A stretch of 64,000 nucleotides of DNA from Myxococcales bacterium (GTDB lineage: Bacteria > Lernaellota > Lernaellaia > Lernaellales > Lernaellaceae). The position numbers and the translations under genes are program-made. The notes beneath the pieces are model-generated. The model saw nothing but the letters and a program-made list of their open reading frames with translations. It was not told the DNA's origin and ran no database searches. Position 1 is the stretch's first letter. Each line of letters begins with the position of its first letter. Of this stretch, positions 1 to 64,000 are shown piece by piece. The stretch spans positions 1 through 64,000 of the forward strand of contig JAAYVF010000008.1 of NCBI GenBank assembly GCA_012517325.1, given 5' to 3'.

Positions 1-1141
1 CGGCCAGCGCGAGCGCCAGGCAGAAAAACGCCGACGGCAAATACAAAAAGCGCTCGGCCATGACAAAACCCATGTCGGCCGGGGCGCTGATGCGCACCAG
101 GTTGGCCAGCGGCGCGAACGAGACGAGAAACGCCGCGACGGCGAACGACAGCCGCGCGTCCCGCCGGCGCGTGGCCCAGAATAAAAGCAGCAGGAAAGTC
201 AGGTCGATCAGGCCCATCACCCCCGTCGGGCGGAACGGGTGATCGACGTACGGATGCGTCCAGTAGGACGAGAGTTCGCCGGGATAGAACAGCTTGCCGA
301 GATAAAGCGCGAACGCCCCCGGAAACGTCGCCAGCGCCCGCCAGAGCGAATGATCGGGCGACGGCGATTCGGTCGTCACTCCGGCGACGGCAAAGCGTAG
401 CACCAGGTAGACGGCCGCCGCGCCGACGAACGCGACGACCGCCGCGACCGGCCAGGTTTTCTTTTGCCCCGGCTCGGGCATGAGCCAGGCCAGCAGCGCC
501 GCGACGGGCAGCACCACCACGCCCATTTCCTTTGCCAGCAGCGAAAGGAAGAACAACGACACCGCCAGGGCGAGCCAGCGCCAATGGCGCACGGGAGCCG
601 GCGGCGCGACGTTCTTTTTTCCCTTCGGGACGGGCGGCGCCTCAACCGGTTGCAGATAGCGATGCCAGGCGAGCAGCGAGCCGAGCGCGAAGGCGGTGCA
701 CAGCACGTCGGTGCGCCCGGCGATCCAGGCCACCGATTCGGCGTGAATCGGGTGCAGCGCGAACACCGCGGCGGCCAGCGGCGCGGCGACCGGCGAGTCG
801 GGCGCGAGGCGGCGCGCCAGAGTGAACAGCAGCGCGACCGACAGCAGATGCCACAGCAGGTTGGTCAGGCGGTAACCCAGCGGGCGGTCGCGCCACAACG
901 ACCAGTCCAGCAGGTAGCTGAAGGTGATCAGCGGCCGGTAGTAGCCATACTTGAAATCGTCCTGCCCGGGCGCGAAGAAATCGCGCGCGAACAGCTTGGG
1001 GAGATTGGCGAACGACCGCAGTTGCTCGTCGTCCAGCACCAGCGCGCGGTCGTCCCAGACGAATTCGCCGCGCAGGCTGGGCGCATAGACGGCGGCGGCC
1101 AGCGCCAGGATTCCCGCGAGCCAAAACCAGGATTTCTTCAA
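1..1141 (-). CDS. TMTC/DUF1736-type membrane glycosyltransferase (partial, C-terminus outside window)
   Basis: About 380 codons are visible and the gene runs off the left edge. A TTG start at 1141 follows GGAGG by 5 nt. The N-terminus is a membrane anchor followed by FVWDD, then YYRPL, HPIHAESVAWIAGRTD and, near the edge, MAERFLYLPS. These are hallmark blocks of the TMTC/DUF1736 polytopic protein family, whose eukaryotic members are O-mannosyltransferases using a lipid-linked donor and which often carry C-terminal TPRs; that part would lie outside the window. The DD after the first membrane segment is the probable catalytic acidic pair. It lies 70 bp downstream of two B12 radical-SAM genes on the same strand and is probably co-transcribed with them. 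Acceptor and donor are unknown. Confidence 0.75.
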   Translation of the reverse strand, partial: MKKSWFWLAGILALAAAVYAPSLRGEFVWDDRALVLDDEQLRSFANLPKLFARDFFAPGQDDFKYGYYRPLITFSYLLDWSLWRDRPLGYRLTNLLWHLLSVALLFTLARRLAPDSPVAAPLAAAVFALHPIHAESVAWIAGRTDVLCTAFALGSLLAWHRYLQPVEAPPVPKGKKNVAPPAPVRHWRWLALAVSLFFLSLLAKEMGVVVLPVAALLAWLMPEPGQKKTWPVAAVVAFVGAAAVYLVLRFAVAGVTTESPSPDHSLWRALATFPGAFALYLGKLFYPGELSSYWTHPYVDHPFRPTGVMGLIDLTFLLLLFWATRRRDARLSFAVAAFLVSFAPLANLVRISAPADMGFVMAERFLYLPSAFFCLALALA

Positions 1142-1211
1142 CCTTTCCTCCGGATGGGGCTCACGGTAACCGAGGGAGTCGCGGCTGGCAAGAGAGCCGG
1201 GCGGCCGGCGC

Positions 1212-2759
1212 TCAGCGGTCGTACCAATCAGGGCGGATCATGCCGACGTATTCGGAGAGCAGCGCCTTGCGGCGGACCGAGCGCGAGGGCAGCACGCGGT
1301 CGAGCACGTAGTCGAAGGCGACGTTCAGGCTGACCTTCAGCCACCACAGGTACATGCGGCGGCGATACTGGTGGCGTGAAAAGACGCCGCGCAGCACGCG
1401 CCAGGGCGCCATGAAGCGCTTGTTCATTTCCCAGATTTTGTATTCCAGTTCCTCGCGGGTCATTTTTTCGGTGCCCATCACCGGCGTCATCCAGTCGTAG
1501 CGCGAGAAATCCTTCACCTCGAGCCAGCCCTTCTCGTTCGCCTCGTCCCACAGGGGCGTGCCGGGCACGGGGGTAATCGGGTGAAAAGCCGGATAGTCGG
1601 GGTCGAGGGTTTTGACGTACTTCAGCAGGCGGTCGAGGCTGGCCGGCGTGTCCTGCCGCAGCCCGACGATGAACGTGGTCTGCAAAAAAAGCTGCGGAAA
1701 TCTTTTTCGGACCAGGGGGATCAACCGGTTGTTCCGCTCGACGTCCATGTGGTGCTTTTCGAGGTTGTCCAGCTCGGCATCGTCGGCGCGCTCCAGGCCG
1801 ATGCAGACGTGCGACAAACCGGCGGCCAGCAATTTCTCGAACAGGCCGGACTCGACGTCGCGGTGCAGCAGATCGGCGCGGATGAAGGCGTGCCAGTTGA
1901 CCTTGATTTTCCGGCGCAGCACCTCGTCGGCGAATTGGTCGCACCAGCGCGGATCGACGTTCCAGGTGTCGTCGACGAACACCAGGCAATGTTTGTCGTA
2001 CTGCCGCACCAGGTGTTCCATTTCTTCGATCACAGGCCCCACCGAACGGGTGCGATAGCGGGGCCGCAGCGTTTCGTCGGGCATCGCGCCCTCGCGCCGG
2101 GCCATTTGCAGCCAGCAGGCGCAGTAGCGGCAGCCGTCGATGCAGCCGCGGCTGTGGTGGATGGTCACGCCGCCGGGCGAAAAGAGGTAGCGCGCGGTGC
2201 CGTACTTGTTCATCGGCAGCAGGTCGTAGGCCGGGAACGGCAGGGTGTCGAGATTTTCGATCAGCGCGCGGTGCGCCGTGTAATGGACGCCGCCGGCGCC
2301 GTCGGGCAGCGCCAAACCGGCCACCCGGCGCAAATCGCCGCCGCCCTCCACGGCAACCAGCAGTTCGGTCAGGGTGATTTCGCCCTCGCCGCGCACGATG
2401 GCGTCGATCGGGTATTTGGCGAAGGCGTCGGCGCAGGCGTGGGAAAAATGCACGCCGCCGGCCACGGTGAAGATGCGCGGATCGACCGCCTTGGCCACCT
2501 GGAAAACGCGGCCGCTTTCGTGCGCGTAAAGCGTTTCGCTGTCGCCGGCCAGCACAACCTGCGGTCGCCGGTCGCGGATGGTTTGCTCCAGGGTGCGCCA
2601 GCCCATTTGCACCGGCATGCAGTCGAGCAGCGTCACCTCGTGCCCGGCGGCGCGCGCCGCGGCGCCCAGGTAGACGATGGCCTGCGGCAGCAGGTAGTTG
2701 TCCTGTTCGTTCATGTAGGGCCACAGGTATTTGGGCGGGCGGACGAACAGGACGCGCAT
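1212..2759 (-). CDS. B12-binding domain radical SAM protein (515 aa)
   Basis: The N-terminal 130 residues look like a cobalamin-binding Rossmann fold (MRVLFVRPPKYLWPY start, LGAAARAAGHEVTLLDC). The radical-SAM domain follows, with the cluster motif CxxxCxxC visible as RGCIDGCRYCAC around residue 205. This layout is that of class B radical-SAM methylases and related enzymes (BchE/HpnP/P-methylase type), which act on unactivated carbons in anaerobic or microaerobic metabolism. The ATG at 2759 lies one base after the stop of the preceding radical-SAM gene, so the two are translationally coupled. The C-terminal 100 residues are basic and contain many aromatics. The substrate cannot be read from sequence; the glycan or lipid locus context suggests a membrane-associated substrate. 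Confidence 0.85.
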   Translation of the reverse strand: MRVLFVRPPKYLWPYMNEQDNYLLPQAIVYLGAAARAAGHEVTLLDCMPVQMGWRTLEQTIRDRRPQVVLAGDSETLYAHESGRVFQVAKAVDPRIFTVAGGVHFSHACADAFAKYPIDAIVRGEGEITLTELLVAVEGGGDLRRVAGLALPDGAGGVHYTAHRALIENLDTLPFPAYDLLPMNKYGTARYLFSPGGVTIHHSRGCIDGCRYCACWLQMARREGAMPDETLRPRYRTRSVGPVIEEMEHLVRQYDKHCLVFVDDTWNVDPRWCDQFADEVLRRKIKVNWHAFIRADLLHRDVESGLFEKLLAAGLSHVCIGLERADDAELDNLEKHHMDVERNNRLIPLVRKRFPQLFLQTTFIVGLRQDTPASLDRLLKYVKTLDPDYPAFHPITPVPGTPLWDEANEKGWLEVKDFSRYDWMTPVMGTEKMTREELEYKIWEMNKRFMAPWRVLRGVFSRHQYRRRMYLWWLKVSLNVAFDYVLDRVLPSRSVRRKALLSEYVGMIRPDWYDR

Positions 2760-2760
2760 G

Positions 2761-4194
2761 TTACAGTCTTCCCTGGAAAAACTGGCGCAGCAGAATCACC
2801 GCGCCGTCAAAGAGGCGCCGTAGGCCGATGGTGCGCAGCACGAACAGGTGACGGAAGATCATCTTCGGCCGCATATAGAACCGCCAGGTGGCCTTGCGGT
2901 GCAGGCGTTGCAGTTCCTCGCCGGTCAGCCCCTCGGGAATATAAGGCAGAGTGTCCGGATCCGGGTTGAAGGTGGTGAATTTGTCCCAATCGCCGGGCTT
3001 GATCCGGCCGCTGTTCACCAGATCCTCGTAGTACTGCGAGCCGGGCAACGGAATGGTCACGCCGAACTTGGCGAAATCGATGTCGAGCGAGCAGGCGAAA
3101 TCGATCGTCCGCCGGGTCATCGCCGCCGTCTCGCCGGGCAGCGCCAGCATGAAGAACGCCGCGATTTCCAGGCCCGCCGCGCGCGCCACCGTCACCGCCC
3201 GGCGCACGTGCTCGATCTTGAAATTCTTCCCCACGTTGGCCAACAGCTCGTCGACGCCGCTTTCGACGCCGAACAGGATCCGGCGGCAGCGCGCCGCCTT
3301 CATCTCGCGGCACATTTCCTCGTCGATCACGTCGACGCGCGTTTCGCTGGTCCACCACCAGTTGTCCGGAAGCCGGCGGGCGCGGATCGCCCGGCAGGTT
3401 TCGATGCCGTGCTTTTTGCTGAGCGGAAAGATCGGGTCGACGAATCCCACGTGGCGGATGCCGAAATCGCGCACCAGCCACTCGACCTCGGCCGCGATGT
3501 TCTCGGGCGTCCGCACGCGCACATGGCTGCCCATGTAGCCCAGGGCGCAGAACTTGCACCGGAACGGACAGCCGCGCGTGCCCATGATCGACAGGCACGG
3601 CTTGGCGACGGTCACGAAGGGCAGGAACGTGTATTTCTTCCAGGGAAACAGATCCCACGCCGGCCGGGGCAAATCGTCGAGATCCTGGATCTGCTCGCCG
3701 CGCCCGGTGGTGACCGTTTCGCCGTCGCGCCGGAACGAAACGTGGGGGACGGTCGCCAAGTCGGCGCCCTGCCCGAGCGCCGCGATCAGGGTCGGAAAGA
3801 CGCGCTCGCCCTCGCCGTGCACGACCACGTCGCAGGCGCCGTCGCGGAGCATTTCGTCGGCGAACAGCGAGGCGTGCAGGTTCCCCAACACCACGCGCGC
3901 TTCGGGCAAGGCGGCCTTGAAGCGGCGGCCCAGATCCTCGGTGGCGCGGGCCGAGGGAGTCAGCACGCCCAGGCCGATCACCTGGGGATCGAACGCACGC
4001 GCCGCCGCCACCAATTGCTCGGGCGGCAGGTTGTCGGCGAAGTTGTCGATGACCCGCACTTCGTGCCCCGCCGCGCGGCTGGTGGCCGCCAGGTAAGCGA
4101 GGCCGACGCAGGGCATCGGCTCCATGAGCGTGTGGTATTCGCCGAAGCCGGCGGCGACGTCCATGGACGGATTGATCAGCAAGACGCGAGCCAA
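2761..4194 (-). CDS. B12-binding domain radical SAM protein (477 aa)
   Basis: Starts ARVLLINPS, a classic start for a B12-binding domain, and carries the radical-SAM motif GCPFRCKFC (CxxxCxxC) near residue 190, followed by a TIM-barrel-like region (FGVESGVDELL, ALPGETAAMTRRTIDFA). I chose TTG at 4194 because AAAGG lies 7 nt upstream; GTG at 4200 and a GTG-or-later start further out at 4251 are open in frame, but those extra residues are not family-like. It is the first gene of a pair with the downstream radical-SAM gene. The two share architecture but not close sequence, so they may perform successive steps. Function unknown; a methyl transfer or ring rearrangement on a lipid or cofactor is typical for the family. 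Confidence 0.8.
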   Translation of the reverse strand: MARVLLINPSMDVAAGFGEYHTLMEPMPCVGLAYLAATSRAAGHEVRVIDNFADNLPPEQLVAAARAFDPQVIGLGVLTPSARATEDLGRRFKAALPEARVVLGNLHASLFADEMLRDGACDVVVHGEGERVFPTLIAALGQGADLATVPHVSFRRDGETVTTGRGEQIQDLDDLPRPAWDLFPWKKYTFLPFVTVAKPCLSIMGTRGCPFRCKFCALGYMGSHVRVRTPENIAAEVEWLVRDFGIRHVGFVDPIFPLSKKHGIETCRAIRARRLPDNWWWTSETRVDVIDEEMCREMKAARCRRILFGVESGVDELLANVGKNFKIEHVRRAVTVARAAGLEIAAFFMLALPGETAAMTRRTIDFACSLDIDFAKFGVTIPLPGSQYYEDLVNSGRIKPGDWDKFTTFNPDPDTLPYIPEGLTGEELQRLHRKATWRFYMRPKMIFRHLFVLRTIGLRRLFDGAVILLRQFFQGRL

Positions 4195-4280
4195 ATTCAC
4201 ACCTTTCGGTTGCCGGAAGGGTCCGGTCGGAGTGACGCAGTATAAAACCAAGGCCGCGGGAAGCGCAAACCGCGAATCGA

Positions 4281-4440
4281 TTTAACAGGCTGTTGAAAAA
4301 GGCCGTCCTGGTCTTTTTCAACCGCGCTCAACAAAAAGCGTGGTTTTTCTTTCGCTTCATTTTCGGCAACTTCGGAAGTTGCCGAAAATGGCGATCCATC
4401 CCTGGATCGCACGCCAGGTGCTTTTCAACACCCGGCTAAA
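4281..4440. repeat. MITE-like palindromic element with imperfect 20-bp terminal inverted repeats
   Basis: The left end (4281-4300, TTTAACAGGCTGTTGAAAAA) and the reverse complement of the right end (4421-4440) agree at 16 of 20 positions. Inside lie three further inverted repeats: 4292-4301 with 4313-4322 (10 bp), a 15+1+15 palindrome at 4359-4389, and 4391-4398 with 4403-4410 (8 bp, TCCC loop). No coding frame is convincing. The right end overlaps the stop codon of the aminotransferase gene, so the element may supply that TAG. It could alternatively be a bidirectional terminator, but the nested TIR layout is more like a non-autonomous mobile element. Confidence 0.55.
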
Positions 4441-5536
4441 CGGCCAGTGTTTGCCGCAGCGCCAGGGCGATTTCCTCTTGTTGGGCGGCGGTCAATTCGG
4501 GATAGATCGGCAGCGACAGTTCCATCGCCGCGATGTGCTCGGCGATCGGAAACCGGCCGGCCGGGTAACCCAGTTCAGCATAGGCCGGGATCAGGTGGAC
4601 CGGCAGCGGATAATGCACGCCGCACTCGATGCCCCGTTCCCGCAATGCTTGGCGGACCCGTTCGCGGCGATCGACGAGCAGCGCGAACACGTGGTAGACG
4701 TGCTCGCCCGCCCGGCGCTCCGCCGGCAGGGTCAGGGTCAGGCCGTCCAGCAGGGAACGGTAACGATCGGCGAGCGTCCGCCGGGCCTCGTTCCAGGCCG
4801 CCAAATGGCGCAGCTTGACCCGCAGGATCGCCCCCTGCAGCGCGTCCAGCCGATAATTGAAGCCCTTGAGCACGTGCTGGTTTTTTCCCGCCTCGCCCCA
4901 GTTCCGCAACAACCGCAGCAGGCGCGCCAGGTCCGGATCGCTGGTCAGGACGATGCCGCCCTCGCCGCACGCCCCCAGGTTTTTCGCCGGATAGAAGCTG
5001 AAGCAGCCCAGGTGGCCGATGCCGCCCACCGGCCGCCCGCGATAAACGGCGCCGTGCGCCTGCGCCGCGTCCTCGATCAGCCGCAAACCGTGCCGTTCGG
5101 CGACGGCCAACAAGGGATCGAGATCGGCCGGCTGACCGTACAAGTGCACCGGCAACAACGCCTTGGTGCGCGGCGTCACGGCCGCCGCGACAGCCTCCGG
5201 GTTGAGCGTGTAGGTGCGCGGGTCGACGTCGACGAGCACCGGCCGCGCCCCGGTATACAGGATCGCCGCGATCGTGGCGACGAAGGTCAGCGGGGTGGTG
5301 ATGACCTCGTCGCCCGGGCCGACGCCGGCGGCCAGGAGCGCCAGGTGCAAGGCGGCGGTGCCGCTGCTGACGGCCACGCCTTCCGTCGCGCCGTGCTCGG
5401 CGGCGAATTCGTTTTCGAAGGCTTCCACCTCGGGTCCGAGCGCGTACCGCCCGCTGGCCAGCACGCGATGGACCGCTGCCTCCAGTTCGGCGCCGATCTC
5501 GCGGTACTGCGCCGACAAATCGACAAACGGAATCAT
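4436..5536 (-). CDS. DegT/DnrJ/EryC1/StrS-family PLP aminotransferase (366 aa)
   Basis: Sugar aminotransferase or dehydratase of the AHBA-synthase-like fold, acting on keto-sugar nucleotides. The start at 5536 gives the family-typical MIPFVDLSAQY and has AAGGA 7 nt upstream. The PLP lysine is in FYPAKNLGACGEGG, and the phosphate-binding VSSGTAALHLAL and the EDAAQAHGA block (Asp for the pyridine nitrogen) are intact. The start overlaps the stop of the GT2 gene by ATGA. Family members make amino sugars such as 4-amino-4-deoxyarabinose, bacillosamine-type or Qui3N precursors; the product cannot be chosen from sequence. The gene ends inside the right end of the palindromic element at 4281-4440. 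Confidence 0.88.
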   Translation of the reverse strand: MIPFVDLSAQYREIGAELEAAVHRVLASGRYALGPEVEAFENEFAAEHGATEGVAVSSGTAALHLALLAAGVGPGDEVITTPLTFVATIAAILYTGARPVLVDVDPRTYTLNPEAVAAAVTPRTKALLPVHLYGQPADLDPLLAVAERHGLRLIEDAAQAHGAVYRGRPVGGIGHLGCFSFYPAKNLGACGEGGIVLTSDPDLARLLRLLRNWGEAGKNQHVLKGFNYRLDALQGAILRVKLRHLAAWNEARRTLADRYRSLLDGLTLTLPAERRAGEHVYHVFALLVDRRERVRQALRERGIECGVHYPLPVHLIPAYAELGYPAGRFPIAEHIAAMELSLPIYPELTAAQQEEIALALRQTLAV

Positions 5537-6255
5537 CCGGGTTTCCTTTTCGTCCGGGTATGCCAATAAACCGCCGCCAGCTCCCAGGCGGTGCGCGGCG
5601 CCGTCCGCCACAACCGTGCGGCCTTGGACCGCCCGAAGCGACGGGGCGTTTTTTGCACCGCCACCTCGGCCACGCCGACGCCGCGGCGATGCGCTTCCAC
5701 GACCAGTTCCGTCATGGCCACCGGCGTGGCGGCCGTCGACCGCACGCTCGTCGCCAATTCACGCTTCACCAGCAAACAAGCGCCGAAATCGCCGTACGGC
5801 AGCGAAAACAGCCGCCGCACGAGCCGATGATAGAGCCGCGAAAAGAACCTCCGGTCGATCGCCTCGCCCGCGGCCACGCCGAGGATCAGCGAATTCGTCG
5901 TGCAGCCCGGCAGCAGATCAAACAACACCGCCGGCGCAATCTGCCCGTCGGCCGGCAGCAGAAAAACCCAATCGCCCCGCGCTTCGCGATAACAGGTTCG
6001 CTGCACCGCGGCGAAACCCCGGTTGCGCGGATGGGTGACGAAGCGAACGCCGGGCCGCGCCGCCAGTTCGCGCACCAGTTCGGCCGTGGGCGCCGCGCTG
6101 CCGTCGTCCACGATCAAAACCTCGCGAAAACCGGTCGTCGCCCGTTCCAGCACCGCCAGCGAATCGCGCACCAGTTCGGCGATCGTTTCGGGTTCGTTGT
6201 ACACCGGCAAGGCGATGGTCAGGCTCAAGCGCGTCGGTATGTCGATCGACGACAA
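5533..6255 (-). CDS. Family 2 glycosyltransferase (240 aa)
   Basis: A DPM1/WcaA-like GT-A fold is evident: LTIALPVYNEPETIAELV at the N-terminus, EVLIVDDGSAAPT, and WVFLLPADGQI in the place of the DXD metal site. It has no C-terminal membrane helices, so it is probably a soluble or peripheral enzyme that moves a sugar from a nucleotide donor to a lipid carrier or glycan. The TTG start at 6255 is supported by GGAG 8 nt upstream. It sits between two DegT aminotransferase genes and overlaps the downstream one by 4 bp, indicating one operon. Confidence 0.82.
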   Translation of the reverse strand: MSSIDIPTRLSLTIALPVYNEPETIAELVRDSLAVLERATTGFREVLIVDDGSAAPTAELVRELAARPGVRFVTHPRNRGFAAVQRTCYREARGDWVFLLPADGQIAPAVLFDLLPGCTTNSLILGVAAGEAIDRRFFSRLYHRLVRRLFSLPYGDFGACLLVKRELATSVRSTAATPVAMTELVVEAHRRGVGVAEVAVQKTPRRFGRSKAARLWRTAPRTAWELAAVYWHTRTKRKPG

Positions 6256-6326
6256 CGTCGGGCTCCGTCCAGTTGGAAATCGACTTCATTCTAGCCAAGC
6301 CGGCCGGCGATGAGAAGGGTCGGCGA

Positions 6327-7511
6327 TCAGTCGGCGCGGCCGCGCGCGATCGCCCGCAAAGCCGCCAGAACGGCGTCCTGCTCGCGCCGGGTCATTTGCG
6401 GATACAACGGCAGCAGGATCATCCGGTCGCTGGCCGTTTCGCTCGCCGCGAGCGCGGATCGGGCGCCGGGCGCCGGCGGGCCGCTCGTCCAGGCGTCCGC
6501 CGGATAAGCCGGCTCGCGATGGGCGCACATCACCCCGCGCCGCGCCGCGATGCCGCGGTCGGCCAGACATTGCAGCGCGATCGTCTGCTCGATCCCGTCC
6601 GGCAGGTAGACGCCGTAGCTCTGCCAATTGGTTCGCGCCCAGACCGGTTCGCTCACCGGCCGGAAGCCCGGCAGCGCCGCCAAGGCTAGCCGGTAGCGTT
6701 CCGCCAGGCGGCGGCGACGTTCGAGAATGCCCGGCAGACGGCGCAATTGCACGCGGCCGACGGCCGCCTGCAGATCGGTCAGTCGGCCGTTGTGCCCCGG
6801 CAGCAGATACTGCTCGAACCGCACTTCCCGCGCCTCGTGGCGTTCGCGGTCACTGATGCTCATGCCGTGGTGGCGCAGCAGGCGCAGCCGGCGGTCCAGG
6901 TCGGCGCGGCGCGTGGTGATCAGGCCGCCCTCGCCCGTGGTGATCACCTTGCGCGGATGCAGCGAAAAGCAGGCGACGTCGCCGCGCGGCCGGCCGATCC
7001 GTTCCCATCGCCCGCCGATTCTGATTTCGCTGCCGAGAGCACAGGCGGCGTCCTCGATCACCGCCAGGTTTCGGCGGCGGGCGATTTTCAGCAGGCGCGC
7101 CAGGTCGCACGGCATCCCCAATTGGTGCACGCACAAGACGGCGCGGGTCCGCGGGGTGATCGCCGCCTCGACGCGGTCCGGGTCGATGTTCAGGGTCGCC
7201 GGGTCGATGTCGACGAAAACCGGGCGGGCGCCGCGCTGGCGGATCGCGTTGGCGGCGGCGATGAAGGAATGGCTGACGGTGAGCACCTCGTCGCCGGCGC
7301 CGATTTCCAGCGCCTCGAGCGCCAGGCCCAGCGCCGTGGTGCAATTGGTCACCGCGCAGGCGTGCGGCGCCCCGACGAACGCGGCGAACTCGCGCTCGAA
7401 CGCCGCCACCTCGGGCCCCTGGGTCAGCCAGCCGCTCGCCAGCACCCGCCGCAAGGCCTGCAGCTCCGCGCCGCCGAGCCACGGTCTGGCCAGGGGAATC
7501 CGTTCAGTCAT
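6327..7511 (-). CDS. DegT/DnrJ/EryC1/StrS-family PLP aminotransferase (394 aa)
   Basis: Second sugar aminotransferase of the operon. It shows WLTQGPEVAAFE, VTNCTTALGLALEAL, the EDAACALGSEI block and the PLP lysine in FSLHPRKVITTGEGG. The HPRK rather than FYPAK context places it in a different subgroup from the first DegT protein, so the two probably act on different keto-sugars or one is a dehydratase. The ATG at 7511 has GGAG 6 nt upstream and overlaps the upstream epimerase stop by 8 bp. The C-terminal third has a slightly unusual ArgAla-rich stretch near SGPPAPGARSALAASETASD but keeps the terminal DRMILLPLYPQMT block. Confidence 0.87.
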   Translation of the reverse strand: MTERIPLARPWLGGAELQALRRVLASGWLTQGPEVAAFEREFAAFVGAPHACAVTNCTTALGLALEALEIGAGDEVLTVSHSFIAAANAIRQRGARPVFVDIDPATLNIDPDRVEAAITPRTRAVLCVHQLGMPCDLARLLKIARRRNLAVIEDAACALGSEIRIGGRWERIGRPRGDVACFSLHPRKVITTGEGGLITTRRADLDRRLRLLRHHGMSISDRERHEAREVRFEQYLLPGHNGRLTDLQAAVGRVQLRRLPGILERRRRLAERYRLALAALPGFRPVSEPVWARTNWQSYGVYLPDGIEQTIALQCLADRGIAARRGVMCAHREPAYPADAWTSGPPAPGARSALAASETASDRMILLPLYPQMTRREQDAVLAALRAIARGRAD

Positions 7512-8535
7512 CGTGCGCTCCGTCGGGCGTCCGCCAATTGAAAGTGATCTCCTCGCGCAACAATTCCTCGGGCGAAACGGGCCGGGCGCGATACCAGGCC
7601 AGCAGCGCCCGCAATCCTTCCTCCAGCGAAACGGCCGGCGTGAAATTCAACACCCGCCGCGCCAATCCGGCGTCGGCCAGCAGGCGTCGCGTGTCGCCGG
7701 GACGCGCCGGCGCGAATTCGATCGCCGTTTCCGGTCGGCCGATCAGCGGGCCGATTTGCCCGGCCAATTCGCGGATGGAAATCTCCCGGCCGCTGCCCAG
7801 GTTCAGCGTCAGGCCGACCGCCGCCGGGACGAGGCCGGCGGCGGCGATGCCGCGGGCGGTGTCGTCGACGTATAGAAAATCGCGGGTCTGTTCGCCGTCG
7901 CCGAAAACGACCAGCGGCCGGCCGGCCAACCCGCGCAGCAAAAACTTGGGGATGACCTCGCCGCTGTCGCCCTCGTGGTGCGACCGCGGGCCGTAGGTGT
8001 TGAAGGGCCGCACGATGACCGCCGGCAGGTCGGCGGTCCGCGCCAAGGCCCGCACCAGCGCCTCCCCCGCCAATTTTCCGGCGGCATAGACCGTGTTGGG
8101 CCGGCAGGGGTGATCCTCGGTCATGGGCGTTTGCCCGGCGTCGCCGTAAACCTCGGACGACGAAACGTGCACGAGGCGCGGCGTCCGGTGCCGCCGCGCG
8201 GCTTCCAGCACCGCCAGCGTACCCTCGGCGTTGACCGAAAAATTTTCGCGCGGGGCATGTAGCGAATGCCGCACGCCGAGGCAAGCCAGATGATAGACGA
8301 CCGCCGCGCCGGGCAAACAATCGTCGAGCAGCCGGGAATCCCGCACGTCCCCTTCGACGAACCGCACGCGCCCCGGCGGCAATTCCGCGAGATTTTCACG
8401 GCGGCCGGTGGCCAGGTTGTCGAGCACCGTGATTTCATCAAACGAGGCGAGTAGTACGCGCGCCAGCGCCGAGCCGATAAAACCGGCGCCGCCGGTGATC
8501 AGCGCCCGTTGCCTCCGGTTCGGCTGCTGCGTCAT
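7504..8535 (-). CDS. NAD-dependent epimerase/dehydratase, extended SDR (343 aa)
   Basis: Nucleotide-sugar epimerase, dehydratase or decarboxylase. The NAD motif GGAGFIG is at residues 16-22, the catalytic Ser in VSSSEVYGD and the YxxxK pair in VYAAGKLAGE. The block RPFNTYGPR is typical of UDP-glucuronate decarboxylase and GDP/UDP-sugar epimerases. The ATG at 8535 has GAGGA 8 nt upstream; an open extension reaches further but adds non-family residues. It is the first gene of the minus-strand operon running down to 4436 and probably supplies the keto-sugar for the aminotransferases. Confidence 0.87.
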   Translation of the reverse strand: MTQQPNRRQRALITGGAGFIGSALARVLLASFDEITVLDNLATGRRENLAELPPGRVRFVEGDVRDSRLLDDCLPGAAVVYHLACLGVRHSLHAPRENFSVNAEGTLAVLEAARRHRTPRLVHVSSSEVYGDAGQTPMTEDHPCRPNTVYAAGKLAGEALVRALARTADLPAVIVRPFNTYGPRSHHEGDSGEVIPKFLLRGLAGRPLVVFGDGEQTRDFLYVDDTARGIAAAGLVPAAVGLTLNLGSGREISIRELAGQIGPLIGRPETAIEFAPARPGDTRRLLADAGLARRVLNFTPAVSLEEGLRALLAWYRARPVSPEELLREEITFNWRTPDGAHDD

Positions 8536-8714
8536 TTTTACGTTCCTCGCGACAGCGTTATCCTCGCCGGCCGACGGATGATCGACCCGGTCGATTAACT
8601 GTTTTCTATCATTCTCGCCGACGGCATGGAATACCGGGTTTATTAGTGATAAAAGGCACCAAGGCCGTGGTAACGAACGCCGCGGCGCCAACCGACAAGG
8701 CGGCGAAAATACTC

Positions 8715-9710
8715 ATGATCGTTTTTGGGGTGATCGGCTGTGGGTGTTGGGGCCCGAAATTGATCCGTAATCTGCTCGCCGGCGACGGCGCCGCCGTGAA
8801 AACAGCCTGCGACCGCCGGCCCGACCGCCGGGCTGAAATCAACGCCGTCTGGCCGTCCCTGCGCACGACCGCCGAGGCCGCCGATCTCTGGCGCGACCCC
8901 GAAATCGACGCGATCGCCATCGCCACGCCCGCCAGCACCCACGCCGCGCTGGCGCGCGAAGCGCTCCTCGCCGGCAAACACATCCTGGTCGAAAAACCCC
9001 TGGCGATGACCGCCCGCGAAACCGCCGCCCTGCTTTCGTTGGCCGCCGAGCGGCGGCGCGTCATGTTGGTGGATCACACCTTCATTTTCTCCGAACCGGT
9101 CCGCCGCCTGCGCGAACTGGTGCGTCACGACGGCCTCGGGGAAATCGCCGCCTACGAGGCGGAACGCTACAGCCGCGGTTTTCAGGCGCCCGACGTCAAC
9201 GTGTTGTGGGATTTGGCGGTCCACGACCTGTCGATTCTGCAATTCCTCTTCGGTTGGGAACCTCGCCGAGTCGCGGCCGTCGCTCATCGGATGTTGCCGC
9301 AGGGCGAGCCGAGCGAAGCCACCTTGTCCGTCGAATTCGCCGCCGGGCAGCGGGCGGAAATCCGCGTGGGCTGGCGGCCGGAGGAAAAAAAGCGCTGCAC
9401 CCGCTTGATCGGCGCTCAGGCGACCGTGCTGTACGACGACCTCGATCCGGCGGGCAGTCTCGCGATTATTCCCGGGCCGCCCGGTACCGAGACCGCCGCC
9501 GCGCAGCGCCGCATCTCGCCGGTCGATCGCGCGGAACCACTACGCCGGGTGGTCGATCATCTGCTGGAATGCATCGACGGCCGCGCCACGCCGCTCGCCG
9601 GCGGGTCGGAAGCCTGGCGCATCAGCCGCATTCTGGAGGCGGCCGAACGATCCTTGCGCCTCGCCGGCCAGCCGGTGGCGATCGAAGCGGCAACCATTCC
9701 CGAAAATTAA
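8715..9710 (+). CDS. Gfo/Idh/MocA-family oxidoreductase (331 aa)
   Basis: NAD(P)-dependent sugar or cyclitol dehydrogenase. The N-terminal Rossmann motif GVIGCGCWGPKLIRNL is followed by ATPASTHAALAREAL and the family signature EKPLAMT. The C-terminal domain contains WDLAVHDLSILQF, where the His/Asp are the usual catalytic and substrate-binding positions. I chose ATG 8715 because family proteins begin within a few residues of the Rossmann strand; a GTG at 8646 would add 23 residues. It diverges from the SDR operon and converges on the membrane-propeller gene with only 7 bp between stops. The likely substrate is a nucleotide keto-sugar of this locus. Confidence 0.85.
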   Translation: MIVFGVIGCGCWGPKLIRNLLAGDGAAVKTACDRRPDRRAEINAVWPSLRTTAEAADLWRDPEIDAIAIATPASTHAALAREALLAGKHILVEKPLAMTARETAALLSLAAERRRVMLVDHTFIFSEPVRRLRELVRHDGLGEIAAYEAERYSRGFQAPDVNVLWDLAVHDLSILQFLFGWEPRRVAAVAHRMLPQGEPSEATLSVEFAAGQRAEIRVGWRPEEKKRCTRLIGAQATVLYDDLDPAGSLAIIPGPPGTETAAAQRRISPVDRAEPLRRVVDHLLECIDGRATPLAGGSEAWRISRILEAAERSLRLAGQPVAIEAATIPEN

Positions 9711-9717
9711 TTCCCCA

Positions 9718-11295
9718 TCACGGCGCGACCCGCACCTCGAAAACCCCCCAACCGGTGGCCACGAACGCGCGCGGCGCGGCCGGGTCGGCGACGGCATGGC
9801 GTTGCAGGCGGCCCAAACGGTAGACGGCCTTCACGGCGCCGTCGCGGCGGTCGAGCAAGACCGTCCGATCGGCGGCGTAATCGCCGGTCAGCAAATAGTC
9901 GGTGCCGGGCAGAACGGCCAGCGGCCGCACGGCGACCGTCGCGGCGAATCGCCGCTTGATCGCCAGGGTATCGCCGTCCAGCGCCACGACTTCCCGTTGC
10001 AGCGGCAATCCGGCCCACAACTCGTTCCACTCCGCGTCATAGTCGAGTTGCAGGATTTCCGGTCCGAGCGCCACGCGCCGGCTCGTGCCCCGCGACAGGG
10101 AAACGACCGGCGGCAGACCCGCTGCTTCGTCGGCCGAGGAGACCGGCGGGATCGGGCGTTCGAACGAGACGGCGTGCAAGCGGCGGCCCAACCCGCCCAG
10201 GTAGAGCGTATTGGCCGCCAACCGGTAATACGCCGTCAGGTTCACCAGTTCCTCGCCCTTCAGGGTTCGGATCAACTCGCTGTGGAGTTCGGTGTTGCGC
10301 ACATCGTTGTTCAGCAGGTAGTTGAAACTGTATTGGGCGCGGATTTTCAGGCTGACCGGATCCAGTTCGACCAGTTCGCGGCGCATGCCCAACACGAACA
10401 GGCGATCCTGATCGGCGTGATAGAAAAGCGCGTTCGGTTCGACCGGCAATTCGCCGAAAGCGGTCTGCCGCAGTTCATCGCCGGCATACGAAAACGCGGC
10501 CAGATGAAATGTGTGCCGCGCCGGATCCAAGACGTTGACCCACCCCCGGCTGCGGTCGGGATCGAGCTTGATATTTTCCGGCTGCTGCGACGGGCCGAAA
10601 TACAAAAGCCGCCATTGCGGCTCGCCATTCGTCCGTCGCATCACCAGGTAATTGTGCCGCTCGCGATCGAACCGGGGATAGATCGCCCCCCAATCGTCCT
10701 TGAAGGAAGCCACCAGCAAATCCGCCGGGGCGTCGTATTCCACGAAATACGGATGCGCCTTGCCAATCTGCGGATCGCGGCTTTTCAGTTCCGTCGGATC
10801 GATCAGCAACCGGACCGGCGCCTGCTCGGTGCCGGGCTGGTAACGGCCCGCGCCGATCATTAAGAAATTCCACCAACTGCAAAGCATCCCGGCCAGCGGA
10901 ATGACGGCCGCCGCGACGAGCAGCACCAGCAACCGCGGCCGCGGCGAGCGAAAAAACCGCCCGAGAAAAACGAGCACGAGCAAAACGGCGAGCAGGCCGA
11001 TCCACCGATAGAAAACCGCGAGGATCGCCCCGAGATAAAGCACCGATTGCAGCAGCGCGAGGCCGGTGATCAGCCCGAGTGCCAGTTGAATCCTCGGGAT
11101 CCATTTCGTCGGCCGATAGCGGGCCGGCAGCAGCAAGAGTCCGCCGACCGGAATCCAGGCGAAAAAAAGCAGCCAGAATAGATCCATGATGCCGCGATTG
11201 GTCGGATTGAAATAGCGGATGCCGGGCAGCAGCAGCCCCAACGTCAGGGCCACCGCCAACGTCCAACCCAGGCGCGTTCTTTCCGCCGATTTCAT
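9718..11295 (-). CDS. Polytopic membrane protein with C-terminal beta-propeller-like domain (525 aa)
   Basis: I do not recognise a named family. The first 170 residues contain about five hydrophobic segments. The rest is soluble and periplasm- or cytoplasm-facing, with repeated short blocks of the YVTN/WD type, such as ALFYHADQDRLFVLG, LDYDAEWNELWAG and PGTDYLLTGDYAADRTVLLDRRDGAV. The architecture matches the plus-strand gene at 14863-16794. The start at 11295 has AAGGAG 4 nt upstream. It follows the TPP enzyme gene by 34 bp on the same strand and is likely co-transcribed. A role as a glycan-locus scaffold or sensor is only a guess. Confidence 0.6.
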   Translation of the reverse strand: MKSAERTRLGWTLAVALTLGLLLPGIRYFNPTNRGIMDLFWLLFFAWIPVGGLLLLPARYRPTKWIPRIQLALGLITGLALLQSVLYLGAILAVFYRWIGLLAVLLVLVFLGRFFRSPRPRLLVLLVAAAVIPLAGMLCSWWNFLMIGAGRYQPGTEQAPVRLLIDPTELKSRDPQIGKAHPYFVEYDAPADLLVASFKDDWGAIYPRFDRERHNYLVMRRTNGEPQWRLLYFGPSQQPENIKLDPDRSRGWVNVLDPARHTFHLAAFSYAGDELRQTAFGELPVEPNALFYHADQDRLFVLGMRRELVELDPVSLKIRAQYSFNYLLNNDVRNTELHSELIRTLKGEELVNLTAYYRLAANTLYLGGLGRRLHAVSFERPIPPVSSADEAAGLPPVVSLSRGTSRRVALGPEILQLDYDAEWNELWAGLPLQREVVALDGDTLAIKRRFAATVAVRPLAVLPGTDYLLTGDYAADRTVLLDRRDGAVKAVYRLGRLQRHAVADPAAPRAFVATGWGVFEVRVAP

Positions 11296-11329
11296 TGAAC
11301 TCCTTCCAGGCCGATTCGGAAGCGGGTCG

Positions 11330-13213
11330 TTACAAGCCGATCTTGTGGCGCAACGCCTGGACGTTCTCGACCCAGTTGCCCACGTTCCAGCGGCCGAAAG
11401 CACCCAGGCCGCCCAGCGGGTCCGGCCCGAAATAGACCGGCAGATGGATCAACGAAAGCCCCGGATGCGCGTAGGCTTCGGCCAGCGCTGCCCGCAGCGA
11501 TTCCGGCGTGCGGCCTCCGTCGAGCGCCAAAACGCCTTGGATCGCCGCCGCCCATTGCCGGTAATCGACCCGCACCGCGTCGTTGGTCGCGTAATCCTTG
11601 CCGTACTGCGCCAACTGCAACGACGAAATGGCCGCCATCCGTCGGTTGTCCAACAGCAGAATGCAGCCGCGCGCGCCGTGTTCCACGCCGTCGAGCAGGA
11701 TCTGCGGATTCATGACGAACGAGCCGTCGCCGCTCAAGGCCAGCCCGTAGAACGATCGGTCGGCGAGCGCCGTGGACAAGAGCGCCGAAACCGCGAACCC
11801 CATGTAGCTGGCACCGGTTTCGGTGAAGGTCCGGCCGATCCGGTCGTCCTCGACGATCTGGAAACCGTTGGCCTGCACGTCGCCCGCGTCGAAAAACGTC
11901 ACGGCGTCATGGGCGCGCGCCCAATCGGTGGCGATTTTGATCGCGGCGGGCTGCGTCAGCACTTCCGCCTGCCACATCTCGTCCAACAGCGCCGGCCGAT
12001 CGAAGCGCTCTTGCTTGAACGCTTCCCACTCGCGGCGTTTGGCGGCGCAGGCTTCCAGCCACTTGGATTTTTTCGCCGGCCGGCCGGCGGCGCGCAGCAA
12101 TTCGTTCAGTCGTCGCAGCGTGGCGGCGGCGTCGCCGACCAGCGCGACGGTTCGGGTGTAATGCAACGCGGCGCGCGGATCGGTGTTGAGGTTGATCACC
12201 TTTGCGGCGCGCGGGTAACCGGTGCGCGAGGAATCCGACTGGCAGACGGCGCGGGTGCCCACCGCCACGATCAGGTCGGCTTCCTCCATGGCGTGGTTGC
12301 CGCAGATCGAGCCTTTCGAGCCGCCGACCAGCATGTTGCGCGGATGATCGTAGGGAATCGTCCCCGTGGCGATCGGATTGAGCACCGCCACGGCGTCGGT
12401 CAGTTCGAGCAGTTCCTGGATTTCGGGACCGGCGGCGCGCGCGCCGCCGCCCAGCTTGACCGTCACGCGCTCGGCCGCGGTCAGCGCCGCGACCGCCTCC
12501 CGGTAGGCCGCTTCGTCCGCCGCCGGGCCCAGGCGCGGCGGCCGCCCGGCGGGCAGTTCGTCGAGGTTGAAATGCACCAGGGGCGCGGGCTGGGTATTGA
12601 GCGGCAGCAACAGGAAAAACGGCCCCGCGAAATGGGGATCGTCCACGCGGCACAGGCCGCGCTGCAAGGCCGGGCCCAGCGCCGCCGGCGTGTGCAGCGA
12701 ATAGGCTTCGCCGAGGGTCGCGCACATTTGGTGGAACAGGCCCTGCTCGTGCTTGGGAATCTGCTGCATGTTCGGACCTTCGTCCTCGGTCGTCTCGTCG
12801 CCGAACAGGTACCAGACGCCGACGCCGTCGCTGGCCGCCGCCAGCGAAGAAGCGAAGGCGTGCAGCGCGCCCGGACCGATCGAGGTGACCACCGCCGCCT
12901 TTTCGCCGGTTACCCAACGCAGGGCCATCGCGGCGTGGCCGGCCTCCACCTCGCTGCGCACGGCGTAGGTCTTAACCAGGCCCTGCGCCTCGTAAATGCG
13001 CAGGACCTCGCCGATTTCGGTCGAGCCGTGGCCGAGAATGCCGATGTACTTGCGCACGCCCTGCCGCAACAGCCCGAGCACCAGGGCTTCGGAAAGCGTC
13101 GTGTCGATATAACGCGGCAGACTGCCGTCCGCGAGCGCCGGCTCCAAACCACCAGCCTGGGCGATGCGTCGCGCGCGTTCGATCCGTTGACCGGTCAGAA
13201 TATGGCGATCCAT
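11330..13213 (-). CDS. Thiamine pyrophosphate-dependent enzyme, acetolactate-synthase/IolD-like (627 aa)
   Basis: The three-domain TPP fold is visible. The N-terminal PYR domain has the activating glutamate at E88 in RSEVEAGHAAMA, after the GHGSTEIGEVL block that resembles the GHGNV region of IolD. A central domain follows, and the C-terminal PP domain has the TPP/Mg motif GDGSFVMNP ending at LLLDNRRM. The family covers acetolactate synthase, pyruvate-type decarboxylases, the cyclitol hydrolase IolD and sugar carboligases such as YerE. The ATG at 13213 follows GGGAG by 6 nt. Its position between nucleotide-sugar genes suggests a role in sugar or cyclitol modification rather than branched-chain amino acid synthesis; that is inference. 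Confidence 0.78.
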   Translation of the reverse strand: MDRHILTGQRIERARRIAQAGGLEPALADGSLPRYIDTTLSEALVLGLLRQGVRKYIGILGHGSTEIGEVLRIYEAQGLVKTYAVRSEVEAGHAAMALRWVTGEKAAVVTSIGPGALHAFASSLAAASDGVGVWYLFGDETTEDEGPNMQQIPKHEQGLFHQMCATLGEAYSLHTPAALGPALQRGLCRVDDPHFAGPFFLLLPLNTQPAPLVHFNLDELPAGRPPRLGPAADEAAYREAVAALTAAERVTVKLGGGARAAGPEIQELLELTDAVAVLNPIATGTIPYDHPRNMLVGGSKGSICGNHAMEEADLIVAVGTRAVCQSDSSRTGYPRAAKVINLNTDPRAALHYTRTVALVGDAAATLRRLNELLRAAGRPAKKSKWLEACAAKRREWEAFKQERFDRPALLDEMWQAEVLTQPAAIKIATDWARAHDAVTFFDAGDVQANGFQIVEDDRIGRTFTETGASYMGFAVSALLSTALADRSFYGLALSGDGSFVMNPQILLDGVEHGARGCILLLDNRRMAAISSLQLAQYGKDYATNDAVRVDYRQWAAAIQGVLALDGGRTPESLRAALAEAYAHPGLSLIHLPVYFGPDPLGGLGAFGRWNVGNWVENVQALRHKIGL

Positions 13214-13258
13214 GATGGTCTCCCGAATTAGATTTTCGCGTGGCGAATGCGCGGCATT

Positions 13259-14719
13259 TTATCTCAAAGCGTCCGGCGCCGCGACGGTTTTTCGCGGCAA
13301 CCGGATTTCCGGATAGACGGACGGCTCGTAGTTGCGCTCGATCAACGTCCGGATGCCCCGCATCATTTCGGGATACGCCGGATCGACGACCACGGCAGCG
13401 AAGCCGCGATCGCGTAGGTGATCGATAATCTCGGCGGCACCTTCGTCGGATTCCGGAATATCGAAATACCGGGGGCGATAATAGATCAGACGGCCGACGA
13501 TCGGCCGAAAGCAGGCGAACCCGCTGTAGCCATCCAGGATGGGGCGATCGCGGGGCGCAACCTCCAACAAGTACCGAAACGCGTCCAACTGCCGCCGGCG
13601 GGTTTCGAATTGGTGCGCATCGAACCGAATTCCCACGAGCAGCGAAATCAACAGGCAACCGGCCACGACCCAACCCGGCCGCCGGCGCAGCCACAACGCG
13701 GCGAGGATGCTCAGCAGCAACAGCGGCAATACCGACAAGTGGGGCAGGTTGACCGGCATGAGCAACGCCTGCGCCAACAGCGCCAACGCGGAAGAGCCGA
13801 GTAGAAAAACCGCCGCCGACGGCATGCCGGGTTCGGAGGCCGGACGCCATACGCCGTAAAGGCCGAGCAAGCCAAGCAAAATGACCACCGGGCCGACCAG
13901 GCAGATGAGCAGCAGGTGTCGCGGCAGCGCCAACGCGACGGCGGGCTGGACCAGGGGCTGGAGCGACGACAAGGCGAAAAGCGAGCGCAGCAGGTCGGTT
14001 CGGCCGAAAGCCGCGTAACTTCCCCAGTACAAAAGTTCCGGGACCAGCAATACCGCGCCGAACAACGCCAGCCGCCACAACCGTCGTGCGAAGGACCAAT
14101 GCAAAAATCGGTCGTGAAAACGTTCCAACGCCCAGGCCGTGGCGAGAATCACCAAAACGACCTTGTTGCCGAAAAGCAGCGCGACCCCGAAACAGACGGC
14201 CGCCGTCGCCAGACGCGCGCGGGCTGCATGGCGGTCGTCCAGATAAGCCAGCGTCGCGAGCAGCCCGGCCAGAATGAATGGCACTTGGAGGGTATCGGGC
14301 CGTGATTCCACCAGGCTGCGAGCGGCGAACGAGGCCGTCAGAAACAAGGCCAGGGCCAGCCAGGGAACGATTTTTTCAGCCGCCACCCGCTGGGTGAGAC
14401 GAGACAATTGCCAGAACGGCAACAGGCTGATCGGCAACAGGCCCGCGCGGACCCAGGAGAACATTTCGGGCGTCGGCCCACACGCCCGGTAAAACGGATA
14501 GAGTAAAAAATTGAAGAAGGCCGGATGGGAATGATAGTAATCACGGCCGGGCCAGATATCGTGCAGCAGGAGCCAAAGTACCTGAGCGTTTTCAAATTCA
14601 TCCGGGTTGAGCCGGCCCCAAAGCGACCAGAAAATTTGCCGCATCAAGAGCACGGCCACGATGAATTGCGTCAATCGAAGCAACCAGGGTTGACGAAAAA
14701 TGAAACGGCTCCCCGCCAT
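13259..14719 (-). CDS. GT39/ArnT-like membrane glycosyltransferase (486 aa)
   Basis: A protein with about ten or more hydrophobic segments of the PMT_2 superfamily, which transfers sugars from polyprenyl-phosphate donors on the periplasmic side. The acidic DE pair follows the first membrane helix (LNPDEFENAQ), and YYHSHPAFFNFLLYPFY matches the first-loop signature of the superfamily. The basic, non-membrane C-terminal part (about residues 380-486) is a typical periplasmic domain. A probable promoter with TACAAT lies about 50 bp upstream, and a divergent propeller gene begins 143 bp away. The TPP enzyme gene follows 45 bp downstream. Confidence 0.8.
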   Translation of the reverse strand: MAGSRFIFRQPWLLRLTQFIVAVLLMRQIFWSLWGRLNPDEFENAQVLWLLLHDIWPGRDYYHSHPAFFNFLLYPFYRACGPTPEMFSWVRAGLLPISLLPFWQLSRLTQRVAAEKIVPWLALALFLTASFAARSLVESRPDTLQVPFILAGLLATLAYLDDRHAARARLATAAVCFGVALLFGNKVVLVILATAWALERFHDRFLHWSFARRLWRLALFGAVLLVPELLYWGSYAAFGRTDLLRSLFALSSLQPLVQPAVALALPRHLLLICLVGPVVILLGLLGLYGVWRPASEPGMPSAAVFLLGSSALALLAQALLMPVNLPHLSVLPLLLLSILAALWLRRRPGWVVAGCLLISLLVGIRFDAHQFETRRRQLDAFRYLLEVAPRDRPILDGYSGFACFRPIVGRLIYYRPRYFDIPESDEGAAEIIDHLRDRGFAAVVVDPAYPEMMRGIRTLIERNYEPSVYPEIRLPRKTVAAPDALR

Positions 14720-14770
14720 CGACCCGCCGATCCGTCGAAGAATTTTATTCGGCCCTCATCCGGTTCGCTC

Positions 14771-14799
14771 ATTGTAGCATTTTTCCTTCGGCATGCCAG
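14771..14799 (-). promoter_or_regulatory. Probable sigma-70 promoter for the GT39-like gene
   Basis: Reading the minus strand, CTGGCA (14799-14794) is followed after 17 nt by TACAAT (14776-14771). The -10 is about 50 bp upstream of the ATG at 14719. The -35 matches consensus at four of six positions. This is a motif match only. Confidence 0.45.
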
Positions 14800-14862
14800 A
14801 AAGCCCGGCGTGAACCGGGGCGTCGCTTTTCTCCCCGCGGCAGGCGTGATAAGAAGACCAGC

Positions 14863-16794
14863 ATGCTGACCGTTCACGCCATCTATCGGTGGAAATCAAG
14901 GTTCACCACCCGTTTGGAAGGATGGGACAATGTCCGCGTGCCGGCCGACAAGCCGCACTGGCGCGTCCTGGTGCTTTGGCTCGATGTATTGATTTTCAAT
15001 GCGCTTTTCTACCTGTTCGTGAAGGCGCTGATCTTCCACCCCTTGGACGTCTCCAGCCTTTGGCAGATTTTCCTCTGGGGCCTCCTCTTTACCGCCTGCC
15101 TCTATATCTTCAACCACCTGCACCGTTGGCGCGAACGATTGCGCTTTCAGGCGACGACGCTGCAATGGCTGTTTTTCATGGCCATCGCGTTTTTCGCCAC
15201 CTTTCTTTCCAATTTGGAGGTTACCCATAAGGGGTTCGATTTTTCCTGGTTGCGGCCGGAGATGATCAAGATCGTCTGGTGGCTGCGGATGTTCATTCCG
15301 CTGACTCCTTACTTTACCGCCTTTTTCGTCATTGCGATCACCTTGTTGATGTGGCGGACGACCACCAAACCGAAATCGCGTTTGATCTGGCTCATCCCCC
15401 TGATTTTTTCGTTGGTGATGATCTGGCTGTATCTATGGACGCTCGCGCCGATCGAAGGCATGTCGTTCCGCCCAGGCCAGAATCTGCCGCCCCGCAAAGG
15501 ATCCTACATTTTCTTCGCCGCCCTTTTCGGCGGCCCGCCCTTGCTGTTGTTTTTTCTGTTAGTGATCCGCTTTTATTCGATGGCGTTTCGCGTGGTGCCG
15601 ATCGTCTATTTCTTCGCGCAGATCCTGTTGAACTACATCGGGATTCTGCCGATGCAGTCGATTCACGACCTGATGCCGATCCTGGCGACCCGGGGTTACG
15701 ACACGCGGAGCATCGAGGGCGTTTCGATGTTCTATCCGCCGCCCGGCACCGAGGTGGATTCGACCTTCACCTTTTTGCGCAAGATGGTGGGCACGCCCGA
15801 ACGGCTGTACGTCAATTACGGGCCGACCTGCGGCCTGTACGCCTTCGACCGCGCGACGGGAAAAGCCCGGCAGCAGCTTCTTCCCGGCTTGATGCGCGAC
15901 CTTCAACTCGCGCCGGACGGCCGGCACCTCTGGGGCACCAATTGGTATACCGGCGATTTCCTCTCGCTCGACGCCGACGACCTGAAAACCCAGTGCAAAA
16001 AGGATATCTTCCCCTTCGGCCTGCTGACGCCGCTCCAGTTCATCCCCTACAATCAAGAAGGGTTGTTCGTCTCCAACGTCACGCCGCCGGTGATTTCCTA
16101 TCTCACGTACGAAAACATCGCCGACCCCTGCCAATTGAGCCTGCGCAAGACGATCGACTTCCAAAAAACCGGTTACACCCTGTTCAGCGACGGGGTTTAC
16201 GGCATGTACCTGGACGCGCCCAACCACCGGCTGTACGCGCTCGTCGGGATGCTGGGCGACCGCTTCCTGATGAGCCTGGTCGAACTGGATAGCTGGACCT
16301 TTCAGATCATCCGCGAAGTCCACCTGCGGGCCGGCATGCTGATCACGCCGGTCAAGGGACGGCACACCGTGCTGATTCCCAGCTACTATTCCGACGAACT
16401 GCACGAGGTTTCGCTCGACACCATGCGGATTTTGCGGACGATGCATACCGATCCGAACATTCTCGGCCTGGCGCACGACGTCCGCCGCGGGTTGTTTTAC
16501 GCGGTCAGCCGGGCGACCGGCATGCTGTCGGTCATCAGCGACGGCACGGGCAAGGTGATCCGCAAAGTGCCGGTGGGCAACAAGGCCGAGCCGGTCTGGT
16601 TGGATGAGGAGAACGATTTGCTGTTCATCGGCAGCCGCCTGGGGATCGTGCAGATCGATTTGGCGAAGTTCCTGCACGGCGAATCGCTGGCCGCGCGACC
16701 CCTGGCCGAGCCGGCGCCCGACGAGGAAACGGCCGCCGAACCGTCGCCCGAGGCGGCTCCGGCGAACGAGGCGTCGCCGGACCCCGGCACGTGA
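14863..16794 (+). CDS. Polytopic membrane protein with C-terminal YVTN-like beta-propeller (643 aa)
   Basis: No named family is recognised. About six hydrophobic segments occupy residues 30-270, then a soluble region has propeller-type repeats: GLYAFDRATGKAR, LAPDGRHLWGTNWYTGDFLSLDADDL, LDAPNHRLYALVG and VWLDEENDLLFIG. The C-terminal 35 residues are a low-complexity Pro/Glu/Ala tail. The organisation parallels the gene at 9718-11295, so the two are probably distant paralogues. The gene diverges from the GT39-like gene and precedes the PhoR-like kinase by 116 bp, but may be transcribed separately from it. Confidence 0.6.
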   Translation: MLTVHAIYRWKSRFTTRLEGWDNVRVPADKPHWRVLVLWLDVLIFNALFYLFVKALIFHPLDVSSLWQIFLWGLLFTACLYIFNHLHRWRERLRFQATTLQWLFFMAIAFFATFLSNLEVTHKGFDFSWLRPEMIKIVWWLRMFIPLTPYFTAFFVIAITLLMWRTTTKPKSRLIWLIPLIFSLVMIWLYLWTLAPIEGMSFRPGQNLPPRKGSYIFFAALFGGPPLLLFFLLVIRFYSMAFRVVPIVYFFAQILLNYIGILPMQSIHDLMPILATRGYDTRSIEGVSMFYPPPGTEVDSTFTFLRKMVGTPERLYVNYGPTCGLYAFDRATGKARQQLLPGLMRDLQLAPDGRHLWGTNWYTGDFLSLDADDLKTQCKKDIFPFGLLTPLQFIPYNQEGLFVSNVTPPVISYLTYENIADPCQLSLRKTIDFQKTGYTLFSDGVYGMYLDAPNHRLYALVGMLGDRFLMSLVELDSWTFQIIREVHLRAGMLITPVKGRHTVLIPSYYSDELHEVSLDTMRILRTMHTDPNILGLAHDVRRGLFYAVSRATGMLSVISDGTGKVIRKVPVGNKAEPVWLDEENDLLFIGSRLGIVQIDLAKFLHGESLAARPLAEPAPDEETAAEPSPEAAPANEASPDPGT

Positions 16795-16910
16795 ACCGCG
16801 AACGAGGAGCGAGCGGATTAACGCATTTCTCATCGAACGCAAACAAAAGGCAAACCGACGCCTATTAGAATTACCGCCTTTCACCGCAAGACGATGATCG
16901 GGAGGAGTCG

Positions 16911-18692
16911 GTGACAAGAAAAAAACTGTTCTGGAAATTGTACCCCGTCCAAATCGCCATTCTCCTGTTTAGTCTGGCGGCCCTGTTCGGGTACACCACC
17001 CTGATCCTGCGGAATTTCTATTTCGACCATACCGCCAACATCCTCGAAACCGACGCCCGCCTGTTGGCCGAGGAGATTAAAAACGCCGATCCGACGCGGA
17101 TGCCGCTCGAACTGAACGACATCTGCCGGCGCCTGGACCGGGAGACCGGCACGCGTTACACGCTCATCCGGCCGTCGGGCGAGGTGCTCGCCGACTCCGA
17201 ACAAACTCCGGCGGCGATGGACAACCATGCCGACCGGCCCGAGGTGCGCGAAGCCCTGGCCGGAAAAGTCGGCCGTTCGATCCGCTACAGCTTCACGCTG
17301 AAGAAGGACCTGGTTTACGTCGCCGTGCCGATCCGTCTGCAAAACCCGGGGGGACAACCCGTGATCGTGCGCGCATCCATGCCCCTGCCGGTTTTCAAAC
17401 AGGCGCTGAACAACCTCGATCTCCGCATCGCGCTGGGCGGTCTGGCGGTGGCGCTGCTGGCCGGCGGTTTGCTCTGGTGGACGGCGCGGCGCGTCACCCG
17501 GCCGCTCCAAGCGGTCGCCCGCGGCGCGGCGCGGCTGGCCGAAGGCGATTTCTCGACCCGCGTCCAGGCCGCCGATTACGAGGAATCGGCCGTCCTCGCC
17601 GACTCGTTGAATCGGATGGCCGGCCAGCTCGACCAATGGATCCGCACCGTGACGCGGCAGCAGCGCGAGCAGGAAGCCGTGCTGGCGAACATGAACGAAG
17701 CGGTCATGCTGATCGACGGCGAACGGCGGATCGTGCGCCTCAACCAGGCGGCCGGGCGCCTGCTGGGGGTCGATCCGCAACAGGCGGCGGGCCGTTTGAT
17801 CCTGGAGGTGGCGCGATACGCGAATCTGCAGAAATTCATCGGTGAATTGCTGGAAAAGGGCCAACGCTCCGAGGCCGACCTGTTGTTGCACGACGGCGGC
17901 GAGCGGTTCCTGCTGGCCTATGGAATTTTTCTGCCGCCGACCGCCGAACAGGACGGCGCGGTCGCCTTGATCGTGCTGCACGACGTCACGCGCCTGAAAA
18001 AGCTGGAAAACCTGCGGCGCGAGTTCGTCGCCAACGTTTCGCACGAACTCAAAACCCCCATCACTTCCATTAAAGGTTTCGTGGAAACGTTGCGGGACGG
18101 GGCGATCAACGACCCGGAAAACGCCAAAAACTTCCTCGCCATCGTGTCCAATCACGCCGAACGGCTCAATTCGATCATCGACGACCTGCTGTTCCTGTCG
18201 AAAATCGAGCAGGACGAGCAGGCCGCGACCGTCGCCGGCGAACCGGCGCGCCTGGCCGGAGTCGTCCAGTCGGCGCTCAATATCTGCGCGGCGCGGATCG
18301 CCGAAAAAAAGGCCGCGGTCGAGCTGACCGGCGACCTGGAACTGCAAGTGGTCGTCAACCAGAAGTTGCTTGAATTGGCGGTCGTCAACCTGCTGGACAA
18401 CGCGCTGAAATACGGCGAGGCCGGCAGCCGGGTGACGATCCGGCTCGAAGGCACCCCGACCGAAGCGCGACTCGTCGTGGCCGACAGCGGTTGCGGCATC
18501 GAAGCCGAACACCTGCCGCGGATCTTCGAGCGTTTTTACCGGGTGGACAAGGCGCGCAGCCGCAAACTGGGCGGCACCGGGTTGGGTCTGGCGATCGTCA
18601 AACACATCGTCAACGTGCATCGCGGGCAAATCACCGTGCAAAGCGAACCCGGCAAAGGCAGTGTTTTTACGATTCATTTGCCACGCGCCTGA
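16911..18692 (+). CDS. phoR: PhoR-like membrane sensor histidine kinase (593 aa)
   Basis: Sensor kinase of the phosphate-type two-component systems. Two membrane segments (about residues 10-30 and 175-195) bracket a periplasmic domain; HAMP follows (about 195-245), then PAS (255-350), then HisKA with the phospho-acceptor H378 in VSHELKTPITSIKGF. The ATPase has the N box LLDNALKYGE, DSGCGIE and GGTGLGLAI. The GTG at 16911 lies directly after a strong GGAGGAGTC. It sits 124 bp upstream of pstS, which supports phosphate sensing, and PhoR-type kinases talk to PstSCAB through PhoU. No phoB-like response regulator is present in the window, so the symbol is provisional. Confidence 0.78.
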   Translation: MTRKKLFWKLYPVQIAILLFSLAALFGYTTLILRNFYFDHTANILETDARLLAEEIKNADPTRMPLELNDICRRLDRETGTRYTLIRPSGEVLADSEQTPAAMDNHADRPEVREALAGKVGRSIRYSFTLKKDLVYVAVPIRLQNPGGQPVIVRASMPLPVFKQALNNLDLRIALGGLAVALLAGGLLWWTARRVTRPLQAVARGAARLAEGDFSTRVQAADYEESAVLADSLNRMAGQLDQWIRTVTRQQREQEAVLANMNEAVMLIDGERRIVRLNQAAGRLLGVDPQQAAGRLILEVARYANLQKFIGELLEKGQRSEADLLLHDGGERFLLAYGIFLPPTAEQDGAVALIVLHDVTRLKKLENLRREFVANVSHELKTPITSIKGFVETLRDGAINDPENAKNFLAIVSNHAERLNSIIDDLLFLSKIEQDEQAATVAGEPARLAGVVQSALNICAARIAEKKAAVELTGDLELQVVVNQKLLELAVVNLLDNALKYGEAGSRVTIRLEGTPTEARLVVADSGCGIEAEHLPRIFERFYRVDKARSRKLGGTGLGLAIVKHIVNVHRGQITVQSEPGKGSVFTIHLPRA

Positions 18693-18816
18693 TCGATTTT
18701 CATTCCTAACCGAAAATTAACAATCCGGTAGCGGTAATTTAGCACCCGCCTTTTATCTTCTTTCCGAAAAGTGAAACCGGAAGAGCGTCCCGCGACGCGA
18801 AAGGAGATAAAATCCG

Positions 18817-19866
18817 ATGAAACCCTGGAAACTGATTGCCTTGACGATCCTGGCCGGCTTGCTGATTCTGCCGGCGACCGGCTTGAAGGCCCTGGCCGGT
18901 GAAATCATCAACGGCGCCGGCGCGACGTTCCCTTACCCCCTGTACGCACAGTGGGCCTACAAATACGAAAAACTCACCGGCGTCAAAATGAACTACCAGT
19001 CGATCGGCTCCGGCGGCGGCATCGCCCAGATCAAGGCGAAGACCGTCGATTTCGGCGCCTCCGACGCCCCGCTGACCCAGGCGGAACTGAACGAAGCCGG
19101 CCTGGTGCAATTTCCGATGGTGATGGGCGGCGTCGTGCCGGTGGTCAACGTGAAAGGCATCGGCGCCGGCAAACTGAAACTGACGCCCGCCGCGCTGGCC
19201 GATATCTACCTGGGTAAAATTAAAAAATGGGACGATCCGGCGATCAAGGCCGCCAATCCCGGCCTCGCCCTGCCGAGCACCCCGATCTACGTGATTCACC
19301 GCGCCGACGGCTCCGGCACCACCTGGATCTTCACCAACTACCTGGCCAAGATTTCGGCCGAATGGAAAACCAAGGTCGGCGCCGACAAGGCCGTTTCCTG
19401 GCCGACCGGCTTGGGCGGCAAAGGCAACGAGGGCGTCGCCGCTTACGTGCAGAAAACCAACGGCGCCATCGGCTACGTCGAATACGCCTATGCCCTGCAA
19501 AACAAAATGGCCTTTACCCTGCTGCAGAACCAGGCCGGGAAATTCGTCGCCCCGACCCTCGAAAGTTTCCAGGCCGCCGCGGCCAACGCCGACTGGAAAA
19601 ACGCCCCCGGCTTCTACCTGGTCCTGATCGACCAGCCGGGCGACGGCAGTTGGCCGATCACCGGCGCGACTTTCATCCTGATGCACAAGGCGCAGGCCAA
19701 CGGCGCCAAGGCGCAGACGATCCTGAAGTTCTTCGACTGGTGCTTCGCCCACGGCAAGGACCAGGCGGTTGCGTTGCATTACGTGCCGCTGCCCGACAGC
19801 GTGATCCAGCTCGTGCAGTCCGAGTGGAAGAAATCCATCGCGGCGGGCGGCCAGCCGGTCTGGTAG
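18817..19866 (+). CDS. pstS: Phosphate ABC transporter substrate-binding protein PstS (349 aa)
   Basis: Periplasmic phosphate-binding protein. A Sec signal peptide spans about residues 1-28 (ends near GLKALAG). The mature protein opens with INGAGATFPYPLYAQW and contains YQSIGSGGGIAQIKAKTVDFGASDAPL and HRADGSGTTWIFTNYL, the phosphate-binding loops of the PstS family. AAAGGAG precedes the ATG at 18817. It is the first transporter gene, and pstC follows after 80 bp. I looked for a Pho box in the 124-bp gap upstream and saw no clear match. Confidence 0.95.
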   Translation: MKPWKLIALTILAGLLILPATGLKALAGEIINGAGATFPYPLYAQWAYKYEKLTGVKMNYQSIGSGGGIAQIKAKTVDFGASDAPLTQAELNEAGLVQFPMVMGGVVPVVNVKGIGAGKLKLTPAALADIYLGKIKKWDDPAIKAANPGLALPSTPIYVIHRADGSGTTWIFTNYLAKISAEWKTKVGADKAVSWPTGLGGKGNEGVAAYVQKTNGAIGYVEYAYALQNKMAFTLLQNQAGKFVAPTLESFQAAAANADWKNAPGFYLVLIDQPGDGSWPITGATFILMHKAQANGAKAQTILKFFDWCFAHGKDQAVALHYVPLPDSVIQLVQSEWKKSIAAGGQPVW

Positions 19867-19946
19867 CCGACGGCTTATCCGAATCCATCCGGCGGAAACG
19901 GGGGCTGCTCCGGCGGTTCCCCGCTTTCGCCTTTCGAGCGTGAAGC

Positions 19947-20885
19947 ATGAGCGACCAGGTAGTGCGACAGACACGCACCGGCGACCGGGTTTTCAAGGGT
20001 TTGACCCTCGTCTCGGCGATCGGGATTCCCCTGCTGATGGCCGGTATTTTCGCCGTGCTCTACAGCGGTTCGCGGGAGGCGCTCGGCCGTTTCGGCTGGC
20101 GGTTTCTGATCTCGCAGGACTGGGACCCCGTCGCGAAGCTGTTCGGCGCGGCCAGTTCGGTCTACGGCACCCTGGTTTCCACTCTGATCGCCATGGCGTT
20201 GGCGGTGCCGCTAGGCCTGGTGATCGCCCTGTTTCTGGTGGAACTGGCGCCGCCACGCCTGAGCAAGATCCTGGGCTACGGCATCGAATTGCTCGCCGCC
20301 ATCCCCAGCATCATTTACGGCATGTGGGGGTTGTTCGTCTTCGCGCCGTTCATGGCCGAACACATTCAGCCCTGGCTGGGCGAACACCTCGGCTTTCTGC
20401 CGCTCTTCCAGGGGCCGCCGATGGGCCTGGGCATGCTGACCGCCGGCGTCATCCTGGCCTTGATGGTGCTGCCGTTCATCAGTTCGGTGATGCGCGACGT
20501 GTTCCACATGGTGCCGCCGATCATCAAGGAAGCCGGCTACGGCATGGGCGCCACGACCTGGGAAGTGACCCGCAAGATCATGGTCCCGTACGGCATTTCC
20601 GGCTTGCTGGGCGCCTGTTTTCTCGGCCTGGGCCGGGCGATCGGCGAAACGATGGCGGTCACCTTCGTGATCGGCAACAACCATCACGTCTCCGCCTCGC
20701 TGTTCGAACCGGCCAACAGCATCGCCTCGACCCTGGCCAACGAATTCACCGAGGCCGCCGAACCGCTCTACCTCAACTCGCTGATCGGCCTGGGCCTGGT
20801 GCTGTTCGTCATGACCATTCTCATCCAGATCGCGGCGCAACTCTGGCTGCGGGGCATCCAGAAAAAAATGGGGGCGCCGCGATGA
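19947..20885 (+). CDS. pstC: Phosphate ABC transporter permease PstC (312 aa)
   Basis: Integral membrane permease of the high-affinity phosphate importer. Six hydrophobic segments are visible. The inner-membrane ATPase-contact loop reads [29 protein letters not shown], and [16 protein letters not shown] is a PstC signature. Its stop overlaps the pstA start (ATGA), indicating translational coupling. The Shine-Dalgarno is modest (GAGCGTGAAGC). Confidence 0.94.
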
Positions 20886-21727
20886 ACCGCCGTCCGCCGC
20901 TCGGCCGCAAAATCACCAACGGGATCGTCACCGTGATTTCTGCGCTGGCCGCGTTGATCGGCATTTTTTTCCTCGGCTGGATCCTGCTGGAAATCTTCCA
21001 GCGGGGGGCGACTTCGCTCAACGCCGCTTTCTTCACGCAATTGCCGACACCGCCGGGCATCCCCGGCGGCGGCCTGGCCAACGCGCTGGTCGGCACCGGA
21101 CTGCTGACCGCCCTGGCGATCGCGCTGGGCGTACCGATGGGCGTGCTGGCCGGCATGTACCTGTCCGAGTACGGTCGCCATTCGCGTCTGGGCGCCGTCG
21201 TGCGCTTCACCGTCAACGTGATGATGGGCGTGCCGTCGATCATCGTCGGCCTGTTCGCCTACGGCCTGCTGGTGCGGCCGTTCGGCCACTTTTCCGGCTT
21301 CGCGGGCGCCGTGGCGCTGGCGATCATCATGCTGCCGGTCGTGGCGCGGACCTCCGAGGACATGCTGCGCCTGGTGCCGGATTCGTTGCGCGAATCGGCC
21401 CTGGCGCTGGGCGCGCCGCGCTGGCGGACAATCGTCGGCGTGGTGCTGCAGGCGGCCAAACGCGGCATGATCACCGGCACCCTGCTCGCCGTGGCCCGCG
21501 TCAGCGGCGAAACCGCGCCGTTGTTGTTCACCGCGCTCAACAGTCCGTACTGGCCGAATTCGCTGTTCCAGCCCACGGCCAATCTGACCGTCACGATTTT
21601 CAACTACGCCATGTCGCCGTATGTGGATTGGCAGCAGGCCGCCTGGGGCGCCTCGCTGCTGATCACCGCCGCGGTGCTGGCGCTGACCATCCTGGCCCGG
21701 CTCGGGTTCATGGGGGTGAAAAAATGA
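20882..21727 (+). CDS. pstA: Phosphate ABC transporter permease PstA (281 aa)
   Basis: Second permease subunit, paired with PstC. The coupling loop [25 protein letters not shown] and [21 protein letters not shown] are typical of PstA. The ATG at 20882 overlaps the pstC stop by 4 bp, and its own TGA overlaps the pstB ATG. The open reading frame extends upstream through pstC in another frame, but the family-like N-terminus begins at this ATG ([14 protein letters not shown]). Confidence 0.94.
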
Positions 21728-22563
21728 TGCAGACCTTCGCGGAAATGATGAATCCGGTGGCCGGCGCCATCGAAGCCGCGACGACGACGGCGCGGGACCA
21801 GGTCGTCACCGGCGCCAAGCTGCGCGTCGAACACCTGGATTTCTATTATGGTAGCCATCGGGCGCTCGTCGACAACAATCTGGACATTCTGGACGGCAAG
21901 GTGACGGCGATCATCGGGCCGTCGGGCTGCGGCAAATCGACCCACATCCGCGTTTTCAACCGCATCTACGAGTTGTACCGCGACCAGCGCGCCACCGGCC
22001 ACATCTACCTCGACGGCCAGGACATCCTGGCGCCCAACATCGATCGGATCGATTTGCGGCGGCGCGTCGGCATGATCTTTCAGAAGCCGTCGCCCTTTCC
22101 GATGAGCGTGTACGAAAACGTCGCCTACGGCCTGCGGCTGCATTACCGCCTGACGAAGGGCGAACTGGCCGAGCGCGTGGAAAAAGCCCTGGTCGACGCC
22201 GCGCTGTGGGACGAGGTGAAGGACAAGCTGGCCCAGCCGGGCACCGCCCTGTCGGGCGGCCAGCAGCAGCGCCTGTGCATCTCGCGCGCCATCGCCGTCA
22301 AGCCGGAAGTGCTGCTGATGGACGAACCGACCTCGGCCATCGATCCGGTGGCCACCGCAAAAATCGAGGAACTCATCGACACGTTGCGCGGCCGTTACAC
22401 GATCGTGATCGTCACCCACAACATGCAGCAAGCCGCCCGCATCTCCGATTACACCGCCTTCTTCTACGAAGGGAAAATCGTCGAGTACGGGACGACCAAA
22501 AAAATCTTCACCAAGCCGGACCACAAACAAACGGAAGACTACATCACCGGCCGTTTCGGCTGA
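21724..22563 (+). CDS. pstB: Phosphate ABC transporter ATP-binding protein PstB (279 aa)
   Basis: Nucleotide-binding subunit. Walker A is GPSGCGKST, the ABC signature [16 protein letters not shown], Walker [13 protein letters not shown], with the H-loop His in IVTHNMQQA. It starts at 21724 inside the pstA stop; the second ATG at 21727 is equally possible. About 35 residues precede the first strand ([17 protein letters not shown]), slightly longer than in the E. coli protein. phoU follows after 19 bp. Confidence 0.95.
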
Positions 22564-22582
22564 TCCGGAAAGGATTCGACCC

Positions 22583-23242
22583 ATGGCAAAGCTGCTTTCC
22601 AAGCAAATCGAGAAACTCAAAACCGGCATTCTCGAACTGGGCGCCATCGTCGAGGAACGCGTGCACCTGGCGGTGCAGGCCCTGATGTCGCTGGACGCCG
22701 GACTGGCCGAAAAAATCGTGCGGGACGACGAGGAAATCAATCATCGGGAAGTCGATCTCGAGGAGGAGTGCTTGAAGGTTCTGGCGCTCTACCAGCCGGT
22801 CGCGATCGATCTGCGCTTCATCATCGCCATTCTCAAGATCAACAACGACCTGGAACGCATCGGCGACCTGGCGGTCAGCATCGCCCAGCGAACCCGCTTT
22901 CTCGCCCAACAACCGGAACGCATCGCGCCGCCGACCAACCTGCCGCTGATGGCCGACAAGACGCAAAGCATGCTCAAGCGCAGTCTCGATTCGCTGGTTC
23001 ATCTGGATTCGCCCACCGCCCGCGGCGTCCTCGAATGCGACAAGGAAGTCGACGCCATCCGCCACGAGATCAACCGGCTGATGTACGAGGCCATGCGCCG
23101 GAATCCGGCGCGGCTCGAATGCTACATCCAGGTGTTGCTGGCGGCGAGCCATTTGGAACGCATCGCCGACCATGCCACGAACATCGCCGAGGACGTCATC
23201 TACCTGGCCGAGGGTGAAATCGTGCGCCACGGCGCGCTGTAA
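22583..23242 (+). CDS. phoU: Phosphate transport regulator PhoU (219 aa)
   Basis: Peripheral, all-helical metal-binding regulator that links PstSCAB activity to the PhoR kinase. Two tandem three-helix PhoU repeats are visible, each with an E/DxxxD-type metal motif: INHREVDLEEECLKVLALYQPVAIDLRFIIA in the first and CDKEVDAIRHEINR with AASHLERIADHATNIAED in the second. Normal length for the family. It is the last gene of the pst operon and a terminator-like hairpin follows. Confidence 0.93.
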   Translation: MAKLLSKQIEKLKTGILELGAIVEERVHLAVQALMSLDAGLAEKIVRDDEEINHREVDLEEECLKVLALYQPVAIDLRFIIAILKINNDLERIGDLAVSIAQRTRFLAQQPERIAPPTNLPLMADKTQSMLKRSLDSLVHLDSPTARGVLECDKEVDAIRHEINRLMYEAMRRNPARLECYIQVLLAASHLERIADHATNIAEDVIYLAEGEIVRHGAL

Positions 23243-23284
23243 ACAACGCGTCGCGGGAGCTGTCGGCAAATGAATTGAGAAGCC

Positions 23285-23309
23285 GGCGGCGAAAACCGCC
23301 TTATCTTTT
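23285..23309 (+). terminator. Probable rho-independent terminator of the pst operon
   Basis: A GGCGG/CCGCC stem with a CGAAAA loop is followed by TTATCTTTT, just after phoU. It overlaps the 3' end of the convergent tetR-type gene, so the tail lies within that gene's last codons. Confidence 0.5.
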
Positions 23310-23978
23310 CCGCTTGCCCGCGCGGCCGCGGGCGCCGGCGGTTTCCGCGGCGCGCGGGACGGCGGCCGGCGGTTGGGGTTCGTCCCCGCGCATACCGAAT
23401 TCCATGATGGACATCGCTTCCTCGCCCATCCGCTTCAGGTCGCTGCGACAATCGCTTTGGTACCATTCGCGCAGGATGACCTTGAACAATCCCATGATCG
23501 CCCCGGCCAGGAACCGCGCCCGGCGATCGGTCATTCCGGAATCGCCGCCCCGCGTGATCAGTTCCGCGGCGATGATCGCTTCCCAGTCCTCGTCCATCTT
23601 GTCGCCGCGCGCGATCAAGGTCGGCGATTTCTGGATGATGCGCTGTTGAATCAGGTGATCTTCCCGCGCCGCGTGGTATTGCTCGGCCATGGTCATGGTG
23701 GCGCGGCGGATCGCGTCCATCGCCGTTTCCTGACCGCGATTTTCGGCCAGCAACCGGCGAAAATATTCCAGGTAGATTTCTTGATGCGGAAAAACGACCA
23801 AATCCTTGGAAGGAAAATAACGGAAGAAGGAACGGCGCGAAACCTCGGCGGCCTCGGCGATCTCGTCGACCGTCGTTTCCTCGAATCCCTTTTCGATGAA
23901 CAGTTTCATCGACACCTGGATCAAGGAGTCGCGGACTTTGGCCTTTTTCCGTTCGCGCAGGGAGCTATGATTCAGCAT
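23301..23978 (-). CDS. TetR/AcrR-family transcriptional regulator (225 aa)
   Basis: The N-terminal helix-turn-helix is clear: RERKKAKVRDSLIQVSMKLFIEKGFEETTVDEIAEAAEVSRRSFFRYFPSKDLVV (roughly residues 8-62). The C-terminal part is a divergent ligand-binding helical domain. I prefer ATG 23978; an earlier ATG at 24101 with a good GGAG upstream is in frame, but it would place the operator-like palindrome (about 24000-24010) inside the coding region. It diverges from the SCP2/glycyl-radical enzyme and is the likely repressor of that operon. The C-terminal tail is Arg/Pro-rich low complexity. Confidence 0.85.
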   Translation of the reverse strand: MLNHSSLRERKKAKVRDSLIQVSMKLFIEKGFEETTVDEIAEAAEVSRRSFFRYFPSKDLVVFPHQEIYLEYFRRLLAENRGQETAMDAIRRATMTMAEQYHAAREDHLIQQRIIQKSPTLIARGDKMDEDWEAIIAAELITRGGDSGMTDRRARFLAGAIMGLFKVILREWYQSDCRSDLKRMGEEAMSIMEFGMRGDEPQPPAAVPRAAETAGARGRAGKRKR

Positions 23979-23996
23979 TTCCTGAGTATAATTCTC

Positions 23997-24029
23997 TAGA
24001 CACTGAGTGTAAATAGACACCGGTGAAAA
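23997..24029. promoter_or_regulatory. Tandem operator-like palindromes near the tetR-type gene
   Basis: TAGACACTGAGTGTAAA (23997-24013) holds the palindrome ACACT-G-AGTGT. It is immediately followed by TAGACACCGGTGAAAA (24014-24029), which holds the perfect palindrome CACCGGTG. A third related copy lies at 24214-24230. The sites lie 19-51 bp upstream of the preferred regulator start, where autorepression would act. Confidence 0.5.
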
Positions 24030-24203
24030 CGACAAATCTTGGGGATCATGAGCCGTGCCGGCCGGCGGCGCGACCTGGTGAATATCCGGCCGATTTTTCA
24101 TGAATCGCTGCTCCGTCCCTGTTTTCAGCCCTTGGCGACCCCGAACCCGAATGGCGGGACGCGGGTCGACAACGGCCAAGCCGTCTTGAACAAAATCGTA
24201 ATA

Positions 24204-24231
24204 TATAATGCATTAGGCACTCGGTGTCAAA
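24204..24231 (+). promoter_or_regulatory. TATAAT box and operator-like site of the glycyl-radical operon
   Basis: A perfect TATAAT (24204-24209) is followed by TAGGCACTCGGTGTCAA (24214-24230), which agrees at 13 of 17 positions with the site at 23997. A -35 at proper spacing is poor (TTGAAC at 24186 is only 12 bp away), consistent with a regulated promoter. A repressor bound here would cover the transcript start. Confidence 0.45.
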
Positions 24232-24250
24232 ATATACCGAGGGACAGAAT

Positions 24251-27200
24251 ATGGAATGGCCTTTCGTCTCCCGGTCCGCCGCGGCATCGCCACCGGGCGG
24301 ATTTTTGTTACACTACGGTTTGAAAGCGAGGTCCGTCATGCCCGCGCGAACCGGACGAAATTGGCTGGTGCCGCTGTTGCTGCATCTGTTCGCCGCCAAT
24401 TACGGGTGGCGGCCGCGCCTCCGCCGGTACCTCAAAAGCCGCGACGGGTGGATGGATTTCACCGTCGGCTTCCGCACGCTGGACGGGACGATCCGCGCCG
24501 GCTTGCGCTTCCGCGACGGCCGCGTCCAGGTGCTCGGCGACGCGCCGCCGGACGCGGATACCGAATTGTGCTTTCGCGACAAGTCGGTCATCCGAAAAAT
24601 GCTCCGGTTGCCGCCCAACGAGGTGATGAACCTGCTGTTGCGCAACGAGCTGTCGATTCGCGGCAACCTGGCGACGATGAGCAAGTTCAATTTTCTCCTC
24701 TCGGTTTTGCTGGAGAAAAAGCACCGCCGGATGGCGGCGCGACAGGCGGCCGCCCAGCCTGACGGCGACGACCGCCCGGCCGATCGCGAGGGTTCGGCCA
24801 AGCTGGCCGCGCGGCGCCGCGAACGCCTGCCGGGCAAACCGACGGACGCCGTGCGCCATCTCGACGATCCCTACCTGGCGGAATATTCCCTCGACGACTT
24901 CCCGCGCCTGCGAAAATTTCTCAACCTCCACTTCACGCAAAAACCGGAAATCTGCGCCGAACGCGCGGTTTTGCTGACGCAATGGTTCCGGGAAAACGGC
25001 TTTGAAACCGACGCGCAAGGCCGGCCGTGGGTTCCGGTGCTGCGACAGGCCGCCGCGTTCCGCTTTTTCATGGCCCACAAAACGCCGCGGCTGCGCGCCG
25101 ACGATCTGCTCGCCGGCACGACGACCGCCAAGGAAATCGGCGTGGTGCTTTATCCGGACACGCACGGCACGATGATCTGGGGCGAACTGCTGTCGGCGCC
25201 GTACCGGCCGTTGAATCCCTACGATATCAGCCAGGAAACCCGGCGCGTCCTGCACGAGGACGTTTTCCCTTATTGGGAAAAGCGCAACGTCCGCGAAATC
25301 GTCCGCCGCCGCTACCACGCGCCGCTCTGCCAGCAGATGGACGAGCGCTTCGCCGTCTTTTTCCTCTGGAAGACCGTCGCCGTCTCGCACACCATCCCCG
25401 ATTTTCCGCGGCTGCTGCGCCTGGGTACCGAGGGGATGATCGCCGAAATCGAAGCCGAGCCGGTCGTCGCCGGACCGGCGGGCGAGGAAAAATGCCACCT
25501 GCTGGAGGCGATGGCGACCGTGCTGGCCGGCGTCAACGATTACGCTGACAACCTGGCGCGCCAGGTGGCCGCGGAAGCGGCCGCGGAGCCTGACGGCCCC
25601 CGCCGGTCGGAGTTGCTCGCGCTGGCCGCCATCACCGCGCGCGTGCCGCGCCAACCGGCCCGCACCCTGCACGAGGCGCTGCAGGCGATCTGGACGATGT
25701 GGCTCGCGCTGCATCAGGAGAACACCAACGCCGGCCTTTCGTTGGGCCGGCTCGATCAATGGCTGCAACCGTTTTTCGCGGCCGATCTGAAAGCGATCGC
25801 CGATCCGGAGGCGCGGCGCGCCTACATCCGCCGGGCCATCGAGCTGGTCGGCTGTTTCTACCTGCGCTGCACCGATCACCTGCCCCTGGTGCCGGACATC
25901 GGCAATTTCCTCTTCGGCGGCAGTTCATCCGACCAGGCGATCACCCTGGGCGGCGTGACGCCCGCGGGCGCGAACGGCGTGAACGACATGACTTATGTCT
26001 TCCTGAAGGTCACGGAGCTGCTCAACATCCGCGACCCCAACGTAAACGCCCGTTTTCACCCGGGGATCAACTCCGACGATTACCTGCGGCGGTTGTGCGA
26101 GGTCAATTACCTGACGGCCGCGACGCCCTCGCTGCACAACGACCGCGCCGTCATGGCCTCCTTGGCGGAGTTCGACTATCCGCCCGAGCATTTGCGCGAC
26201 TGGTCGGCCACCGGCTGCGTCGAGCCGACGCTGGCGGGCCGGCACATGGGCCACACCAACTGCATGATGATGAACATGGTGGCGGCGCTGGAAATGGCGC
26301 TGCACAACGGCCGCCACCCGCTGATGAACTGGGATCTCGGACCGAAAACCGGCCCGGCGGACAACGCCACCTTCGCGACGTTCGATCGTTTCTTCGCCGC
26401 CTTCGCCGAGCAGTATCGTTTTCTCATCGATCAGGCCTGCGAATACAACAATTTGCTGGGCACGGTGCACGGCGAGGTCCGCCCGACGCCGCTTTTGTCG
26501 TCGTTGCTCGACGGCTGCCGCCAATCCGGCCGCGACGCCTCGCGCGGCGGCGCGCGCTACAACACCTCGGGCGCCGCCTGCATCGGCCTGGCGGACGTCA
26601 CCGATTCGTTGCTGGCGATCAAGACGCTGGTGTACGACGCCCGGAAGGTGTCGCTCGCCGAACTGCGACGCGCCGTGGACGACAACTTCGCCGGCGCGCC
26701 GGCCTGGCGGGCGCTGGCGTTGAAAAAGGCGCCGAAATTCGGCTCGGGCGATCCGGAGGCGCTGGCCATGGCCGATCGCGTCACCCGGCTGACGCACGAC
26801 GCCTTCGCCGCTCAGGCGAACTACCGCGGCGGCCGGTACACGGCAGGGTTCTGGTCGATGTCCAACCACGTCGCTTTCGGCTGCCTGAGCGGCGCCCTGC
26901 CCTCGGGCCGGCTCGCCGGCAAGCCCTTCACGCCGGGGCTGACGCCCGTGCCGAACGCTTCCGAAAACCTGCTCGATCCGATCCGCGACGTGGCGGCGCT
27001 GCGGCCGGAACAGATGAACAACAACATCGCCTTCAACGTCAAAATCGTGCCGGGCCCGCGCGACACGCACGCCCAGGCGGTGGATAACATCCGGCATTAC
27101 GTGAAGACCTATTTCGAACTCGGCGGCATGCAGATGCAGTTCAACGTCGTCACCTCGGCGATCCTGCGCGACGCGATGGCGCACCCGGAGGACTACCGGA

Positions 27201-27301
27201 ACCTGCTGGTCCGCATCTCCGGCTACAACGCCTATTTCGTGACGCTCAATCGCGACCTGCAACTCGAGCTGATCCAGCGCGCCGAGTACGGGATCTCTTG
27301 A
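24251..27301 (+). CDS. Glycyl-radical enzyme (CVE-type, dehydratase/lyase-like) with N-terminal SCP2-like domain (1016 aa)
   Basis: Large PFL-like enzyme. The glycyl-radical loop is RISGYNAYF with radical Gly about residue 991 (codon at 27221). The thiyl loop is TGCVEPTLAGRHMG with Cys about 656 followed by Val-Glu, as in glycerol dehydratase, CutC and HpdB rather than the CC of pyruvate formate-lyase, so an eliminase or decarboxylase chemistry is likely. Residues of about 30-160 are an extension (FTVGFRTLDG...DADTELCFRDKSVIRKML...) resembling an SCP2 lipid-carrier domain. ATG 24251 has GAGGG 7 nt upstream; ATG 24338 also has a good SD. GTG 24224 overlaps the operator and is unlikely. The activase gene overlaps its stop. 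The substrate is unknown; a fatty or sterol-like, perhaps CoA-linked, compound is suggested. Confidence 0.85.
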   Translation: MEWPFVSRSAAASPPGGFLLHYGLKARSVMPARTGRNWLVPLLLHLFAANYGWRPRLRRYLKSRDGWMDFTVGFRTLDGTIRAGLRFRDGRVQVLGDAPPDADTELCFRDKSVIRKMLRLPPNEVMNLLLRNELSIRGNLATMSKFNFLLSVLLEKKHRRMAARQAAAQPDGDDRPADREGSAKLAARRRERLPGKPTDAVRHLDDPYLAEYSLDDFPRLRKFLNLHFTQKPEICAERAVLLTQWFRENGFETDAQGRPWVPVLRQAAAFRFFMAHKTPRLRADDLLAGTTTAKEIGVVLYPDTHGTMIWGELLSAPYRPLNPYDISQETRRVLHEDVFPYWEKRNVREIVRRRYHAPLCQQMDERFAVFFLWKTVAVSHTIPDFPRLLRLGTEGMIAEIEAEPVVAGPAGEEKCHLLEAMATVLAGVNDYADNLARQVAAEAAAEPDGPRRSELLALAAITARVPRQPARTLHEALQAIWTMWLALHQENTNAGLSLGRLDQWLQPFFAADLKAIADPEARRAYIRRAIELVGCFYLRCTDHLPLVPDIGNFLFGGSSSDQAITLGGVTPAGANGVNDMTYVFLKVTELLNIRDPNVNARFHPGINSDDYLRRLCEVNYLTAATPSLHNDRAVMASLAEFDYPPEHLRDWSATGCVEPTLAGRHMGHTNCMMMNMVAALEMALHNGRHPLMNWDLGPKTGPADNATFATFDRFFAAFAEQYRFLIDQACEYNNLLGTVHGEVRPTPLLSSLLDGCRQSGRDASRGGARYNTSGAACIGLADVTDSLLAIKTLVYDARKVSLAELRRAVDDNFAGAPAWRALALKKAPKFGSGDPEALAMADRVTRLTHDAFAAQANYRGGRYTAGFWSMSNHVAFGCLSGALPSGRLAGKPFTPGLTPVPNASENLLDPIRDVAALRPEQMNNNIAFNVKIVPGPRDTHAQAVDNIRHYVKTYFELGGMQMQFNVVTSAILRDAMAHPEDYRNLLVRISGYNAYFVTLNRDLQLELIQRAEYGIS

Positions 27302-28209
27302 TGCCCGCGGACTTCGCCGCCGAACCGCTGATCCTCGACGTCAAGCACAACTCGCTGGACGACGGCCCGGGCATCCGCTCGACGGTGTTTTTCAAGGGCT
27401 GCCCGCTCGATTGCGCCTGGTGTCACAATCCGGAAAGCAAATCGCCGGAAGCCGAGCTGGCGGTGGATCCGGCCGCCTGCGTCAACTGCGGCGCCTGCGC
27501 GGCGGCCTGCCCGCACGGCGCGATCCGGCCGGGCGCCGTCGACCGCGACCGCTGCCGGCGCGATTTCCGCTGCGCGGCGGTCTGCCCCACTGAGGCGCTG
27601 CGGCGGCTGGGCCGCTACCGGCCCCCGGCGGAAATCCTCGCCGAGTTGAAGCGCTACCTCCCGTTCTTCCGCAATTCCGGCGGCGGCCTGACGCTGTCGG
27701 GCGGCGAACCGACGCTCTACCCGGACTACGCCGCCAAGCTGCTGCGCGGGGCGAAGCAACTGGGCATTCGGACGTTGCTTGAAACTGGCGGTTTATTTGA
27801 CTTCACCCGTTTCCAGGAAAACCTTTTGCCCTGGCTGGATGCGATCTATTTCGATTTGAAACTGATGGATGACGGCCAACACCGCGAATTCTGCGGCGCG
27901 CCCAACGGGAGAATCCTGGATAATTTCCGCCGCCTGGCGGTCGTCGCGCGCACCGGCTTCTTCCGGCTGCTGCCGCGCGTACCGCTGGTGCCCGGCCTCA
28001 CCGACACCGACGAAAACCTGGCGGCGATCGCCCGTTTTCTGGACGACTGCGGCGTCCGCCGGGTCGATCTGTTGCCCTACAATCCGACCTGGACGCGCAA
28101 AGCCGTGCTCATCGACCGGCCGACCCGCCTGGCGATCGAACGCTGGCAAACTCCGGACGAACTGGAGCGCTGCCGGCGGGCTTTCGCCGGCTTCGCCATC
28201 GAACGGTAG
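27301..28209 (+). CDS. Glycyl-radical enzyme activating enzyme, radical SAM (302 aa)
   Basis: Installs the glycyl radical on the preceding enzyme using SAM and [4Fe-4S]. The radical-SAM motif is GCPLDCAWC (CxxxCxxC) near residue 35, and LTLSGGEPTLYP is the GGE motif. An inserted ferredoxin-like region has a complete first cluster site (CVNCGACAAACP) and a second site in which Asp88 replaces the second Cys (C85, C91 and C95 remain). The ATG at 27301 shares its A with the GRE stop TGA, so the pair is tightly coupled. Length fits the GRE-AE family with the two-cluster insert. Confidence 0.92.
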   Translation: MPADFAAEPLILDVKHNSLDDGPGIRSTVFFKGCPLDCAWCHNPESKSPEAELAVDPAACVNCGACAAACPHGAIRPGAVDRDRCRRDFRCAAVCPTEALRRLGRYRPPAEILAELKRYLPFFRNSGGGLTLSGGEPTLYPDYAAKLLRGAKQLGIRTLLETGGLFDFTRFQENLLPWLDAIYFDLKLMDDGQHREFCGAPNGRILDNFRRLAVVARTGFFRLLPRVPLVPGLTDTDENLAAIARFLDDCGVRRVDLLPYNPTWTRKAVLIDRPTRLAIERWQTPDELERCRRAFAGFAIER

Positions 28210-28248
28210 ACGAACGGGGAAAAAAGTTTCGCCCCGCCGAAAAAAACG

Positions 28249-28277
28249 TTGACCCTCCGGACTCAAGCGGGTATAGG
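28249..28277 (+). promoter_or_regulatory. Sigma-70 promoter for the aspartate kinase/DAP decarboxylase gene
   Basis: TTGACC (28249-28254) and TATAGG (28272-28277) are separated by exactly 17 bp, about 93 bp upstream of the ATG at 28370. The remaining leader to the ATG shows no obvious lysine riboswitch, though I cannot fold it. Confidence 0.65.
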
Positions 28278-28369
28278 TCGCAACTTAAATCAACGTGATT
28301 TTTCACCCGGCAACCTGAACGAAAAAAACGAAAATTCGGCATCCGAGAAAAGGAAGGAACGGGACCATC

Positions 28370-30985
28370 ATGAGCCAGGATCTCCGCTGGGTGGTGATCA
28401 AGTTCGGCGGCACCAGCGTTTCCACGGTCGAGAATTGGCGGACCATCGCCGGCATCGTTCAGTCACGGTTGGCGGCGGGGCCGCGGGTGTTGGTGGTCTG
28501 CTCCGCCCTCGCCGGCGTCTCCAACAGCCTGGAAAAATTGCTCGAGGAAGCGGCCGGCGGCGATTCGTCCGGGATTTTCGACGCTTTGCGCGACAAGCAC
28601 CTGGCGCTGGCCCGCGAGTTGGGGTTGGACGGCGAGACGCTGCTGCAGAATTCGTTTCTGGAGTTGTCCCGCCTGGTGCAGGGAGCCGCTCTGGTGGAGG
28701 AAGTCAGCCCGCGGCTGCACGCCCGGGTGATGGCTTACGGCGAGTTGATGGCCACCCGGCTCGGCGCCGCCTACCTCAACCTGCAGGGCCTGGCCACCAC
28801 CTGGCACGACGCCCGCCAATCCCTGGTCGCCGAAACCAAGGAACACCAGGGCATCCGGCAGCACTTCCTTTCCGCCACCTGTTGTCACACCGACGATCCG
28901 CTGCTGCGCGAGCAATTCGCCGCCTACGGCACGCCGGTCGTGCTGACGCAAGGGTTCATCGCCCGGGACGCCGGCGGCGAGACCGTCCTGCTGGGCCGCG
29001 GCGGATCCGACACTTCGGCCGCCTATTTCGCCGCCAAGCTGGGCGCCGAGCGCTGCGAAATCTGGACCGACGTCCACGGCATCTTCACCGCCAATCCGCG
29101 CGAGGTGCCGACCGCGCGCCTGCTCAAACGACTCGATTACGAGGAAGCGCAGGAGATCACCTCGATGGGCGCGAAGGTGCTGCACCCGCGCTGCCTGCCG
29201 CCCGTCCGCGAGGCCAACATTCCGCTGCACATCTACTGCACCTCGCAGCCGTCGGTCGAGGGCACGGTCATCACGTCCGACGTCGCGATGCCCAGCGCGC
29301 AGGTCAAGGGGATTTCCTCCAAGTACCAGATCACGCTGATTTCGATGGAATCGCTGGGGATGTGGCGGCAGGTGGGTTTTCTGGCCGATGTGTTCGCGGT
29401 CTTCAAGCGGCACGGCATTTCGGTCGACCTGGTGTCCACGTCGGAAACCAACGTCACCGTGTCGCTGGACAACGTGGCCAACGCGCTCCACCCCGACGCC
29501 CTGCAGGCGCTGGTCCGCGACCTCGAGGTTTTCTGCGCGGTGCGCAAGATCGGCCCCTGCGCGTCGGTCAGCCTGATCGGCCGCCGGATCCGCACGATCC
29601 TCAACCAGCTCGGCCCGATTTTCGAGGCGCTGGGCGAGGCGCGCATCCACCTCGTCAGCCAGGCGGCCAACGACCTGAACCTGACCTTCGTGGTCGACGA
29701 AAATCAGACGCAACGACTGGTTGACGTGCTGCACCAGCAGCTCTTCGAGCACTCGCGCAACGAGAGCCTCTACGGACCGTCGTGGAACGACCTCTTCGAG
29801 GAAGACACGCAGCGCAAAGCGCCGGCGCCCAAACCCTGGTGGCGCGAGCGGCGCGACGAATTGCTGGCCCAGGCGGCGGCGGAATCGCCGCTTTACGTCT
29901 ACGACGAGGAAACCCTGGCGGCGGCCGTCGAGCAGTTGCAGCGCCTGACCGCCGTGGCGCGGATTTTCTACTCGATCAAGGCCAACCCGTTTCCGCCGAT
30001 TCTGCGCTTCTTTCACCAGGCCGGCCTGGGCTTCGAGTGCGTTTCGCCGGGCGAGGTCGAATTGCTGCTCGACCTGTTTCCCGAACTGGACCGCCGGCGC
30101 ATCCTGTTCACCCCCAACTTCGCGCCGCGCCGCGAATACGAAACCGCGCTGCAGCAAGGGGTGCTGGTCACCCTCGACAATCTGTTCCCCTTGCAGCAAT
30201 GGCCGGAGGTGTTTCGCGGCCGCGAAATTTTCGTGCGCCTCGATCCGGGCATCGGCCGCGGCCATCACCACCACGTCAAGACGGCGGGCAGCCATTCCAA
30301 ATTCGGCATCATCCCCGAACAGGTCGACGCCCTGTTGGCCCTGATCAAAAAACTGGGCGTGCGGATCACCGGACTGCATGCCCACACCGGCAGCGGCATT
30401 CTGACGCCCGACAACTGGCGCGAAACCGCGTCCTTCCTGGCGGCGATCGCCGAGCGCATCCCGACCGTCCGCACCCTCGACGTGGGCGGCGGCCTGGGCG
30501 TCGTCGAAAAGCCGGGGCAACTGGCGCTCGACCTGCAAAAGGTCAACGCCAACCTCGCGCAGGTGAAGGCCGCGTATCCGCAGATCGAAATCTGGCTCGA
30601 ACCTGGGCGGTACCTGGTGGCGCATTCCGGCGTGCTGCTGGCCCGCACCACGCAAACCAAGCAGAAAAACGGCGTCCATTACATCGGTATCGAAACCGGC
30701 ATGAATTCGCTGATCCGGCCGGCGCTTTACGGGGCCTATCACGAGATCGTCAACCTGACGGCGCTGGGCAAGACCAAGCGCGTCAAGGCCAATATCGTCG
30801 GGCCGATCTGCGAATCGGGCGACGTGCTGGGTCACGAGCGCAGCATTCACGCCGCCAAGGAAGGCGACGTTCTGCTGATCGCCACCGTCGGCGCCTACGG
30901 CCATTCGATGAGCTCGCACTACAATCTGCGGGCGCCGGCGCGGGAAATCCTGCTGGCGAAACGCGACCTCGCCAAAGCCAGATAA
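28370..30985 (+). CDS. Bifunctional aspartate kinase / diaminopimelate decarboxylase (871 aa)
   Basis: One chain carries the first and last enzymes of lysine synthesis. The N-terminal half is an aspartate kinase: IKFGGTSVSTVENW at residues 9-22, LGRGGSDTSAAYFAAKL, then paired ACT regions (ISMESLGMWRQVGFLADVF; ASVSLIGRRIRTIL). The C-terminal half, from about residue 500, is a LysA-type PLP enzyme: FYSIKANPFPP with PLP lysine K537, LHAHTGSGIL, LDVGGGLGV and GPICESGDVLG. Such fusions are known in Xanthomonadaceae and scattered other bacteria. SD AAGGAACGGG precedes the ATG. It stands alone with its own promoter between two unrelated operons. Confidence 0.92.
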   Translation: MSQDLRWVVIKFGGTSVSTVENWRTIAGIVQSRLAAGPRVLVVCSALAGVSNSLEKLLEEAAGGDSSGIFDALRDKHLALARELGLDGETLLQNSFLELSRLVQGAALVEEVSPRLHARVMAYGELMATRLGAAYLNLQGLATTWHDARQSLVAETKEHQGIRQHFLSATCCHTDDPLLREQFAAYGTPVVLTQGFIARDAGGETVLLGRGGSDTSAAYFAAKLGAERCEIWTDVHGIFTANPREVPTARLLKRLDYEEAQEITSMGAKVLHPRCLPPVREANIPLHIYCTSQPSVEGTVITSDVAMPSAQVKGISSKYQITLISMESLGMWRQVGFLADVFAVFKRHGISVDLVSTSETNVTVSLDNVANALHPDALQALVRDLEVFCAVRKIGPCASVSLIGRRIRTILNQLGPIFEALGEARIHLVSQAANDLNLTFVVDENQTQRLVDVLHQQLFEHSRNESLYGPSWNDLFEEDTQRKAPAPKPWWRERRDELLAQAAAESPLYVYDEETLAAAVEQLQRLTAVARIFYSIKANPFPPILRFFHQAGLGFECVSPGEVELLLDLFPELDRRRILFTPNFAPRREYETALQQGVLVTLDNLFPLQQWPEVFRGREIFVRLDPGIGRGHHHHVKTAGSHSKFGIIPEQVDALLALIKKLGVRITGLHAHTGSGILTPDNWRETASFLAAIAERIPTVRTLDVGGGLGVVEKPGQLALDLQKVNANLAQVKAAYPQIEIWLEPGRYLVAHSGVLLARTTQTKQKNGVHYIGIETGMNSLIRPALYGAYHEIVNLTALGKTKRVKANIVGPICESGDVLGHERSIHAAKEGDVLLIATVGAYGHSMSSHYNLRAPAREILLAKRDLAKAR

Positions 30986-31061
30986 ATCCACGCGCCGCGT
31001 CGACCGGCGGCCGGTGGATTGTCCCGGACCGCCGCATTTCCTAAAATGAAAAATCACCATC

Positions 31062-31940
31062 GTGAGGGGAGGATTTTCGCTGGAGCCGTCCGTAGCCGGA
31101 AGAACCGACAACGCGCCGCCCGCCCGGCTCACCGTCATCGCGCCGCCTTCACGGTTCGTGCCGGTCGATCCGGCGGAACTGTGGTCGTATCGCGACCTGC
31201 TGTACTACCTGACGCTGCGCGACATTCAGGTCAAATACAAGCAGACGGCCATCGGCGTCGCCTGGGCCGTGTTGCAACCCCTGGTTTCGATGATCGTCTT
31301 CACCCTCTTTTTCGGCAAACTGGCCGGCCTGCCCTCGGAAGGGGTGCCCTATCCGGTCTTTTCCTTCGTCGGCCTTTTGCCCTGGACCTACTTCGCCACG
31401 GCGCTGCAATTCGGCAGCACCAGCCTGGTGACGAACGCCGGCCTGGTGCAGAAGGTCTACTTTCCGCGGCTGCTGTTGCCGGCCGGTTCGGCGATCGCCG
31501 CCCTGCTCGATTTGTTCATCGCGATGCTCTTCTTGCTCGTGCTGCTGGCCGCCTACGGCGTTCACCCGACCGCGCGCGTGTGCTGGTTGCCCGCGTTCGT
31601 TCTGCTGGCGTTTCTGACCGCCCTGGGCTGCGCGCTGTGGCTGGCCGCCGTCAACGTCAAGTACCGCGACGTGCAGTTCGCGATCCCGTTCCTGATCCAG
31701 GTCTGGCTCTTCGTCACCCCGGTGGTGTATCCCAGCAGCCTGGTGCCGCCGTCGCTGCGCCTGCTCTACGGGCTCAACCCGTTGGTCGCGGTGGTCGAGG
31801 GTTTCCGCTGGGCGCTGCTGGGCAAGCCGTTTCCGGCGACCGGCATGATGATCGTCTCGACGCTGGTCGGCCTCGGTCTGCTGATCGGCGGCGCCTATTA
31901 CTTCCGGCGGATGGAAAACGAATTCGCCGACGTGGTGTAA
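31062..31940 (+). CDS. wzm: Polysaccharide ABC exporter permease (Wzm-like, 292 aa)
   Basis: Membrane subunit that exports an undecaprenyl-linked glycan across the inner membrane. About six hydrophobic segments follow the amphipathic start WSYRDLLYYLTLRDIQVKYKQTAIGVAWAVLQPL, a hallmark of the ABC-2 Wzm/KpsM group. NPLVAVVEGFRWALLG is also typical. The start is uncertain: GTG 31062 lacks an upstream SD, while a perfect AGGGGAGG ends 7 nt before an in-frame CTG at 31080, which would give 286 residues. wzt follows after 3 bp. Confidence 0.88.
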   Translation: MRGGFSLEPSVAGRTDNAPPARLTVIAPPSRFVPVDPAELWSYRDLLYYLTLRDIQVKYKQTAIGVAWAVLQPLVSMIVFTLFFGKLAGLPSEGVPYPVFSFVGLLPWTYFATALQFGSTSLVTNAGLVQKVYFPRLLLPAGSAIAALLDLFIAMLFLLVLLAAYGVHPTARVCWLPAFVLLAFLTALGCALWLAAVNVKYRDVQFAIPFLIQVWLFVTPVVYPSSLVPPSLRLLYGLNPLVAVVEGFRWALLGKPFPATGMMIVSTLVGLGLLIGGAYYFRRMENEFADVV

Positions 31941-31943
31941 CCG

Positions 31944-33203
31944 ATGAACGACGACTTCGCCATTCGCGTCACGGGCCTGGGCAAGCGCTACCGGCTCGGC
32001 GCGACGACGGGCGGTTACGGCACCTTGCGCGACTCGCTGGCCGAACTGGCCCGGCGGCTCGGCGGCTCGGCGACCGCGGCCCCGGAACCGGCGCCGTTCT
32101 GGGCGCTGCGCGACGTCTCGTTCGCGGTACAGCGCGGTGAGGTGCTCGGCATCATCGGCCGCAACGGCGCGGGCAAGAGCACGCTGCTGAAAATTCTGGC
32201 GCGAATCACCGCGCCGACGGCGGGGCGCGCCGAAATCCGCGGGCGCGTCGGTTCGCTGCTGGAAGTGGGCACCGGGTTCCACCCCGAGTTGACCGGCCGC
32301 GAAAACATCTACCTGAACGGCGCGCTGCTCGGCATGACCCGCGCCGAGATCAAGGCGAAGTTCGACGAAATCGTCGCCTTTTCTGAAATCGAGAAATTTC
32401 TCGACACGCCGGTCAAACGCTATTCCAGCGGCATGTACGTCCGCCTGGCCTTCGCGGTGGCGGCGCACCTGGAGCCCGAGATCCTGCTGGTCGACGAGGT
32501 GCTCGCCGTCGGCGACGCGGCCTTCCAGAAAAAATGCCTGGGCAAAATGAGCGACGCGGCCGGCGGCGGGCGGACCGTGCTGTTCGTCAGCCACAACCTC
32601 GGCCTGATCCGCGAACTGACGCCGCGCGCCCTCTGGCTGCACGACGGGCAATTGCGCTACGAAGGCGAAATCAGCCAGGCCATCGAACGCTACCTGTCGC
32701 ACGGCCTGGCGGCGCGCGAGGCCGAGGTCGACCTGACCGACCATCCGAACCGCCTGCCGGGCATGAAAAAAATCCTGCGCGCCGTCCGTTGCCGCCGCCC
32801 CGACGGTTCGCCGGCCGAGGACTTTTCCCAGGACGAGGACATCGTGCTGGACATCGAATACGATTCCCCCGTCGTCCGCCTCGCCGGGATCGGCTTTCAC
32901 TTCCGCACCTTCGAGGGCGTGCGCGTCGGCGGTTTCAATTCCTATATGGGCGCGCCGCCGCCCTACCAGTTGCCGCCGCGCGGCGTCGTCAGTTTTCGGA
33001 TGCCGGCTCGGCAGTTCACCCCCGGCGCGTACCTGGCGACCGTTTCCCTCGGTTCGCACCCGCAGGCCTTGGAGGATTGCGTCGAGAACGCGATCGGCTT
33101 CCACCTGCACCCGGCGGACATCTACCGCACCGGCTACCTGTTGACCAAGGAAGACGGCGTCGCCGCGCTGAACGTGCAAATGGAAATTCACGAGGTCCGC
33201 TGA
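31944..33203 (+). CDS. wzt: Polysaccharide ABC exporter ATP-binding protein (Wzt-like, 419 aa)
   Basis: ATPase partner of the permease. Walker A is GRNGAGKST, the signature is YSSGMYVRLAFAVAAHL (degenerate as in the Wzt/TagH group), and Walker B is ILLVDEVLAVGD. After about residue 250 comes a C-terminal beta-rich domain (DIEYDSPVVRLAGIGFHF, REGVV-type strands) like the carbohydrate-binding domain of Wzt proteins that recognise a terminal modification of the O-antigen. This implies that the exported glycan carries a capping group, which fits the methyltransferase genes that follow. Confidence 0.9.
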   Translation: MNDDFAIRVTGLGKRYRLGATTGGYGTLRDSLAELARRLGGSATAAPEPAPFWALRDVSFAVQRGEVLGIIGRNGAGKSTLLKILARITAPTAGRAEIRGRVGSLLEVGTGFHPELTGRENIYLNGALLGMTRAEIKAKFDEIVAFSEIEKFLDTPVKRYSSGMYVRLAFAVAAHLEPEILLVDEVLAVGDAAFQKKCLGKMSDAAGGGRTVLFVSHNLGLIRELTPRALWLHDGQLRYEGEISQAIERYLSHGLAAREAEVDLTDHPNRLPGMKKILRAVRCRRPDGSPAEDFSQDEDIVLDIEYDSPVVRLAGIGFHFRTFEGVRVGGFNSYMGAPPPYQLPPRGVVSFRMPARQFTPGAYLATVSLGSHPQALEDCVENAIGFHLHPADIYRTGYLLTKEDGVAALNVQMEIHEVR

Positions 33204-33204
33204 A

Positions 33205-34746
33205 ATGATGGGCGCCGGACGATTCGACTCGTGCCGCCGGTCATTGGCCCGCTTGGGCGTGAAACGAATCGCCACCCACCTGACACCGGCCGAGCAGGAA
33301 GTCCTTTTTGCCCTTGCTCGCGCCTTGCCGTCCGGCGCCGTCGTGGTGGAGATCGGCAGCTACCTGGGCGCAAGCACGACCTGTCTGGCGGCGGGCGCGC
33401 GCGAAAGCGACGGCCGGGTTCATGCCGTCGACACCTGGACCAACCGGGCGATGACCGAGGGCGAGCGCGACACCTTCGCCGAATTCAGCGCCAACACCGC
33501 GCCGCTCGCCGCGTGGATCCAACCGCACCGCGGCGAATCGGTCGCCGTCGCCGCTTCCTTCGCGCCGGCCGTCGATCTGCTTTTCGTGGACGGCGATCAT
33601 TCCTACGCGGGCGTCGCCGCCGACCTCGCGGTCTGGCTGCCGAAAATGAAACCCGGCGGTTGGATCGTTTTTCACGATTACGGCTGGGCCGAGGGCGTGC
33701 GGCGGGCCGTGCGCGAACAGGTCGCGCCGCGCCAGATCGAGGGCGGGCGCCGGCGGGACACGCTGTACTGGACGCGGATCGCACCGCGCGCCGCCGAACC
33801 GTCGCTGGCCGTTTCGGTCATCGTTCCCACCTGCGACCGCGCCGCCTCGCTGGCCCGCACGCTGGAAACCCTCGACCGGCAGGCTGAGCCCGCGGGCGGC
33901 GGCGAAATCATCGTGGTGGACAACCGGCCGAACGACGCCGTCCGGCAGCGGGTCGAAGCGGCGCGGGCCGGCGCTTCCTGGCCGATTCGCTACCTCGCCG
34001 AAAATCGTCCCGGTCTGCATCAGGCCCGCCACGCGGGCGCGCGGCAGGCGCGGGGCGCCTTGCTGGTTTATGTCGACGACGACGTCGACACGCCGGACGG
34101 CTGGCTGGCGGCCTTGCTGGCGCCGTTCGCCGATCCGCTCACGGCGGTGGTCGGCGGCAAGGTGACGCCCGGCTACGAGCAGCCGCCGCCGTCCTTCGTC
34201 CAGGAGTTATCGCCCGACAACCTCAGCCTGCTGGACTTGGGCGCGGCGCCGCTCGCGTTGTCCTGGCCGCGGATCGCCTTCGGCTGCAACCTGGCGATTC
34301 GCCGGGACGTCTTGTTCGAGGCGGGCGGCTTCCACCCCGACGCCATGGGCGAGGGACGCGATCTCTGGCAACGGGGCGACGGCGAAAACGGACTGCAACA
34401 AGCCGTGTACGAACTGGGCTACCGGATCGTCTACGAGCCGCGAGCGGCGCTGGTTCATCGGATTCCCGCCGCGCGGTTGCAACCGGAATATTTTTGCCGC
34501 CGGCGCTTTCAGCAAGGGTTGAGCGACTCCTACAGCCAAATCCGTGCCCGCCCCGCGCGCTTCCGCCTGCCGCTATTTGCCCTGCTCTACCTCGGCCTCG
34601 GCCTGGCGGTCTGGCGCCCGCGCAACGTAGCGGCCCGTGCGGCCGGCCGCTATTGGCTGGGCCGGGGGCTGCACCAGGCGCGCGCTTGGCTGCGACCGGC
34701 CCTTTATCGCCACATCCGGCAAGACACTTACCTGCTTTCCGAGTGA
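33205..34746 (+). CDS. Fusion of class I SAM methyltransferase and GT2 glycosyltransferase (513 aa)
   Basis: Two domains in one chain. Residues of about 25-185 are a Methyltransf_24-type SAM fold: VVVEIGSYLGASTTCLA (motif I), VDLLFVDGDHSYAGV and GGWIVFHDYGW. From about residue 195 a GT2 domain begins: LAVSVIVPTCDRAASLARTL, EIIVVDNRPND and LLVYVDDDVDTPDGW with the DXD-like DDD, ending in GLHQARAWLRP. A sugar-transfer step coupled to methylation, or methylation of a terminal residue, is plausible. ATGs at 33205 and 33208 are both possible. It begins one base after the wzt stop. Confidence 0.82.
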   Translation: MMGAGRFDSCRRSLARLGVKRIATHLTPAEQEVLFALARALPSGAVVVEIGSYLGASTTCLAAGARESDGRVHAVDTWTNRAMTEGERDTFAEFSANTAPLAAWIQPHRGESVAVAASFAPAVDLLFVDGDHSYAGVAADLAVWLPKMKPGGWIVFHDYGWAEGVRRAVREQVAPRQIEGGRRRDTLYWTRIAPRAAEPSLAVSVIVPTCDRAASLARTLETLDRQAEPAGGGEIIVVDNRPNDAVRQRVEAARAGASWPIRYLAENRPGLHQARHAGARQARGALLVYVDDDVDTPDGWLAALLAPFADPLTAVVGGKVTPGYEQPPPSFVQELSPDNLSLLDLGAAPLALSWPRIAFGCNLAIRRDVLFEAGGFHPDAMGEGRDLWQRGDGENGLQQAVYELGYRIVYEPRAALVHRIPAARLQPEYFCRRRFQQGLSDSYSQIRARPARFRLPLFALLYLGLGLAVWRPRNVAARAAGRYWLGRGLHQARAWLRPALYRHIRQDTYLLSE

Positions 34747-34874
34747 ACCCGACGGCGCGAAAAGGGCGGCAGGCCTATTGCGCAAGCCGTGTCGGCCTGG
34801 GTACGATGATCGGCGGGGACGGATCGTTTTTCCGTAATTTTTTGATACGGCCTTTCGCGGGAGATGCGGCAACC

Positions 34875-35276
34875 ATGGAATACGTCGAACACATCACCTG
34901 GGACGGCAAACCGTTGGCCTACATCATCAAGGCCGCCCTGCTGCCCGACCGGACCACCTTTCTGACGCCGCCGGAATTCAAGCAACAGGTGGGCTATGTC
35001 GTTTACCCGGCCGGCGGCGAAATCGCCCGCCACGTGCACCGGGATCTCGAACGCCATCTGGTCGGCACCTCCGAGGTGCTGGTGGTCAAATCCGGCCGCT
35101 GCCTAATCGATGTTTACAATGACGCCCGCGAACTGGTCGCCACGCGCGAGCTGCTGCCCGGAGACGTGATGCTCATGGTCGGCGGCGGCCACGGCTTCCG
35201 CATGCTGGAACCGACCGTGCTGCTCGAAATCAAACAGGGCCCCTACACCGGCCTGGAAGAGAAGGAACGGTTTTGA
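34875..35276 (+). CDS. Small cupin-domain protein (133 aa)
   Basis: A single cupin fold: GGEIARHVHRDLERHLVGTSEVLVVKSGRCLIDVYND shows the HxH and E of motif 1, and PGDVMLMVGGGHGFRML the second motif with its metal His. Proteins of this kind in glycan loci are sugar 3,4-ketoisomerase-like or WbmE/FdtA-like enzymes, or simply metal-binding isomerases. The start at 34875 gives MEYVEHITWDGKPLAY, a natural family N-terminus; the long upstream extension is a Pro/Arg-rich out-of-family sequence. Its stop TGA overlaps the next ATG. Confidence 0.75.
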   Translation: MEYVEHITWDGKPLAYIIKAALLPDRTTFLTPPEFKQQVGYVVYPAGGEIARHVHRDLERHLVGTSEVLVVKSGRCLIDVYNDARELVATRELLPGDVMLMVGGGHGFRMLEPTVLLEIKQGPYTGLEEKERF

Positions 35277-36394
35277 TGATCCCGGTCAACGAACCGTCGC
35301 TGGGCGAGCGGGAGCTGGCGTACGTGACCGAATGCGTCCGCACCGGCTGGATTTCCTCGGCCGGGCGGTTCATCGAGGAATTCGAAGCCGCCTGGGCCGC
35401 CTATTGCGGCCGGGCCCACGGCGTCGCGGTCGCCAACGGCACCGTCGCCCTGCAACTGGCGGTCTCGGCCCTCGATTTGCAACCCGGCGACGAAATCATC
35501 ATGCCGACCTTCACGATCATTTCCTGCGCGCTGGCCGCCGTCTACAACGGCTGCGTGCCGGTGCTGGTCGACGCCGATCCTCGCACCTGGTGCCTGGACG
35601 TGGCGCAGGTCGAGGCGAAACTCACCCCGCGCACGCGGGCGATCATGCCGGTTCACCTTTACGGCCATCCGGTGAACATGGAACCGCTGACGGCGCTGGC
35701 CCGGCGGCACGGCCTGGCGATCGTCGAGGACGCGGCCGAGGCCCACGGCGCCCAATGCCGGATCGGCGGCGATTGGCGGCGTTGCGGCGGGTTCGGCGAC
35801 TTGAGCGCCTTCAGTTTTTACGCCAACAAGCTGGTCACCACCGGCGAGGGCGGCATGGTACTGACCGACGATCCCGCCCTGGCCGAAAAGCTGCGCCGGC
35901 GGCGCAACCTTTGTTTTCAGGGGCCCCGCCGCTTTTTACACGAGGAACTGGGCTTCAATTTCCGGCTGACCAACCTGCAGGCCGCGCTCGGCCTGGCGCA
36001 GGTCGAGCGGATCGACGAGATCGTCGCGCGCAAACGCCGCCAGGGCGCGGCTTACACGCAGCGGCTGCGGGGTCTGCCGCAACTGCAACTGCCGGTCGAG
36101 GAGCCCTGGGCGCGCAACGTCTACTGGATGTACGGCCTGGTGGTCGCCCCGGACGCCGGCCTGGACGCCGGCGAACTGGCGCGGCGGCTGCGGGCGAAGG
36201 AAGTCGAAACCCGGCCTTTCTTTCTCGGCTTGCACGAACAACCGGCGCTGCAACGGCGCGGCTGGTTCGCCGGCGAGCGCTATCCCGTGGCCGAACGGAT
36301 CGCGCGGCAGGGGCTCTATCTGCCCTCGGGGTTGGCGCTCACCGACGAACAACTCGACCGCGTCGGCGCGGCCGTGCGCGAGGTGTTGCCATGA
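35276..36394 (+). CDS. DegT/DnrJ/EryC1/StrS-family PLP aminotransferase (372 aa)
   Basis: Third such enzyme of the window. The N-terminal MIPVNEPSLGERELAYVTECVRTGWISSAG closely resembles perosamine synthetase and related GDP-sugar aminotransferases. VANGTVALQLAVSAL, EDAAEAHGAQ and PLP lysine in FSFYANKLVTTGEGG are intact. AAGGAA lies upstream of ATG 35276, which overlaps the cupin stop. The paired cupin suggests a 3- or 4-keto-sugar that is isomerised and then aminated. Confidence 0.88.
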   Translation: MIPVNEPSLGERELAYVTECVRTGWISSAGRFIEEFEAAWAAYCGRAHGVAVANGTVALQLAVSALDLQPGDEIIMPTFTIISCALAAVYNGCVPVLVDADPRTWCLDVAQVEAKLTPRTRAIMPVHLYGHPVNMEPLTALARRHGLAIVEDAAEAHGAQCRIGGDWRRCGGFGDLSAFSFYANKLVTTGEGGMVLTDDPALAEKLRRRRNLCFQGPRRFLHEELGFNFRLTNLQAALGLAQVERIDEIVARKRRQGAAYTQRLRGLPQLQLPVEEPWARNVYWMYGLVVAPDAGLDAGELARRLRAKEVETRPFFLGLHEQPALQRRGWFAGERYPVAERIARQGLYLPSGLALTDEQLDRVGAAVREVLP

Positions 36395-37164
36395 GTACCG
36401 TCTTTGGTCCGTTCTATGCCGACGCCTACGATCTGGTGTACCGCGACAAGGATTACGCCGCCGAATGCGACTTGATCGAACGCCTCTTCCGCGATTACGG
36501 CACCACGCCGATCAAGCGCGTCCTCGATCTGGGCTGCGGCACCGGCAACCATGCGATCCCGCTGGCCGAGCGCCATTACAACGTCACCGGCGTGGACATT
36601 TCAGCCGGCATGCTGGCGCGCGCGAAGGCCAAGGCGGAACAATCCACCGGGCACAAACGGCTGCGTTTTCAAGAAGGCGACATCCGGCAGATGGGGGCGA
36701 TCGGCCAGTTCGAGGCCGTGCTGATCCTCTTTGCGGTGCTCGGCTACCAGATCGACAACGCCGAGGTCGCCGCCACGCTGGCGACGGCTCGCCGCCACCT
36801 CGCGCCCGGCGGCCTGTTGCTGTTCGACGTCTGGCACGGCCCGGCGGTGCTGCACCAGAAACCGACCATGCGGATGAAAAAAGTCGAGACGCCCGACGGC
36901 AACATCTGGCGCGCCACTCACGGCGAACTGAACATCAACCGGCACACCTGCCTGGTCCGTTATCGCCTCTGGCTGATCGATCGCGATCACCTGGTTCAGG
37001 AAGCCGAGGAAGATCACGAAATGCGCTTTTTCTTTCCGCTGGAACTGGCGCAGTTTCTGGATCATGCCGGCTTTGCCCTGCAGCGCCTCGGCGCGTTTCC
37101 CGACTTCGACCACGACCCGGACGAAACGACCTGGAACGCAATGGGGGTCGCGCGTGCGGGGTGA
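36391..37164 (+). CDS. Class I SAM-dependent methyltransferase (257 aa)
   Basis: Motif I is VLDLGCGTGNHAIPLA, followed by VTGVDISAGML and LAPGGLLLFDVWHGPAVL. The family resembles small-molecule or sugar O/N-methyltransferases. It overlaps the aminotransferase stop by 4 bp (ATGA), so it may N-methylate the new amino sugar or cap the glycan. The reading frame continues upstream through the aminotransferase gene, but the family-like start MSTVFGPFYADAYD is at 36391. Confidence 0.82.
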   Translation: MSTVFGPFYADAYDLVYRDKDYAAECDLIERLFRDYGTTPIKRVLDLGCGTGNHAIPLAERHYNVTGVDISAGMLARAKAKAEQSTGHKRLRFQEGDIRQMGAIGQFEAVLILFAVLGYQIDNAEVAATLATARRHLAPGGLLLFDVWHGPAVLHQKPTMRMKKVETPDGNIWRATHGELNINRHTCLVRYRLWLIDRDHLVQEAEEDHEMRFFFPLELAQFLDHAGFALQRLGAFPDFDHDPDETTWNAMGVARAG

Positions 37165-37180
37165 CGGCGCCGCGCCTTGT

Positions 37181-37199
37181 CCCACCGGTCGCCGGTGGG
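37181..37199 (+). promoter_or_regulatory. Hairpin covering the Shine-Dalgarno of the following glycosyltransferase gene
   Basis: CCCACCGG and CCGGTGGG form a perfect 8-bp stem with a TCG loop. The right arm contains the only SD-like GGTGGG ahead of ATG 37204/37207, so the structure could hold the start site closed. It could equally be a dispersed palindromic repeat. Confidence 0.4.
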
Positions 37200-37203
37200 T
37201 CGC

Positions 37204-38307
37204 ATGATGAACCGGCTGGCCGTTTTCATCGCGCATTATTCGCTCGGCAACAGCCCGTCGATCGTCAACTTTCTCGATTTCGTTTCCGACCGTTACCAGG
37301 TGGATTGCTACCTGTTCAACGTCGCCCTGACCGACATTCCCCTTTTGCGAAAGAAAAACATCCGCGTCTTCGACCTGGGCTTCCGCCACATCGGGCGATA
37401 TCTCCGCGAACGGCTGACGGCCCGCCGCCGCTCCTACGACCGATTCGTCGCTTTCGAGCCGCACGGCTTCGTGCTCTGCCGGCAGCTTTTTCCGGCCGCC
37501 CGGCCGCTTTATTACAGCCTCGAGTTGTACCTGAACGGCGACCATTCCGGCCTGTATTATCCGCGCCGCATTCGCGCGGCCGAACGCCGGAACAGCGGCG
37601 CGATCTCCGGTTTGATCATCCAGTCGGACGAAAAGGAAAAGCTGTTCCGCGCCGACTACGGGTTGCCGGACGACGTGCCGGTTTTTCACCTGCCGGTGAC
37701 CTGCCGCGGCCCGGCGGTCGCCGCCAAATCGCCTTGGCTGCGTGAAAAACTGAGCCTTGGCAGCCGGCAGCGGATCGCCTTGCACCTGGGCGGCATCAAC
37801 GCGTTCTTTTCCTGCCTGGAAACGGCCGAGCAGTTCGCGGCGCTGCCGGATTGGGCCCTTTATTTTCAGGGCTACGCGCAGCCGGAATACCTGGAAAAAC
37901 TCCGGCGGCTGATCGCCGACCGCCGCCTGAACAACGTGTTCATCGCCGCCGAACCGTACGCCGATCTGGCGGACGTCGACCGCGTCCTGGCGGCGGCCGA
38001 CGCGGGCCTGGCGTGGTACCGCGACCTGTCGCTCAACATGCGAACGGTGGGGCGCTCGTCGGGCAAAATCGCCTCCTACCTGCGGTTCGGCTTGCCGGTC
38101 GTGACCAATCGCTACCCCAGCTTGCGCGCGGCGATCGAAGCGCCCGGCGCCGGCCTCTGCCTGGAGCGGCTGGACGAGCTGCCGGCCGCCCTGACGCGCC
38201 TGGCGCCGGAACTCGACGTCCGCGCCGCCAACGCGCGCCGCGAGTACGAGGCTTACTATCGTTTCGAAAACTACGAAGCGGCGCTGGCCGCATTCATCGC
38301 CGGATAA
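37204..38307 (+). CDS. GT4-like glycosyltransferase (367 aa)
   Basis: A GT-B type enzyme of moderate similarity to family 4: MNRLAVFIAHYSLGNSPSIVNFLDF at the N-terminus, LHLGGINAFFSCLETAEQFAALPDWALYFQG in the linker, and SLNMRTVGRSSGKIASYLRFGLPVVTNRYPSLRAAIEAPGAGLCLE in the donor-binding domain, where the conserved E is shifted. Either ATG 37204 or 37207 can start; the SD lies within a hairpin. Part of the same plus-strand run with the methyltransferase genes on each side. Confidence 0.72.
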   Translation: MMNRLAVFIAHYSLGNSPSIVNFLDFVSDRYQVDCYLFNVALTDIPLLRKKNIRVFDLGFRHIGRYLRERLTARRRSYDRFVAFEPHGFVLCRQLFPAARPLYYSLELYLNGDHSGLYYPRRIRAAERRNSGAISGLIIQSDEKEKLFRADYGLPDDVPVFHLPVTCRGPAVAAKSPWLREKLSLGSRQRIALHLGGINAFFSCLETAEQFAALPDWALYFQGYAQPEYLEKLRRLIADRRLNNVFIAAEPYADLADVDRVLAAADAGLAWYRDLSLNMRTVGRSSGKIASYLRFGLPVVTNRYPSLRAAIEAPGAGLCLERLDELPAALTRLAPELDVRAANARREYEAYYRFENYEAALAAFIAG

Positions 38308-38319
38308 GGAGCCGTCCGC

Positions 38320-39063
38320 TTGAATCGCGATCCGCAAAACCTGGCCTCGGGCGAATACTGGGCGGCGGGATACCGGCGCCAACCGCTGCAGTACCGGCCC
38401 GAGCGCGTCTGGTTCGCGGATTTGTTCGCGCGCTATTTTCCGGCCGGCGGCACGTGTTTCGAGGTCGGCTGCTATCCGGGCGACTACCTGATTCATCTCG
38501 GCCGCGCCTTCGGCTACACCGTGCACGGCATCGATCAAACACCCGCCACCGCCGCGCTGGCCGAGCATTTGCGCGCCCACGGCGTCGCGGTCGGCCGGAT
38601 CCACCAGGGCGACTTTCTGTCGTTCACGCCGCCGCAACGGTACGAGGCGGTGGTTTCGGTCGGCTTCGTCGAGCATTTTTCGGACTTCGAAACCGTCATC
38701 CAGCGGCACGCGGATCTGCTCGCGCCGGGCGGCACGCTGCTGTTGGCGGCGCCGAATTTCCGCCGGATGCAATACGTTTTTCACCGGCTGTTCGACCGCG
38801 AAAACCTGGAACGGCACGTGCTCGCCGCGATGGACCTGTCGCGCTGGCGGGAAATTCTCGCGGCGCGGTCGCTGGAAATATTGTTCGCCGATTACTACGG
38901 CACCTTCGATTTCTGGATGGACGCCGAGCGCCCGTCGCTGGTCAGCCGCGTCGCGGGGCAGGCGCTTTACCGCGCCGGAAAAGCGATCAGCCGGCGCGTT
39001 CACCGGCCGACGCCGAGTTGGTCGCCCTTTCTGGTGATCGTGGCGCGCCGGCCGGCGGCTTGA
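38320..39063 (+). CDS. Class I SAM-dependent methyltransferase (247 aa)
   Basis: A Methyltransf_23-like fold: FEVGCYPGDYLIHLG (motif I, Gly-rich loop somewhat degenerate), HGIDQTPATAAL, and EAVVSVGFVEHFSDFE with LAPGGTLLLAAPNF. The TTG start at 38320 is supported by AAGGAG 8 nt upstream. Found after the GT4-like gene with a 12-bp gap. A glycan-capping or lipid-sugar methylation role is inferred from context. Confidence 0.78.
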   Translation: MNRDPQNLASGEYWAAGYRRQPLQYRPERVWFADLFARYFPAGGTCFEVGCYPGDYLIHLGRAFGYTVHGIDQTPATAALAEHLRAHGVAVGRIHQGDFLSFTPPQRYEAVVSVGFVEHFSDFETVIQRHADLLAPGGTLLLAAPNFRRMQYVFHRLFDRENLERHVLAAMDLSRWREILAARSLEILFADYYGTFDFWMDAERPSLVSRVAGQALYRAGKAISRRVHRPTPSWSPFLVIVARRPAA

Positions 39064-39136
39064 TAAAACCGCGGGAAACGGGCATGAGCAGGGAAAGACG
39101 AAAAACGAGCGGCCCGCGATCCGCAGCGAGAACGCG

Positions 39137-40189
39137 ATGAAACTGCTTCTGGCAACCAACGTCGCCTATTGGCCGTCCGTCGGCGGCTCGGAAATGGTGC
39201 TGCAACGCATCCTCGAAGGCGTGCGGCCCGGCTTCGACCGGGTGGCCGTTTTCGTTCCGGGAGCCGCGCCCGGCGAGCACAACGGGATCGAAATTTTCCC
39301 CTACTCGCTGCCGGCGCTCTGGCGTTTCGCGCTGCGCCACCGCCCCGACGTGTATTTTCCGAACATGGTCCACAGCCCCTTGACCTACCGCAACCTCGCC
39401 GTCGTCAGCCGCCTGGCGCGCCGAACCGTGGTGAACCTGATCGGCGGCTACGCGGCCGACGCGCCGCTCGCCCTGCGGCGCCGCCTGTTGCGGAAGGTCG
39501 AAAAGTACGCCGATCTGGCGATTCACGTCGATCCGCTCGGCGCCGAATACCTCATCGACCGCGCCGTCAATCCGCACGTCCCGTATCATTTCATCACCCA
39601 GGGGCTCGACTTCGCGGAGCTGGACCCCTATCGCGGCCGGGCCGGCGCGGGCGCCGAAAAATATTTCGTCTTCGCCCACAACCTCTGGACCTGGAAGGGC
39701 GTCGACGTTTTCCTGGAGGAGATCGTCGCACGGCTGCCGCGGCTGACGTTCGCGATCCTGGCCAGCGACCGCACCGGCGATCGCATCGTTCAGACGCGGG
39801 AGGCGGCGGCGCGTTACCCGAACCTGAAATTGTTGCTCGGTTTACCCCGGCCGCAATTTCTCGCGGCGCTGTCGCAGGCCAGCGGCATCATTTCCACCAG
39901 CCGGGTCGAGGGCGCGCAGCCCAATATCCTGCTCGAAAGCGGCTACCTGGGCGTGCCCTATCTGTCGCTTTGCCCGGGACAGAATTACGGGCATTACCCG
40001 CACGTCGAGATGTACCCATCGGCCGCCGAACTGGCCCGCCGCGTGGAAAGCGCGGGCGTCGAACTGCCGGCGGAAAAACAGGAATCGCTCGCGCGGGCCC
40101 GGGCGCACTTCGCGCAGGATCGTTACCGCTGGTCGACGGTGATCCGCGAATACGAAAAACTGTTTCAAGCCGACTCTTCGAACGAGTGA
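39137..40189 (+). CDS. Family 4 glycosyltransferase (350 aa)
   Basis: GT-B enzyme: MKLLLATNVAYWPSVGGSEMVLQRI is the family start with the GG loop, ISTSRVEGAQPNILLESGYLGVPYLSL is the EX7E-like region (E in SRVEG and E in LLESG). KYFVFAHNLWTWKGVDVFLEEI is the linker. It probably transfers a sugar on the cytoplasmic face to the lipid-linked glycan. A 73-bp gap separates it from the preceding methyltransferase gene and 5 bp from the CgeB-type gene. Confidence 0.83.
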   Translation: MKLLLATNVAYWPSVGGSEMVLQRILEGVRPGFDRVAVFVPGAAPGEHNGIEIFPYSLPALWRFALRHRPDVYFPNMVHSPLTYRNLAVVSRLARRTVVNLIGGYAADAPLALRRRLLRKVEKYADLAIHVDPLGAEYLIDRAVNPHVPYHFITQGLDFAELDPYRGRAGAGAEKYFVFAHNLWTWKGVDVFLEEIVARLPRLTFAILASDRTGDRIVQTREAAARYPNLKLLLGLPRPQFLAALSQASGIISTSRVEGAQPNILLESGYLGVPYLSLCPGQNYGHYPHVEMYPSAAELARRVESAGVELPAEKQESLARARAHFAQDRYRWSTVIREYEKLFQADSSNE

Positions 40190-40194
40190 AACCG

Positions 40195-41223
40195 ATGCGA
40201 TTGTTCGTTTGCGGCGCTTATCATTATTACGGCCTGCCGACGGCCGTCGAACCGCAGTACTACTATCTGGTCAAGGTTCCCCAGGCGCTCGGGCACGAAG
40301 TGCGGTTCTTCGATTTTCACGCCGCGCCCCGGCGCGGCCAGCCCGCGATGCGCGAAGCGTTTCTGGCCGCCTTGCGCGATTTTCCCTGCGACGCCGTCTT
40401 CATCGCCACGCACCGCGACGAATTCGACCGCGACACGCTGACCGCCGCGGCCCGCCTCGCGCCAACCTTCGCCTGGAACAGCGACGACGAATGGCGCTGG
40501 ACGGATTACTCGGCGCCACGCGCCGATTGGTACACGTTCATGGTCACCAATTCGCCCGACGTGTACGAAACGCAACGGGACGCCGTCCCCAACCTGCTGC
40601 ATGCGCAATGGGCCTGCACCGGCTTCTGGAACGGGCTGGCCGTCGCCAAGGACGTCGATTTTTCGTTCGTCGGCCAGGTCTACGGCGAACGCGCCCGGCA
40701 AATCCGGCAACTTCGCCGGGGTGCCGGCCTGATCGCGTTCGGCCTCGGCTCGGGCAATCCGGCGCCGCTGCCCGACGGCGGTTTCCGCCCGCCGTCGCCG
40801 TTCCGGCGCGCGATCAGCGAATGGAGCCCGTCGCTCGCCTATCGCCTGTTCGGCGGCTTCGACACCCTCGACTTCGCGCAGGTCAACGGCCTGTGGAACC
40901 GCTCGCGCGTTTCGTTCACGCCGCTCGATTCGTCGCGCGGCGGCGCGCGGCAGATCAAGAGCCGCGTGTTCGACATGGGCCTGAGCGGCACGCTGATGCT
41001 GGCGCACCGGGCGCCGCGGCTCGACGACTACTACACGCCGGACAAGGAATACGTGCCGTTCGACACCCTGGAGGAATGCCTGGACAAGGCCCGCTACTTT
41101 CTGGAGCATGAGGCGGAACGGGCGCGCATCGCCGCGGCTTACGCCGCGCGGACCCAGGCCGAGCATCTCTGGAGCCACCGCATCAACGCGGTATTGCGCG
41201 CGGCGGGGTTGTCGCGCGGTTAG
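40195..41223 (+). CDS. CgeB-like glycosyltransferase (342 aa)
   Basis: Starts MRLFVCGAYHYYGLPTAVEP at ATG 40195. The layout FAWNSDDEWRW, FVTNSPDVYETQRDAVPNLLHAQWACTG, and the C-terminal SRVSFTPLDSSRGGARQIKSRVFDMGLSGTLMLAHRAPRLDDYYTPDKEYVPFDTLEECLDKARYFLEHEAERARIA fits the CgeB/Glyco_trans_1_2 family seen in spore-coat and surface glycan loci. The convergent GT2 gene ends 3 bp after its stop, so this closes the plus-strand run. Confidence 0.8.
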   Translation: MRLFVCGAYHYYGLPTAVEPQYYYLVKVPQALGHEVRFFDFHAAPRRGQPAMREAFLAALRDFPCDAVFIATHRDEFDRDTLTAAARLAPTFAWNSDDEWRWTDYSAPRADWYTFMVTNSPDVYETQRDAVPNLLHAQWACTGFWNGLAVAKDVDFSFVGQVYGERARQIRQLRRGAGLIAFGLGSGNPAPLPDGGFRPPSPFRRAISEWSPSLAYRLFGGFDTLDFAQVNGLWNRSRVSFTPLDSSRGGARQIKSRVFDMGLSGTLMLAHRAPRLDDYYTPDKEYVPFDTLEECLDKARYFLEHEAERARIAAAYAARTQAEHLWSHRINAVLRAAGLSRG

Positions 41224-41226
41224 CCG

Positions 41227-42255
41227 TCACCCTTCGCGGCGGACGCCGCCAAGGATGTCCCGCATTTCCGACCGGATATTTTTCCAGCCGCGCGCGCGGC
41301 GCCGCACCCGCCAAAACAGGCTCAGTAGCGCGCCGGCCGCGCCCCAATCGCCGTAGAGAAAACCTTTGGTTTCGACGGCCAGGCGAAAAGCCAGTCGGAA
41401 TTTTCCGCGCCGCACCGCCTGGCCGACGAGCGACAGCCAGCCGGCCAGGTGATAGGCCCGCCATAGTTTCCCGTCCGGCAAGGCGGCGACGGCTTCCCGC
41501 AAGCGACGCGCGGCGAACCGCGCTTCGCCCCAGCCGGTCAGCATTCCCCACGGCGCGCGGCTCGCCTGTTCCCAGGCGCGTTCGGCGACGGCGCGGGTAT
41601 TTTCAGCCATCAAGGCCGCATGGCGCGACGACACGTTTTCGGGATGGACCCGGTAGCGCACCAGCGATAGCGGCAAGGCGGCGAAGCGCGGCGCGGCGCC
41701 GAGACGGATCCACAGGTCGTAATCCTCGACGTGGCGCGCCTCGACCCGGTAACCGTTCAGCTCCCGCAAAACCGCCGCGCGGATCATCACTCCCGGATGG
41801 AAAACGCAGTTGCCGGCCAGCAGAAAACGACTGATCGTCAGCGGCTCGATCATCAGGCGCGCGGTATAAAGCTCCGTTCCGTCCGGGGCGACGGCGGTAA
41901 AGGCCGAACTGACCGCGTCGATTTCCGGATGCGCGACGAGAAAAGCGGTCAGCCGGGCCAGCCGCTCCGGATGCGAAAGATCGTCGGCGTCCTGGCGGGC
42001 CACGTACCGTCCGCGCGCCCGGGCCAGGCCCGCGTTGAGCGCCGCGCTCACCCCCGCGTTGGCCTGCCGCACCACGATCAGCCGCGGCTCGTCGTAACCG
42101 GCCAGAATCGCCGGCGTGTCGTCGGTGCTGCCGTCGTCGACGACGATCAACTCCCAATCGGCCAGCGTCTGCGCGCGGATACTGTCGACGGCCTCACGCA
42201 GGTAGGCGCCGGCGTTGTAGGCGGGCAACAGCACCGAAACCAGCGGTGAGCTCAT
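41227..42255 (-). CDS. Family 2 glycosyltransferase (342 aa)
   Basis: GT-A enzyme: SPLVSVLLPAYNAGAYLREAVDSIRAQ at the N-terminus, LIVVDDGSTDDTPAIL, ARGRYVARQDADDLSHPERL with the DADD metal motif, and VEDYDLWIRLG. The ATG at 42255 overlaps the stop of the upstream membrane glycosyltransferase (ATGA). The C-terminal region (about 250-342) is basic and may contact the membrane or acceptor. Confidence 0.85.
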   Translation of the reverse strand: MSSPLVSVLLPAYNAGAYLREAVDSIRAQTLADWELIVVDDGSTDDTPAILAGYDEPRLIVVRQANAGVSAALNAGLARARGRYVARQDADDLSHPERLARLTAFLVAHPEIDAVSSAFTAVAPDGTELYTARLMIEPLTISRFLLAGNCVFHPGVMIRAAVLRELNGYRVEARHVEDYDLWIRLGAAPRFAALPLSLVRYRVHPENVSSRHAALMAENTRAVAERAWEQASRAPWGMLTGWGEARFAARRLREAVAALPDGKLWRAYHLAGWLSLVGQAVRRGKFRLAFRLAVETKGFLYGDWGAAGALLSLFWRVRRRARGWKNIRSEMRDILGGVRREG

Positions 42256-44021
42256 GGTGGAGTCGCTCCTTCGACCGCGACCGCGCGAAACAGGTAAAAC
42301 GTCTGGTCGGCGTAGCGCTGGGCCGCGGCAAAACGAAAACCGTCGCAAACCGCCGCGCCGGACGCGCCGCAGTCGCGCAACCAGTCGCGCCAATACGGCT
42401 CGTCCGCCGGATTCTTCAACGCCAGCAGCAGCCAATCGACCGTCGCGCGCCGCCGCAGCAGATCCAACTGACCGCGATCCATCGGCAGCCAGATCGCCGG
42501 GCGGTCGCCCCGCCAGCCGATCACCCACGGATCGTCGCCGACCACCACCTCGCCGGGCGCCGTCGCCCGGCCGATGAACCGGCCGATCGCCTCCTGGCGT
42601 TGCCGATCCGCGTTCGCCAGCTTCGCCGCCTCGGCTTCCACCGGCCAACCGCCAACCGGCGATCGGGCGGCAAACGCCCACGGCATCGTCCCCAGCGCGA
42701 CCGCCGCCGTCAGCAAAACGAGCGGACCGGCCTTGCCGCGCGGGAACGGCTTTGCCGTCGCGGCGACCAGGACCGGCGCGGCCAACAGCAGGCAGAACGG
42801 CACGGCGATCACGTTGTAGCGCGGCATGGACAACAAGATCAGGTTGACCGCGACGTGCAGCGCGATCAGCAGCCACGTCCAGGCGTACAGCGGCCACCGG
42901 TCGCGACTGCGCAGCAGCGGAAAACAGGCGAAGGCCGCCAGCCACAGCGGATTGAACAGGCCGGCCAGATTGCGCGCCGTGACGCCGGCGTTGGCCCGCC
43001 ATTTGTCGTAAAACACCGCGGGGTGTTCGGCGTACACTTGCGAAGCCTTGACCGAGACCAGGCTGCGCTCGAGGCTGTGGCCGGGAAACGGCGCGGAAAA
43101 CACCAGGAACGAAGCGCCGCCCACGCGGTCGATCAGCCGGCCCACCCAGGTCGGCGCCGGCCGGTTGAGTTCGGCGGCGATCCGCGGGTCGGCCTCGCCG
43201 CGCGTCACCGCGCCGAGGCGGGCGGTCGCGCGCTCGTTCACCAGGCCGGCCCATTGGCCCAGCAGCCAAAAACTCGCCGCGAACGACAGCCCGAGCACCG
43301 TCAAACCCAGCAGGCGCCGGCGCGGCAGAAAACAAACCACGAGCAGGAAAAACGCTCCCACGAACAGTTTACCCAGGTCGCGCGTGTAGAGCATCAAGGC
43401 CGCCGGCGGACCGATCCAGGCCAGCGCGACCGGCCGTTCCCGCCAGCGAACCAGCAGGTAGACCGCCGCGACCGCGAGCAGAAGATACAACGGTTCGCTC
43501 AGGCCGGCGGCGGCGTAGGTGAGCAGCTTGCCGTTAAAAGCCAGCAGCGCGGCCGCCACGATCGCCGGGCGGGTTCCCCAGAGGCGCCGCGCCAGCGCGA
43601 AAAACAGGGCGACGAGGGCGGCGAAAACGAAAAGGTTGGCGGCGATCACCGTGCCGTCCGCGGGGCCGAAAACGAAAAACCAACCCGCCAGGTAGGCTGG
43701 AAACGCGAAAAACGGATCGAACGAGCCCAGCGCCTCGCGCGACGCCACCGGGCCTTCGCGCCACCACGAAAAACCGTGCGGCTGCATGACGGTATCGAGA
43801 AAACCGCGCCCCTGCAGCGCGTGCCGCGCGATCTGGGCGTAGCGCATGGCGTCGGGCGACGCGAGGCCGTCGGTCGTGAGCCCGGCGAAAAGACCGCCGA
43901 TCAACAGCGCGACGAGCGCCGCCGCCAGCACCGCGGTTCGCCGCCCGCCGCCGATCTGTTCGCTTTGTTGGTTGATGAAACCCACCTTGCCGCCGCGCCG
44001 TTGTTGCGTTGCCGGTCGCAA
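42252..44021 (-). CDS. GT39/PMT-like membrane glycosyltransferase (589 aa)
   Basis: Polytopic membrane protein with about ten hydrophobic segments. After the first helix comes GLTTDGLASPDAMRYAQIARHALQG, with D in the position of the catalytic acidic residue of the ArnT/PMT superfamily, and SFDPFFAFPAYLAGW. A soluble C-terminal part carries WLPMDRGQLDLLRRRATVDWLL. The TTG at 44021 has no good SD; GTG 43985 is an alternative. Translationally coupled to the downstream GT2 gene. Likely polyprenyl-P-sugar-dependent, acting on the periplasmic side. Confidence 0.72.
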   Translation of the reverse strand: MRPATQQRRGGKVGFINQQSEQIGGGRRTAVLAAALVALLIGGLFAGLTTDGLASPDAMRYAQIARHALQGRGFLDTVMQPHGFSWWREGPVASREALGSFDPFFAFPAYLAGWFFVFGPADGTVIAANLFVFAALVALFFALARRLWGTRPAIVAAALLAFNGKLLTYAAAGLSEPLYLLLAVAAVYLLVRWRERPVALAWIGPPAALMLYTRDLGKLFVGAFFLLVVCFLPRRRLLGLTVLGLSFAASFWLLGQWAGLVNERATARLGAVTRGEADPRIAAELNRPAPTWVGRLIDRVGGASFLVFSAPFPGHSLERSLVSVKASQVYAEHPAVFYDKWRANAGVTARNLAGLFNPLWLAAFACFPLLRSRDRWPLYAWTWLLIALHVAVNLILLSMPRYNVIAVPFCLLLAAPVLVAATAKPFPRGKAGPLVLLTAAVALGTMPWAFAARSPVGGWPVEAEAAKLANADRQRQEAIGRFIGRATAPGEVVVGDDPWVIGWRGDRPAIWLPMDRGQLDLLRRRATVDWLLLALKNPADEPYWRDWLRDCGASGAAVCDGFRFAAAQRYADQTFYLFRAVAVEGATPP

Positions 44022-44133
44022 TCATTTTATGCGCTTTCGGAAAGTCCGATCAATGATAAAATAGTTCGTTCGGCAACCGTTTCGACGACAGAGGGAGATC
44101 ATCATCGCCATCGACACGACCAAACACGCGGCC

Positions 44134-45066
44134 TTGTTCCTGCGCGGTCTGGCCGGACGGCGCGCGCCCCTGCCGCGCGAAGTGCAGCTCGAGGTGACCA
44201 ACCGCTGCAACTTCGACTGCCGCATGTGCCCCCGCCGGACCCTCAAAGTGCCGGACGAGGACGTGCGCCCCGAGGTCTTCGATGCCCTGCTGCGCAATTT
44301 GCGCGGCGTGCGCGACCTCGGCTTGACCGGCTGGGGCGAGCCGCTGTTCCATCGCGATTTTCTCGGCCTGCTGCGGCGCGTGCGCGAGGCCGCGCCCCAG
44401 ATCCGCGTGCACTTCACCACCAACGGTTTGCTGCTGCGCGACGCCGCGATCGCCGGCGTGCTACGCCACGGCGTGCGAAGCATTTCCGTTTCGCTCGACA
44501 CGGTGCGCGAAGGCGATCTGCCCGGCCACCGGCAGGCCGCGACGGTCATCAAAAATCTCGAAAGCCTGCTGGCGGAACGCGGCGCTTCGCCCACGCCGCA
44601 CCTGATATTGCAGACCACCCTGCAAGTCGACGGCGAGGCCGACCTGCGCGAGATCGTCGCCCTGGGCCGCCGTTTGCGCGCCGACGGCGTCAACCTGGTG
44701 CGGCTCGACACGCGCGGCATCGCGGGCTTGTCGCGGCCCGGCGTGCTCGAGGAACGGCGGCTGATCCGCGCGGCGGAGGAAGCGGCCGGCGGCCGCCTGC
44801 CGGTTCTGGCGATCAACAAACCGTGGTGGCCGGTGCGGGTGGCGACCCGCGGCGGCCGGCTCTGCCTGCGCACGCTGTACCACGTTTACATCGACGTGCA
44901 CGGCAACGTCACGCCGTGTTGCGTGCTGCGCCGGATGATCGTCGGCAACCTGCTGGAACAGCCGTTGAGCGAAATCTGGAATTCGCGGGCGATGCGCCGC
45001 TTCTTCGCGAACCAGCAGGAAATCTGCGCCGCCTGCGACGCCTGGCGCTGCGAACAAGTTTACTGA
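44134..45066 (+). CDS. Radical SAM/SPASM-type protein (about 310-320 aa)
   Basis: Radical-SAM motif: EVTNRCNFDCRMCPRRT (CxxxCxxC) near residue 25, then LTGWGEPLFHRDFLGL and a C-terminal SPASM-like Cys set (HGNVTPCCVLRRMIVGN, CAACDAWRCEQVY). Such enzymes in glycan or secondary-metabolite loci modify sugars or small peptides; dehydrogenase or epimerase chemistry is common. The first regular start is TTG 44134, without SD. A strong GAGGGAG (44091-44097) instead stands 6 nt ahead of an in-frame ATC at 44104. The gene diverges from the membrane glycosyltransferase. Confidence 0.82.
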   Translation: MFLRGLAGRRAPLPREVQLEVTNRCNFDCRMCPRRTLKVPDEDVRPEVFDALLRNLRGVRDLGLTGWGEPLFHRDFLGLLRRVREAAPQIRVHFTTNGLLLRDAAIAGVLRHGVRSISVSLDTVREGDLPGHRQAATVIKNLESLLAERGASPTPHLILQTTLQVDGEADLREIVALGRRLRADGVNLVRLDTRGIAGLSRPGVLEERRLIRAAEEAAGGRLPVLAINKPWWPVRVATRGGRLCLRTLYHVYIDVHGNVTPCCVLRRMIVGNLLEQPLSEIWNSRAMRRFFANQQEICAACDAWRCEQVY

Positions 45067-45082
45067 GCGAGACGAGTACCCG

Positions 45083-46054
45083 GTGAACGTAACGATCCTC
45101 ACTCCGATCCACAACGACGAACGGACCCTGCCGCGCGCCCTGGCGGCCATCGCCGCGCTGGACTGGGACGGCCGCCGCGAGCACCTGCTGATCGACGACG
45201 GCTCCACCGACGACAGCCCGCGCCTGGCCCAGGAATTCGCGGCCCGGCAGCCCGGCGCGCGTTACCTGCGCAAGCCGGCCGGCGGCGAGGCTTCGGCGCT
45301 GAACCTCGGCTTGCAAGAAGCGACCGGCGACTGGATCGCGATCCTCGAAGCCGACGTCGAACCGGCGGCGGACTGGCTGCGGATCGCGGCGGCGGAACTG
45401 GCGGACCCGCGCGTGATCGCCGTCGGCGGCTACCTCGAGACCCCGCCCGACGATCCGTGGGTGGCCCGTCTGGCCGGCTACGAGGCGGAAATCCGCCAGC
45501 CGGCGACGCCGCAGGACGTCGATCACCTCACCTCGGCCAACGTGCTCTACCGCGCGGCGGCGTTTCGCGAGGCGGGCCGCTTCGACGAACGGTTGTTCAA
45601 CAGCTGCCTCGACATGGAGTTCAACCAGCGCCTGCGGGCGCGCGGCCATCGGCTGCGCTACCAGCCGGCGGCCCGCGTGCGCCATCACTTCAAGCCGAGC
45701 CTGTGGGGCTTTCTGAGCCGCAACTACGCCTACGGCCGCTATCGCCCGTTGCTGCCCCGGCAGATCGGCCAGCCCGGCGATCTGGCGATCACCCTGCAAC
45801 TGGCGCTGTCGCTGCTGCTGGCCGGGTCGCTGCTGCTGGCCTGCCGTCTGCCCGGGGCGCCGCCGTTGCTGGCGGCGATTTTCATCGGCCTGCAGATTCC
45901 CGGCATGCTGCGCCTGCACCGTCACGTCGCCGACCCGGTGCTCTGGCTGCTGCCGTTGTTGACGTTTTTACGCAACCTGGCCGGCCTGGCGGGCCTGGCC
46001 GTCGGTTGGCTCGAAAAAATCCTTCGCCCCCAACCCGACCGGGAGAATCGCTGA
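45083..46054 (+). CDS. Family 2 glycosyltransferase with C-terminal membrane segments (323 aa)
   Basis: GT-A domain: NVTILTPIHNDERTLPRALAAI, HLLIDDGSTDDSPRL and WIAILEADVEPAADW with the EAD metal motif. After about residue 235 there are two or three hydrophobic segments (LALSLLLAGSLLLAC; LLPLLTFLRNLAGLAGLAVGW), so it is membrane-bound. GTG start 45083. Probably transfers to a polyprenyl-linked acceptor. The GNAT gene follows after 2 bp. Confidence 0.82.
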   Translation: MNVTILTPIHNDERTLPRALAAIAALDWDGRREHLLIDDGSTDDSPRLAQEFAARQPGARYLRKPAGGEASALNLGLQEATGDWIAILEADVEPAADWLRIAAAELADPRVIAVGGYLETPPDDPWVARLAGYEAEIRQPATPQDVDHLTSANVLYRAAAFREAGRFDERLFNSCLDMEFNQRLRARGHRLRYQPAARVRHHFKPSLWGFLSRNYAYGRYRPLLPRQIGQPGDLAITLQLALSLLLAGSLLLACRLPGAPPLLAAIFIGLQIPGMLRLHRHVADPVLWLLPLLTFLRNLAGLAGLAVGWLEKILRPQPDRENR

Positions 46055-46056
46055 TC

Positions 46057-47100
46057 ATGCCCCAGCCGCCCCTCGAACTGCGACCCTATCGACCGGGCGA
46101 CGAATCCGACATCGTCGCCTTGTTCAACGAGGTTTTCGGGCCGGAATTCGGCCAGACCCGCACGCTCGAACAATGGCGGCACGACTACCTGAAAAACCCG
46201 CTGGGCCCGTCGATCATCTGGCTGGCGCACGACAAGAAGGGCCTCGTCGGCCACTACGCGCTGGCCTACCGCGAATTCGCCCTGGGCGCCGAAACGCTGC
46301 GCGCCGGCCTCGACATCGACACGATGGTGCACCGGCGGGCGCGCGGGCGCGGTCTGTTCATCCAACTGGCCGACGCGGTGTACGAGCAGGCGCGGCGCGA
46401 CGGCTACAACCTCGTCTACGGCGTGCCCAACGAAAACAGCAAGCACGGCAATTTCACCAAGCTGCAATGGCGGGCGCTGCCGCCGCTGCCGATCCAGGCG
46501 CACCCGCTAAGGCTCCGGCGGCTGTTCGGCTCGATCCTCGGCCCGGTGGTCGGCGTGCCGTGGAAACCGCTGTCGCTGCTCGCGCGGCGGCACTACGCGG
46601 CCGAGGACGCGATCCGCGAAACCGATCTCGGCGACGAACTGCCGTTGCTGGCGCCGGGCATCCAATGCCGCCGGGTGCAGCCGTTTCTCAAATGGCGCTT
46701 CGCCGACGTCGGCGACCGGCACTACCTGCGCCTCGGCTATTACGAGGGCGACCGGCTGGCGGGTTACATGGTCGGGCGGGTGATCGAGTTTCGCGGCCGG
46801 CGCGGCGGCGCGGTGGTGGATTTCTGGCCGCCTGACGGCGACGCGGTCCTGTTGCGCGCGCTGTTCGCCAATCTGGCGCGGCGGTTGAAGGCGCTGGATT
46901 GCGACGTTCTGTTCAGCGTTTTTCCGCCGGCCTACGTCGAGCGGCTGGGCCGGGGCCGGCTGCTGACGGTTCCGGAACGGCTGATGCCCAAGACCAATTA
47001 CTTCGGCTACCGTCTGTTCACGGCCAACGAGGCGTGGGAACGAGCGCTGGCCGAGCCGGCCCGCTGGGCCGTGACGCTGGCCGATTGGGACAACGCATGA
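46057..47100 (+). CDS. GNAT-family N-acetyltransferase-like protein (347 aa)
   Basis: N-terminal GNAT fold: LRPYRPGDESDIVALFNEVFGPEFG, the core DIDTMVHRRARGRGLFIQLADAVYEQARRDG containing the RGRG acetyl-CoA loop. A C-terminal extension (residues of about 190-347) is probably a second GNAT-like half. Such proteins in polysaccharide loci acylate amino sugars. GGGAGA lies upstream of ATG 46057. Its stop overlaps the deacetylase ATG. Confidence 0.75.
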   Translation: MPQPPLELRPYRPGDESDIVALFNEVFGPEFGQTRTLEQWRHDYLKNPLGPSIIWLAHDKKGLVGHYALAYREFALGAETLRAGLDIDTMVHRRARGRGLFIQLADAVYEQARRDGYNLVYGVPNENSKHGNFTKLQWRALPPLPIQAHPLRLRRLFGSILGPVVGVPWKPLSLLARRHYAAEDAIRETDLGDELPLLAPGIQCRRVQPFLKWRFADVGDRHYLRLGYYEGDRLAGYMVGRVIEFRGRRGGAVVDFWPPDGDAVLLRALFANLARRLKALDCDVLFSVFPPAYVERLGRGRLLTVPERLMPKTNYFGYRLFTANEAWERALAEPARWAVTLADWDNA

Positions 47101-47954
47101 TCGATCGCGCCTTCACCGTGGACGTCGAGGATTGGCACCATTCCAATCTGGCCGGAATGCCGGCGACCGCGGGCGCGACGAGTATCCTGCCGCAAAGCAT
47201 GCCCTTGCTGTTGGATCTGCTGGCCGAGCTGAACGTCCGCGCGTCGTTTTTCATCCTGGCCGACGTGTTGGACGAGGTGAAACCGTTTCTGCCGCGCCTG
47301 CGCGCCGCCGGACACGAGGTCGCCAGCCACGGCTCGCATCATCGCCTGGCGTACGAACAGACCGCCGACGAATTTCGCGCCGACATCGCCGCGGCCAAGC
47401 AGCGGATCGAGGACGCCTGGGGCGAAGCGATCGCCGGCTATCGCGCGCCGTCCTGGTCGATCGGCCCGGCCAACAAGCATTACCTGCAAGCGATCGCGGA
47501 CGCCGGCTACCTTTACGACGCCAGCCTGCTGCCGTTTCGCACCTATCTTTACGGCTATCCCGACGCGCCGCGCGCCCCGTTCCAGCCGCGGATCGACGGC
47601 CGCCCGCTGCCGCTGGTCGAGGTGCCCGGCACCACCGCGCGGCTGTGGGGAAAAGTCATCCCGTTCGCCGGCGGGTTTTACCTGCGCGCCCTGCCCGCCG
47701 CTTTGCTGAAGCGCCTGGCGGCGAACGCCGCCGCCGAGGGCCTGCCGCTGATCTACTACCTGCACCCGCGCGAAATCCTGGTCGAGCAGCCCCGCCCCGC
47801 CGGCCTGACGGCGCGCGAACGCCTGATCCACCTGCACGGCCTGCGCGGCGTCGCCGGCAAACTGCGGACGATTCTGCAAAGCGGCGGGTTCCGTCCGCTC
47901 GGCGAACTTGTCGCGGCGTGGCGCGAAACGGGCCTGCCCGCCGGCGACCTGTAA
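47097..47954 (+). CDS. Polysaccharide deacetylase, DUF3473/XrtA-associated type (285 aa)
   Basis: NodB-type carbohydrate esterase fold. The N-terminal FTVDVEDWHHS holds the catalytic Asp pair; AGHEVASHGSHHRL supplies the metal His residues; YRAPSWSIGP is motif 3. The C-terminal LIYYLHPREI block is typical of the DUF3473 group that accompanies XrtA/exosortase EPS loci. It removes N-acetyl groups from an exported or lipid-linked glycan. No signal peptide is seen, so it may act in the cytoplasm. No exosortase gene is visible in the window. Confidence 0.85.
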   Translation: MIDRAFTVDVEDWHHSNLAGMPATAGATSILPQSMPLLLDLLAELNVRASFFILADVLDEVKPFLPRLRAAGHEVASHGSHHRLAYEQTADEFRADIAAAKQRIEDAWGEAIAGYRAPSWSIGPANKHYLQAIADAGYLYDASLLPFRTYLYGYPDAPRAPFQPRIDGRPLPLVEVPGTTARLWGKVIPFAGGFYLRALPAALLKRLAANAAAEGLPLIYYLHPREILVEQPRPAGLTARERLIHLHGLRGVAGKLRTILQSGGFRPLGELVAAWRETGLPAGDL

Positions 47955-48003
47955 ACGCGACCTTCCTCGACCGCGCCGTTTCGGTTGTGCTAGACTCCGC
48001 GCC

Positions 48004-48429
48004 ATGGAGGACATGCCTTTTCAGGAATTGTTGGCGCGCCAGCAGGTGACGGCGGTCATCGTCATCGTCTTCGCCCTCTTGCTGACGATCGAATTCATCC
48101 GCCGCCGGGCGTTGATGGAGCGGTATGCCATTTTGTGGCTGCTCGCCAGTTTCGTGCTGATCCCGATGGTGCTGTGGTTCGATCTGGTCGCCAAGCTGGC
48201 GCAATGGATCGGCATCGCCTACCCGCCGTCGATGGTGCTGCTCACCGCGAGCCTGTTTATCATTTTGATTTTGTTTCACCTGACCGTCGCGCTGAGCCAG
48301 GCCAAGCGGCATGAGACGAAGATCGTACTGCAACTGGCCGAGCAACAGGAAGAGTTGGAAAAGCTGCGCCAGCGCGTCGGGGAATTGGAGAAAAAGGAGC
48401 CGCCGGAAGCGCCCGTCAGCGGCGGATAA
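48004..48429 (+). CDS. DUF2304-like small membrane protein (141 aa)
   Basis: Three hydrophobic segments (VTAVIVIVFALLLTIEF; YAILWLLASFVLIPMVLWF; SMVLLTASLFIILILFHLTVAL) followed by a coiled coil (EEQQEELEKLRQRVGELEKK), with RRRALMERYAILWLLASFVLI as the family core. DUF2304 genes commonly stand beside GT2 genes in surface-glycan loci, where they may help a glycosyltransferase flip or dock. ATG 48004 has no clear SD; ATG 48013 is an alternative. The last 14 bp overlap the convergent GT4 gene. Confidence 0.72.
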   Translation: MEDMPFQELLARQQVTAVIVIVFALLLTIEFIRRRALMERYAILWLLASFVLIPMVLWFDLVAKLAQWIGIAYPPSMVLLTASLFIILILFHLTVALSQAKRHETKIVLQLAEQQEELEKLRQRVGELEKKEPPEAPVSGG

Positions 48430-49585
48430 GCGCGGCGAACAGTTCCTCGTAGCGGTGCGCGACGATTTCCCACGAGTAATTTTCTTCCACCAGCCGCCGA
48501 CCGTTGGCGCCCAGTTCCTCGCGCCGGCCCGGTCCGGCCTGCGCCGCCGCGACCAGCGCCGCGCCCGCCGCCTCGCCGTCGCCGGTCGCGACGATCCACC
48601 CCGCGTCGGCCGCCGCCAGACCGTCCACCGCCGCCGCCGCGCCGACCAACACCGGCCGCCGGTAGGCGAGCGCCTCGAGCACGGTCACCGGCATCGCCTC
48701 GGAACGCGACAGGTTGACGAAACAATCGGCCGCAGCGAACGCCTCGCGCTTCCGGTCGCCGGTCAGAAAACCGGTGAACCAGACGCGATCCGACAACCCC
48801 GCGGAGGCCGCTTGTTGCCGGCATTCCTCCATCGCGCCGTCGTCCGGGCCGACGAGCAGCACGCGGACCGGAACCCCGTACGCCTTGGCGCGCACCGCCG
48901 CCGAAATCAACGTATCCAACCCCTTGTGCGAATGCAGGCGGCCGACGAAGAGCGCGACAAAATCCGCGGGCGGCAAACCGAGCCGCCGGCGGGCCGCTTG
49001 CCGCTCATCGGCGGATACCGGCGGCGGCGGCTCGACGCCGTTGGGAATGACGGTGATTTTTTCGGCCGCGACGCCGGCGGCGAGCAGTTCGCCGCGTTCA
49101 CGTTCGTTCAGCGCGTGAAAATGCGCGGCGCGGCGCAACACCCGGCGGCCGTACAACGCGTCGAAAATCTGCTTGAAGCGGTAGCGCGGCGGGTCGTTGG
49201 GTACGGTGCCGTGGGGCGAAAGCAGCACCGGGACGCCTTGGCGGTCGGCCGCGGCGGTCGCCCAGGCGCCGGGCAAGTGACGGAATTCGACGACCTGCAC
49301 CACGTCGAAACCGGCCAGTTCGCGGCGCAAGGCGGTGCGCATTTGCAGGGGGAGAAAACCGCGCTGGCGGCGGGCGAGCCGCGCACCGAGGTTGGGAAAC
49401 ACCCGCAGCTCGACGCCACGCTCCTCGGGTGGCGGCGCGATTTCTCGTTCGTCGCCGCTGCCGGCGTCGGTGGTCCAGATTGAAATTGAATGGCCGTGCC
49501 GGGCCAGGCGACCGGCGAGTTCCCGCGCGACCTGCGCCGGACCGCCCCAGGGGACGAAATACGGTATGACCATCAAAATGCGCAC
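48416..49585 (-). CDS. Family 4 glycosyltransferase (389 aa)
   Basis: GT-B enzyme: MRILMVIPYFVPWGGPAQVARELAG at the N-terminus with the GG loop, VALFVGRLHSHKGLDTLISA and VNLSRSEAMPVTVLEALAYRRPVL, with the EX7E pair in SEAMPVTVLE. Its 3' end overlaps the DUF2304 gene by 14 bp, so it is a convergent gene at the end of the second glycan locus. Confidence 0.87.
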   Translation of the reverse strand: MRILMVIPYFVPWGGPAQVARELAGRLARHGHSISIWTTDAGSGDEREIAPPPEERGVELRVFPNLGARLARRQRGFLPLQMRTALRRELAGFDVVQVVEFRHLPGAWATAAADRQGVPVLLSPHGTVPNDPPRYRFKQIFDALYGRRVLRRAAHFHALNERERGELLAAGVAAEKITVIPNGVEPPPPVSADERQAARRRLGLPPADFVALFVGRLHSHKGLDTLISAAVRAKAYGVPVRVLLVGPDDGAMEECRQQAASAGLSDRVWFTGFLTGDRKREAFAAADCFVNLSRSEAMPVTVLEALAYRRPVLVGAAAAVDGLAAADAGWIVATGDGEAAGAALVAAAQAGPGRREELGANGRRLVEENYSWEIVAHRYEELFAALIRR

Positions 49586-49625
49586 GAACCGGCCTTTATC
49601 GAGTAGCGATTTTTCGCTCGATCGC

Positions 49626-50528
49626 TCAAAGCCCCGCGAACAAGTCTACCAGTTTTTCGGCGTGGTCTAAATCCGTCGCGCCGTCGCGGAGCACCCAGGT
49701 CTCGACGTTGTGGGCCGTTTCGCCGGGCTTGAGGGTGACCTCGGCGCCCATGGTTTCCAGCTCGACCATGAAATTGCCGGGGCCGATGTAAAACGCGACA
49801 TTCGTGCCATTGGGATAAATGCCGTTGCGCTCCCAACCGGTCCGCTTGGCGAAGGTCAGGCCGCGCGCCGGGCAGCTCATCGCCATGATGCCGCGCGGCG
49901 CCTGGAGCATGCGCTTGTTTTCCTTGCCCTGCGGATCGACGACCAGCACGTCGTTGACGAACGAGAATTGCGGATCCTGCAGCACGCCGTCGTGGCCGGC
50001 CCAGGTGCGGAAGAACACCATGTGGAAGGCGTCCCACGTCGCGCCGTCGCCTACCGGAACGCCGTAACGCGTGCCCGCCCGCGGCAGCGTGCAGGTCAGC
50101 GCCCAGACGCCGCCGCTGTACAGCACGTCGTTGTCGTTGCGCACGAAATTGTCGACCGCGAGCGCCGCGTCGCCCAGCACCCGCACGCTCAGACCGCGCC
50201 GCGTGCCGTTGAAGGGATCGCGCGCGCCGGTCAGCGCGAAACCGTCGGGTTGCGCGCTGAATTCGGCCGGCTGGTTGTCGGGCCGGTAGGTTTCCTCGCC
50301 CTCGTCGCCCAGCGGGCGGGTCACCCAGACCCGGTGGCCGCCGCGCAGTTTCCATTCGCCGCGGCCGGGCAGGTCCGGATTCCAGAACAGGAGATTGTCG
50401 CCGCCCGGCCGGCCGAAAAAGGCGAGGCGCGGGCCGTATTCGTACAGCGCCACGAGGCGCAACGCGGGCGTGAGCAGTTCGACGGCCTGGCGGCCTTCGT
50501 ACAGTACGGGGGTGACGGTCACGGGCAT
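49626..50528 (-). CDS. DUF4380-like, galactose-mutarotase-fold protein (300 aa)
   Basis: A beta-sandwich protein of the aldose-epimerase type: LTPALRLVALYEYGPRLAFFGRPGGDNLLFWNP, GGHRVWVTRPLGDEGEETY, and ENKRMLQAPRGIMAM, which match the DUF4380 pattern. Whether it has enzymatic activity is unknown. ATG 50528 has GGGAG 7 nt upstream; the TTG just before is less likely. It follows the exported TPR gene with 2 bp between them, so a shared transcript is likely. Confidence 0.6.
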   Translation of the reverse strand: MPVTVTPVLYEGRQAVELLTPALRLVALYEYGPRLAFFGRPGGDNLLFWNPDLPGRGEWKLRGGHRVWVTRPLGDEGEETYRPDNQPAEFSAQPDGFALTGARDPFNGTRRGLSVRVLGDAALAVDNFVRNDNDVLYSGGVWALTCTLPRAGTRYGVPVGDGATWDAFHMVFFRTWAGHDGVLQDPQFSFVNDVLVVDPQGKENKRMLQAPRGIMAMSCPARGLTFAKRTGWERNGIYPNGTNVAFYIGPGNFMVELETMGAEVTLKPGETAHNVETWVLRDGATDLDHAEKLVDLFAGL

Positions 50529-50530
50529 GT

Positions 50531-52687
50531 TCAATCTCCCTTCACGGTTTTTTCAACGAGGGAAACGGCGTATTTGGCGGCGAAGGTCTCGGCCTTAATC
50601 TTTCGCGCGAAAACGGCGAGCAGGTCGAGCATCTCGCCGCGGCGCATTCCATACAGCCGATCCTGCACCACGGAGGCCCACTCGGCCAGTTCGACCTTGG
50701 TGGCCGGCCGGCGGGCGACGAGCCGCAAGGCGTAGGGCAAGAGCTCGTTGAAATAGTCGTTGCGGCCGGTTTCGGCGTACCAGAACAGCTCGAGCCAGTA
50801 AAGCAGTTCGCGCTCGTCATCCTGCGCGACCTTCTGGTGCAGTTCGTTGATCAGCGTCAGGTTGCCGCGATCCTGCTCGCGCAACAGCAATTGTTCGAGG
50901 TAGAGCACGCCGGCGGTCGTCGCCTGGCCGTCGGCGCGGTAGGCGGCGCCGAGCAGATCGACCGACAGTTCGTGCTGACCCGCGCCGGCGCACAGTTTCG
51001 CGGCGCTCATCAGCAGGCGCGCGTCGCCGCTGTACACCAGCAATTCGCGGAATTCGGCCGCGCCGGCCTCGTTGTCCTGCATTTGAAAATAGAGCCGGCC
51101 CAGTTCGAACAGCAGCCGCGGATCGCGTTGAAAGCGCCCGGGCAGCGAACGATAGGTGCGGATCGCCTCGTCGGGCCGCCCCTGCTTTTCCTGCATCCGG
51201 CCCAGGGCGATGGCGACGGCGACGCGTTGCGCGGGCCGCGACGCACCGCGCAGCAATTGCTCGAGCGTGGCCGCGGCGCGATCCTGCCGGCCCAGTTCCT
51301 GGGCCAGCGTGAGGTAGCGATCCAGCTCCTCGTTGCCGCTCTCCTGCCGCGTGGTCAGCCGCCGCTCGTAATAGGCGAACGAGCGTTCCTTGTCGCCGGC
51401 CAGCTCGTAGGTTTTGTTGAGCAATTGCTGGATCTGAACATCGGCCGGCGCCAGGGCGGCGGCGCGCTCCAGGACGGCGGCGGCCTCGGTGAAACGCCGC
51501 GCCTGATAATGGATGCGGCCCAGTTCATAGAGCGCCCAGAAGGCATTGGGCTGACGTTTCAGATAATCGGTCAGCAGCGGCTCGGCCTCGGCGTGACGGC
51601 CGGTGGCGACCAGCAGCCGCAGATAATCGTGGAACAGGTCCGGGTCGTTGGGCGCCTGTTTGCGCAACTGGTTCAGCGTTTGTTCGGCGGCGGGGTAATT
51701 GCCGGCCCGCAGTTGGTAATCGACCAGCATCTGGTGCAGTTCGAACGAGCCGCCCTGCAGCGCCAGCACACGGGCCAGCGCCGCCGACGCCACGCCCCAA
51801 TCCTGATTCCGCTCGGCGGCGCGCAGCAGTTCCAGTTCGGTCGTCGGATCGTCCGGGTCGCGGCGGGCCGCTTCCTCGAGGAGTTGCTGGCCTTCGGTGA
51901 CGCGGCCGTTCAAAACCTCATGGCGGCCGACGGAGACCAACAGCACCGGCAGGCGCGGGCCGGTATCCAGGGCGTTGAGCAAGGCCTGCCGGGCTTCGGC
52001 GGGCTGGTCGTTTTGCTCGTACATTCGGGCCAGCCAGAGGTACGTCAGGAAATCGCGCGGCTGGCGCGTCAGGGCCAGTTGATACCACAACAACGCCTGA
52101 TCGGGCCGGCCGTTTTCCGCCCACATCCGGCCCGCGTCGCGGCACAGACCGGCGGATTTGTCCGACACGTAGGCCGCCTTGCGAAAGAAGTCGTCCGCGG
52201 CCAGCGGGTCGCCTTTCGTCCAGGCGCCGTATGCCTGCTCGAGCAGCTTGATCGAATAAGGCTCCAGCGGCTTGTCGAGCAACTCCCACACCAGCCGGCC
52301 GGCCAGGTTGCACGGCCGGTCGTAATACTCGCCCAGCGGGCTGGCGCGATAGGGCGAATCCGCCGCGCCCGTCTCCACCCGCCAGACAAAGAGCGTTTCC
52401 TTTTGGCCTTTGCGCTGATAGCCGAACCAAAAACCGCCGGCCAGCTTGCTTTTCTCCAGCGCCGACCGGAATTCGGGCAGGTTTTTCACCGCGCCCAGCA
52501 CGACCACTTCGGCCCGGCCGCCGTCGCGCACCGCTTGCGCGGCGCATTCCAGCACCACCGACCGCACCTTCGCCGGCATGTCGCCCTCGGCGCCCCAACC
52601 CCACGAAACGGGCTCGGCGGCCAGGGCCGGCGCGGCGGCGACGAGCAACCAGAGCCAAAGGCTCCACATTCGTTTACGGCACAACAT
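50531..52687 (-). CDS. Exported TPR-repeat protein (718 aa)
   Basis: A signal peptide (MWSLWLWLLVAAAPALAAE) is followed by a globular region (WGWGAEGDMPAKVRSVVLECAAQAV) and then a long run of TPRs from about residue 150 to 620, with typical A/Y/A pattern blocks such as ALLWYQLALTRQPRDFLTYLWLARMYEQ and NAFWALYELGRIHYQARRFTEAAAVLERAAALAP. Probably a periplasmic or outer-membrane-associated scaffold. M1 at 52687 has SD 13 nt away, so ATG 52669 at residue 7 is an alternative. No partner is evident. Confidence 0.72.
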   Translation of the reverse strand: MLCRKRMWSLWLWLLVAAAPALAAEPVSWGWGAEGDMPAKVRSVVLECAAQAVRDGGRAEVVVLGAVKNLPEFRSALEKSKLAGGFWFGYQRKGQKETLFVWRVETGAADSPYRASPLGEYYDRPCNLAGRLVWELLDKPLEPYSIKLLEQAYGAWTKGDPLAADDFFRKAAYVSDKSAGLCRDAGRMWAENGRPDQALLWYQLALTRQPRDFLTYLWLARMYEQNDQPAEARQALLNALDTGPRLPVLLVSVGRHEVLNGRVTEGQQLLEEAARRDPDDPTTELELLRAAERNQDWGVASAALARVLALQGGSFELHQMLVDYQLRAGNYPAAEQTLNQLRKQAPNDPDLFHDYLRLLVATGRHAEAEPLLTDYLKRQPNAFWALYELGRIHYQARRFTEAAAVLERAAALAPADVQIQQLLNKTYELAGDKERSFAYYERRLTTRQESGNEELDRYLTLAQELGRQDRAAATLEQLLRGASRPAQRVAVAIALGRMQEKQGRPDEAIRTYRSLPGRFQRDPRLLFELGRLYFQMQDNEAGAAEFRELLVYSGDARLLMSAAKLCAGAGQHELSVDLLGAAYRADGQATTAGVLYLEQLLLREQDRGNLTLINELHQKVAQDDERELLYWLELFWYAETGRNDYFNELLPYALRLVARRPATKVELAEWASVVQDRLYGMRRGEMLDLLAVFARKIKAETFAAKYAVSLVEKTVKGD

Positions 52688-52773
52688 CGTTTCGATCGTT
52701 CTCCAAAGATGGCCGAGAAGTGTAGCACAGCAACGGCGAAATGGTGAGTCGGTCGGCGGCGGATTTTCGCGCG

Positions 52774-53427
52774 CTAATACACCCAGCCGAGCAGGCCCAG
52801 GAACACGAAGTTGGCGGCGGCGGCGAGGCCGTACAGCGACGACACGGCGATCACCCGCGCCTTGACGGTTCGCAGGGAAAGCACCAGCAAAATGGCCACG
52901 TAAAAATGGAAATAGCCGAACAGGAAGATCAGCCAGACGCCCTTGAAGGACAGGTTCCACCATTCGTATTCCCACACGAGGTGGCCGCCCAGGTTGAGCA
53001 GGCACTCGACGAACACGCAAAAGGCCGCGTAGGCGATCGCCCAGAACCAGCCCTCCGGCAGGCCGAGAATCTTCTGGTCGCGCGCCGGCGTCAGCGAATA
53101 ATAGAAAATGATGCCGGCGATGGAAAACATGAACATGATTTCGATATTCCAGCCCATCAGTGTGCGCAGTGCGGTATCGCCCGGCGTGGTCCAGACGGCC
53201 GAACGCTGCGTCAGGTGAAACACCATGCCGTTCCAGGTTTCGTTGACGAAGTCCATGCCGAACAAAGTGAGCCCGGCGAAGATCGCGTCCCAGTTGCCGG
53301 TTTGCCGGGCTTGGTGGATCTCTTTCACGTAGATGTAAAAGGTGATCGCCAACAGCGGAATGACGTACCACTTGAGAGTCGTCAGATCCCGCAACCCCAC
53401 CAACGCCTGGCGTGATGCTTCGGTCAT
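52774..53427 (-). CDS. Unknown polytopic membrane protein (217 aa)
   Basis: I do not recognise the family. About six hydrophobic segments are visible, with conserved-looking polar blocks DFVNETWNGMVFHL, WNIEIMFMFSIAGIIFYYSL and NLGGHLVWEYEWWN. Start ATG 53427 has AAGGGG 7 nt upstream, a strong SD. It is followed 86 bp downstream by the exported TPR gene on the same strand, and the sigma-54 regulator gene ends 95 bp upstream. Confidence 0.6.
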   Translation of the reverse strand: MTEASRQALVGLRDLTTLKWYVIPLLAITFYIYVKEIHQARQTGNWDAIFAGLTLFGMDFVNETWNGMVFHLTQRSAVWTTPGDTALRTLMGWNIEIMFMFSIAGIIFYYSLTPARDQKILGLPEGWFWAIAYAAFCVFVECLLNLGGHLVWEYEWWNLSFKGVWLIFLFGYFHFYVAILLVLSLRTVKARVIAVSSLYGLAAAANFVFLGLLGWVY

Positions 53428-53522
53428 GGCTTCGCCCCTTTTAGCGGATCTGGTGAATGGTCCCAATTGTCTAAATAGCTATAACATCGCGCCCGACGGT
53501 TGAAAATGCCGGCGCGTCTCCG

Positions 53523-55085
53523 TCACTTGCGACCATACGGAATGCCCAGCTTTTTCATCCGGCTGCGCAAGGTGCTGGGATTGATTCCCAGGATTTCCGC
53601 CGCGCCGCCCTTGCCGTGCACTTTTCCTTTGGCGAGGGAGAGTGCGTACTGGATATGGTCGGCCATCGCCTCGTCCAACCGGGCCGCTTGGGGCGCTGCC
53701 TTGCCGTTTTTCACGAGATCGGCATCGCCGACGGGTGTCAGACTTGGGAATTCCAGCACCGGTCCCTTGTTCAGGATCAGTTCCCGCTCGATCAGGTTTT
53801 CCAGCTCACGGACATTGCCGGGCCATTTGTGCTCCATCAGCCGCCGGAGGGCTCCCGGCGCCAGTGAGGGAGTTTTGGCGATCTTCAGATCGATCACCTT
53901 GCGCTCGATAAAATATTGCGCCAGGGCGGGGATGTCGGTTTTTCGATGCCGTAACGGCGGAATCAAAATGGGAAAGACATTCAACCGGAAATACAAATCC
54001 TCGCGAAATTGCCTGGCCGAGACCATATCCTCGATGTTGCGGTTGGTGGCCGAGATGATGCGAACGTCGGTTTTCAGGATTTCAGTGCCGCCGACGCGTT
54101 CGAATTCCTTGTTTTGGATGACGCGCAACAAATGCACCTGTGCCGGCAAGGGCAATTCACCGATTTCGTCGAGAAAAATCGTCCCCTGGTCGGCGCGCTC
54201 GAAGCGACCGCGCTTGCGCGCGATCGCCCCCGTGAACGCTCCCTTTTCGTGGCCGAAAAGCTCGCTGTCGATGAGGTTTTCGGGAATCGCACCGCAATTC
54301 ACTTTGATGAAGGGCCCGTTCCGGCGGGGCGACGCGTCGTGAATGGCATTGGCGATCAAATCCTTGCCGACCCCCGTTTCGCCGAAGAGCATGACCGGGC
54401 TGTTCTTCGACGCCACCTGTTCCACCATATCCATGACCGGCCGCAGACCCATGTCCACGCCGATGATCTGATCGCCGATGAGATGGTGGAGTTCGGCCTG
54501 CAGAAAACGATTGTCGTCTTCCAACATGGCTTTGAGTTTCAATACTTCCTGGTGAGTCAGGTAGTTGTCCACGGCGATAGCCAACGGTTCGTTTAGCAAG
54601 AGCAGCAATTGCCCGTGTTCCTCCGTATAATGGTTCAGACCGAAAGTCGAAACCTCCAGAAAGGCCACGTTTTTGCCTTCGATGAACAAACCCAGGATGA
54701 ACCGCGACATTTCGTTGATGAATTCGATCGGAATCCCCATCTGATCGTAATCACCAGATGAAAAGCCGATTTTCAGCAAATCATCTAATCCGTTGATCGA
54801 AGTGATAAAAGGCTTGTTTTCGACCAGCAGGCGGTCGACAAACTGCCGGGCGATTTCCGGAAGAGCCACAATATTCTGATGTGAGAATGGCACATCCATA
54901 TTGGTTGCACCGGCTAATAACTTCATCATTCCGACCGACGAATCATAGAGCAGCAGATTCATCTGATTGACGGGCATAAATTTCTGCAATAAGCGAAAAC
55001 ATTGATCCAACCCTTTTTCAATATCCAAAGTGCCGGTAATTGCCTTGGTCACCCGATGAAAAAATTCATCTTTGTCAATTGTCAT
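53523..55085 (-). CDS. Sigma-54-dependent enhancer-binding regulator, GAF-type (520 aa)
   Basis: Transcription activator of the NtrC/NorR type. The N-terminal 190 residues look like a GAF ligand domain, without a receiver domain, so it responds to a small molecule rather than phosphorylation. The AAA+ domain has Walker A GETGVGKD, the sigma-54 contact loop GAFTGA in ELFGHEKGAFTGA, Walker B TIFLDEIGE and NVRELENLIE. The C-terminus is a Fis-type HTH (AAEILGINPSTLRSRMKKLGI). It diverges from the barrel gene, facing three repeated 14-mers and a -24/-12 promoter. The 5' half is AT-richer than the surroundings. Confidence 0.92.
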   Translation of the reverse strand: MTIDKDEFFHRVTKAITGTLDIEKGLDQCFRLLQKFMPVNQMNLLLYDSSVGMMKLLAGATNMDVPFSHQNIVALPEIARQFVDRLLVENKPFITSINGLDDLLKIGFSSGDYDQMGIPIEFINEMSRFILGLFIEGKNVAFLEVSTFGLNHYTEEHGQLLLLLNEPLAIAVDNYLTHQEVLKLKAMLEDDNRFLQAELHHLIGDQIIGVDMGLRPVMDMVEQVASKNSPVMLFGETGVGKDLIANAIHDASPRRNGPFIKVNCGAIPENLIDSELFGHEKGAFTGAIARKRGRFERADQGTIFLDEIGELPLPAQVHLLRVIQNKEFERVGGTEILKTDVRIISATNRNIEDMVSARQFREDLYFRLNVFPILIPPLRHRKTDIPALAQYFIERKVIDLKIAKTPSLAPGALRRLMEHKWPGNVRELENLIERELILNKGPVLEFPSLTPVGDADLVKNGKAAPQAARLDEAMADHIQYALSLAKGKVHGKGGAAEILGINPSTLRSRMKKLGIPYGRK

Positions 55086-55111
55086 GTCTTTTCAATCACT
55101 TTTTCGTTTAC

Positions 55112-55174
55112 GCGATATTTCGTAATTTTAGAACAATTTACGAAATATCGCCAATGATTTTTACGAAATATCGC
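55112..55174. promoter_or_regulatory. Three upstream activator sites TTACGAAATATCGC
   Basis: Identical 14-mers lie at 55112-55125 (reverse orientation), 55138-55151 and 55161-55174 (forward). Each contains CGA....TCG arms. They sit about 54-130 bp upstream of a -24/-12 promoter and directly next to an enhancer-binding regulator gene, as enhancers should. Confidence 0.7.
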
Positions 55175-55227
55175 ATATTTTCATTGAAAATTTACATAAG
55201 ATGTTGATTTTATTGAAATTATAAAAT

Positions 55228-55243
55228 TGGCACACCCAATGCT
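55228..55243 (+). promoter_or_regulatory. Sigma-54 (-24/-12) promoter
   Basis: TGGCACACCCAATGCT matches TGGCACGNNNNTTGCW with invariant GG and GC at the correct 10-bp spacing, and misses only the G after TGGCAC and the first T of TTGC. It lies 57 bp upstream of the barrel gene start. Confidence 0.75.
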
Positions 55244-55299
55244 AATCAAACCGCCAGTTGATTTTGGTGTGAGAACAAAACAAACGAGGAGGTTTTACT

Positions 55300-55956
55300 T
55301 TGAAAAAGCAGCTTTTGATTCCTCTGTTGGTTCTGGCGGCTTTGTTGATGATGACCGGCAGCTCCTTTGCCTGGGGTGTAACGGCCAAGGACAATCCGTT
55401 CGCGGCAGGCAAATTCATGTTGAATCTGTCCAGCGGGCTCGACTTCGGCATGGGCACCGACACCTTCGAGCCGGAAGACGGCGATGAAGTCGAAACCGAC
55501 ATCGCCCAATTCGGAGCCGGCGTTCAAGGCGGCTATTTCATCCTGAAAGGCTGGGAACTCGGACCGGCGCTACGGTACGACTATCGGAGCGTCACCGACG
55601 AGGACGACAACATCACTTCCACCAGCGAGGCGTTCGCGGGCATTCAAACCGGCTACTACTATGCCACGCCCATCCCGGTGCACCCCTTCATCAATGTCGA
55701 AGTCGGTTACGATTATCAAGGCCTCAATAACGAACCCGATGAAGGCGACAGCACTTCCGACACCGCCGGCGGATTCGCCGTACGGCCCAGCCTCGGCGCG
55801 GTCTTCTTCTTTGCCGATGAAATCGCCCTGACGCCTTCGGTCTACTATCAATACACCTCGCTTTCCGGCACGGACGACACGAGCGGAACCGAATTCGATT
55901 ACGACGCGACCTCGAGCCGGTTCGGCCTCCAAATCGGCCTGACCGGAATTTTCTAG
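55300..55956 (+). CDS. Outer-membrane beta-barrel protein, OmpW/Omp-like (218 aa)
   Basis: A Sec signal peptide (about residues 1-24, ending SSFAWG) precedes a small barrel built of alternating strands, such as GVQGGYFILKGWELGPALRYDYRSV and VHPFINVEVGYDYQGL, with very acidic loops (EPEDGDEVETD, NEPDEGDSTSD). It ends with a hydrophobic strand FGLQIGLTGIF with terminal aromatic Phe, as recognised by the BAM complex. TTG 55300 follows GAGGAGG by 7 nt. It is the first gene downstream of the sigma-54 promoter. The function could be a porin or receptor for the effector or efflux substrate; not certain. Confidence 0.8.
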   Translation: MKKQLLIPLLVLAALLMMTGSSFAWGVTAKDNPFAAGKFMLNLSSGLDFGMGTDTFEPEDGDEVETDIAQFGAGVQGGYFILKGWELGPALRYDYRSVTDEDDNITSTSEAFAGIQTGYYYATPIPVHPFINVEVGYDYQGLNNEPDEGDSTSDTAGGFAVRPSLGAVFFFADEIALTPSVYYQYTSLSGTDDTSGTEFDYDATSSRFGLQIGLTGIF

Positions 55957-55990
55957 AGCGAGCGACTTTCAACCCCTTTTGTTCGTGGGC

Positions 55991-56144
55991 GGCACTCGTC
56001 GAAAACGTCAAGGTCGTTGCCAGGGGGCCGGTGGTTGAATGGATGAACCAATTCCGCACCGAAAGAACGGCCTTAATGCTGGTTTCAACTAGACGTACTT
56101 CTCGATCCTCCCTGTTTCCTTTCGACGAGTGCCCCCTGTTTTTT
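55991..56144 (+). other. Long-range inverted repeat followed by a T-run between barrel and tolC-type genes
   Basis: GGCACTCGTCGAAA (55991-56004) pairs perfectly with TTTCGACGAGTGCC (56120-56133). A TG then TTTTTT follows (56139-56144), before SD and ATG of the TolC-like gene. About 115 bp separate the arms, and the internal sequence holds a further GGTT/AACC hairpin. It may be an attenuator or terminator between barrel and pump genes, or the remnant of a small mobile element. Confidence 0.4.
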
Positions 56145-56162
56145 CCGCAAAGGAGAATCCGG

Positions 56163-57581
56163 ATGAAGCGGCGCTGGTTCACCGCTTGGGCGGTAGTGAC
56201 GGTCTTGATTCTGGCAGCCAGCGCCCCGGCGTTCGCCCTGGATCTGAAGGAGTGCCTCTCCCGGGGCCTGGCCCATTCGGATCGGGTTTTGGCCGCGCGG
56301 GCGGAAATGGAGCAACGCGATCAGGAGCGTTATGCCGCGGCGACCCGTTTTCTACCGCAGGTCACCCTGCAGGCGCACCAAACCTGGCTGGATGTTCACG
56401 ATACCATGCCGGACATGTCGCTGACGCTGCCTGCCGGATTGCCGGCGGAGCAGGCGGCCCTTTTCGGTTCGATGCTGGGCCAGATCGACTTCAACGCCTT
56501 TACGGCGGTGCCCGATCACGACAACGATTTGACATTGCAGGCTTATCAACCGCTGACGCAAATACCGCGCCTCGCGTTGTACGACCGAATGGCGAGCAAC
56601 ACGGCCGAAGCGGCCCGTTTGGGCTATCGGGCGACCCGGGATCGGATCGCGCTCTATCTGGCCATGAATTACTTTCAGGCGCTGATCGCCGAAAAGAAAA
56701 CCGCGACGCTCGAACAGGCGCTGGCGCGCGTCGAGCGATTGGAAACCGATGCCCAGGCAATGAAAACGCAAGGCCTGATCACCAAGGCCGATCTATTGAA
56801 AATCCAAATGAGCCGCAGCGAAGTGGCGCTGCAACTGAAGCAGGCCCGCAGCGACGAAGCCTACGCCAAGTCCTACCTCGCCAAACTGCTGGATCTGCCG
56901 CTCGCGGAGATTGAACTGCGCGATCCGCCGACCGCCCTGGCGGATCACCGTGAACTCGCGTGGCACCTCGAACAGGGCGAACGAGATCGGCCGGAAATCC
57001 AGCTTACCCGGCTGCAGGAGAAGATCGCCCGGGAAAATCGTGCCGCCTCCTATCTTCAACTGCTGCCGGATGTCGGCGCCGTCGCCGCCGCAAACTGGAA
57101 CGACGACGGCCTGGACACGACGCCGGACCGAACGTACTCGGCGGGATTCGTGCTGACCTGGAATTTCTGGGGCCTGGGAGGCGACGTGCTCCAGTCCCGC
57201 GCGACTGCCTACGCGGCCGAGAAGACGATGCACGAAGCGCGCGGGACGCGGATCGACTTGCAGATGTCGATCGAGAAGGCCTGGCGCGACGCCAATCTGG
57301 CCCGGGAATCCGTCGAAACCAATCGGCAGGTTCTCGCCCAGGCGGAAGAGAATTTCCGGATCGAACAAAACCGCTACCGGGTCGGTCAGACCACGACCAC
57401 CGACCTGCTCGGCGCCCAGACGCAACTGACCTCGGCGCAGACCGGTTACGACGCCGCCAGCTACCTGGCGGTGCTGGCCGACGCCTCGCTGGCCGCCGCG
57501 ATCGGCGAAATACCTTTCCAGAATTTGCGGCAGGCCGACGATGCCCCGGCAGCCGCTCTCCCCAGCCGCGATCGGGAATAA
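56163..57581 (+). CDS. TolC-family outer-membrane efflux protein (472 aa)
   Basis: The signal peptide (ends APAFAL) is followed by two repeats of the TolC/OEP fold: LDLKECLSRGLAHSDRVLAARAEMEQRDQERYAAATRFLPQVTL and the second half around LQMSIEKAWRDANLARESVETNRQVLAQAEENFRIEQNRYRVGQTTTTDLLGAQTQL, the classic C-terminal OEP signature. AAAGGAGAATCCGG precedes ATG 56163. Outer-membrane channel of the tripartite pump encoded next. Confidence 0.9.
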   Translation: MKRRWFTAWAVVTVLILAASAPAFALDLKECLSRGLAHSDRVLAARAEMEQRDQERYAAATRFLPQVTLQAHQTWLDVHDTMPDMSLTLPAGLPAEQAALFGSMLGQIDFNAFTAVPDHDNDLTLQAYQPLTQIPRLALYDRMASNTAEAARLGYRATRDRIALYLAMNYFQALIAEKKTATLEQALARVERLETDAQAMKTQGLITKADLLKIQMSRSEVALQLKQARSDEAYAKSYLAKLLDLPLAEIELRDPPTALADHRELAWHLEQGERDRPEIQLTRLQEKIARENRAASYLQLLPDVGAVAAANWNDDGLDTTPDRTYSAGFVLTWNFWGLGGDVLQSRATAYAAEKTMHEARGTRIDLQMSIEKAWRDANLARESVETNRQVLAQAEENFRIEQNRYRVGQTTTTDLLGAQTQLTSAQTGYDAASYLAVLADASLAAAIGEIPFQNLRQADDAPAAALPSRDRE

Positions 57582-57591
57582 GGAGAAAATC

Positions 57592-58704
57592 ATGAAATCG
57601 CTGTTTCGCTTGTTGCCGCTGCTGTTGGCGCTACTGGCCCTGACGGCGGCCGGTTGTCGATCGTCCGCTGCTTCTCGCGAAAACTCCGGAGCGGCCGGCG
57701 CCGCCGAAAAAGAAACCGCGGGGCCGGCCGTGGCGGTCCAGAAACTCGGCGCGAACGAAGCGGTCCCGGCGATCACGGCCTCCGGCACGGCGCTGCCCTT
57801 GCGCGACAGTCTGCTCGGCAGCGAGGTCAACGGCAAAATCACCCAAATCGTCGTAGCGCGCGGCCAGGCCGTCAAACGCGGCCAGATTCTAATGCGATTG
57901 AACCCGGAGGCGTTCCAATTGGGCGTCGAACAGGCGCAATCTGCATACGACGCCGCCGCAATCGCGGCCGACCAACTGCAACGCGATTACGAGCGTTATG
58001 AAACGTTGCGCCGGGATGAATCCATTTCGGAAGTCGCGTTTGAGGCAATACGGCTACAACAGCAACAAGCCCTCGCCCGCCGGACGATGGCCGCCGCCGC
58101 CCTGAAAAGCGCGAAAAAATCGCTCGGCGACAGCATCCTCACCGCGCCTTACGACGGCGTCGTCACGCAAATTTTGAAGGAAGTCGGCGAAACCGTGACC
58201 CTCATGCCGCCGACTCCTCTATTACGCCTGGTCGATCTGTCGGCGCTCGAGGTGCAGATTTTCCTGCCCGAAAACGACGGCCGATTCGTGCTTCCCGATC
58301 AGGAGGCGACGGTGCGCGTGGAAAGTATTGGCTTGGAAACGACCGGCCGCGTGGTCTTCGTTTCCAGCCAACTGCAACCCGGAACCCAATCTTTCGAAGT
58401 TCGCCTGCGAATCGAGAACCCCGAAAACCGCATCCGGGCCGGTTCGTTCGTGAGCGTAACGATCCCGCGCCGATTGCCGGACGGCGCGGTGCTCGTCCCG
58501 GCGACGGCGATCGGCCAGGAGCCGAACGGGCGGTCCTTCGTAGTCGTCGAGGAAGACGATGAGTTCGTCAAAACACCGGTCACGCCCGGCATCGTCATCG
58601 GCGACCGTGTTTTGATCGAGGAGGGCTTGCCCCGCGATGCGACGATTGCCGCCACGGCGGCCGCGCTGAACCAGCCGGCAAACGGCAAGGCCGGGCGGCC
58701 TTGA
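57592..58704 (+). CDS. RND efflux periplasmic adaptor, lipoprotein (370 aa)
   Basis: A lipoprotein signal (LTAAGC with Cys about 20) is followed by the membrane-fusion fold: GEVNGKITQIVVARGQAVKRGQILMRL is the lipoyl/barrel block, a coiled hairpin with many Gln/Ala, then APYDGVVTQILKEVGETV and LRIENPENRIRAGSFVSVTIP. It links the RND pump to the TolC channel. AAGGAG precedes ATG 57592, 10 bp after the tolC-type stop. Confidence 0.9.
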   Translation: MKSLFRLLPLLLALLALTAAGCRSSAASRENSGAAGAAEKETAGPAVAVQKLGANEAVPAITASGTALPLRDSLLGSEVNGKITQIVVARGQAVKRGQILMRLNPEAFQLGVEQAQSAYDAAAIAADQLQRDYERYETLRRDESISEVAFEAIRLQQQQALARRTMAAAALKSAKKSLGDSILTAPYDGVVTQILKEVGETVTLMPPTPLLRLVDLSALEVQIFLPENDGRFVLPDQEATVRVESIGLETTGRVVFVSSQLQPGTQSFEVRLRIENPENRIRAGSFVSVTIPRRLPDGAVLVPATAIGQEPNGRSFVVVEEDDEFVKTPVTPGIVIGDRVLIEEGLPRDATIAATAAALNQPANGKAGRP

Positions 58705-58745
58705 TGCCGGCCCGGCGAGAAAACGATTTAACGAAGGGATCGCCA

Positions 58746-61700
58746 ATGTCGTGGATCGAAATTTGCATTCGTCACCCCGTATTCACCAGTATGATGATTG
58801 CGGCCATCTTCGTGTTCGGTATCGCTTCCTATCCCGAAATCGGCCTGGACATGCTGCCGAATGTCGATACACCGATTGTGACCGTCACGACGATCTATCC
58901 CGGCGCCGATCCCGAATCGGTGGAAAAAGAGATTTCGGAAAAAATCGAGGATGCCCTCAGCAACGTCGCCGGCATCAAGACCATGCGGTCGATCAGCGTC
59001 GAAAACGTCTCGCAATTGATCGTCGAGTTCGAACTGGAAGTGAAGATCGACAGCGCGATCCAGGATGTCCGCGATCAGATCGCCCGCCTGGTGACCCAAC
59101 TGCCCTCCGATGCCGAAACGCCCATCATCACCAAGGTCGATCCCGGCTCGTTCCCGATTCTGACCCTGACGGTCAGCGGCCCGGCATCCGTCGGCGAACT
59201 GACGCACTATACGAGCGAAACCATTAAAAAGACCTTGCAAAACGTGCCGGGCGTCGGCTCGGTGGACATCGTCGGCGGCCAGGAACGGGAAATTCACGTG
59301 TTCTTGGATCCCTTCCGTCTGCAATCGCGCAACTTGGCCGTCACCGATGTGATCGGCGCGCTGGCCGCCAACAATCTCGATTTCCCGGGCGGTGCAATCA
59401 CCACCGCCGAACGGGAATTGTCGGTCAAGGTGCTGAGCCGGTTCGCCACTTTGGATGAAATCCGCAATTTGAAAATCGTGGAAATCGCCGGCCAGCCGAT
59501 CTTTCTGGGCGATCTGGGCCGAGTCGAGGACGGCGTCGAGGAACGCCGCACCGCCGCCCAATGGAACGGCACCAACGCCGTCGCCCTGGTGATCCGCAAA
59601 CAATCCGGCACCAATACCATCGAGGTCGGTCAGGCAATCAAAAAACGCCTGGCCGAAATTGAACAAAGCCTTCCGGCGGGATGGGAAGCGCGGGTGGCGG
59701 TGGACCAGACCCTTTCCATCCGGGCCATCTTCGAAAGCGTTCGCTTTGACCTGCTGTTCGGTGGCGTGCTGGCGATTCTGATCGTTTTTGTTTTTCTGCG
59801 CAGTCCGCGCTCCACGCTGATCGCGGCCTTGGCGATCCCGACCTCGATCATCGGCACCTTCATTTTCATTCGGGCCATGCATTTCACCTTCAATACCCTG
59901 ACCATGGTCGCGCTTTCGCTGTCGATCGGCATCCTGATCGACGACGCCATCGTCATGCTGGAAAACATCTACCGGCACCTGGAAAAAGGCTTGCCGGCGC
60001 GCGAAGCGGCGGTCCGCGGCGCCAAGGAAATCGGCATGGCGATTCTGGCCACCACGCTGACCATCGTCGCGGTCTTCCTGCCGGTGGCTTTCATGAAGGG
60101 TTTGATCGGCCGTTTCTTCAACCAATTCGGCCTGACGGTATCCGTCGCGGTGCTGTTGTCGCTTTTTGTCTCCTTTACCCTGACGCCGATGTTGTGCGCG
60201 CGTTTTCTGCGACCGCCCCGCCCTCACGCCATCTACGCACGCATTGAAAGCGTACTGCTGGCGCTGGACCGGAATTACCGGCGCTTGATCGGCTGGGCGT
60301 TGGACCACCGGAAAGCGACGATCGCCATCGCCGTGAGCGTTTTCCTCCTCAGCCTGGGCTCGATCTTCCTGCTCAACACCACCCTGTCCGCCACCACTGA
60401 TTTGGATATGATCCTGGTCCGCGTCAAACTGCCGATCGGTTCGTCCTTGGAGAAAACCGAAACCTACGCCGCGGCGATCGCCGCAAAAATCCGGGAAAAC
60501 AAATCGGTCGTTTCCACCATGCTGACGGTTGGGGCCGATGCGCAAAAGAAACAGAATCAGGCGGAAATCACCGTCGGCCTCGTGCCGAAAAACGAACGGA
60601 AAGAATCTCTCCTGAAAATCATCCCCGCGATTCAGGCCCTGACCGCACAATTTCCCGCGGCGGAACTCTACGTGTCGCCGAAAGACATCATGGATACGGG
60701 GGACGTCGCGGTTCATATGAATCAAGTCGAATACAGCCTGAAGGGGCATGATCTGGCCGCCCTCGACGATTTCAGCCGGCGTCTGGTGGACCGCCTGCGC
60801 GGCACGCCGGGCCTGACCGACTTCGAAACCACTTACGAAAAAAACCGGCCCGAGGTGAAGCTTCTGGTCGATCGGGAAAAGGCGGCACATCTAGGAGTCG
60901 CTTCGTACACGATCGGGCAAACGGTCAATGCCTTGGTCGGCGGCATCGAGGCGTCCAAATATCGGATCGGAGGCGACGATTACGAAATCCGCGTGCGCCT
61001 GGACGAGGCGGCGCGGCAAAACCCCGCGCAATTGGCCAATCTTCAGGTGCGCAACCAACACCATTCCCTGGTAGCGCTTTCTTCCATCGCCCGGATCGAA
61101 AACGGTTTCGGACCGACGCAGATCGACCGCGAGGATCGCTTGCGCAAAATCGACGTGAAGGTCGGTTTCGATTCGACCATGCCGATGGGCAAAGCCATTA
61201 AGCTGATTCAGGCCGCCGCCGATTCGCTGCCGCATCCGGGAATCGTCACCTCGGTCGGCACCCTCGCGAAGGTCATGGGCGAATCCTTTCAGTCGATGTA
61301 CCTCGCCCTGCTGCTCGCCGTGCTCATCATTTACATGGTGTTGGCCAGCCAGTTCGATTCGTACATTCACCCGCTGACGATCATGATCGCCCTGCCGCTT
61401 TCGTTGCCGGGGGCGTTGGGCGCGTTGCTGCTTTCCGGCGACAACTTGAGCATCTTTGCCATGATCGGCGTCATTATGCTGATGGGCTTGGTGACAAAAA
61501 ACGCGATTTTGCTCGTCGATTACACCAATGTGCTGCGCCGCCGCGACGGAATGGAAATGAAAGCCGCCTTGTTGCAGGCCGGCCCGACTCGGCTGCGTCC
61601 GATCCTGATGACCACCGCCGCCATGGTTTTCGGCATGTTGCCGATTGTGTTGAGCAACGGCTATGGCGCCGAAATGCGCTCGTCGATGGGCGTCTGCGTC

Positions 61701-61802
61701 ATCGGCGGCCTGTTGGTTTCAACGCTGCTGACCCTGGTAGTGGTGCCGGTCATCTATTCGCTGTTGGATCGCTTCGACCGAACGTTACACCGCCGCGCGT
61801 AA
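58746..61802 (+). CDS. RND (HAE1/AcrB-like) efflux transporter (1018 aa)
   Basis: Inner-membrane proton-driven exporter. The start MSWIEICIRHPVFTSMMIAAIFVFG is a normal family N-terminus with TM1. The proton-relay acidic residues lie in LSIGILIDDAIVMLENIYRHLEKG, and the second repeat has LLALLLAVLIIYMVLASQFDSYIHPLTIMIALPLSLPGALGALL and GLVTKNAILLVDYTN. Two periplasmic loops of normal length. AAGGGAT precedes ATG 58746. With the adaptor and TolC genes it forms a complete tripartite pump. Substrate cannot be read from sequence. Confidence 0.93.
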   Translation: MSWIEICIRHPVFTSMMIAAIFVFGIASYPEIGLDMLPNVDTPIVTVTTIYPGADPESVEKEISEKIEDALSNVAGIKTMRSISVENVSQLIVEFELEVKIDSAIQDVRDQIARLVTQLPSDAETPIITKVDPGSFPILTLTVSGPASVGELTHYTSETIKKTLQNVPGVGSVDIVGGQEREIHVFLDPFRLQSRNLAVTDVIGALAANNLDFPGGAITTAERELSVKVLSRFATLDEIRNLKIVEIAGQPIFLGDLGRVEDGVEERRTAAQWNGTNAVALVIRKQSGTNTIEVGQAIKKRLAEIEQSLPAGWEARVAVDQTLSIRAIFESVRFDLLFGGVLAILIVFVFLRSPRSTLIAALAIPTSIIGTFIFIRAMHFTFNTLTMVALSLSIGILIDDAIVMLENIYRHLEKGLPAREAAVRGAKEIGMAILATTLTIVAVFLPVAFMKGLIGRFFNQFGLTVSVAVLLSLFVSFTLTPMLCARFLRPPRPHAIYARIESVLLALDRNYRRLIGWALDHRKATIAIAVSVFLLSLGSIFLLNTTLSATTDLDMILVRVKLPIGSSLEKTETYAAAIAAKIRENKSVVSTMLTVGADAQKKQNQAEITVGLVPKNERKESLLKIIPAIQALTAQFPAAELYVSPKDIMDTGDVAVHMNQVEYSLKGHDLAALDDFSRRLVDRLRGTPGLTDFETTYEKNRPEVKLLVDREKAAHLGVASYTIGQTVNALVGGIEASKYRIGGDDYEIRVRLDEAARQNPAQLANLQVRNQHHSLVALSSIARIENGFGPTQIDREDRLRKIDVKVGFDSTMPMGKAIKLIQAAADSLPHPGIVTSVGTLAKVMGESFQSMYLALLLAVLIIYMVLASQFDSYIHPLTIMIALPLSLPGALGALLLSGDNLSIFAMIGVIMLMGLVTKNAILLVDYTNVLRRRDGMEMKAALLQAGPTRLRPILMTTAAMVFGMLPIVLSNGYGAEMRSSMGVCVIGGLLVSTLLTLVVVPVIYSLLDRFDRTLHRRA

Positions 61803-62096
61803 TTAGCGGGATATCCATTGCTTTTCCAAAACCGACATGATACACAAATCCCAGTCGCCGGGATGTTTCGGTAAAAGACGTCTGTTCGGTCTTTTGACAA
61901 ACGTCCGGTAAGGGTCTTTTTCATCGGGAGCATTGGGTGCACGGGTAATCGCTTGTTGTTCCGCGGTAACATGCTGGCAATACTCACTTCCGCCTCGTTT
62001 TTTCGCTTTCCGGAACGTATGGCCTGACCTCTGAATCACCGAGAAATTACTGTGTCATTGCAATCGGCTTCCCAAAACATGTAAAGGAACGAGTCT
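61803..62096. other. AT-richer gap after the RND gene; no convincing gene
   Basis: A 78-codon frame on the minus strand (61803-62039) is open but resembles nothing known and has no obvious SD or codon bias. I found no terminator after the pump gene. The sequence may hold the promoter of the RRM gene. Confidence 0.4.
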
Positions 62097-62420
62097 ATGG
62101 CGAACAAAATTTTCGTGGGAGGCCTCTCCTGGTCGACCGACAGCGAAGGCTTGAAGAACGCTTTCTCCCAATACGGTGAAATCGAGGAAGCGATCGTGGT
62201 CAGCGACCGCGAGACCGGCCGCAGCCGCGGCTTCGGCTTCGTCACCTTCGCCAGCGCCGATGCGGCCAAATCCGCGTTGGCCCTCAACGGCACCGAGCTC
62301 GACGGCCGGACCATCCGCGTCGATACCGCCAGCGAAAAACGGCCCGGCGGCGGCGGTGGCGGCGGTGGTCGTGGCGGCGATCGTGGCTCGCGCTTCGGCG
62401 GCGGCCGCAATCGTTTCTAG
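62097..62420 (+). CDS. RRM-domain RNA-binding protein, glycine-rich tail (107 aa)
   Basis: One RNA-recognition motif with RNP2 IFVGGLS at residues 5-11 and RNP1 RGFGFVTF near residue 45, followed by a Gly/Arg tail ([21 protein letters not shown]). This matches the cold-inducible Rbp proteins of cyanobacteria and many deltaproteobacteria, thought to act as RNA chaperones. AAAGGAAC precedes the ATG. A strong terminator lies 34 bp downstream, so it is a single-gene unit. Confidence 0.92.
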
Positions 62421-62453
62421 TCGCGAAACCGACTAAATCCATTTGATTTTTAT

Positions 62454-62500
62454 CTACCCCTTGGAGGCCCCGCCCGGGCCTTTCAGGGGTAGTGTTTTTT
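62454..62500 (+). terminator. Rho-independent terminator after the RRM gene
   Basis: CTACCCCT and AGGGGTAG pair around an inner GGCCC/GGGCC stem (62454-62492), followed by TGTTTTTT. A strong and typical hairpin. Confidence 0.8.
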
Positions 62501-62546
62501 AAAGACAGCTATCACGGCAAGGTCTTTCGGCAAGAATCAAGGCAAG

Positions 62547-62582
62547 CACCGGCGGGACGCCGGTGGTCCCGGTGCCGGCGTC
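62547..62582. repeat. Overlapping GC-rich hairpins, REP-like
   Basis: CACCGGCG-GGA-CGCCGGTG (62547-62565) and GACGCCGG...CCGGCGTC (62556-62582) share bases, so only one can form at a time. The GGCGGGACGCC core resembles dispersed intergenic palindromes; a partial analogue is the hairpin at 37181-37199. Confidence 0.4.
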
Positions 62583-62639
62583 AAATCGCGACCGGGCGCG
62601 CGGGCCGTTGCCGGCCGCTCAATTCCAGAACGGCGCGTA

Positions 62640-62675
62640 AAACAAAGCCGGCCGATCCAGGCGGACCGGCCGGCC
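62640..62675 (-). terminator. Probable terminator of the DRTGG/P-loop gene (minus strand)
   Basis: Reading the minus strand, GCCGGCCG and CGGCCGGC form an 8-bp stem (loop 12 nt), followed by TTTGTTTT. It lies about 20 bp downstream of the gene's stop. Confidence 0.6.
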
Positions 62676-62694
62676 ACTGGTTTCGCGGTAATAA

Positions 62695-63729
62695 CTATTT
62701 TTTCAGGACGTCGAGCTTGACGTGCGCCTTGGCCAAATCGGTGAGGAGTTCGATTTTCGCTTTGTCGTCGGTGGTGAGCAGCGGCTCAACCTGGCCGATT
62801 TTCTGCACCGTGGTGTAGGTGTCCCAGGGCACGAGCAGCACCGGAATCCTGGCCTCGGAGGCCTTGGACAGGATGTTGCCCGGCGGCAGCAGGTTGTTGG
62901 TCAGCACGATGCACGACGAGGCGGTTTCGAGCGCGGCCAGGATCATGTCGCTGCGGTCGCCCGAGGTGATGATCAGCTTGTTGGGCTTTTCGAACAACGG
63001 GTGGCCGATCGCCGAGGAAACCGACATCGCGCCGAGGAACAGGTTCTCGACGACGCGGTCGAGGCCCAGTTCGCCGGCGACGACCCGCGCGAAGAGCCGT
63101 TCGACCAGGTACTTCACCGGCAGCGCCCGCAATTCGGGTTGTTGCGGAATCACCCCGAGGATCGGGATGCCGGTCGACGCCAGTTCCTCGCCGAAGGTGT
63201 GCTGGAAGTCTTCGAGATCCTGCACCTTGTTGATGATGACGCCGGCCATCCGGGCGCCCTCGTCGTCGATGTAGTTCTTGTAGAAATGGATTTCGTCGAG
63301 CACCGAATCCTCGTCGCCGCCGACGATCAGCAGCAGTTCGGCTTCGGCGTACTTCGCCAGGGAGATCGGATCCAGGTGGACCGAGGCGCCGAACGACAGC
63401 GAACCGCCGGCCTCGATGAACAGGTAGTCGCGGTTGCCGGCCGCGGCGACCATTTCGCCGATCTTTTCCTTCGTGCCGGACCGGTCGTACATGTACCGCA
63501 GCTTGGCGTGCTCGAAGCCGATCGTGATGTCCTCGGGCTTGTTGTCGAGCTTCCAGAGGGCGGCGAACAGGGCGGCATCGTGATCCCAGAGCCTTTTCTT
63601 GCGATAAAGCAGGCGGTCGCCGATAGGCTTGATGTAACCGCAAGTCCCGCCCAAGGCTGATGCAATTCCCACGATGAGGCAGGTTTTGCCGGCGCTTTTA
63701 CCGGTTGAGGCAACGACGAGCTTCTTCAT
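62695..63729 (-). CDS. P-loop/DRTGG-domain protein, BioD-like N-terminus (344 aa)
   Basis: The N-terminal P-loop GKSAGKTCLIVG lies at residues 9-20 in a BioD/Pta-N-like fold (YLFIEAGGSLSFGA, GVIINKV). The C-terminal DRTGG-like domain covers about residues 205-320 (LFLGAMSVSSAI; LIITSGDRSDMILAAL). Related proteins are annotated as phosphotransacetylase-family or cobyrinic-type ATPases and often neighbour ADP-forming acyl-CoA synthetase genes. ATG 63729 with GGAG 7 nt upstream, 2 bp after the stop of the upstream acyl-CoA synthetase gene, so they are coupled. Probably regulates or assists acyl-CoA/acetate metabolism. Confidence 0.78.
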   Translation of the reverse strand: MKKLVVASTGKSAGKTCLIVGIASALGGTCGYIKPIGDRLLYRKKRLWDHDAALFAALWKLDNKPEDITIGFEHAKLRYMYDRSGTKEKIGEMVAAAGNRDYLFIEAGGSLSFGASVHLDPISLAKYAEAELLLIVGGDEDSVLDEIHFYKNYIDDEGARMAGVIINKVQDLEDFQHTFGEELASTGIPILGVIPQQPELRALPVKYLVERLFARVVAGELGLDRVVENLFLGAMSVSSAIGHPLFEKPNKLIITSGDRSDMILAALETASSCIVLTNNLLPPGNILSKASEARIPVLLVPWDTYTTVQKIGQVEPLLTTDDKAKIELLTDLAKAHVKLDVLKK

Positions 63730-63731
63730 CA

Positions 63732-64000
63732 CTAGGCTCCTTTGACGGAATGGCGAAGCAAAATTCGCGCATCCAACGCTTTCGCGCCCATTCCCTGGTC
63801 GTAAACCACCAGAGGGTTAATTTCAATATCGTTGATTTCGTCGAACGTTCTGAGCACCGCGCCCACCCGCAAAATGGTGTGGAGCAGCGTGTCGATGTCC
63901 TTCTGCTTTTCGCCGCGAACACCCAGCAGCAAGGGGAAGGATTTGATCTCCTGGATCATCCGGCCGGCCTCGTTGTACGAGAGCGGAATGGCGCGGAAGG
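63732..64000 (-). CDS. ADP-forming acyl-CoA synthetase ATP-grasp C-terminus (partial)
   Basis: Only the last 89 codons are visible; the gene begins beyond the right edge. GRMIQEIKSFPLLLGVRG and the closing EINDIEINPLVVYDQGMGAKALDARILL match the ATP-grasp domain of acetate-CoA ligase (ADP-forming), with the conserved DxNPxx metal-binding block. The stop TAG is followed 2 bp later by the DRTGG-protein ATG. Confidence 0.8.
   Translation of the reverse strand, partial: FRAIPLSYNEAGRMIQEIKSFPLLLGVRGEKQKDIDTLLHTILRVGAVLRTFDEINDIEINPLVVYDQGMGAKALDARILLRHSVKGA

Follow-up and report, generated by a model that had tools for sequence, protein, structure and literature searches.

Few anaerobic catalysts are as widespread as the glycyl radical enzymes (GREs), whose clades of known function mostly use small polar molecules. 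Closest in fold to the protein described here are the GRE eliminases glycerol dehydratase (GDH; PDB entry 1r8w), propanediol dehydratase (PDB entries 5i2g and 9rco), CutC and HypD, with which it shares the barrel fold (TM-scores of 0.91–0.94 by target), the CXE motif, the glycyl loop and a paired activase. It differs from them in sequence (about 30% identity at most) and in its N-terminal SCP2 domain. A Glu in the CXE motif marks the eliminases among GREs, and almost all of these form aldehydes (PMC7077986). Long-form CutC (PDB entry 9f3w) is also a GRE of ∼1100 amino acids with an N-terminal extension, but this extension is a degenerate GRE copy and not an SCP2 domain.

Small partner proteins beside a GRE have precedents to be compared with loci L193–L219 of the present family. 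The β and γ partners of BSS and MASS are HiPIP-like Fe–S proteins and that of HPAD is a small surface subunit (PMC12358834), whereas the partner in the clade described below is of the SCP2 type. The alkylsulfatases SdsA1, Pisa1 and SdsAP resemble our GRE in carrying an SCP2-like domain on an enzyme, and theirs acts on alkyl chains; they differ in being metal-dependent hydrolases with a C-terminal SCP2 domain and without radical chemistry. UbiJ and other bacterial SCP2 proteins are the closest SCP2 fold matches and occur without a GRE fusion. In the open-access literature that we searched, no GRE with an SCP2 or sterol-carrier domain was found.

The window, i.e. the whole stretch of 64,000 nucleotides that was analysed, contains the following features at this locus.

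23301–23978, minus strand: divergent TetR-family regulator, MftR-like, with TetR_C_14 (PF00440, E = 2.3e-15; PF17754, E = 2.5e-8)
24220–24241, no strand: candidate operator between TetR and GRE, an imperfect palindrome CTCGGTGT-N6-ATACCGAG in which 7 of 8 arm bases pair
24338–27301, plus strand: SCP2–GRE fusion protein, 987 amino acids (full-length AlphaFold2 model with pLDDT 90.8 and pTM 0.93)
24365–24754, plus strand: SCP2 (sterol carrier protein 2) domain, assigned from family Pfam matches, a profile search of the PDB, AlphaFold2 and Foldseek
24755–24898, plus strand: charged variable linker (low alignment conservation; low model pLDDT near residues 140–150)
24932–26881, plus strand: PFL-like GRE barrel domain (PF02901, residues 237–886; best fold match 1r8w)
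26216–26224, plus strand: CXE motif with thiyl Cys665 and Glu667 (conserved in 84 of 84 sequences; aligned with Cys433/Glu435 of GDH, Cys434/Glu436 of HypD and with CutC)
26927–27241, plus strand: glycyl radical domain (PF01228), with the Gly1000 codon at 27221–27223
27301–28209, plus strand: GRE activase, 302 amino acids, a radical SAM protein with ferredoxin-type 4Fe–4S motifs (TIGR02494 and Fer4 matches)

The GRE lies in a plus-strand open reading frame of 1025 amino acids (24224–27301), along which all residue numbers (Cys665, Glu667, Gly1000 etc.) are counted. As the first 38 codons of this frame lack conservation, the ATG at 24338, with a GAGG just upstream, is the likely start. The C-terminal 800 residues form the GRE proper and match PF02901 (E = 1.1e-162) and PF01228 (E = 1.4e-22) in a Pfam scan, both above cut-off. 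The catalytic loops are intact, as the initial annotation had stated: ATGCVEP is the sequence of the thiyl loop, with Cys665 and Glu667, and RISGYNAYF that of the radical loop around Gly1000, a position filled by glycine in all 83 sequences that cover it. The activase gene likewise overlaps the GRE stop as described, by a single nucleotide (ATG at 27301, TTGATG), and its product passes TIGR02494 with 243.9 bits against a cut-off of 174.35. With a PFL-like barrel, a Gly_radical domain, the conserved glycine, the thiyl cysteine and a dedicated radical-SAM activase, the protein belongs to the GRE superfamily, and its GCVEP sequence carries the CXE of the eliminases.

The N-terminal extension of about 130 residues had been likened to an SCP2 lipid-carrier domain, and this holds on the basis of Pfam matches within the family and of the predicted fold. 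The extension from the window matches Pfam SCP2 weakly when taken alone (E = 0.016–0.039; 16.0 bits, below the cut-off of 21.3), yet 35 of 64 homologous extensions match it (E ≤ 1; best E = 3.9e-5). SCP2 is the only Pfam family common to these 64 members, every other listed family being matched by one. Searched against all PDB chains, a profile of the extensions retrieves only three SCP2 chains (E ∼0.05). An AlphaFold2 model of the extension built from the family alignment has a pLDDT of 87, and in Foldseek every one of its top 46 PDB matches has an SCP2 fold (best E = 1e-5), including UbiJ-SCP2, the SCP2 domains of the alkylsulfatases Pisa1 and SdsA1, human SCP2 and AF1534. We regard the SCP2 fold of the extension, as modelled, as established. 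Neither the profiles nor the fold comparisons place the extension among known GRE inserts. One of the six GREs of the host genome, the window protein itself, has an SCP2 domain, and no second copy of the extension was found elsewhere in that genome. SCP2 folds bind lipids in most studied cases and can have other roles too; lipid binding is the predicted role of the domain here.

The same protein is also found as a separate subunit. At the loci of the two closest unfused GREs (genomes G002 and G045), a gene of 148–153 amino acids sits immediately between the GRE and the activase. With these two genes left out of its construction, an HMM of the fused domain picks them out of 1,708 open reading frames with E = 1.4e-12 and 8.8e-10, the next unfused frame having E = 0.19. 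A second, joint profile included both genes, so the first search is the independent one. In 386 diverse genomes the joint profile found five more stand-alone SCP2 genes, which directly follow the GRE in G172, G175 and G382 and are separated from it by one gene in G302 and G434. An activase lies downstream of all five of these stand-alone genes but that of G382, where the contig ends; in G175 further open reading frames come in between. A second contig of G382 holds one further candidate match to the joint profile. In a profile–profile comparison the seven separate subunits match the fused domain with a probability of 99.1% over 119 columns; Pfam SCP2 itself gives weak matches to three of these subunits (best E = 0.0051). 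Judged from these matches, the same SCP2 protein has a gene of its own in the nearest unfused relatives, usually between GRE and activase, and the SCP2 part is genetically coupled to the GRE in either form.

The full architecture is present in G002, G003, G001 and the more distant G026, with identities to the window protein of 70, 61, 58 and 49%, respectively. In 84,980 species genomes, a scan yielded at least 80 loci, nearly all matched over residues ∼40–1024. The fused domain occurs in 84 aligned sequences from at least seven phyla (Desulfobacterota/Thermodesulfobacteriota, Myxococcota, Spirochaetota, Actinomycetota, Chloroflexota, Pseudomonadota and Bacillota), of which individual assignments may be wrong because nearly all sources are metagenome bins. 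All 83 aligned homologues retain the fusion, which exceeds what chance would give, with 24–57% identity in the N-terminal domain; the mean identity to the window protein is 38% for the extension and 64% for the barrel. Strong matches to the domain number 20 in 12 host genomes and without exception sit in frames of ∼990–1050 amino acids, with up to four per genome, as in some sulfate-reducer assemblies. A tandem GRE–activase–GRE arrangement is seen among the multi-copy hosts.

Next, the protein was placed relative to CutC, HypD, GDH, PDH, PflD, 9rco, 8id1 and 2f3o using trees from quick searches with support by SH-aLRT only; IslA, HpsG, HPAD and XSS were compared by profile or fold. Under LG+G4, 67 fused GREs form one branch (SH-aLRT 100) outside all reference GREs. 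Under a C20 mixture model, 30 fused GREs and the seven GREs with separate subunits form one clade (SH-aLRT 100) in which the fused forms are nested (SH-aLRT 100), and the SCP2-associated state requires one change. The nesting therefore points to a single recruitment of SCP2 followed by a single fusion. Identity to the characterised reference GREs, about 30% at most, is far below the 62% threshold that groups IslA-like GREs in a similarity network (PMC6386719) and places the window protein outside the characterised groups. None of the curated equivalog models for CutC, HypD, PflD, HpsG, HPAD, IAD and PFL is reached, the best being CutC with 373 bits against a cut-off of 1050. The initial annotation had proposed a new branch of the family, and the clade agrees with this, no characterised clade holding the protein in our trees. 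From sequence comparison, the SCP2-associated GREs appear as an uncharacterised GRE subfamily that is defined by its SCP2-type partner, fused or separate.

A sister relation to A. fulgidus 2f3o was supported under LG+G4 and not recovered under the mixture model, and for that reason we do not use it. Some hosts (Desulfatibacillum and Desulfosudis) are alkane- and long-chain-degrading sulfate reducers, which would suit a fumarate-adding, hydrocarbon-activating enzyme (X-succinate synthase). So would the position near our clade, in the LG+G4 tree, of A. fulgidus PflD, which we take to be entry 2f3o and which is itself a candidate for such chemistry. This PflD is a proposed alkylsuccinate synthase (PMC5992423). 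Such an activity is nevertheless highly improbable for the SCP2-associated GREs, given the result of the mixture model and the residue at Cys+15. The fumarate-binding Arg found there (BSS Cys493/Arg508, MASS Cys477/Arg492; PMC12358834) is replaced by Cys680 in the window protein and by Ser, Ala or Cys in relatives, and no genes for β or γ subunits of X-succinate synthases were noticed in the GRE neighbourhoods.

In the full-length model the nearest fold is that of glycerol dehydratase 1r8w (TM-score of 0.94 by target), followed by other eliminases. The CXE motif and the radical glycine are retained across the SCP2-associated clade, with CVE or CIE in every member listed. His164 of GDH is retained as His389. 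The residues that anchor the diol in glycerol dehydratase are replaced (His281 by Ala, Ser282 by Gly, Asp447 by Asn and Tyr339 by Asp), so a plain diol substrate is not implied. Asp278, Asp339 and Tyr450 of HypD likewise correspond to Ala, Ser and Met. Where the eliminases have these anchors, the window protein has a near-invariant set of its own: Asn502, Ser569, Gln571, His677, Thr678, Trp877, Met879 and His882 do not vary among the 84 fused sequences, and Asp570 is present in 82. Taken together with the replaced anchors, this set indicates a pocket that is near-constant in the main fused clade and unlike that of the dehydratases tested. The divergent fused members L187, L190 and L220 differ at some of the near-invariant positions.

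The CVE motif named in the initial annotation is confirmed. The enzymes listed there for this motif include both eliminases and a decarboxylase, so that CVE by itself leaves decarboxylation possible. Some GRE decarboxylases also have CVE, including the aryl-acetate decarboxylases, with which the window protein would share the motif if it decarboxylated a hydrophobic acid in a similar manner. Profile scores make this improbable, with 201.8 bits for HPAD and 241.6 for IAD against 324–373 for CutC, HypD, PflD, HpsG and HpfG, and by fold the arylacetate decarboxylase 7e7l ranks far below the dehydratases.

The SCP2 domain could also be a structural, membrane-docking or activase-recruiting module of a GRE with a small and soluble substrate. 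A peripheral role suits its faster evolution relative to the barrel (the 38% against 64% given above), and the charged linker that joins it is variable. The accessory subunits of HPAD, BSS and MASS, which are not SCP2-like lipid carriers (PMC12358834), also fit this explanation. Against it, SCP2 was gained once, was long kept and is fused across seven phyla, and the near-invariant pocket residues fit none of the small-substrate GREs tested. With most SCP2 folds binding lipids as well, we consider a small substrate rather unlikely, although it is the strongest of the competing explanations.

The gene neighbourhoods were compared with the initial annotation, which had placed the GRE under a divergent TetR repressor. 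At the window locus the divergent gene is indeed present, with a possible alternative upstream start at 24101; its product reaches 106.7 bits with the MftR model TIGR03968, below the cut-off of 224.9. The palindrome is the only one of such quality in 23961–24345 and is a putative operator. The arrangement does not extend to the rest of the family: within 2.5 kb of the GRE in 58 well-flanked loci, a TetR gene is present in 34 and lies upstream and co-oriented in 33 of them. The one co-oriented regulator that was scanned has TetR_C_33, compared with TetR_C_14 in the MftR-like window protein. The divergent MftR-like TetR is a local arrangement of the window locus and atypical of the family. The activase is present in 50 of the same 58 loci.

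Compared with farther flanks, the activase, TetR, an epimerase/3β-HSD-like dehydrogenase, a short-chain dehydrogenase (SDR) and an aldehyde ferredoxin oxidoreductase (AOR) are enriched within 3 kb of the GRE. Per 100 kb, the epimerase reaches 5.3 (0.4–0.5 farther away), SDR 5.1 (0.8–1.0) and AOR 1.9 (0–0.5). In 25 loci the GRE has an epimerase or SDR gene nearby; these loci fall on several separate branches and show several gene orders, and some neighbourhoods contain an epimerase–SDR fusion. AOR is near the GRE in seven loci; in two Bacillota genomes the operon reads activase–GRE–AOR–small protein–ferredoxin. Each of the three occurs in a minority of loci only, and none adjoins the GRE of the window.

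For the function we give a modest preference, at little better than even odds, to an eliminase-type GRE whose SCP2 part supplies a long-chain substrate and whose aldehyde or ketone product passes to neighbouring dehydrogenases. This proposal is based on the aldehyde products of nearly all known CXE eliminases (PMC7077986), the alkylsulfatases with SCP2 domains, whose substrates are alkyl sulfates, and the single recruitment and fusion. The activase would place the radical on Gly1000, as suggested by the intact loops and the adjacent gene, and by homology with other GREs Gly1000 would generate the thiyl radical on Cys665. The SCP2 domain would bind a membrane or fatty substrate by its long chain and offer the polar head of this substrate to the barrel. 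Following the elimination chemistry of glycerol dehydratase or CutC, the thiyl radical would take a hydrogen beside a hydroxyl that Glu667 deprotonates, and the resulting ketyl radical would eject the neighbouring group (water, an amine or another group) to give a long-chain aldehyde or ketone. Nearby SDR- or epimerase-type dehydrogenases or AOR may then reduce or oxidise the carbonyl. The step from the SCP2 domain to a lipid substrate is the weakest link of this proposal; the hydrophobic substrate suggested by the initial annotation does gain strength from the single recruitment and fusion and from the precedent of the alkylsulfatases.

A more specific form of the eliminase proposal is an anaerobic ether-lipid or sphingoid-base lyase with a long-chain carbonyl product, where elimination would occur on the glycerol head of a 1-O-alkylglycerol or on the 2-amino-1-ol head of a long-chain base. 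The AOR and SDR partners are compatible with this, as are lipid genes near some loci: an MlaE permease, a fatty acid CoA ligase and, by eye, a wax-ester-synthase-like frame in L185. Neither acyl-CoA ligase nor glycerol kinase is enriched within 3 kb of the GRE relative to the farther flanks, and similarities of neighbours to KdsR and OleD score far under the cut-offs; we therefore consider this form unlikely. The links to acyl-CoA ligase and, via KdsR/OleD-like neighbours, to sphingolipids were rejected on these grounds. The link to glycerol metabolism was also dropped as evidence because glycerol kinase is unenriched. In G001 and G003 the kinases convergent with the GRE are of the FGGY type and fall below the glycerol kinase cut-off. 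One syntenic group has a true glycerol kinase ∼5 kb away.

To our knowledge, no GRE performs radical chemistry directly on long-chain lipids. We tentatively put forward that the SCP2-associated GREs do so, independently of oxygen and on membrane-derived or long-chain lipids, with SCP2 as a dedicated delivery subunit, though we hold the odds to be somewhat under even. Such chemistry may, for example, break the head group of an ether lipid or an amino-alcohol lipid. As the fused domain occurs in at least seven phyla and is a separate neighbouring gene in older relatives, we see here a real, conserved and apparently unstudied GRE branch, which probably carries out radical chemistry on lipids. The stand-alone subunit gene opens the role of the SCP2 part to direct testing. 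A clade of this breadth, in which SCP2 was recruited once and then fused, suggests that an anaerobic transformation of lipids has gone unrecognised, for which sediments, digesters and the gut are the proposed settings.

Downstream of the glycyl radical enzyme (GRE) with a fused N-terminal SCP2-type domain (SCP2-GRE) of the window lies an 871-residue open reading frame (28370-30985, + strand) that by eye appears to be an aspartate kinase fused with a diaminopimelate decarboxylase. Two further GRE loci are found in the same genome. A single 1124-residue frame on contig C94 (607-3981, + strand) is a natural fusion of a GRE activase with a CVE-type GRE, in which the activase part is N-terminal and lacks a ferredoxin insert. 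Long frames resembling it are present in two further genomes of the same class (G003:C78 and G005:C150). The GRE on contig C62 (922-3645, + strand) is directly followed by an activase and carries the thiyl loop GCTDL, where, relative to the CXE motif, Glu is replaced by Asp and Val by Thr.

The Desulfosudis assembly G160 encodes four SCP2-GREs, two of them in the tandem order TetR, SCP2-GRE, activase, second SCP2-GRE (locus L185, 7360-14898, - strand). By eye, wax-ester-synthase-like (16421-18775) and old-yellow-enzyme-like (5538-6797) frames lie in the vicinity. In the Mogibacterium-related genome G079 (contig C126, locus L158), a HypD gene with an activase and an SCP2-GRE with an activase (3-2113 and 6435-10318) are found within about 10 kb.

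Where SCP2 is a separate gene, an ∼440-residue protein with a signal-peptide-like N-terminus is encoded between it and the GRE, at 6143-7468 (+ strand) of locus L218 and at 5511-6821 (- strand) of locus L219, and in both genomes a GntR-like gene precedes the GRE.

In the divergent fused SCP2-GRE of locus L190 (708-3698, - strand), His389 is replaced by Gln and many pocket residues that are invariant elsewhere are changed. This member possibly acts on a different substrate.

The SCP2 domain itself gives weak fold matches to cyclopropane fatty acid synthases (ranks 47-49 in the Foldseek search of the PDB) and single, weak Pfam matches to DUF7884. These matches could hint at the handling of membrane phospholipid chains.
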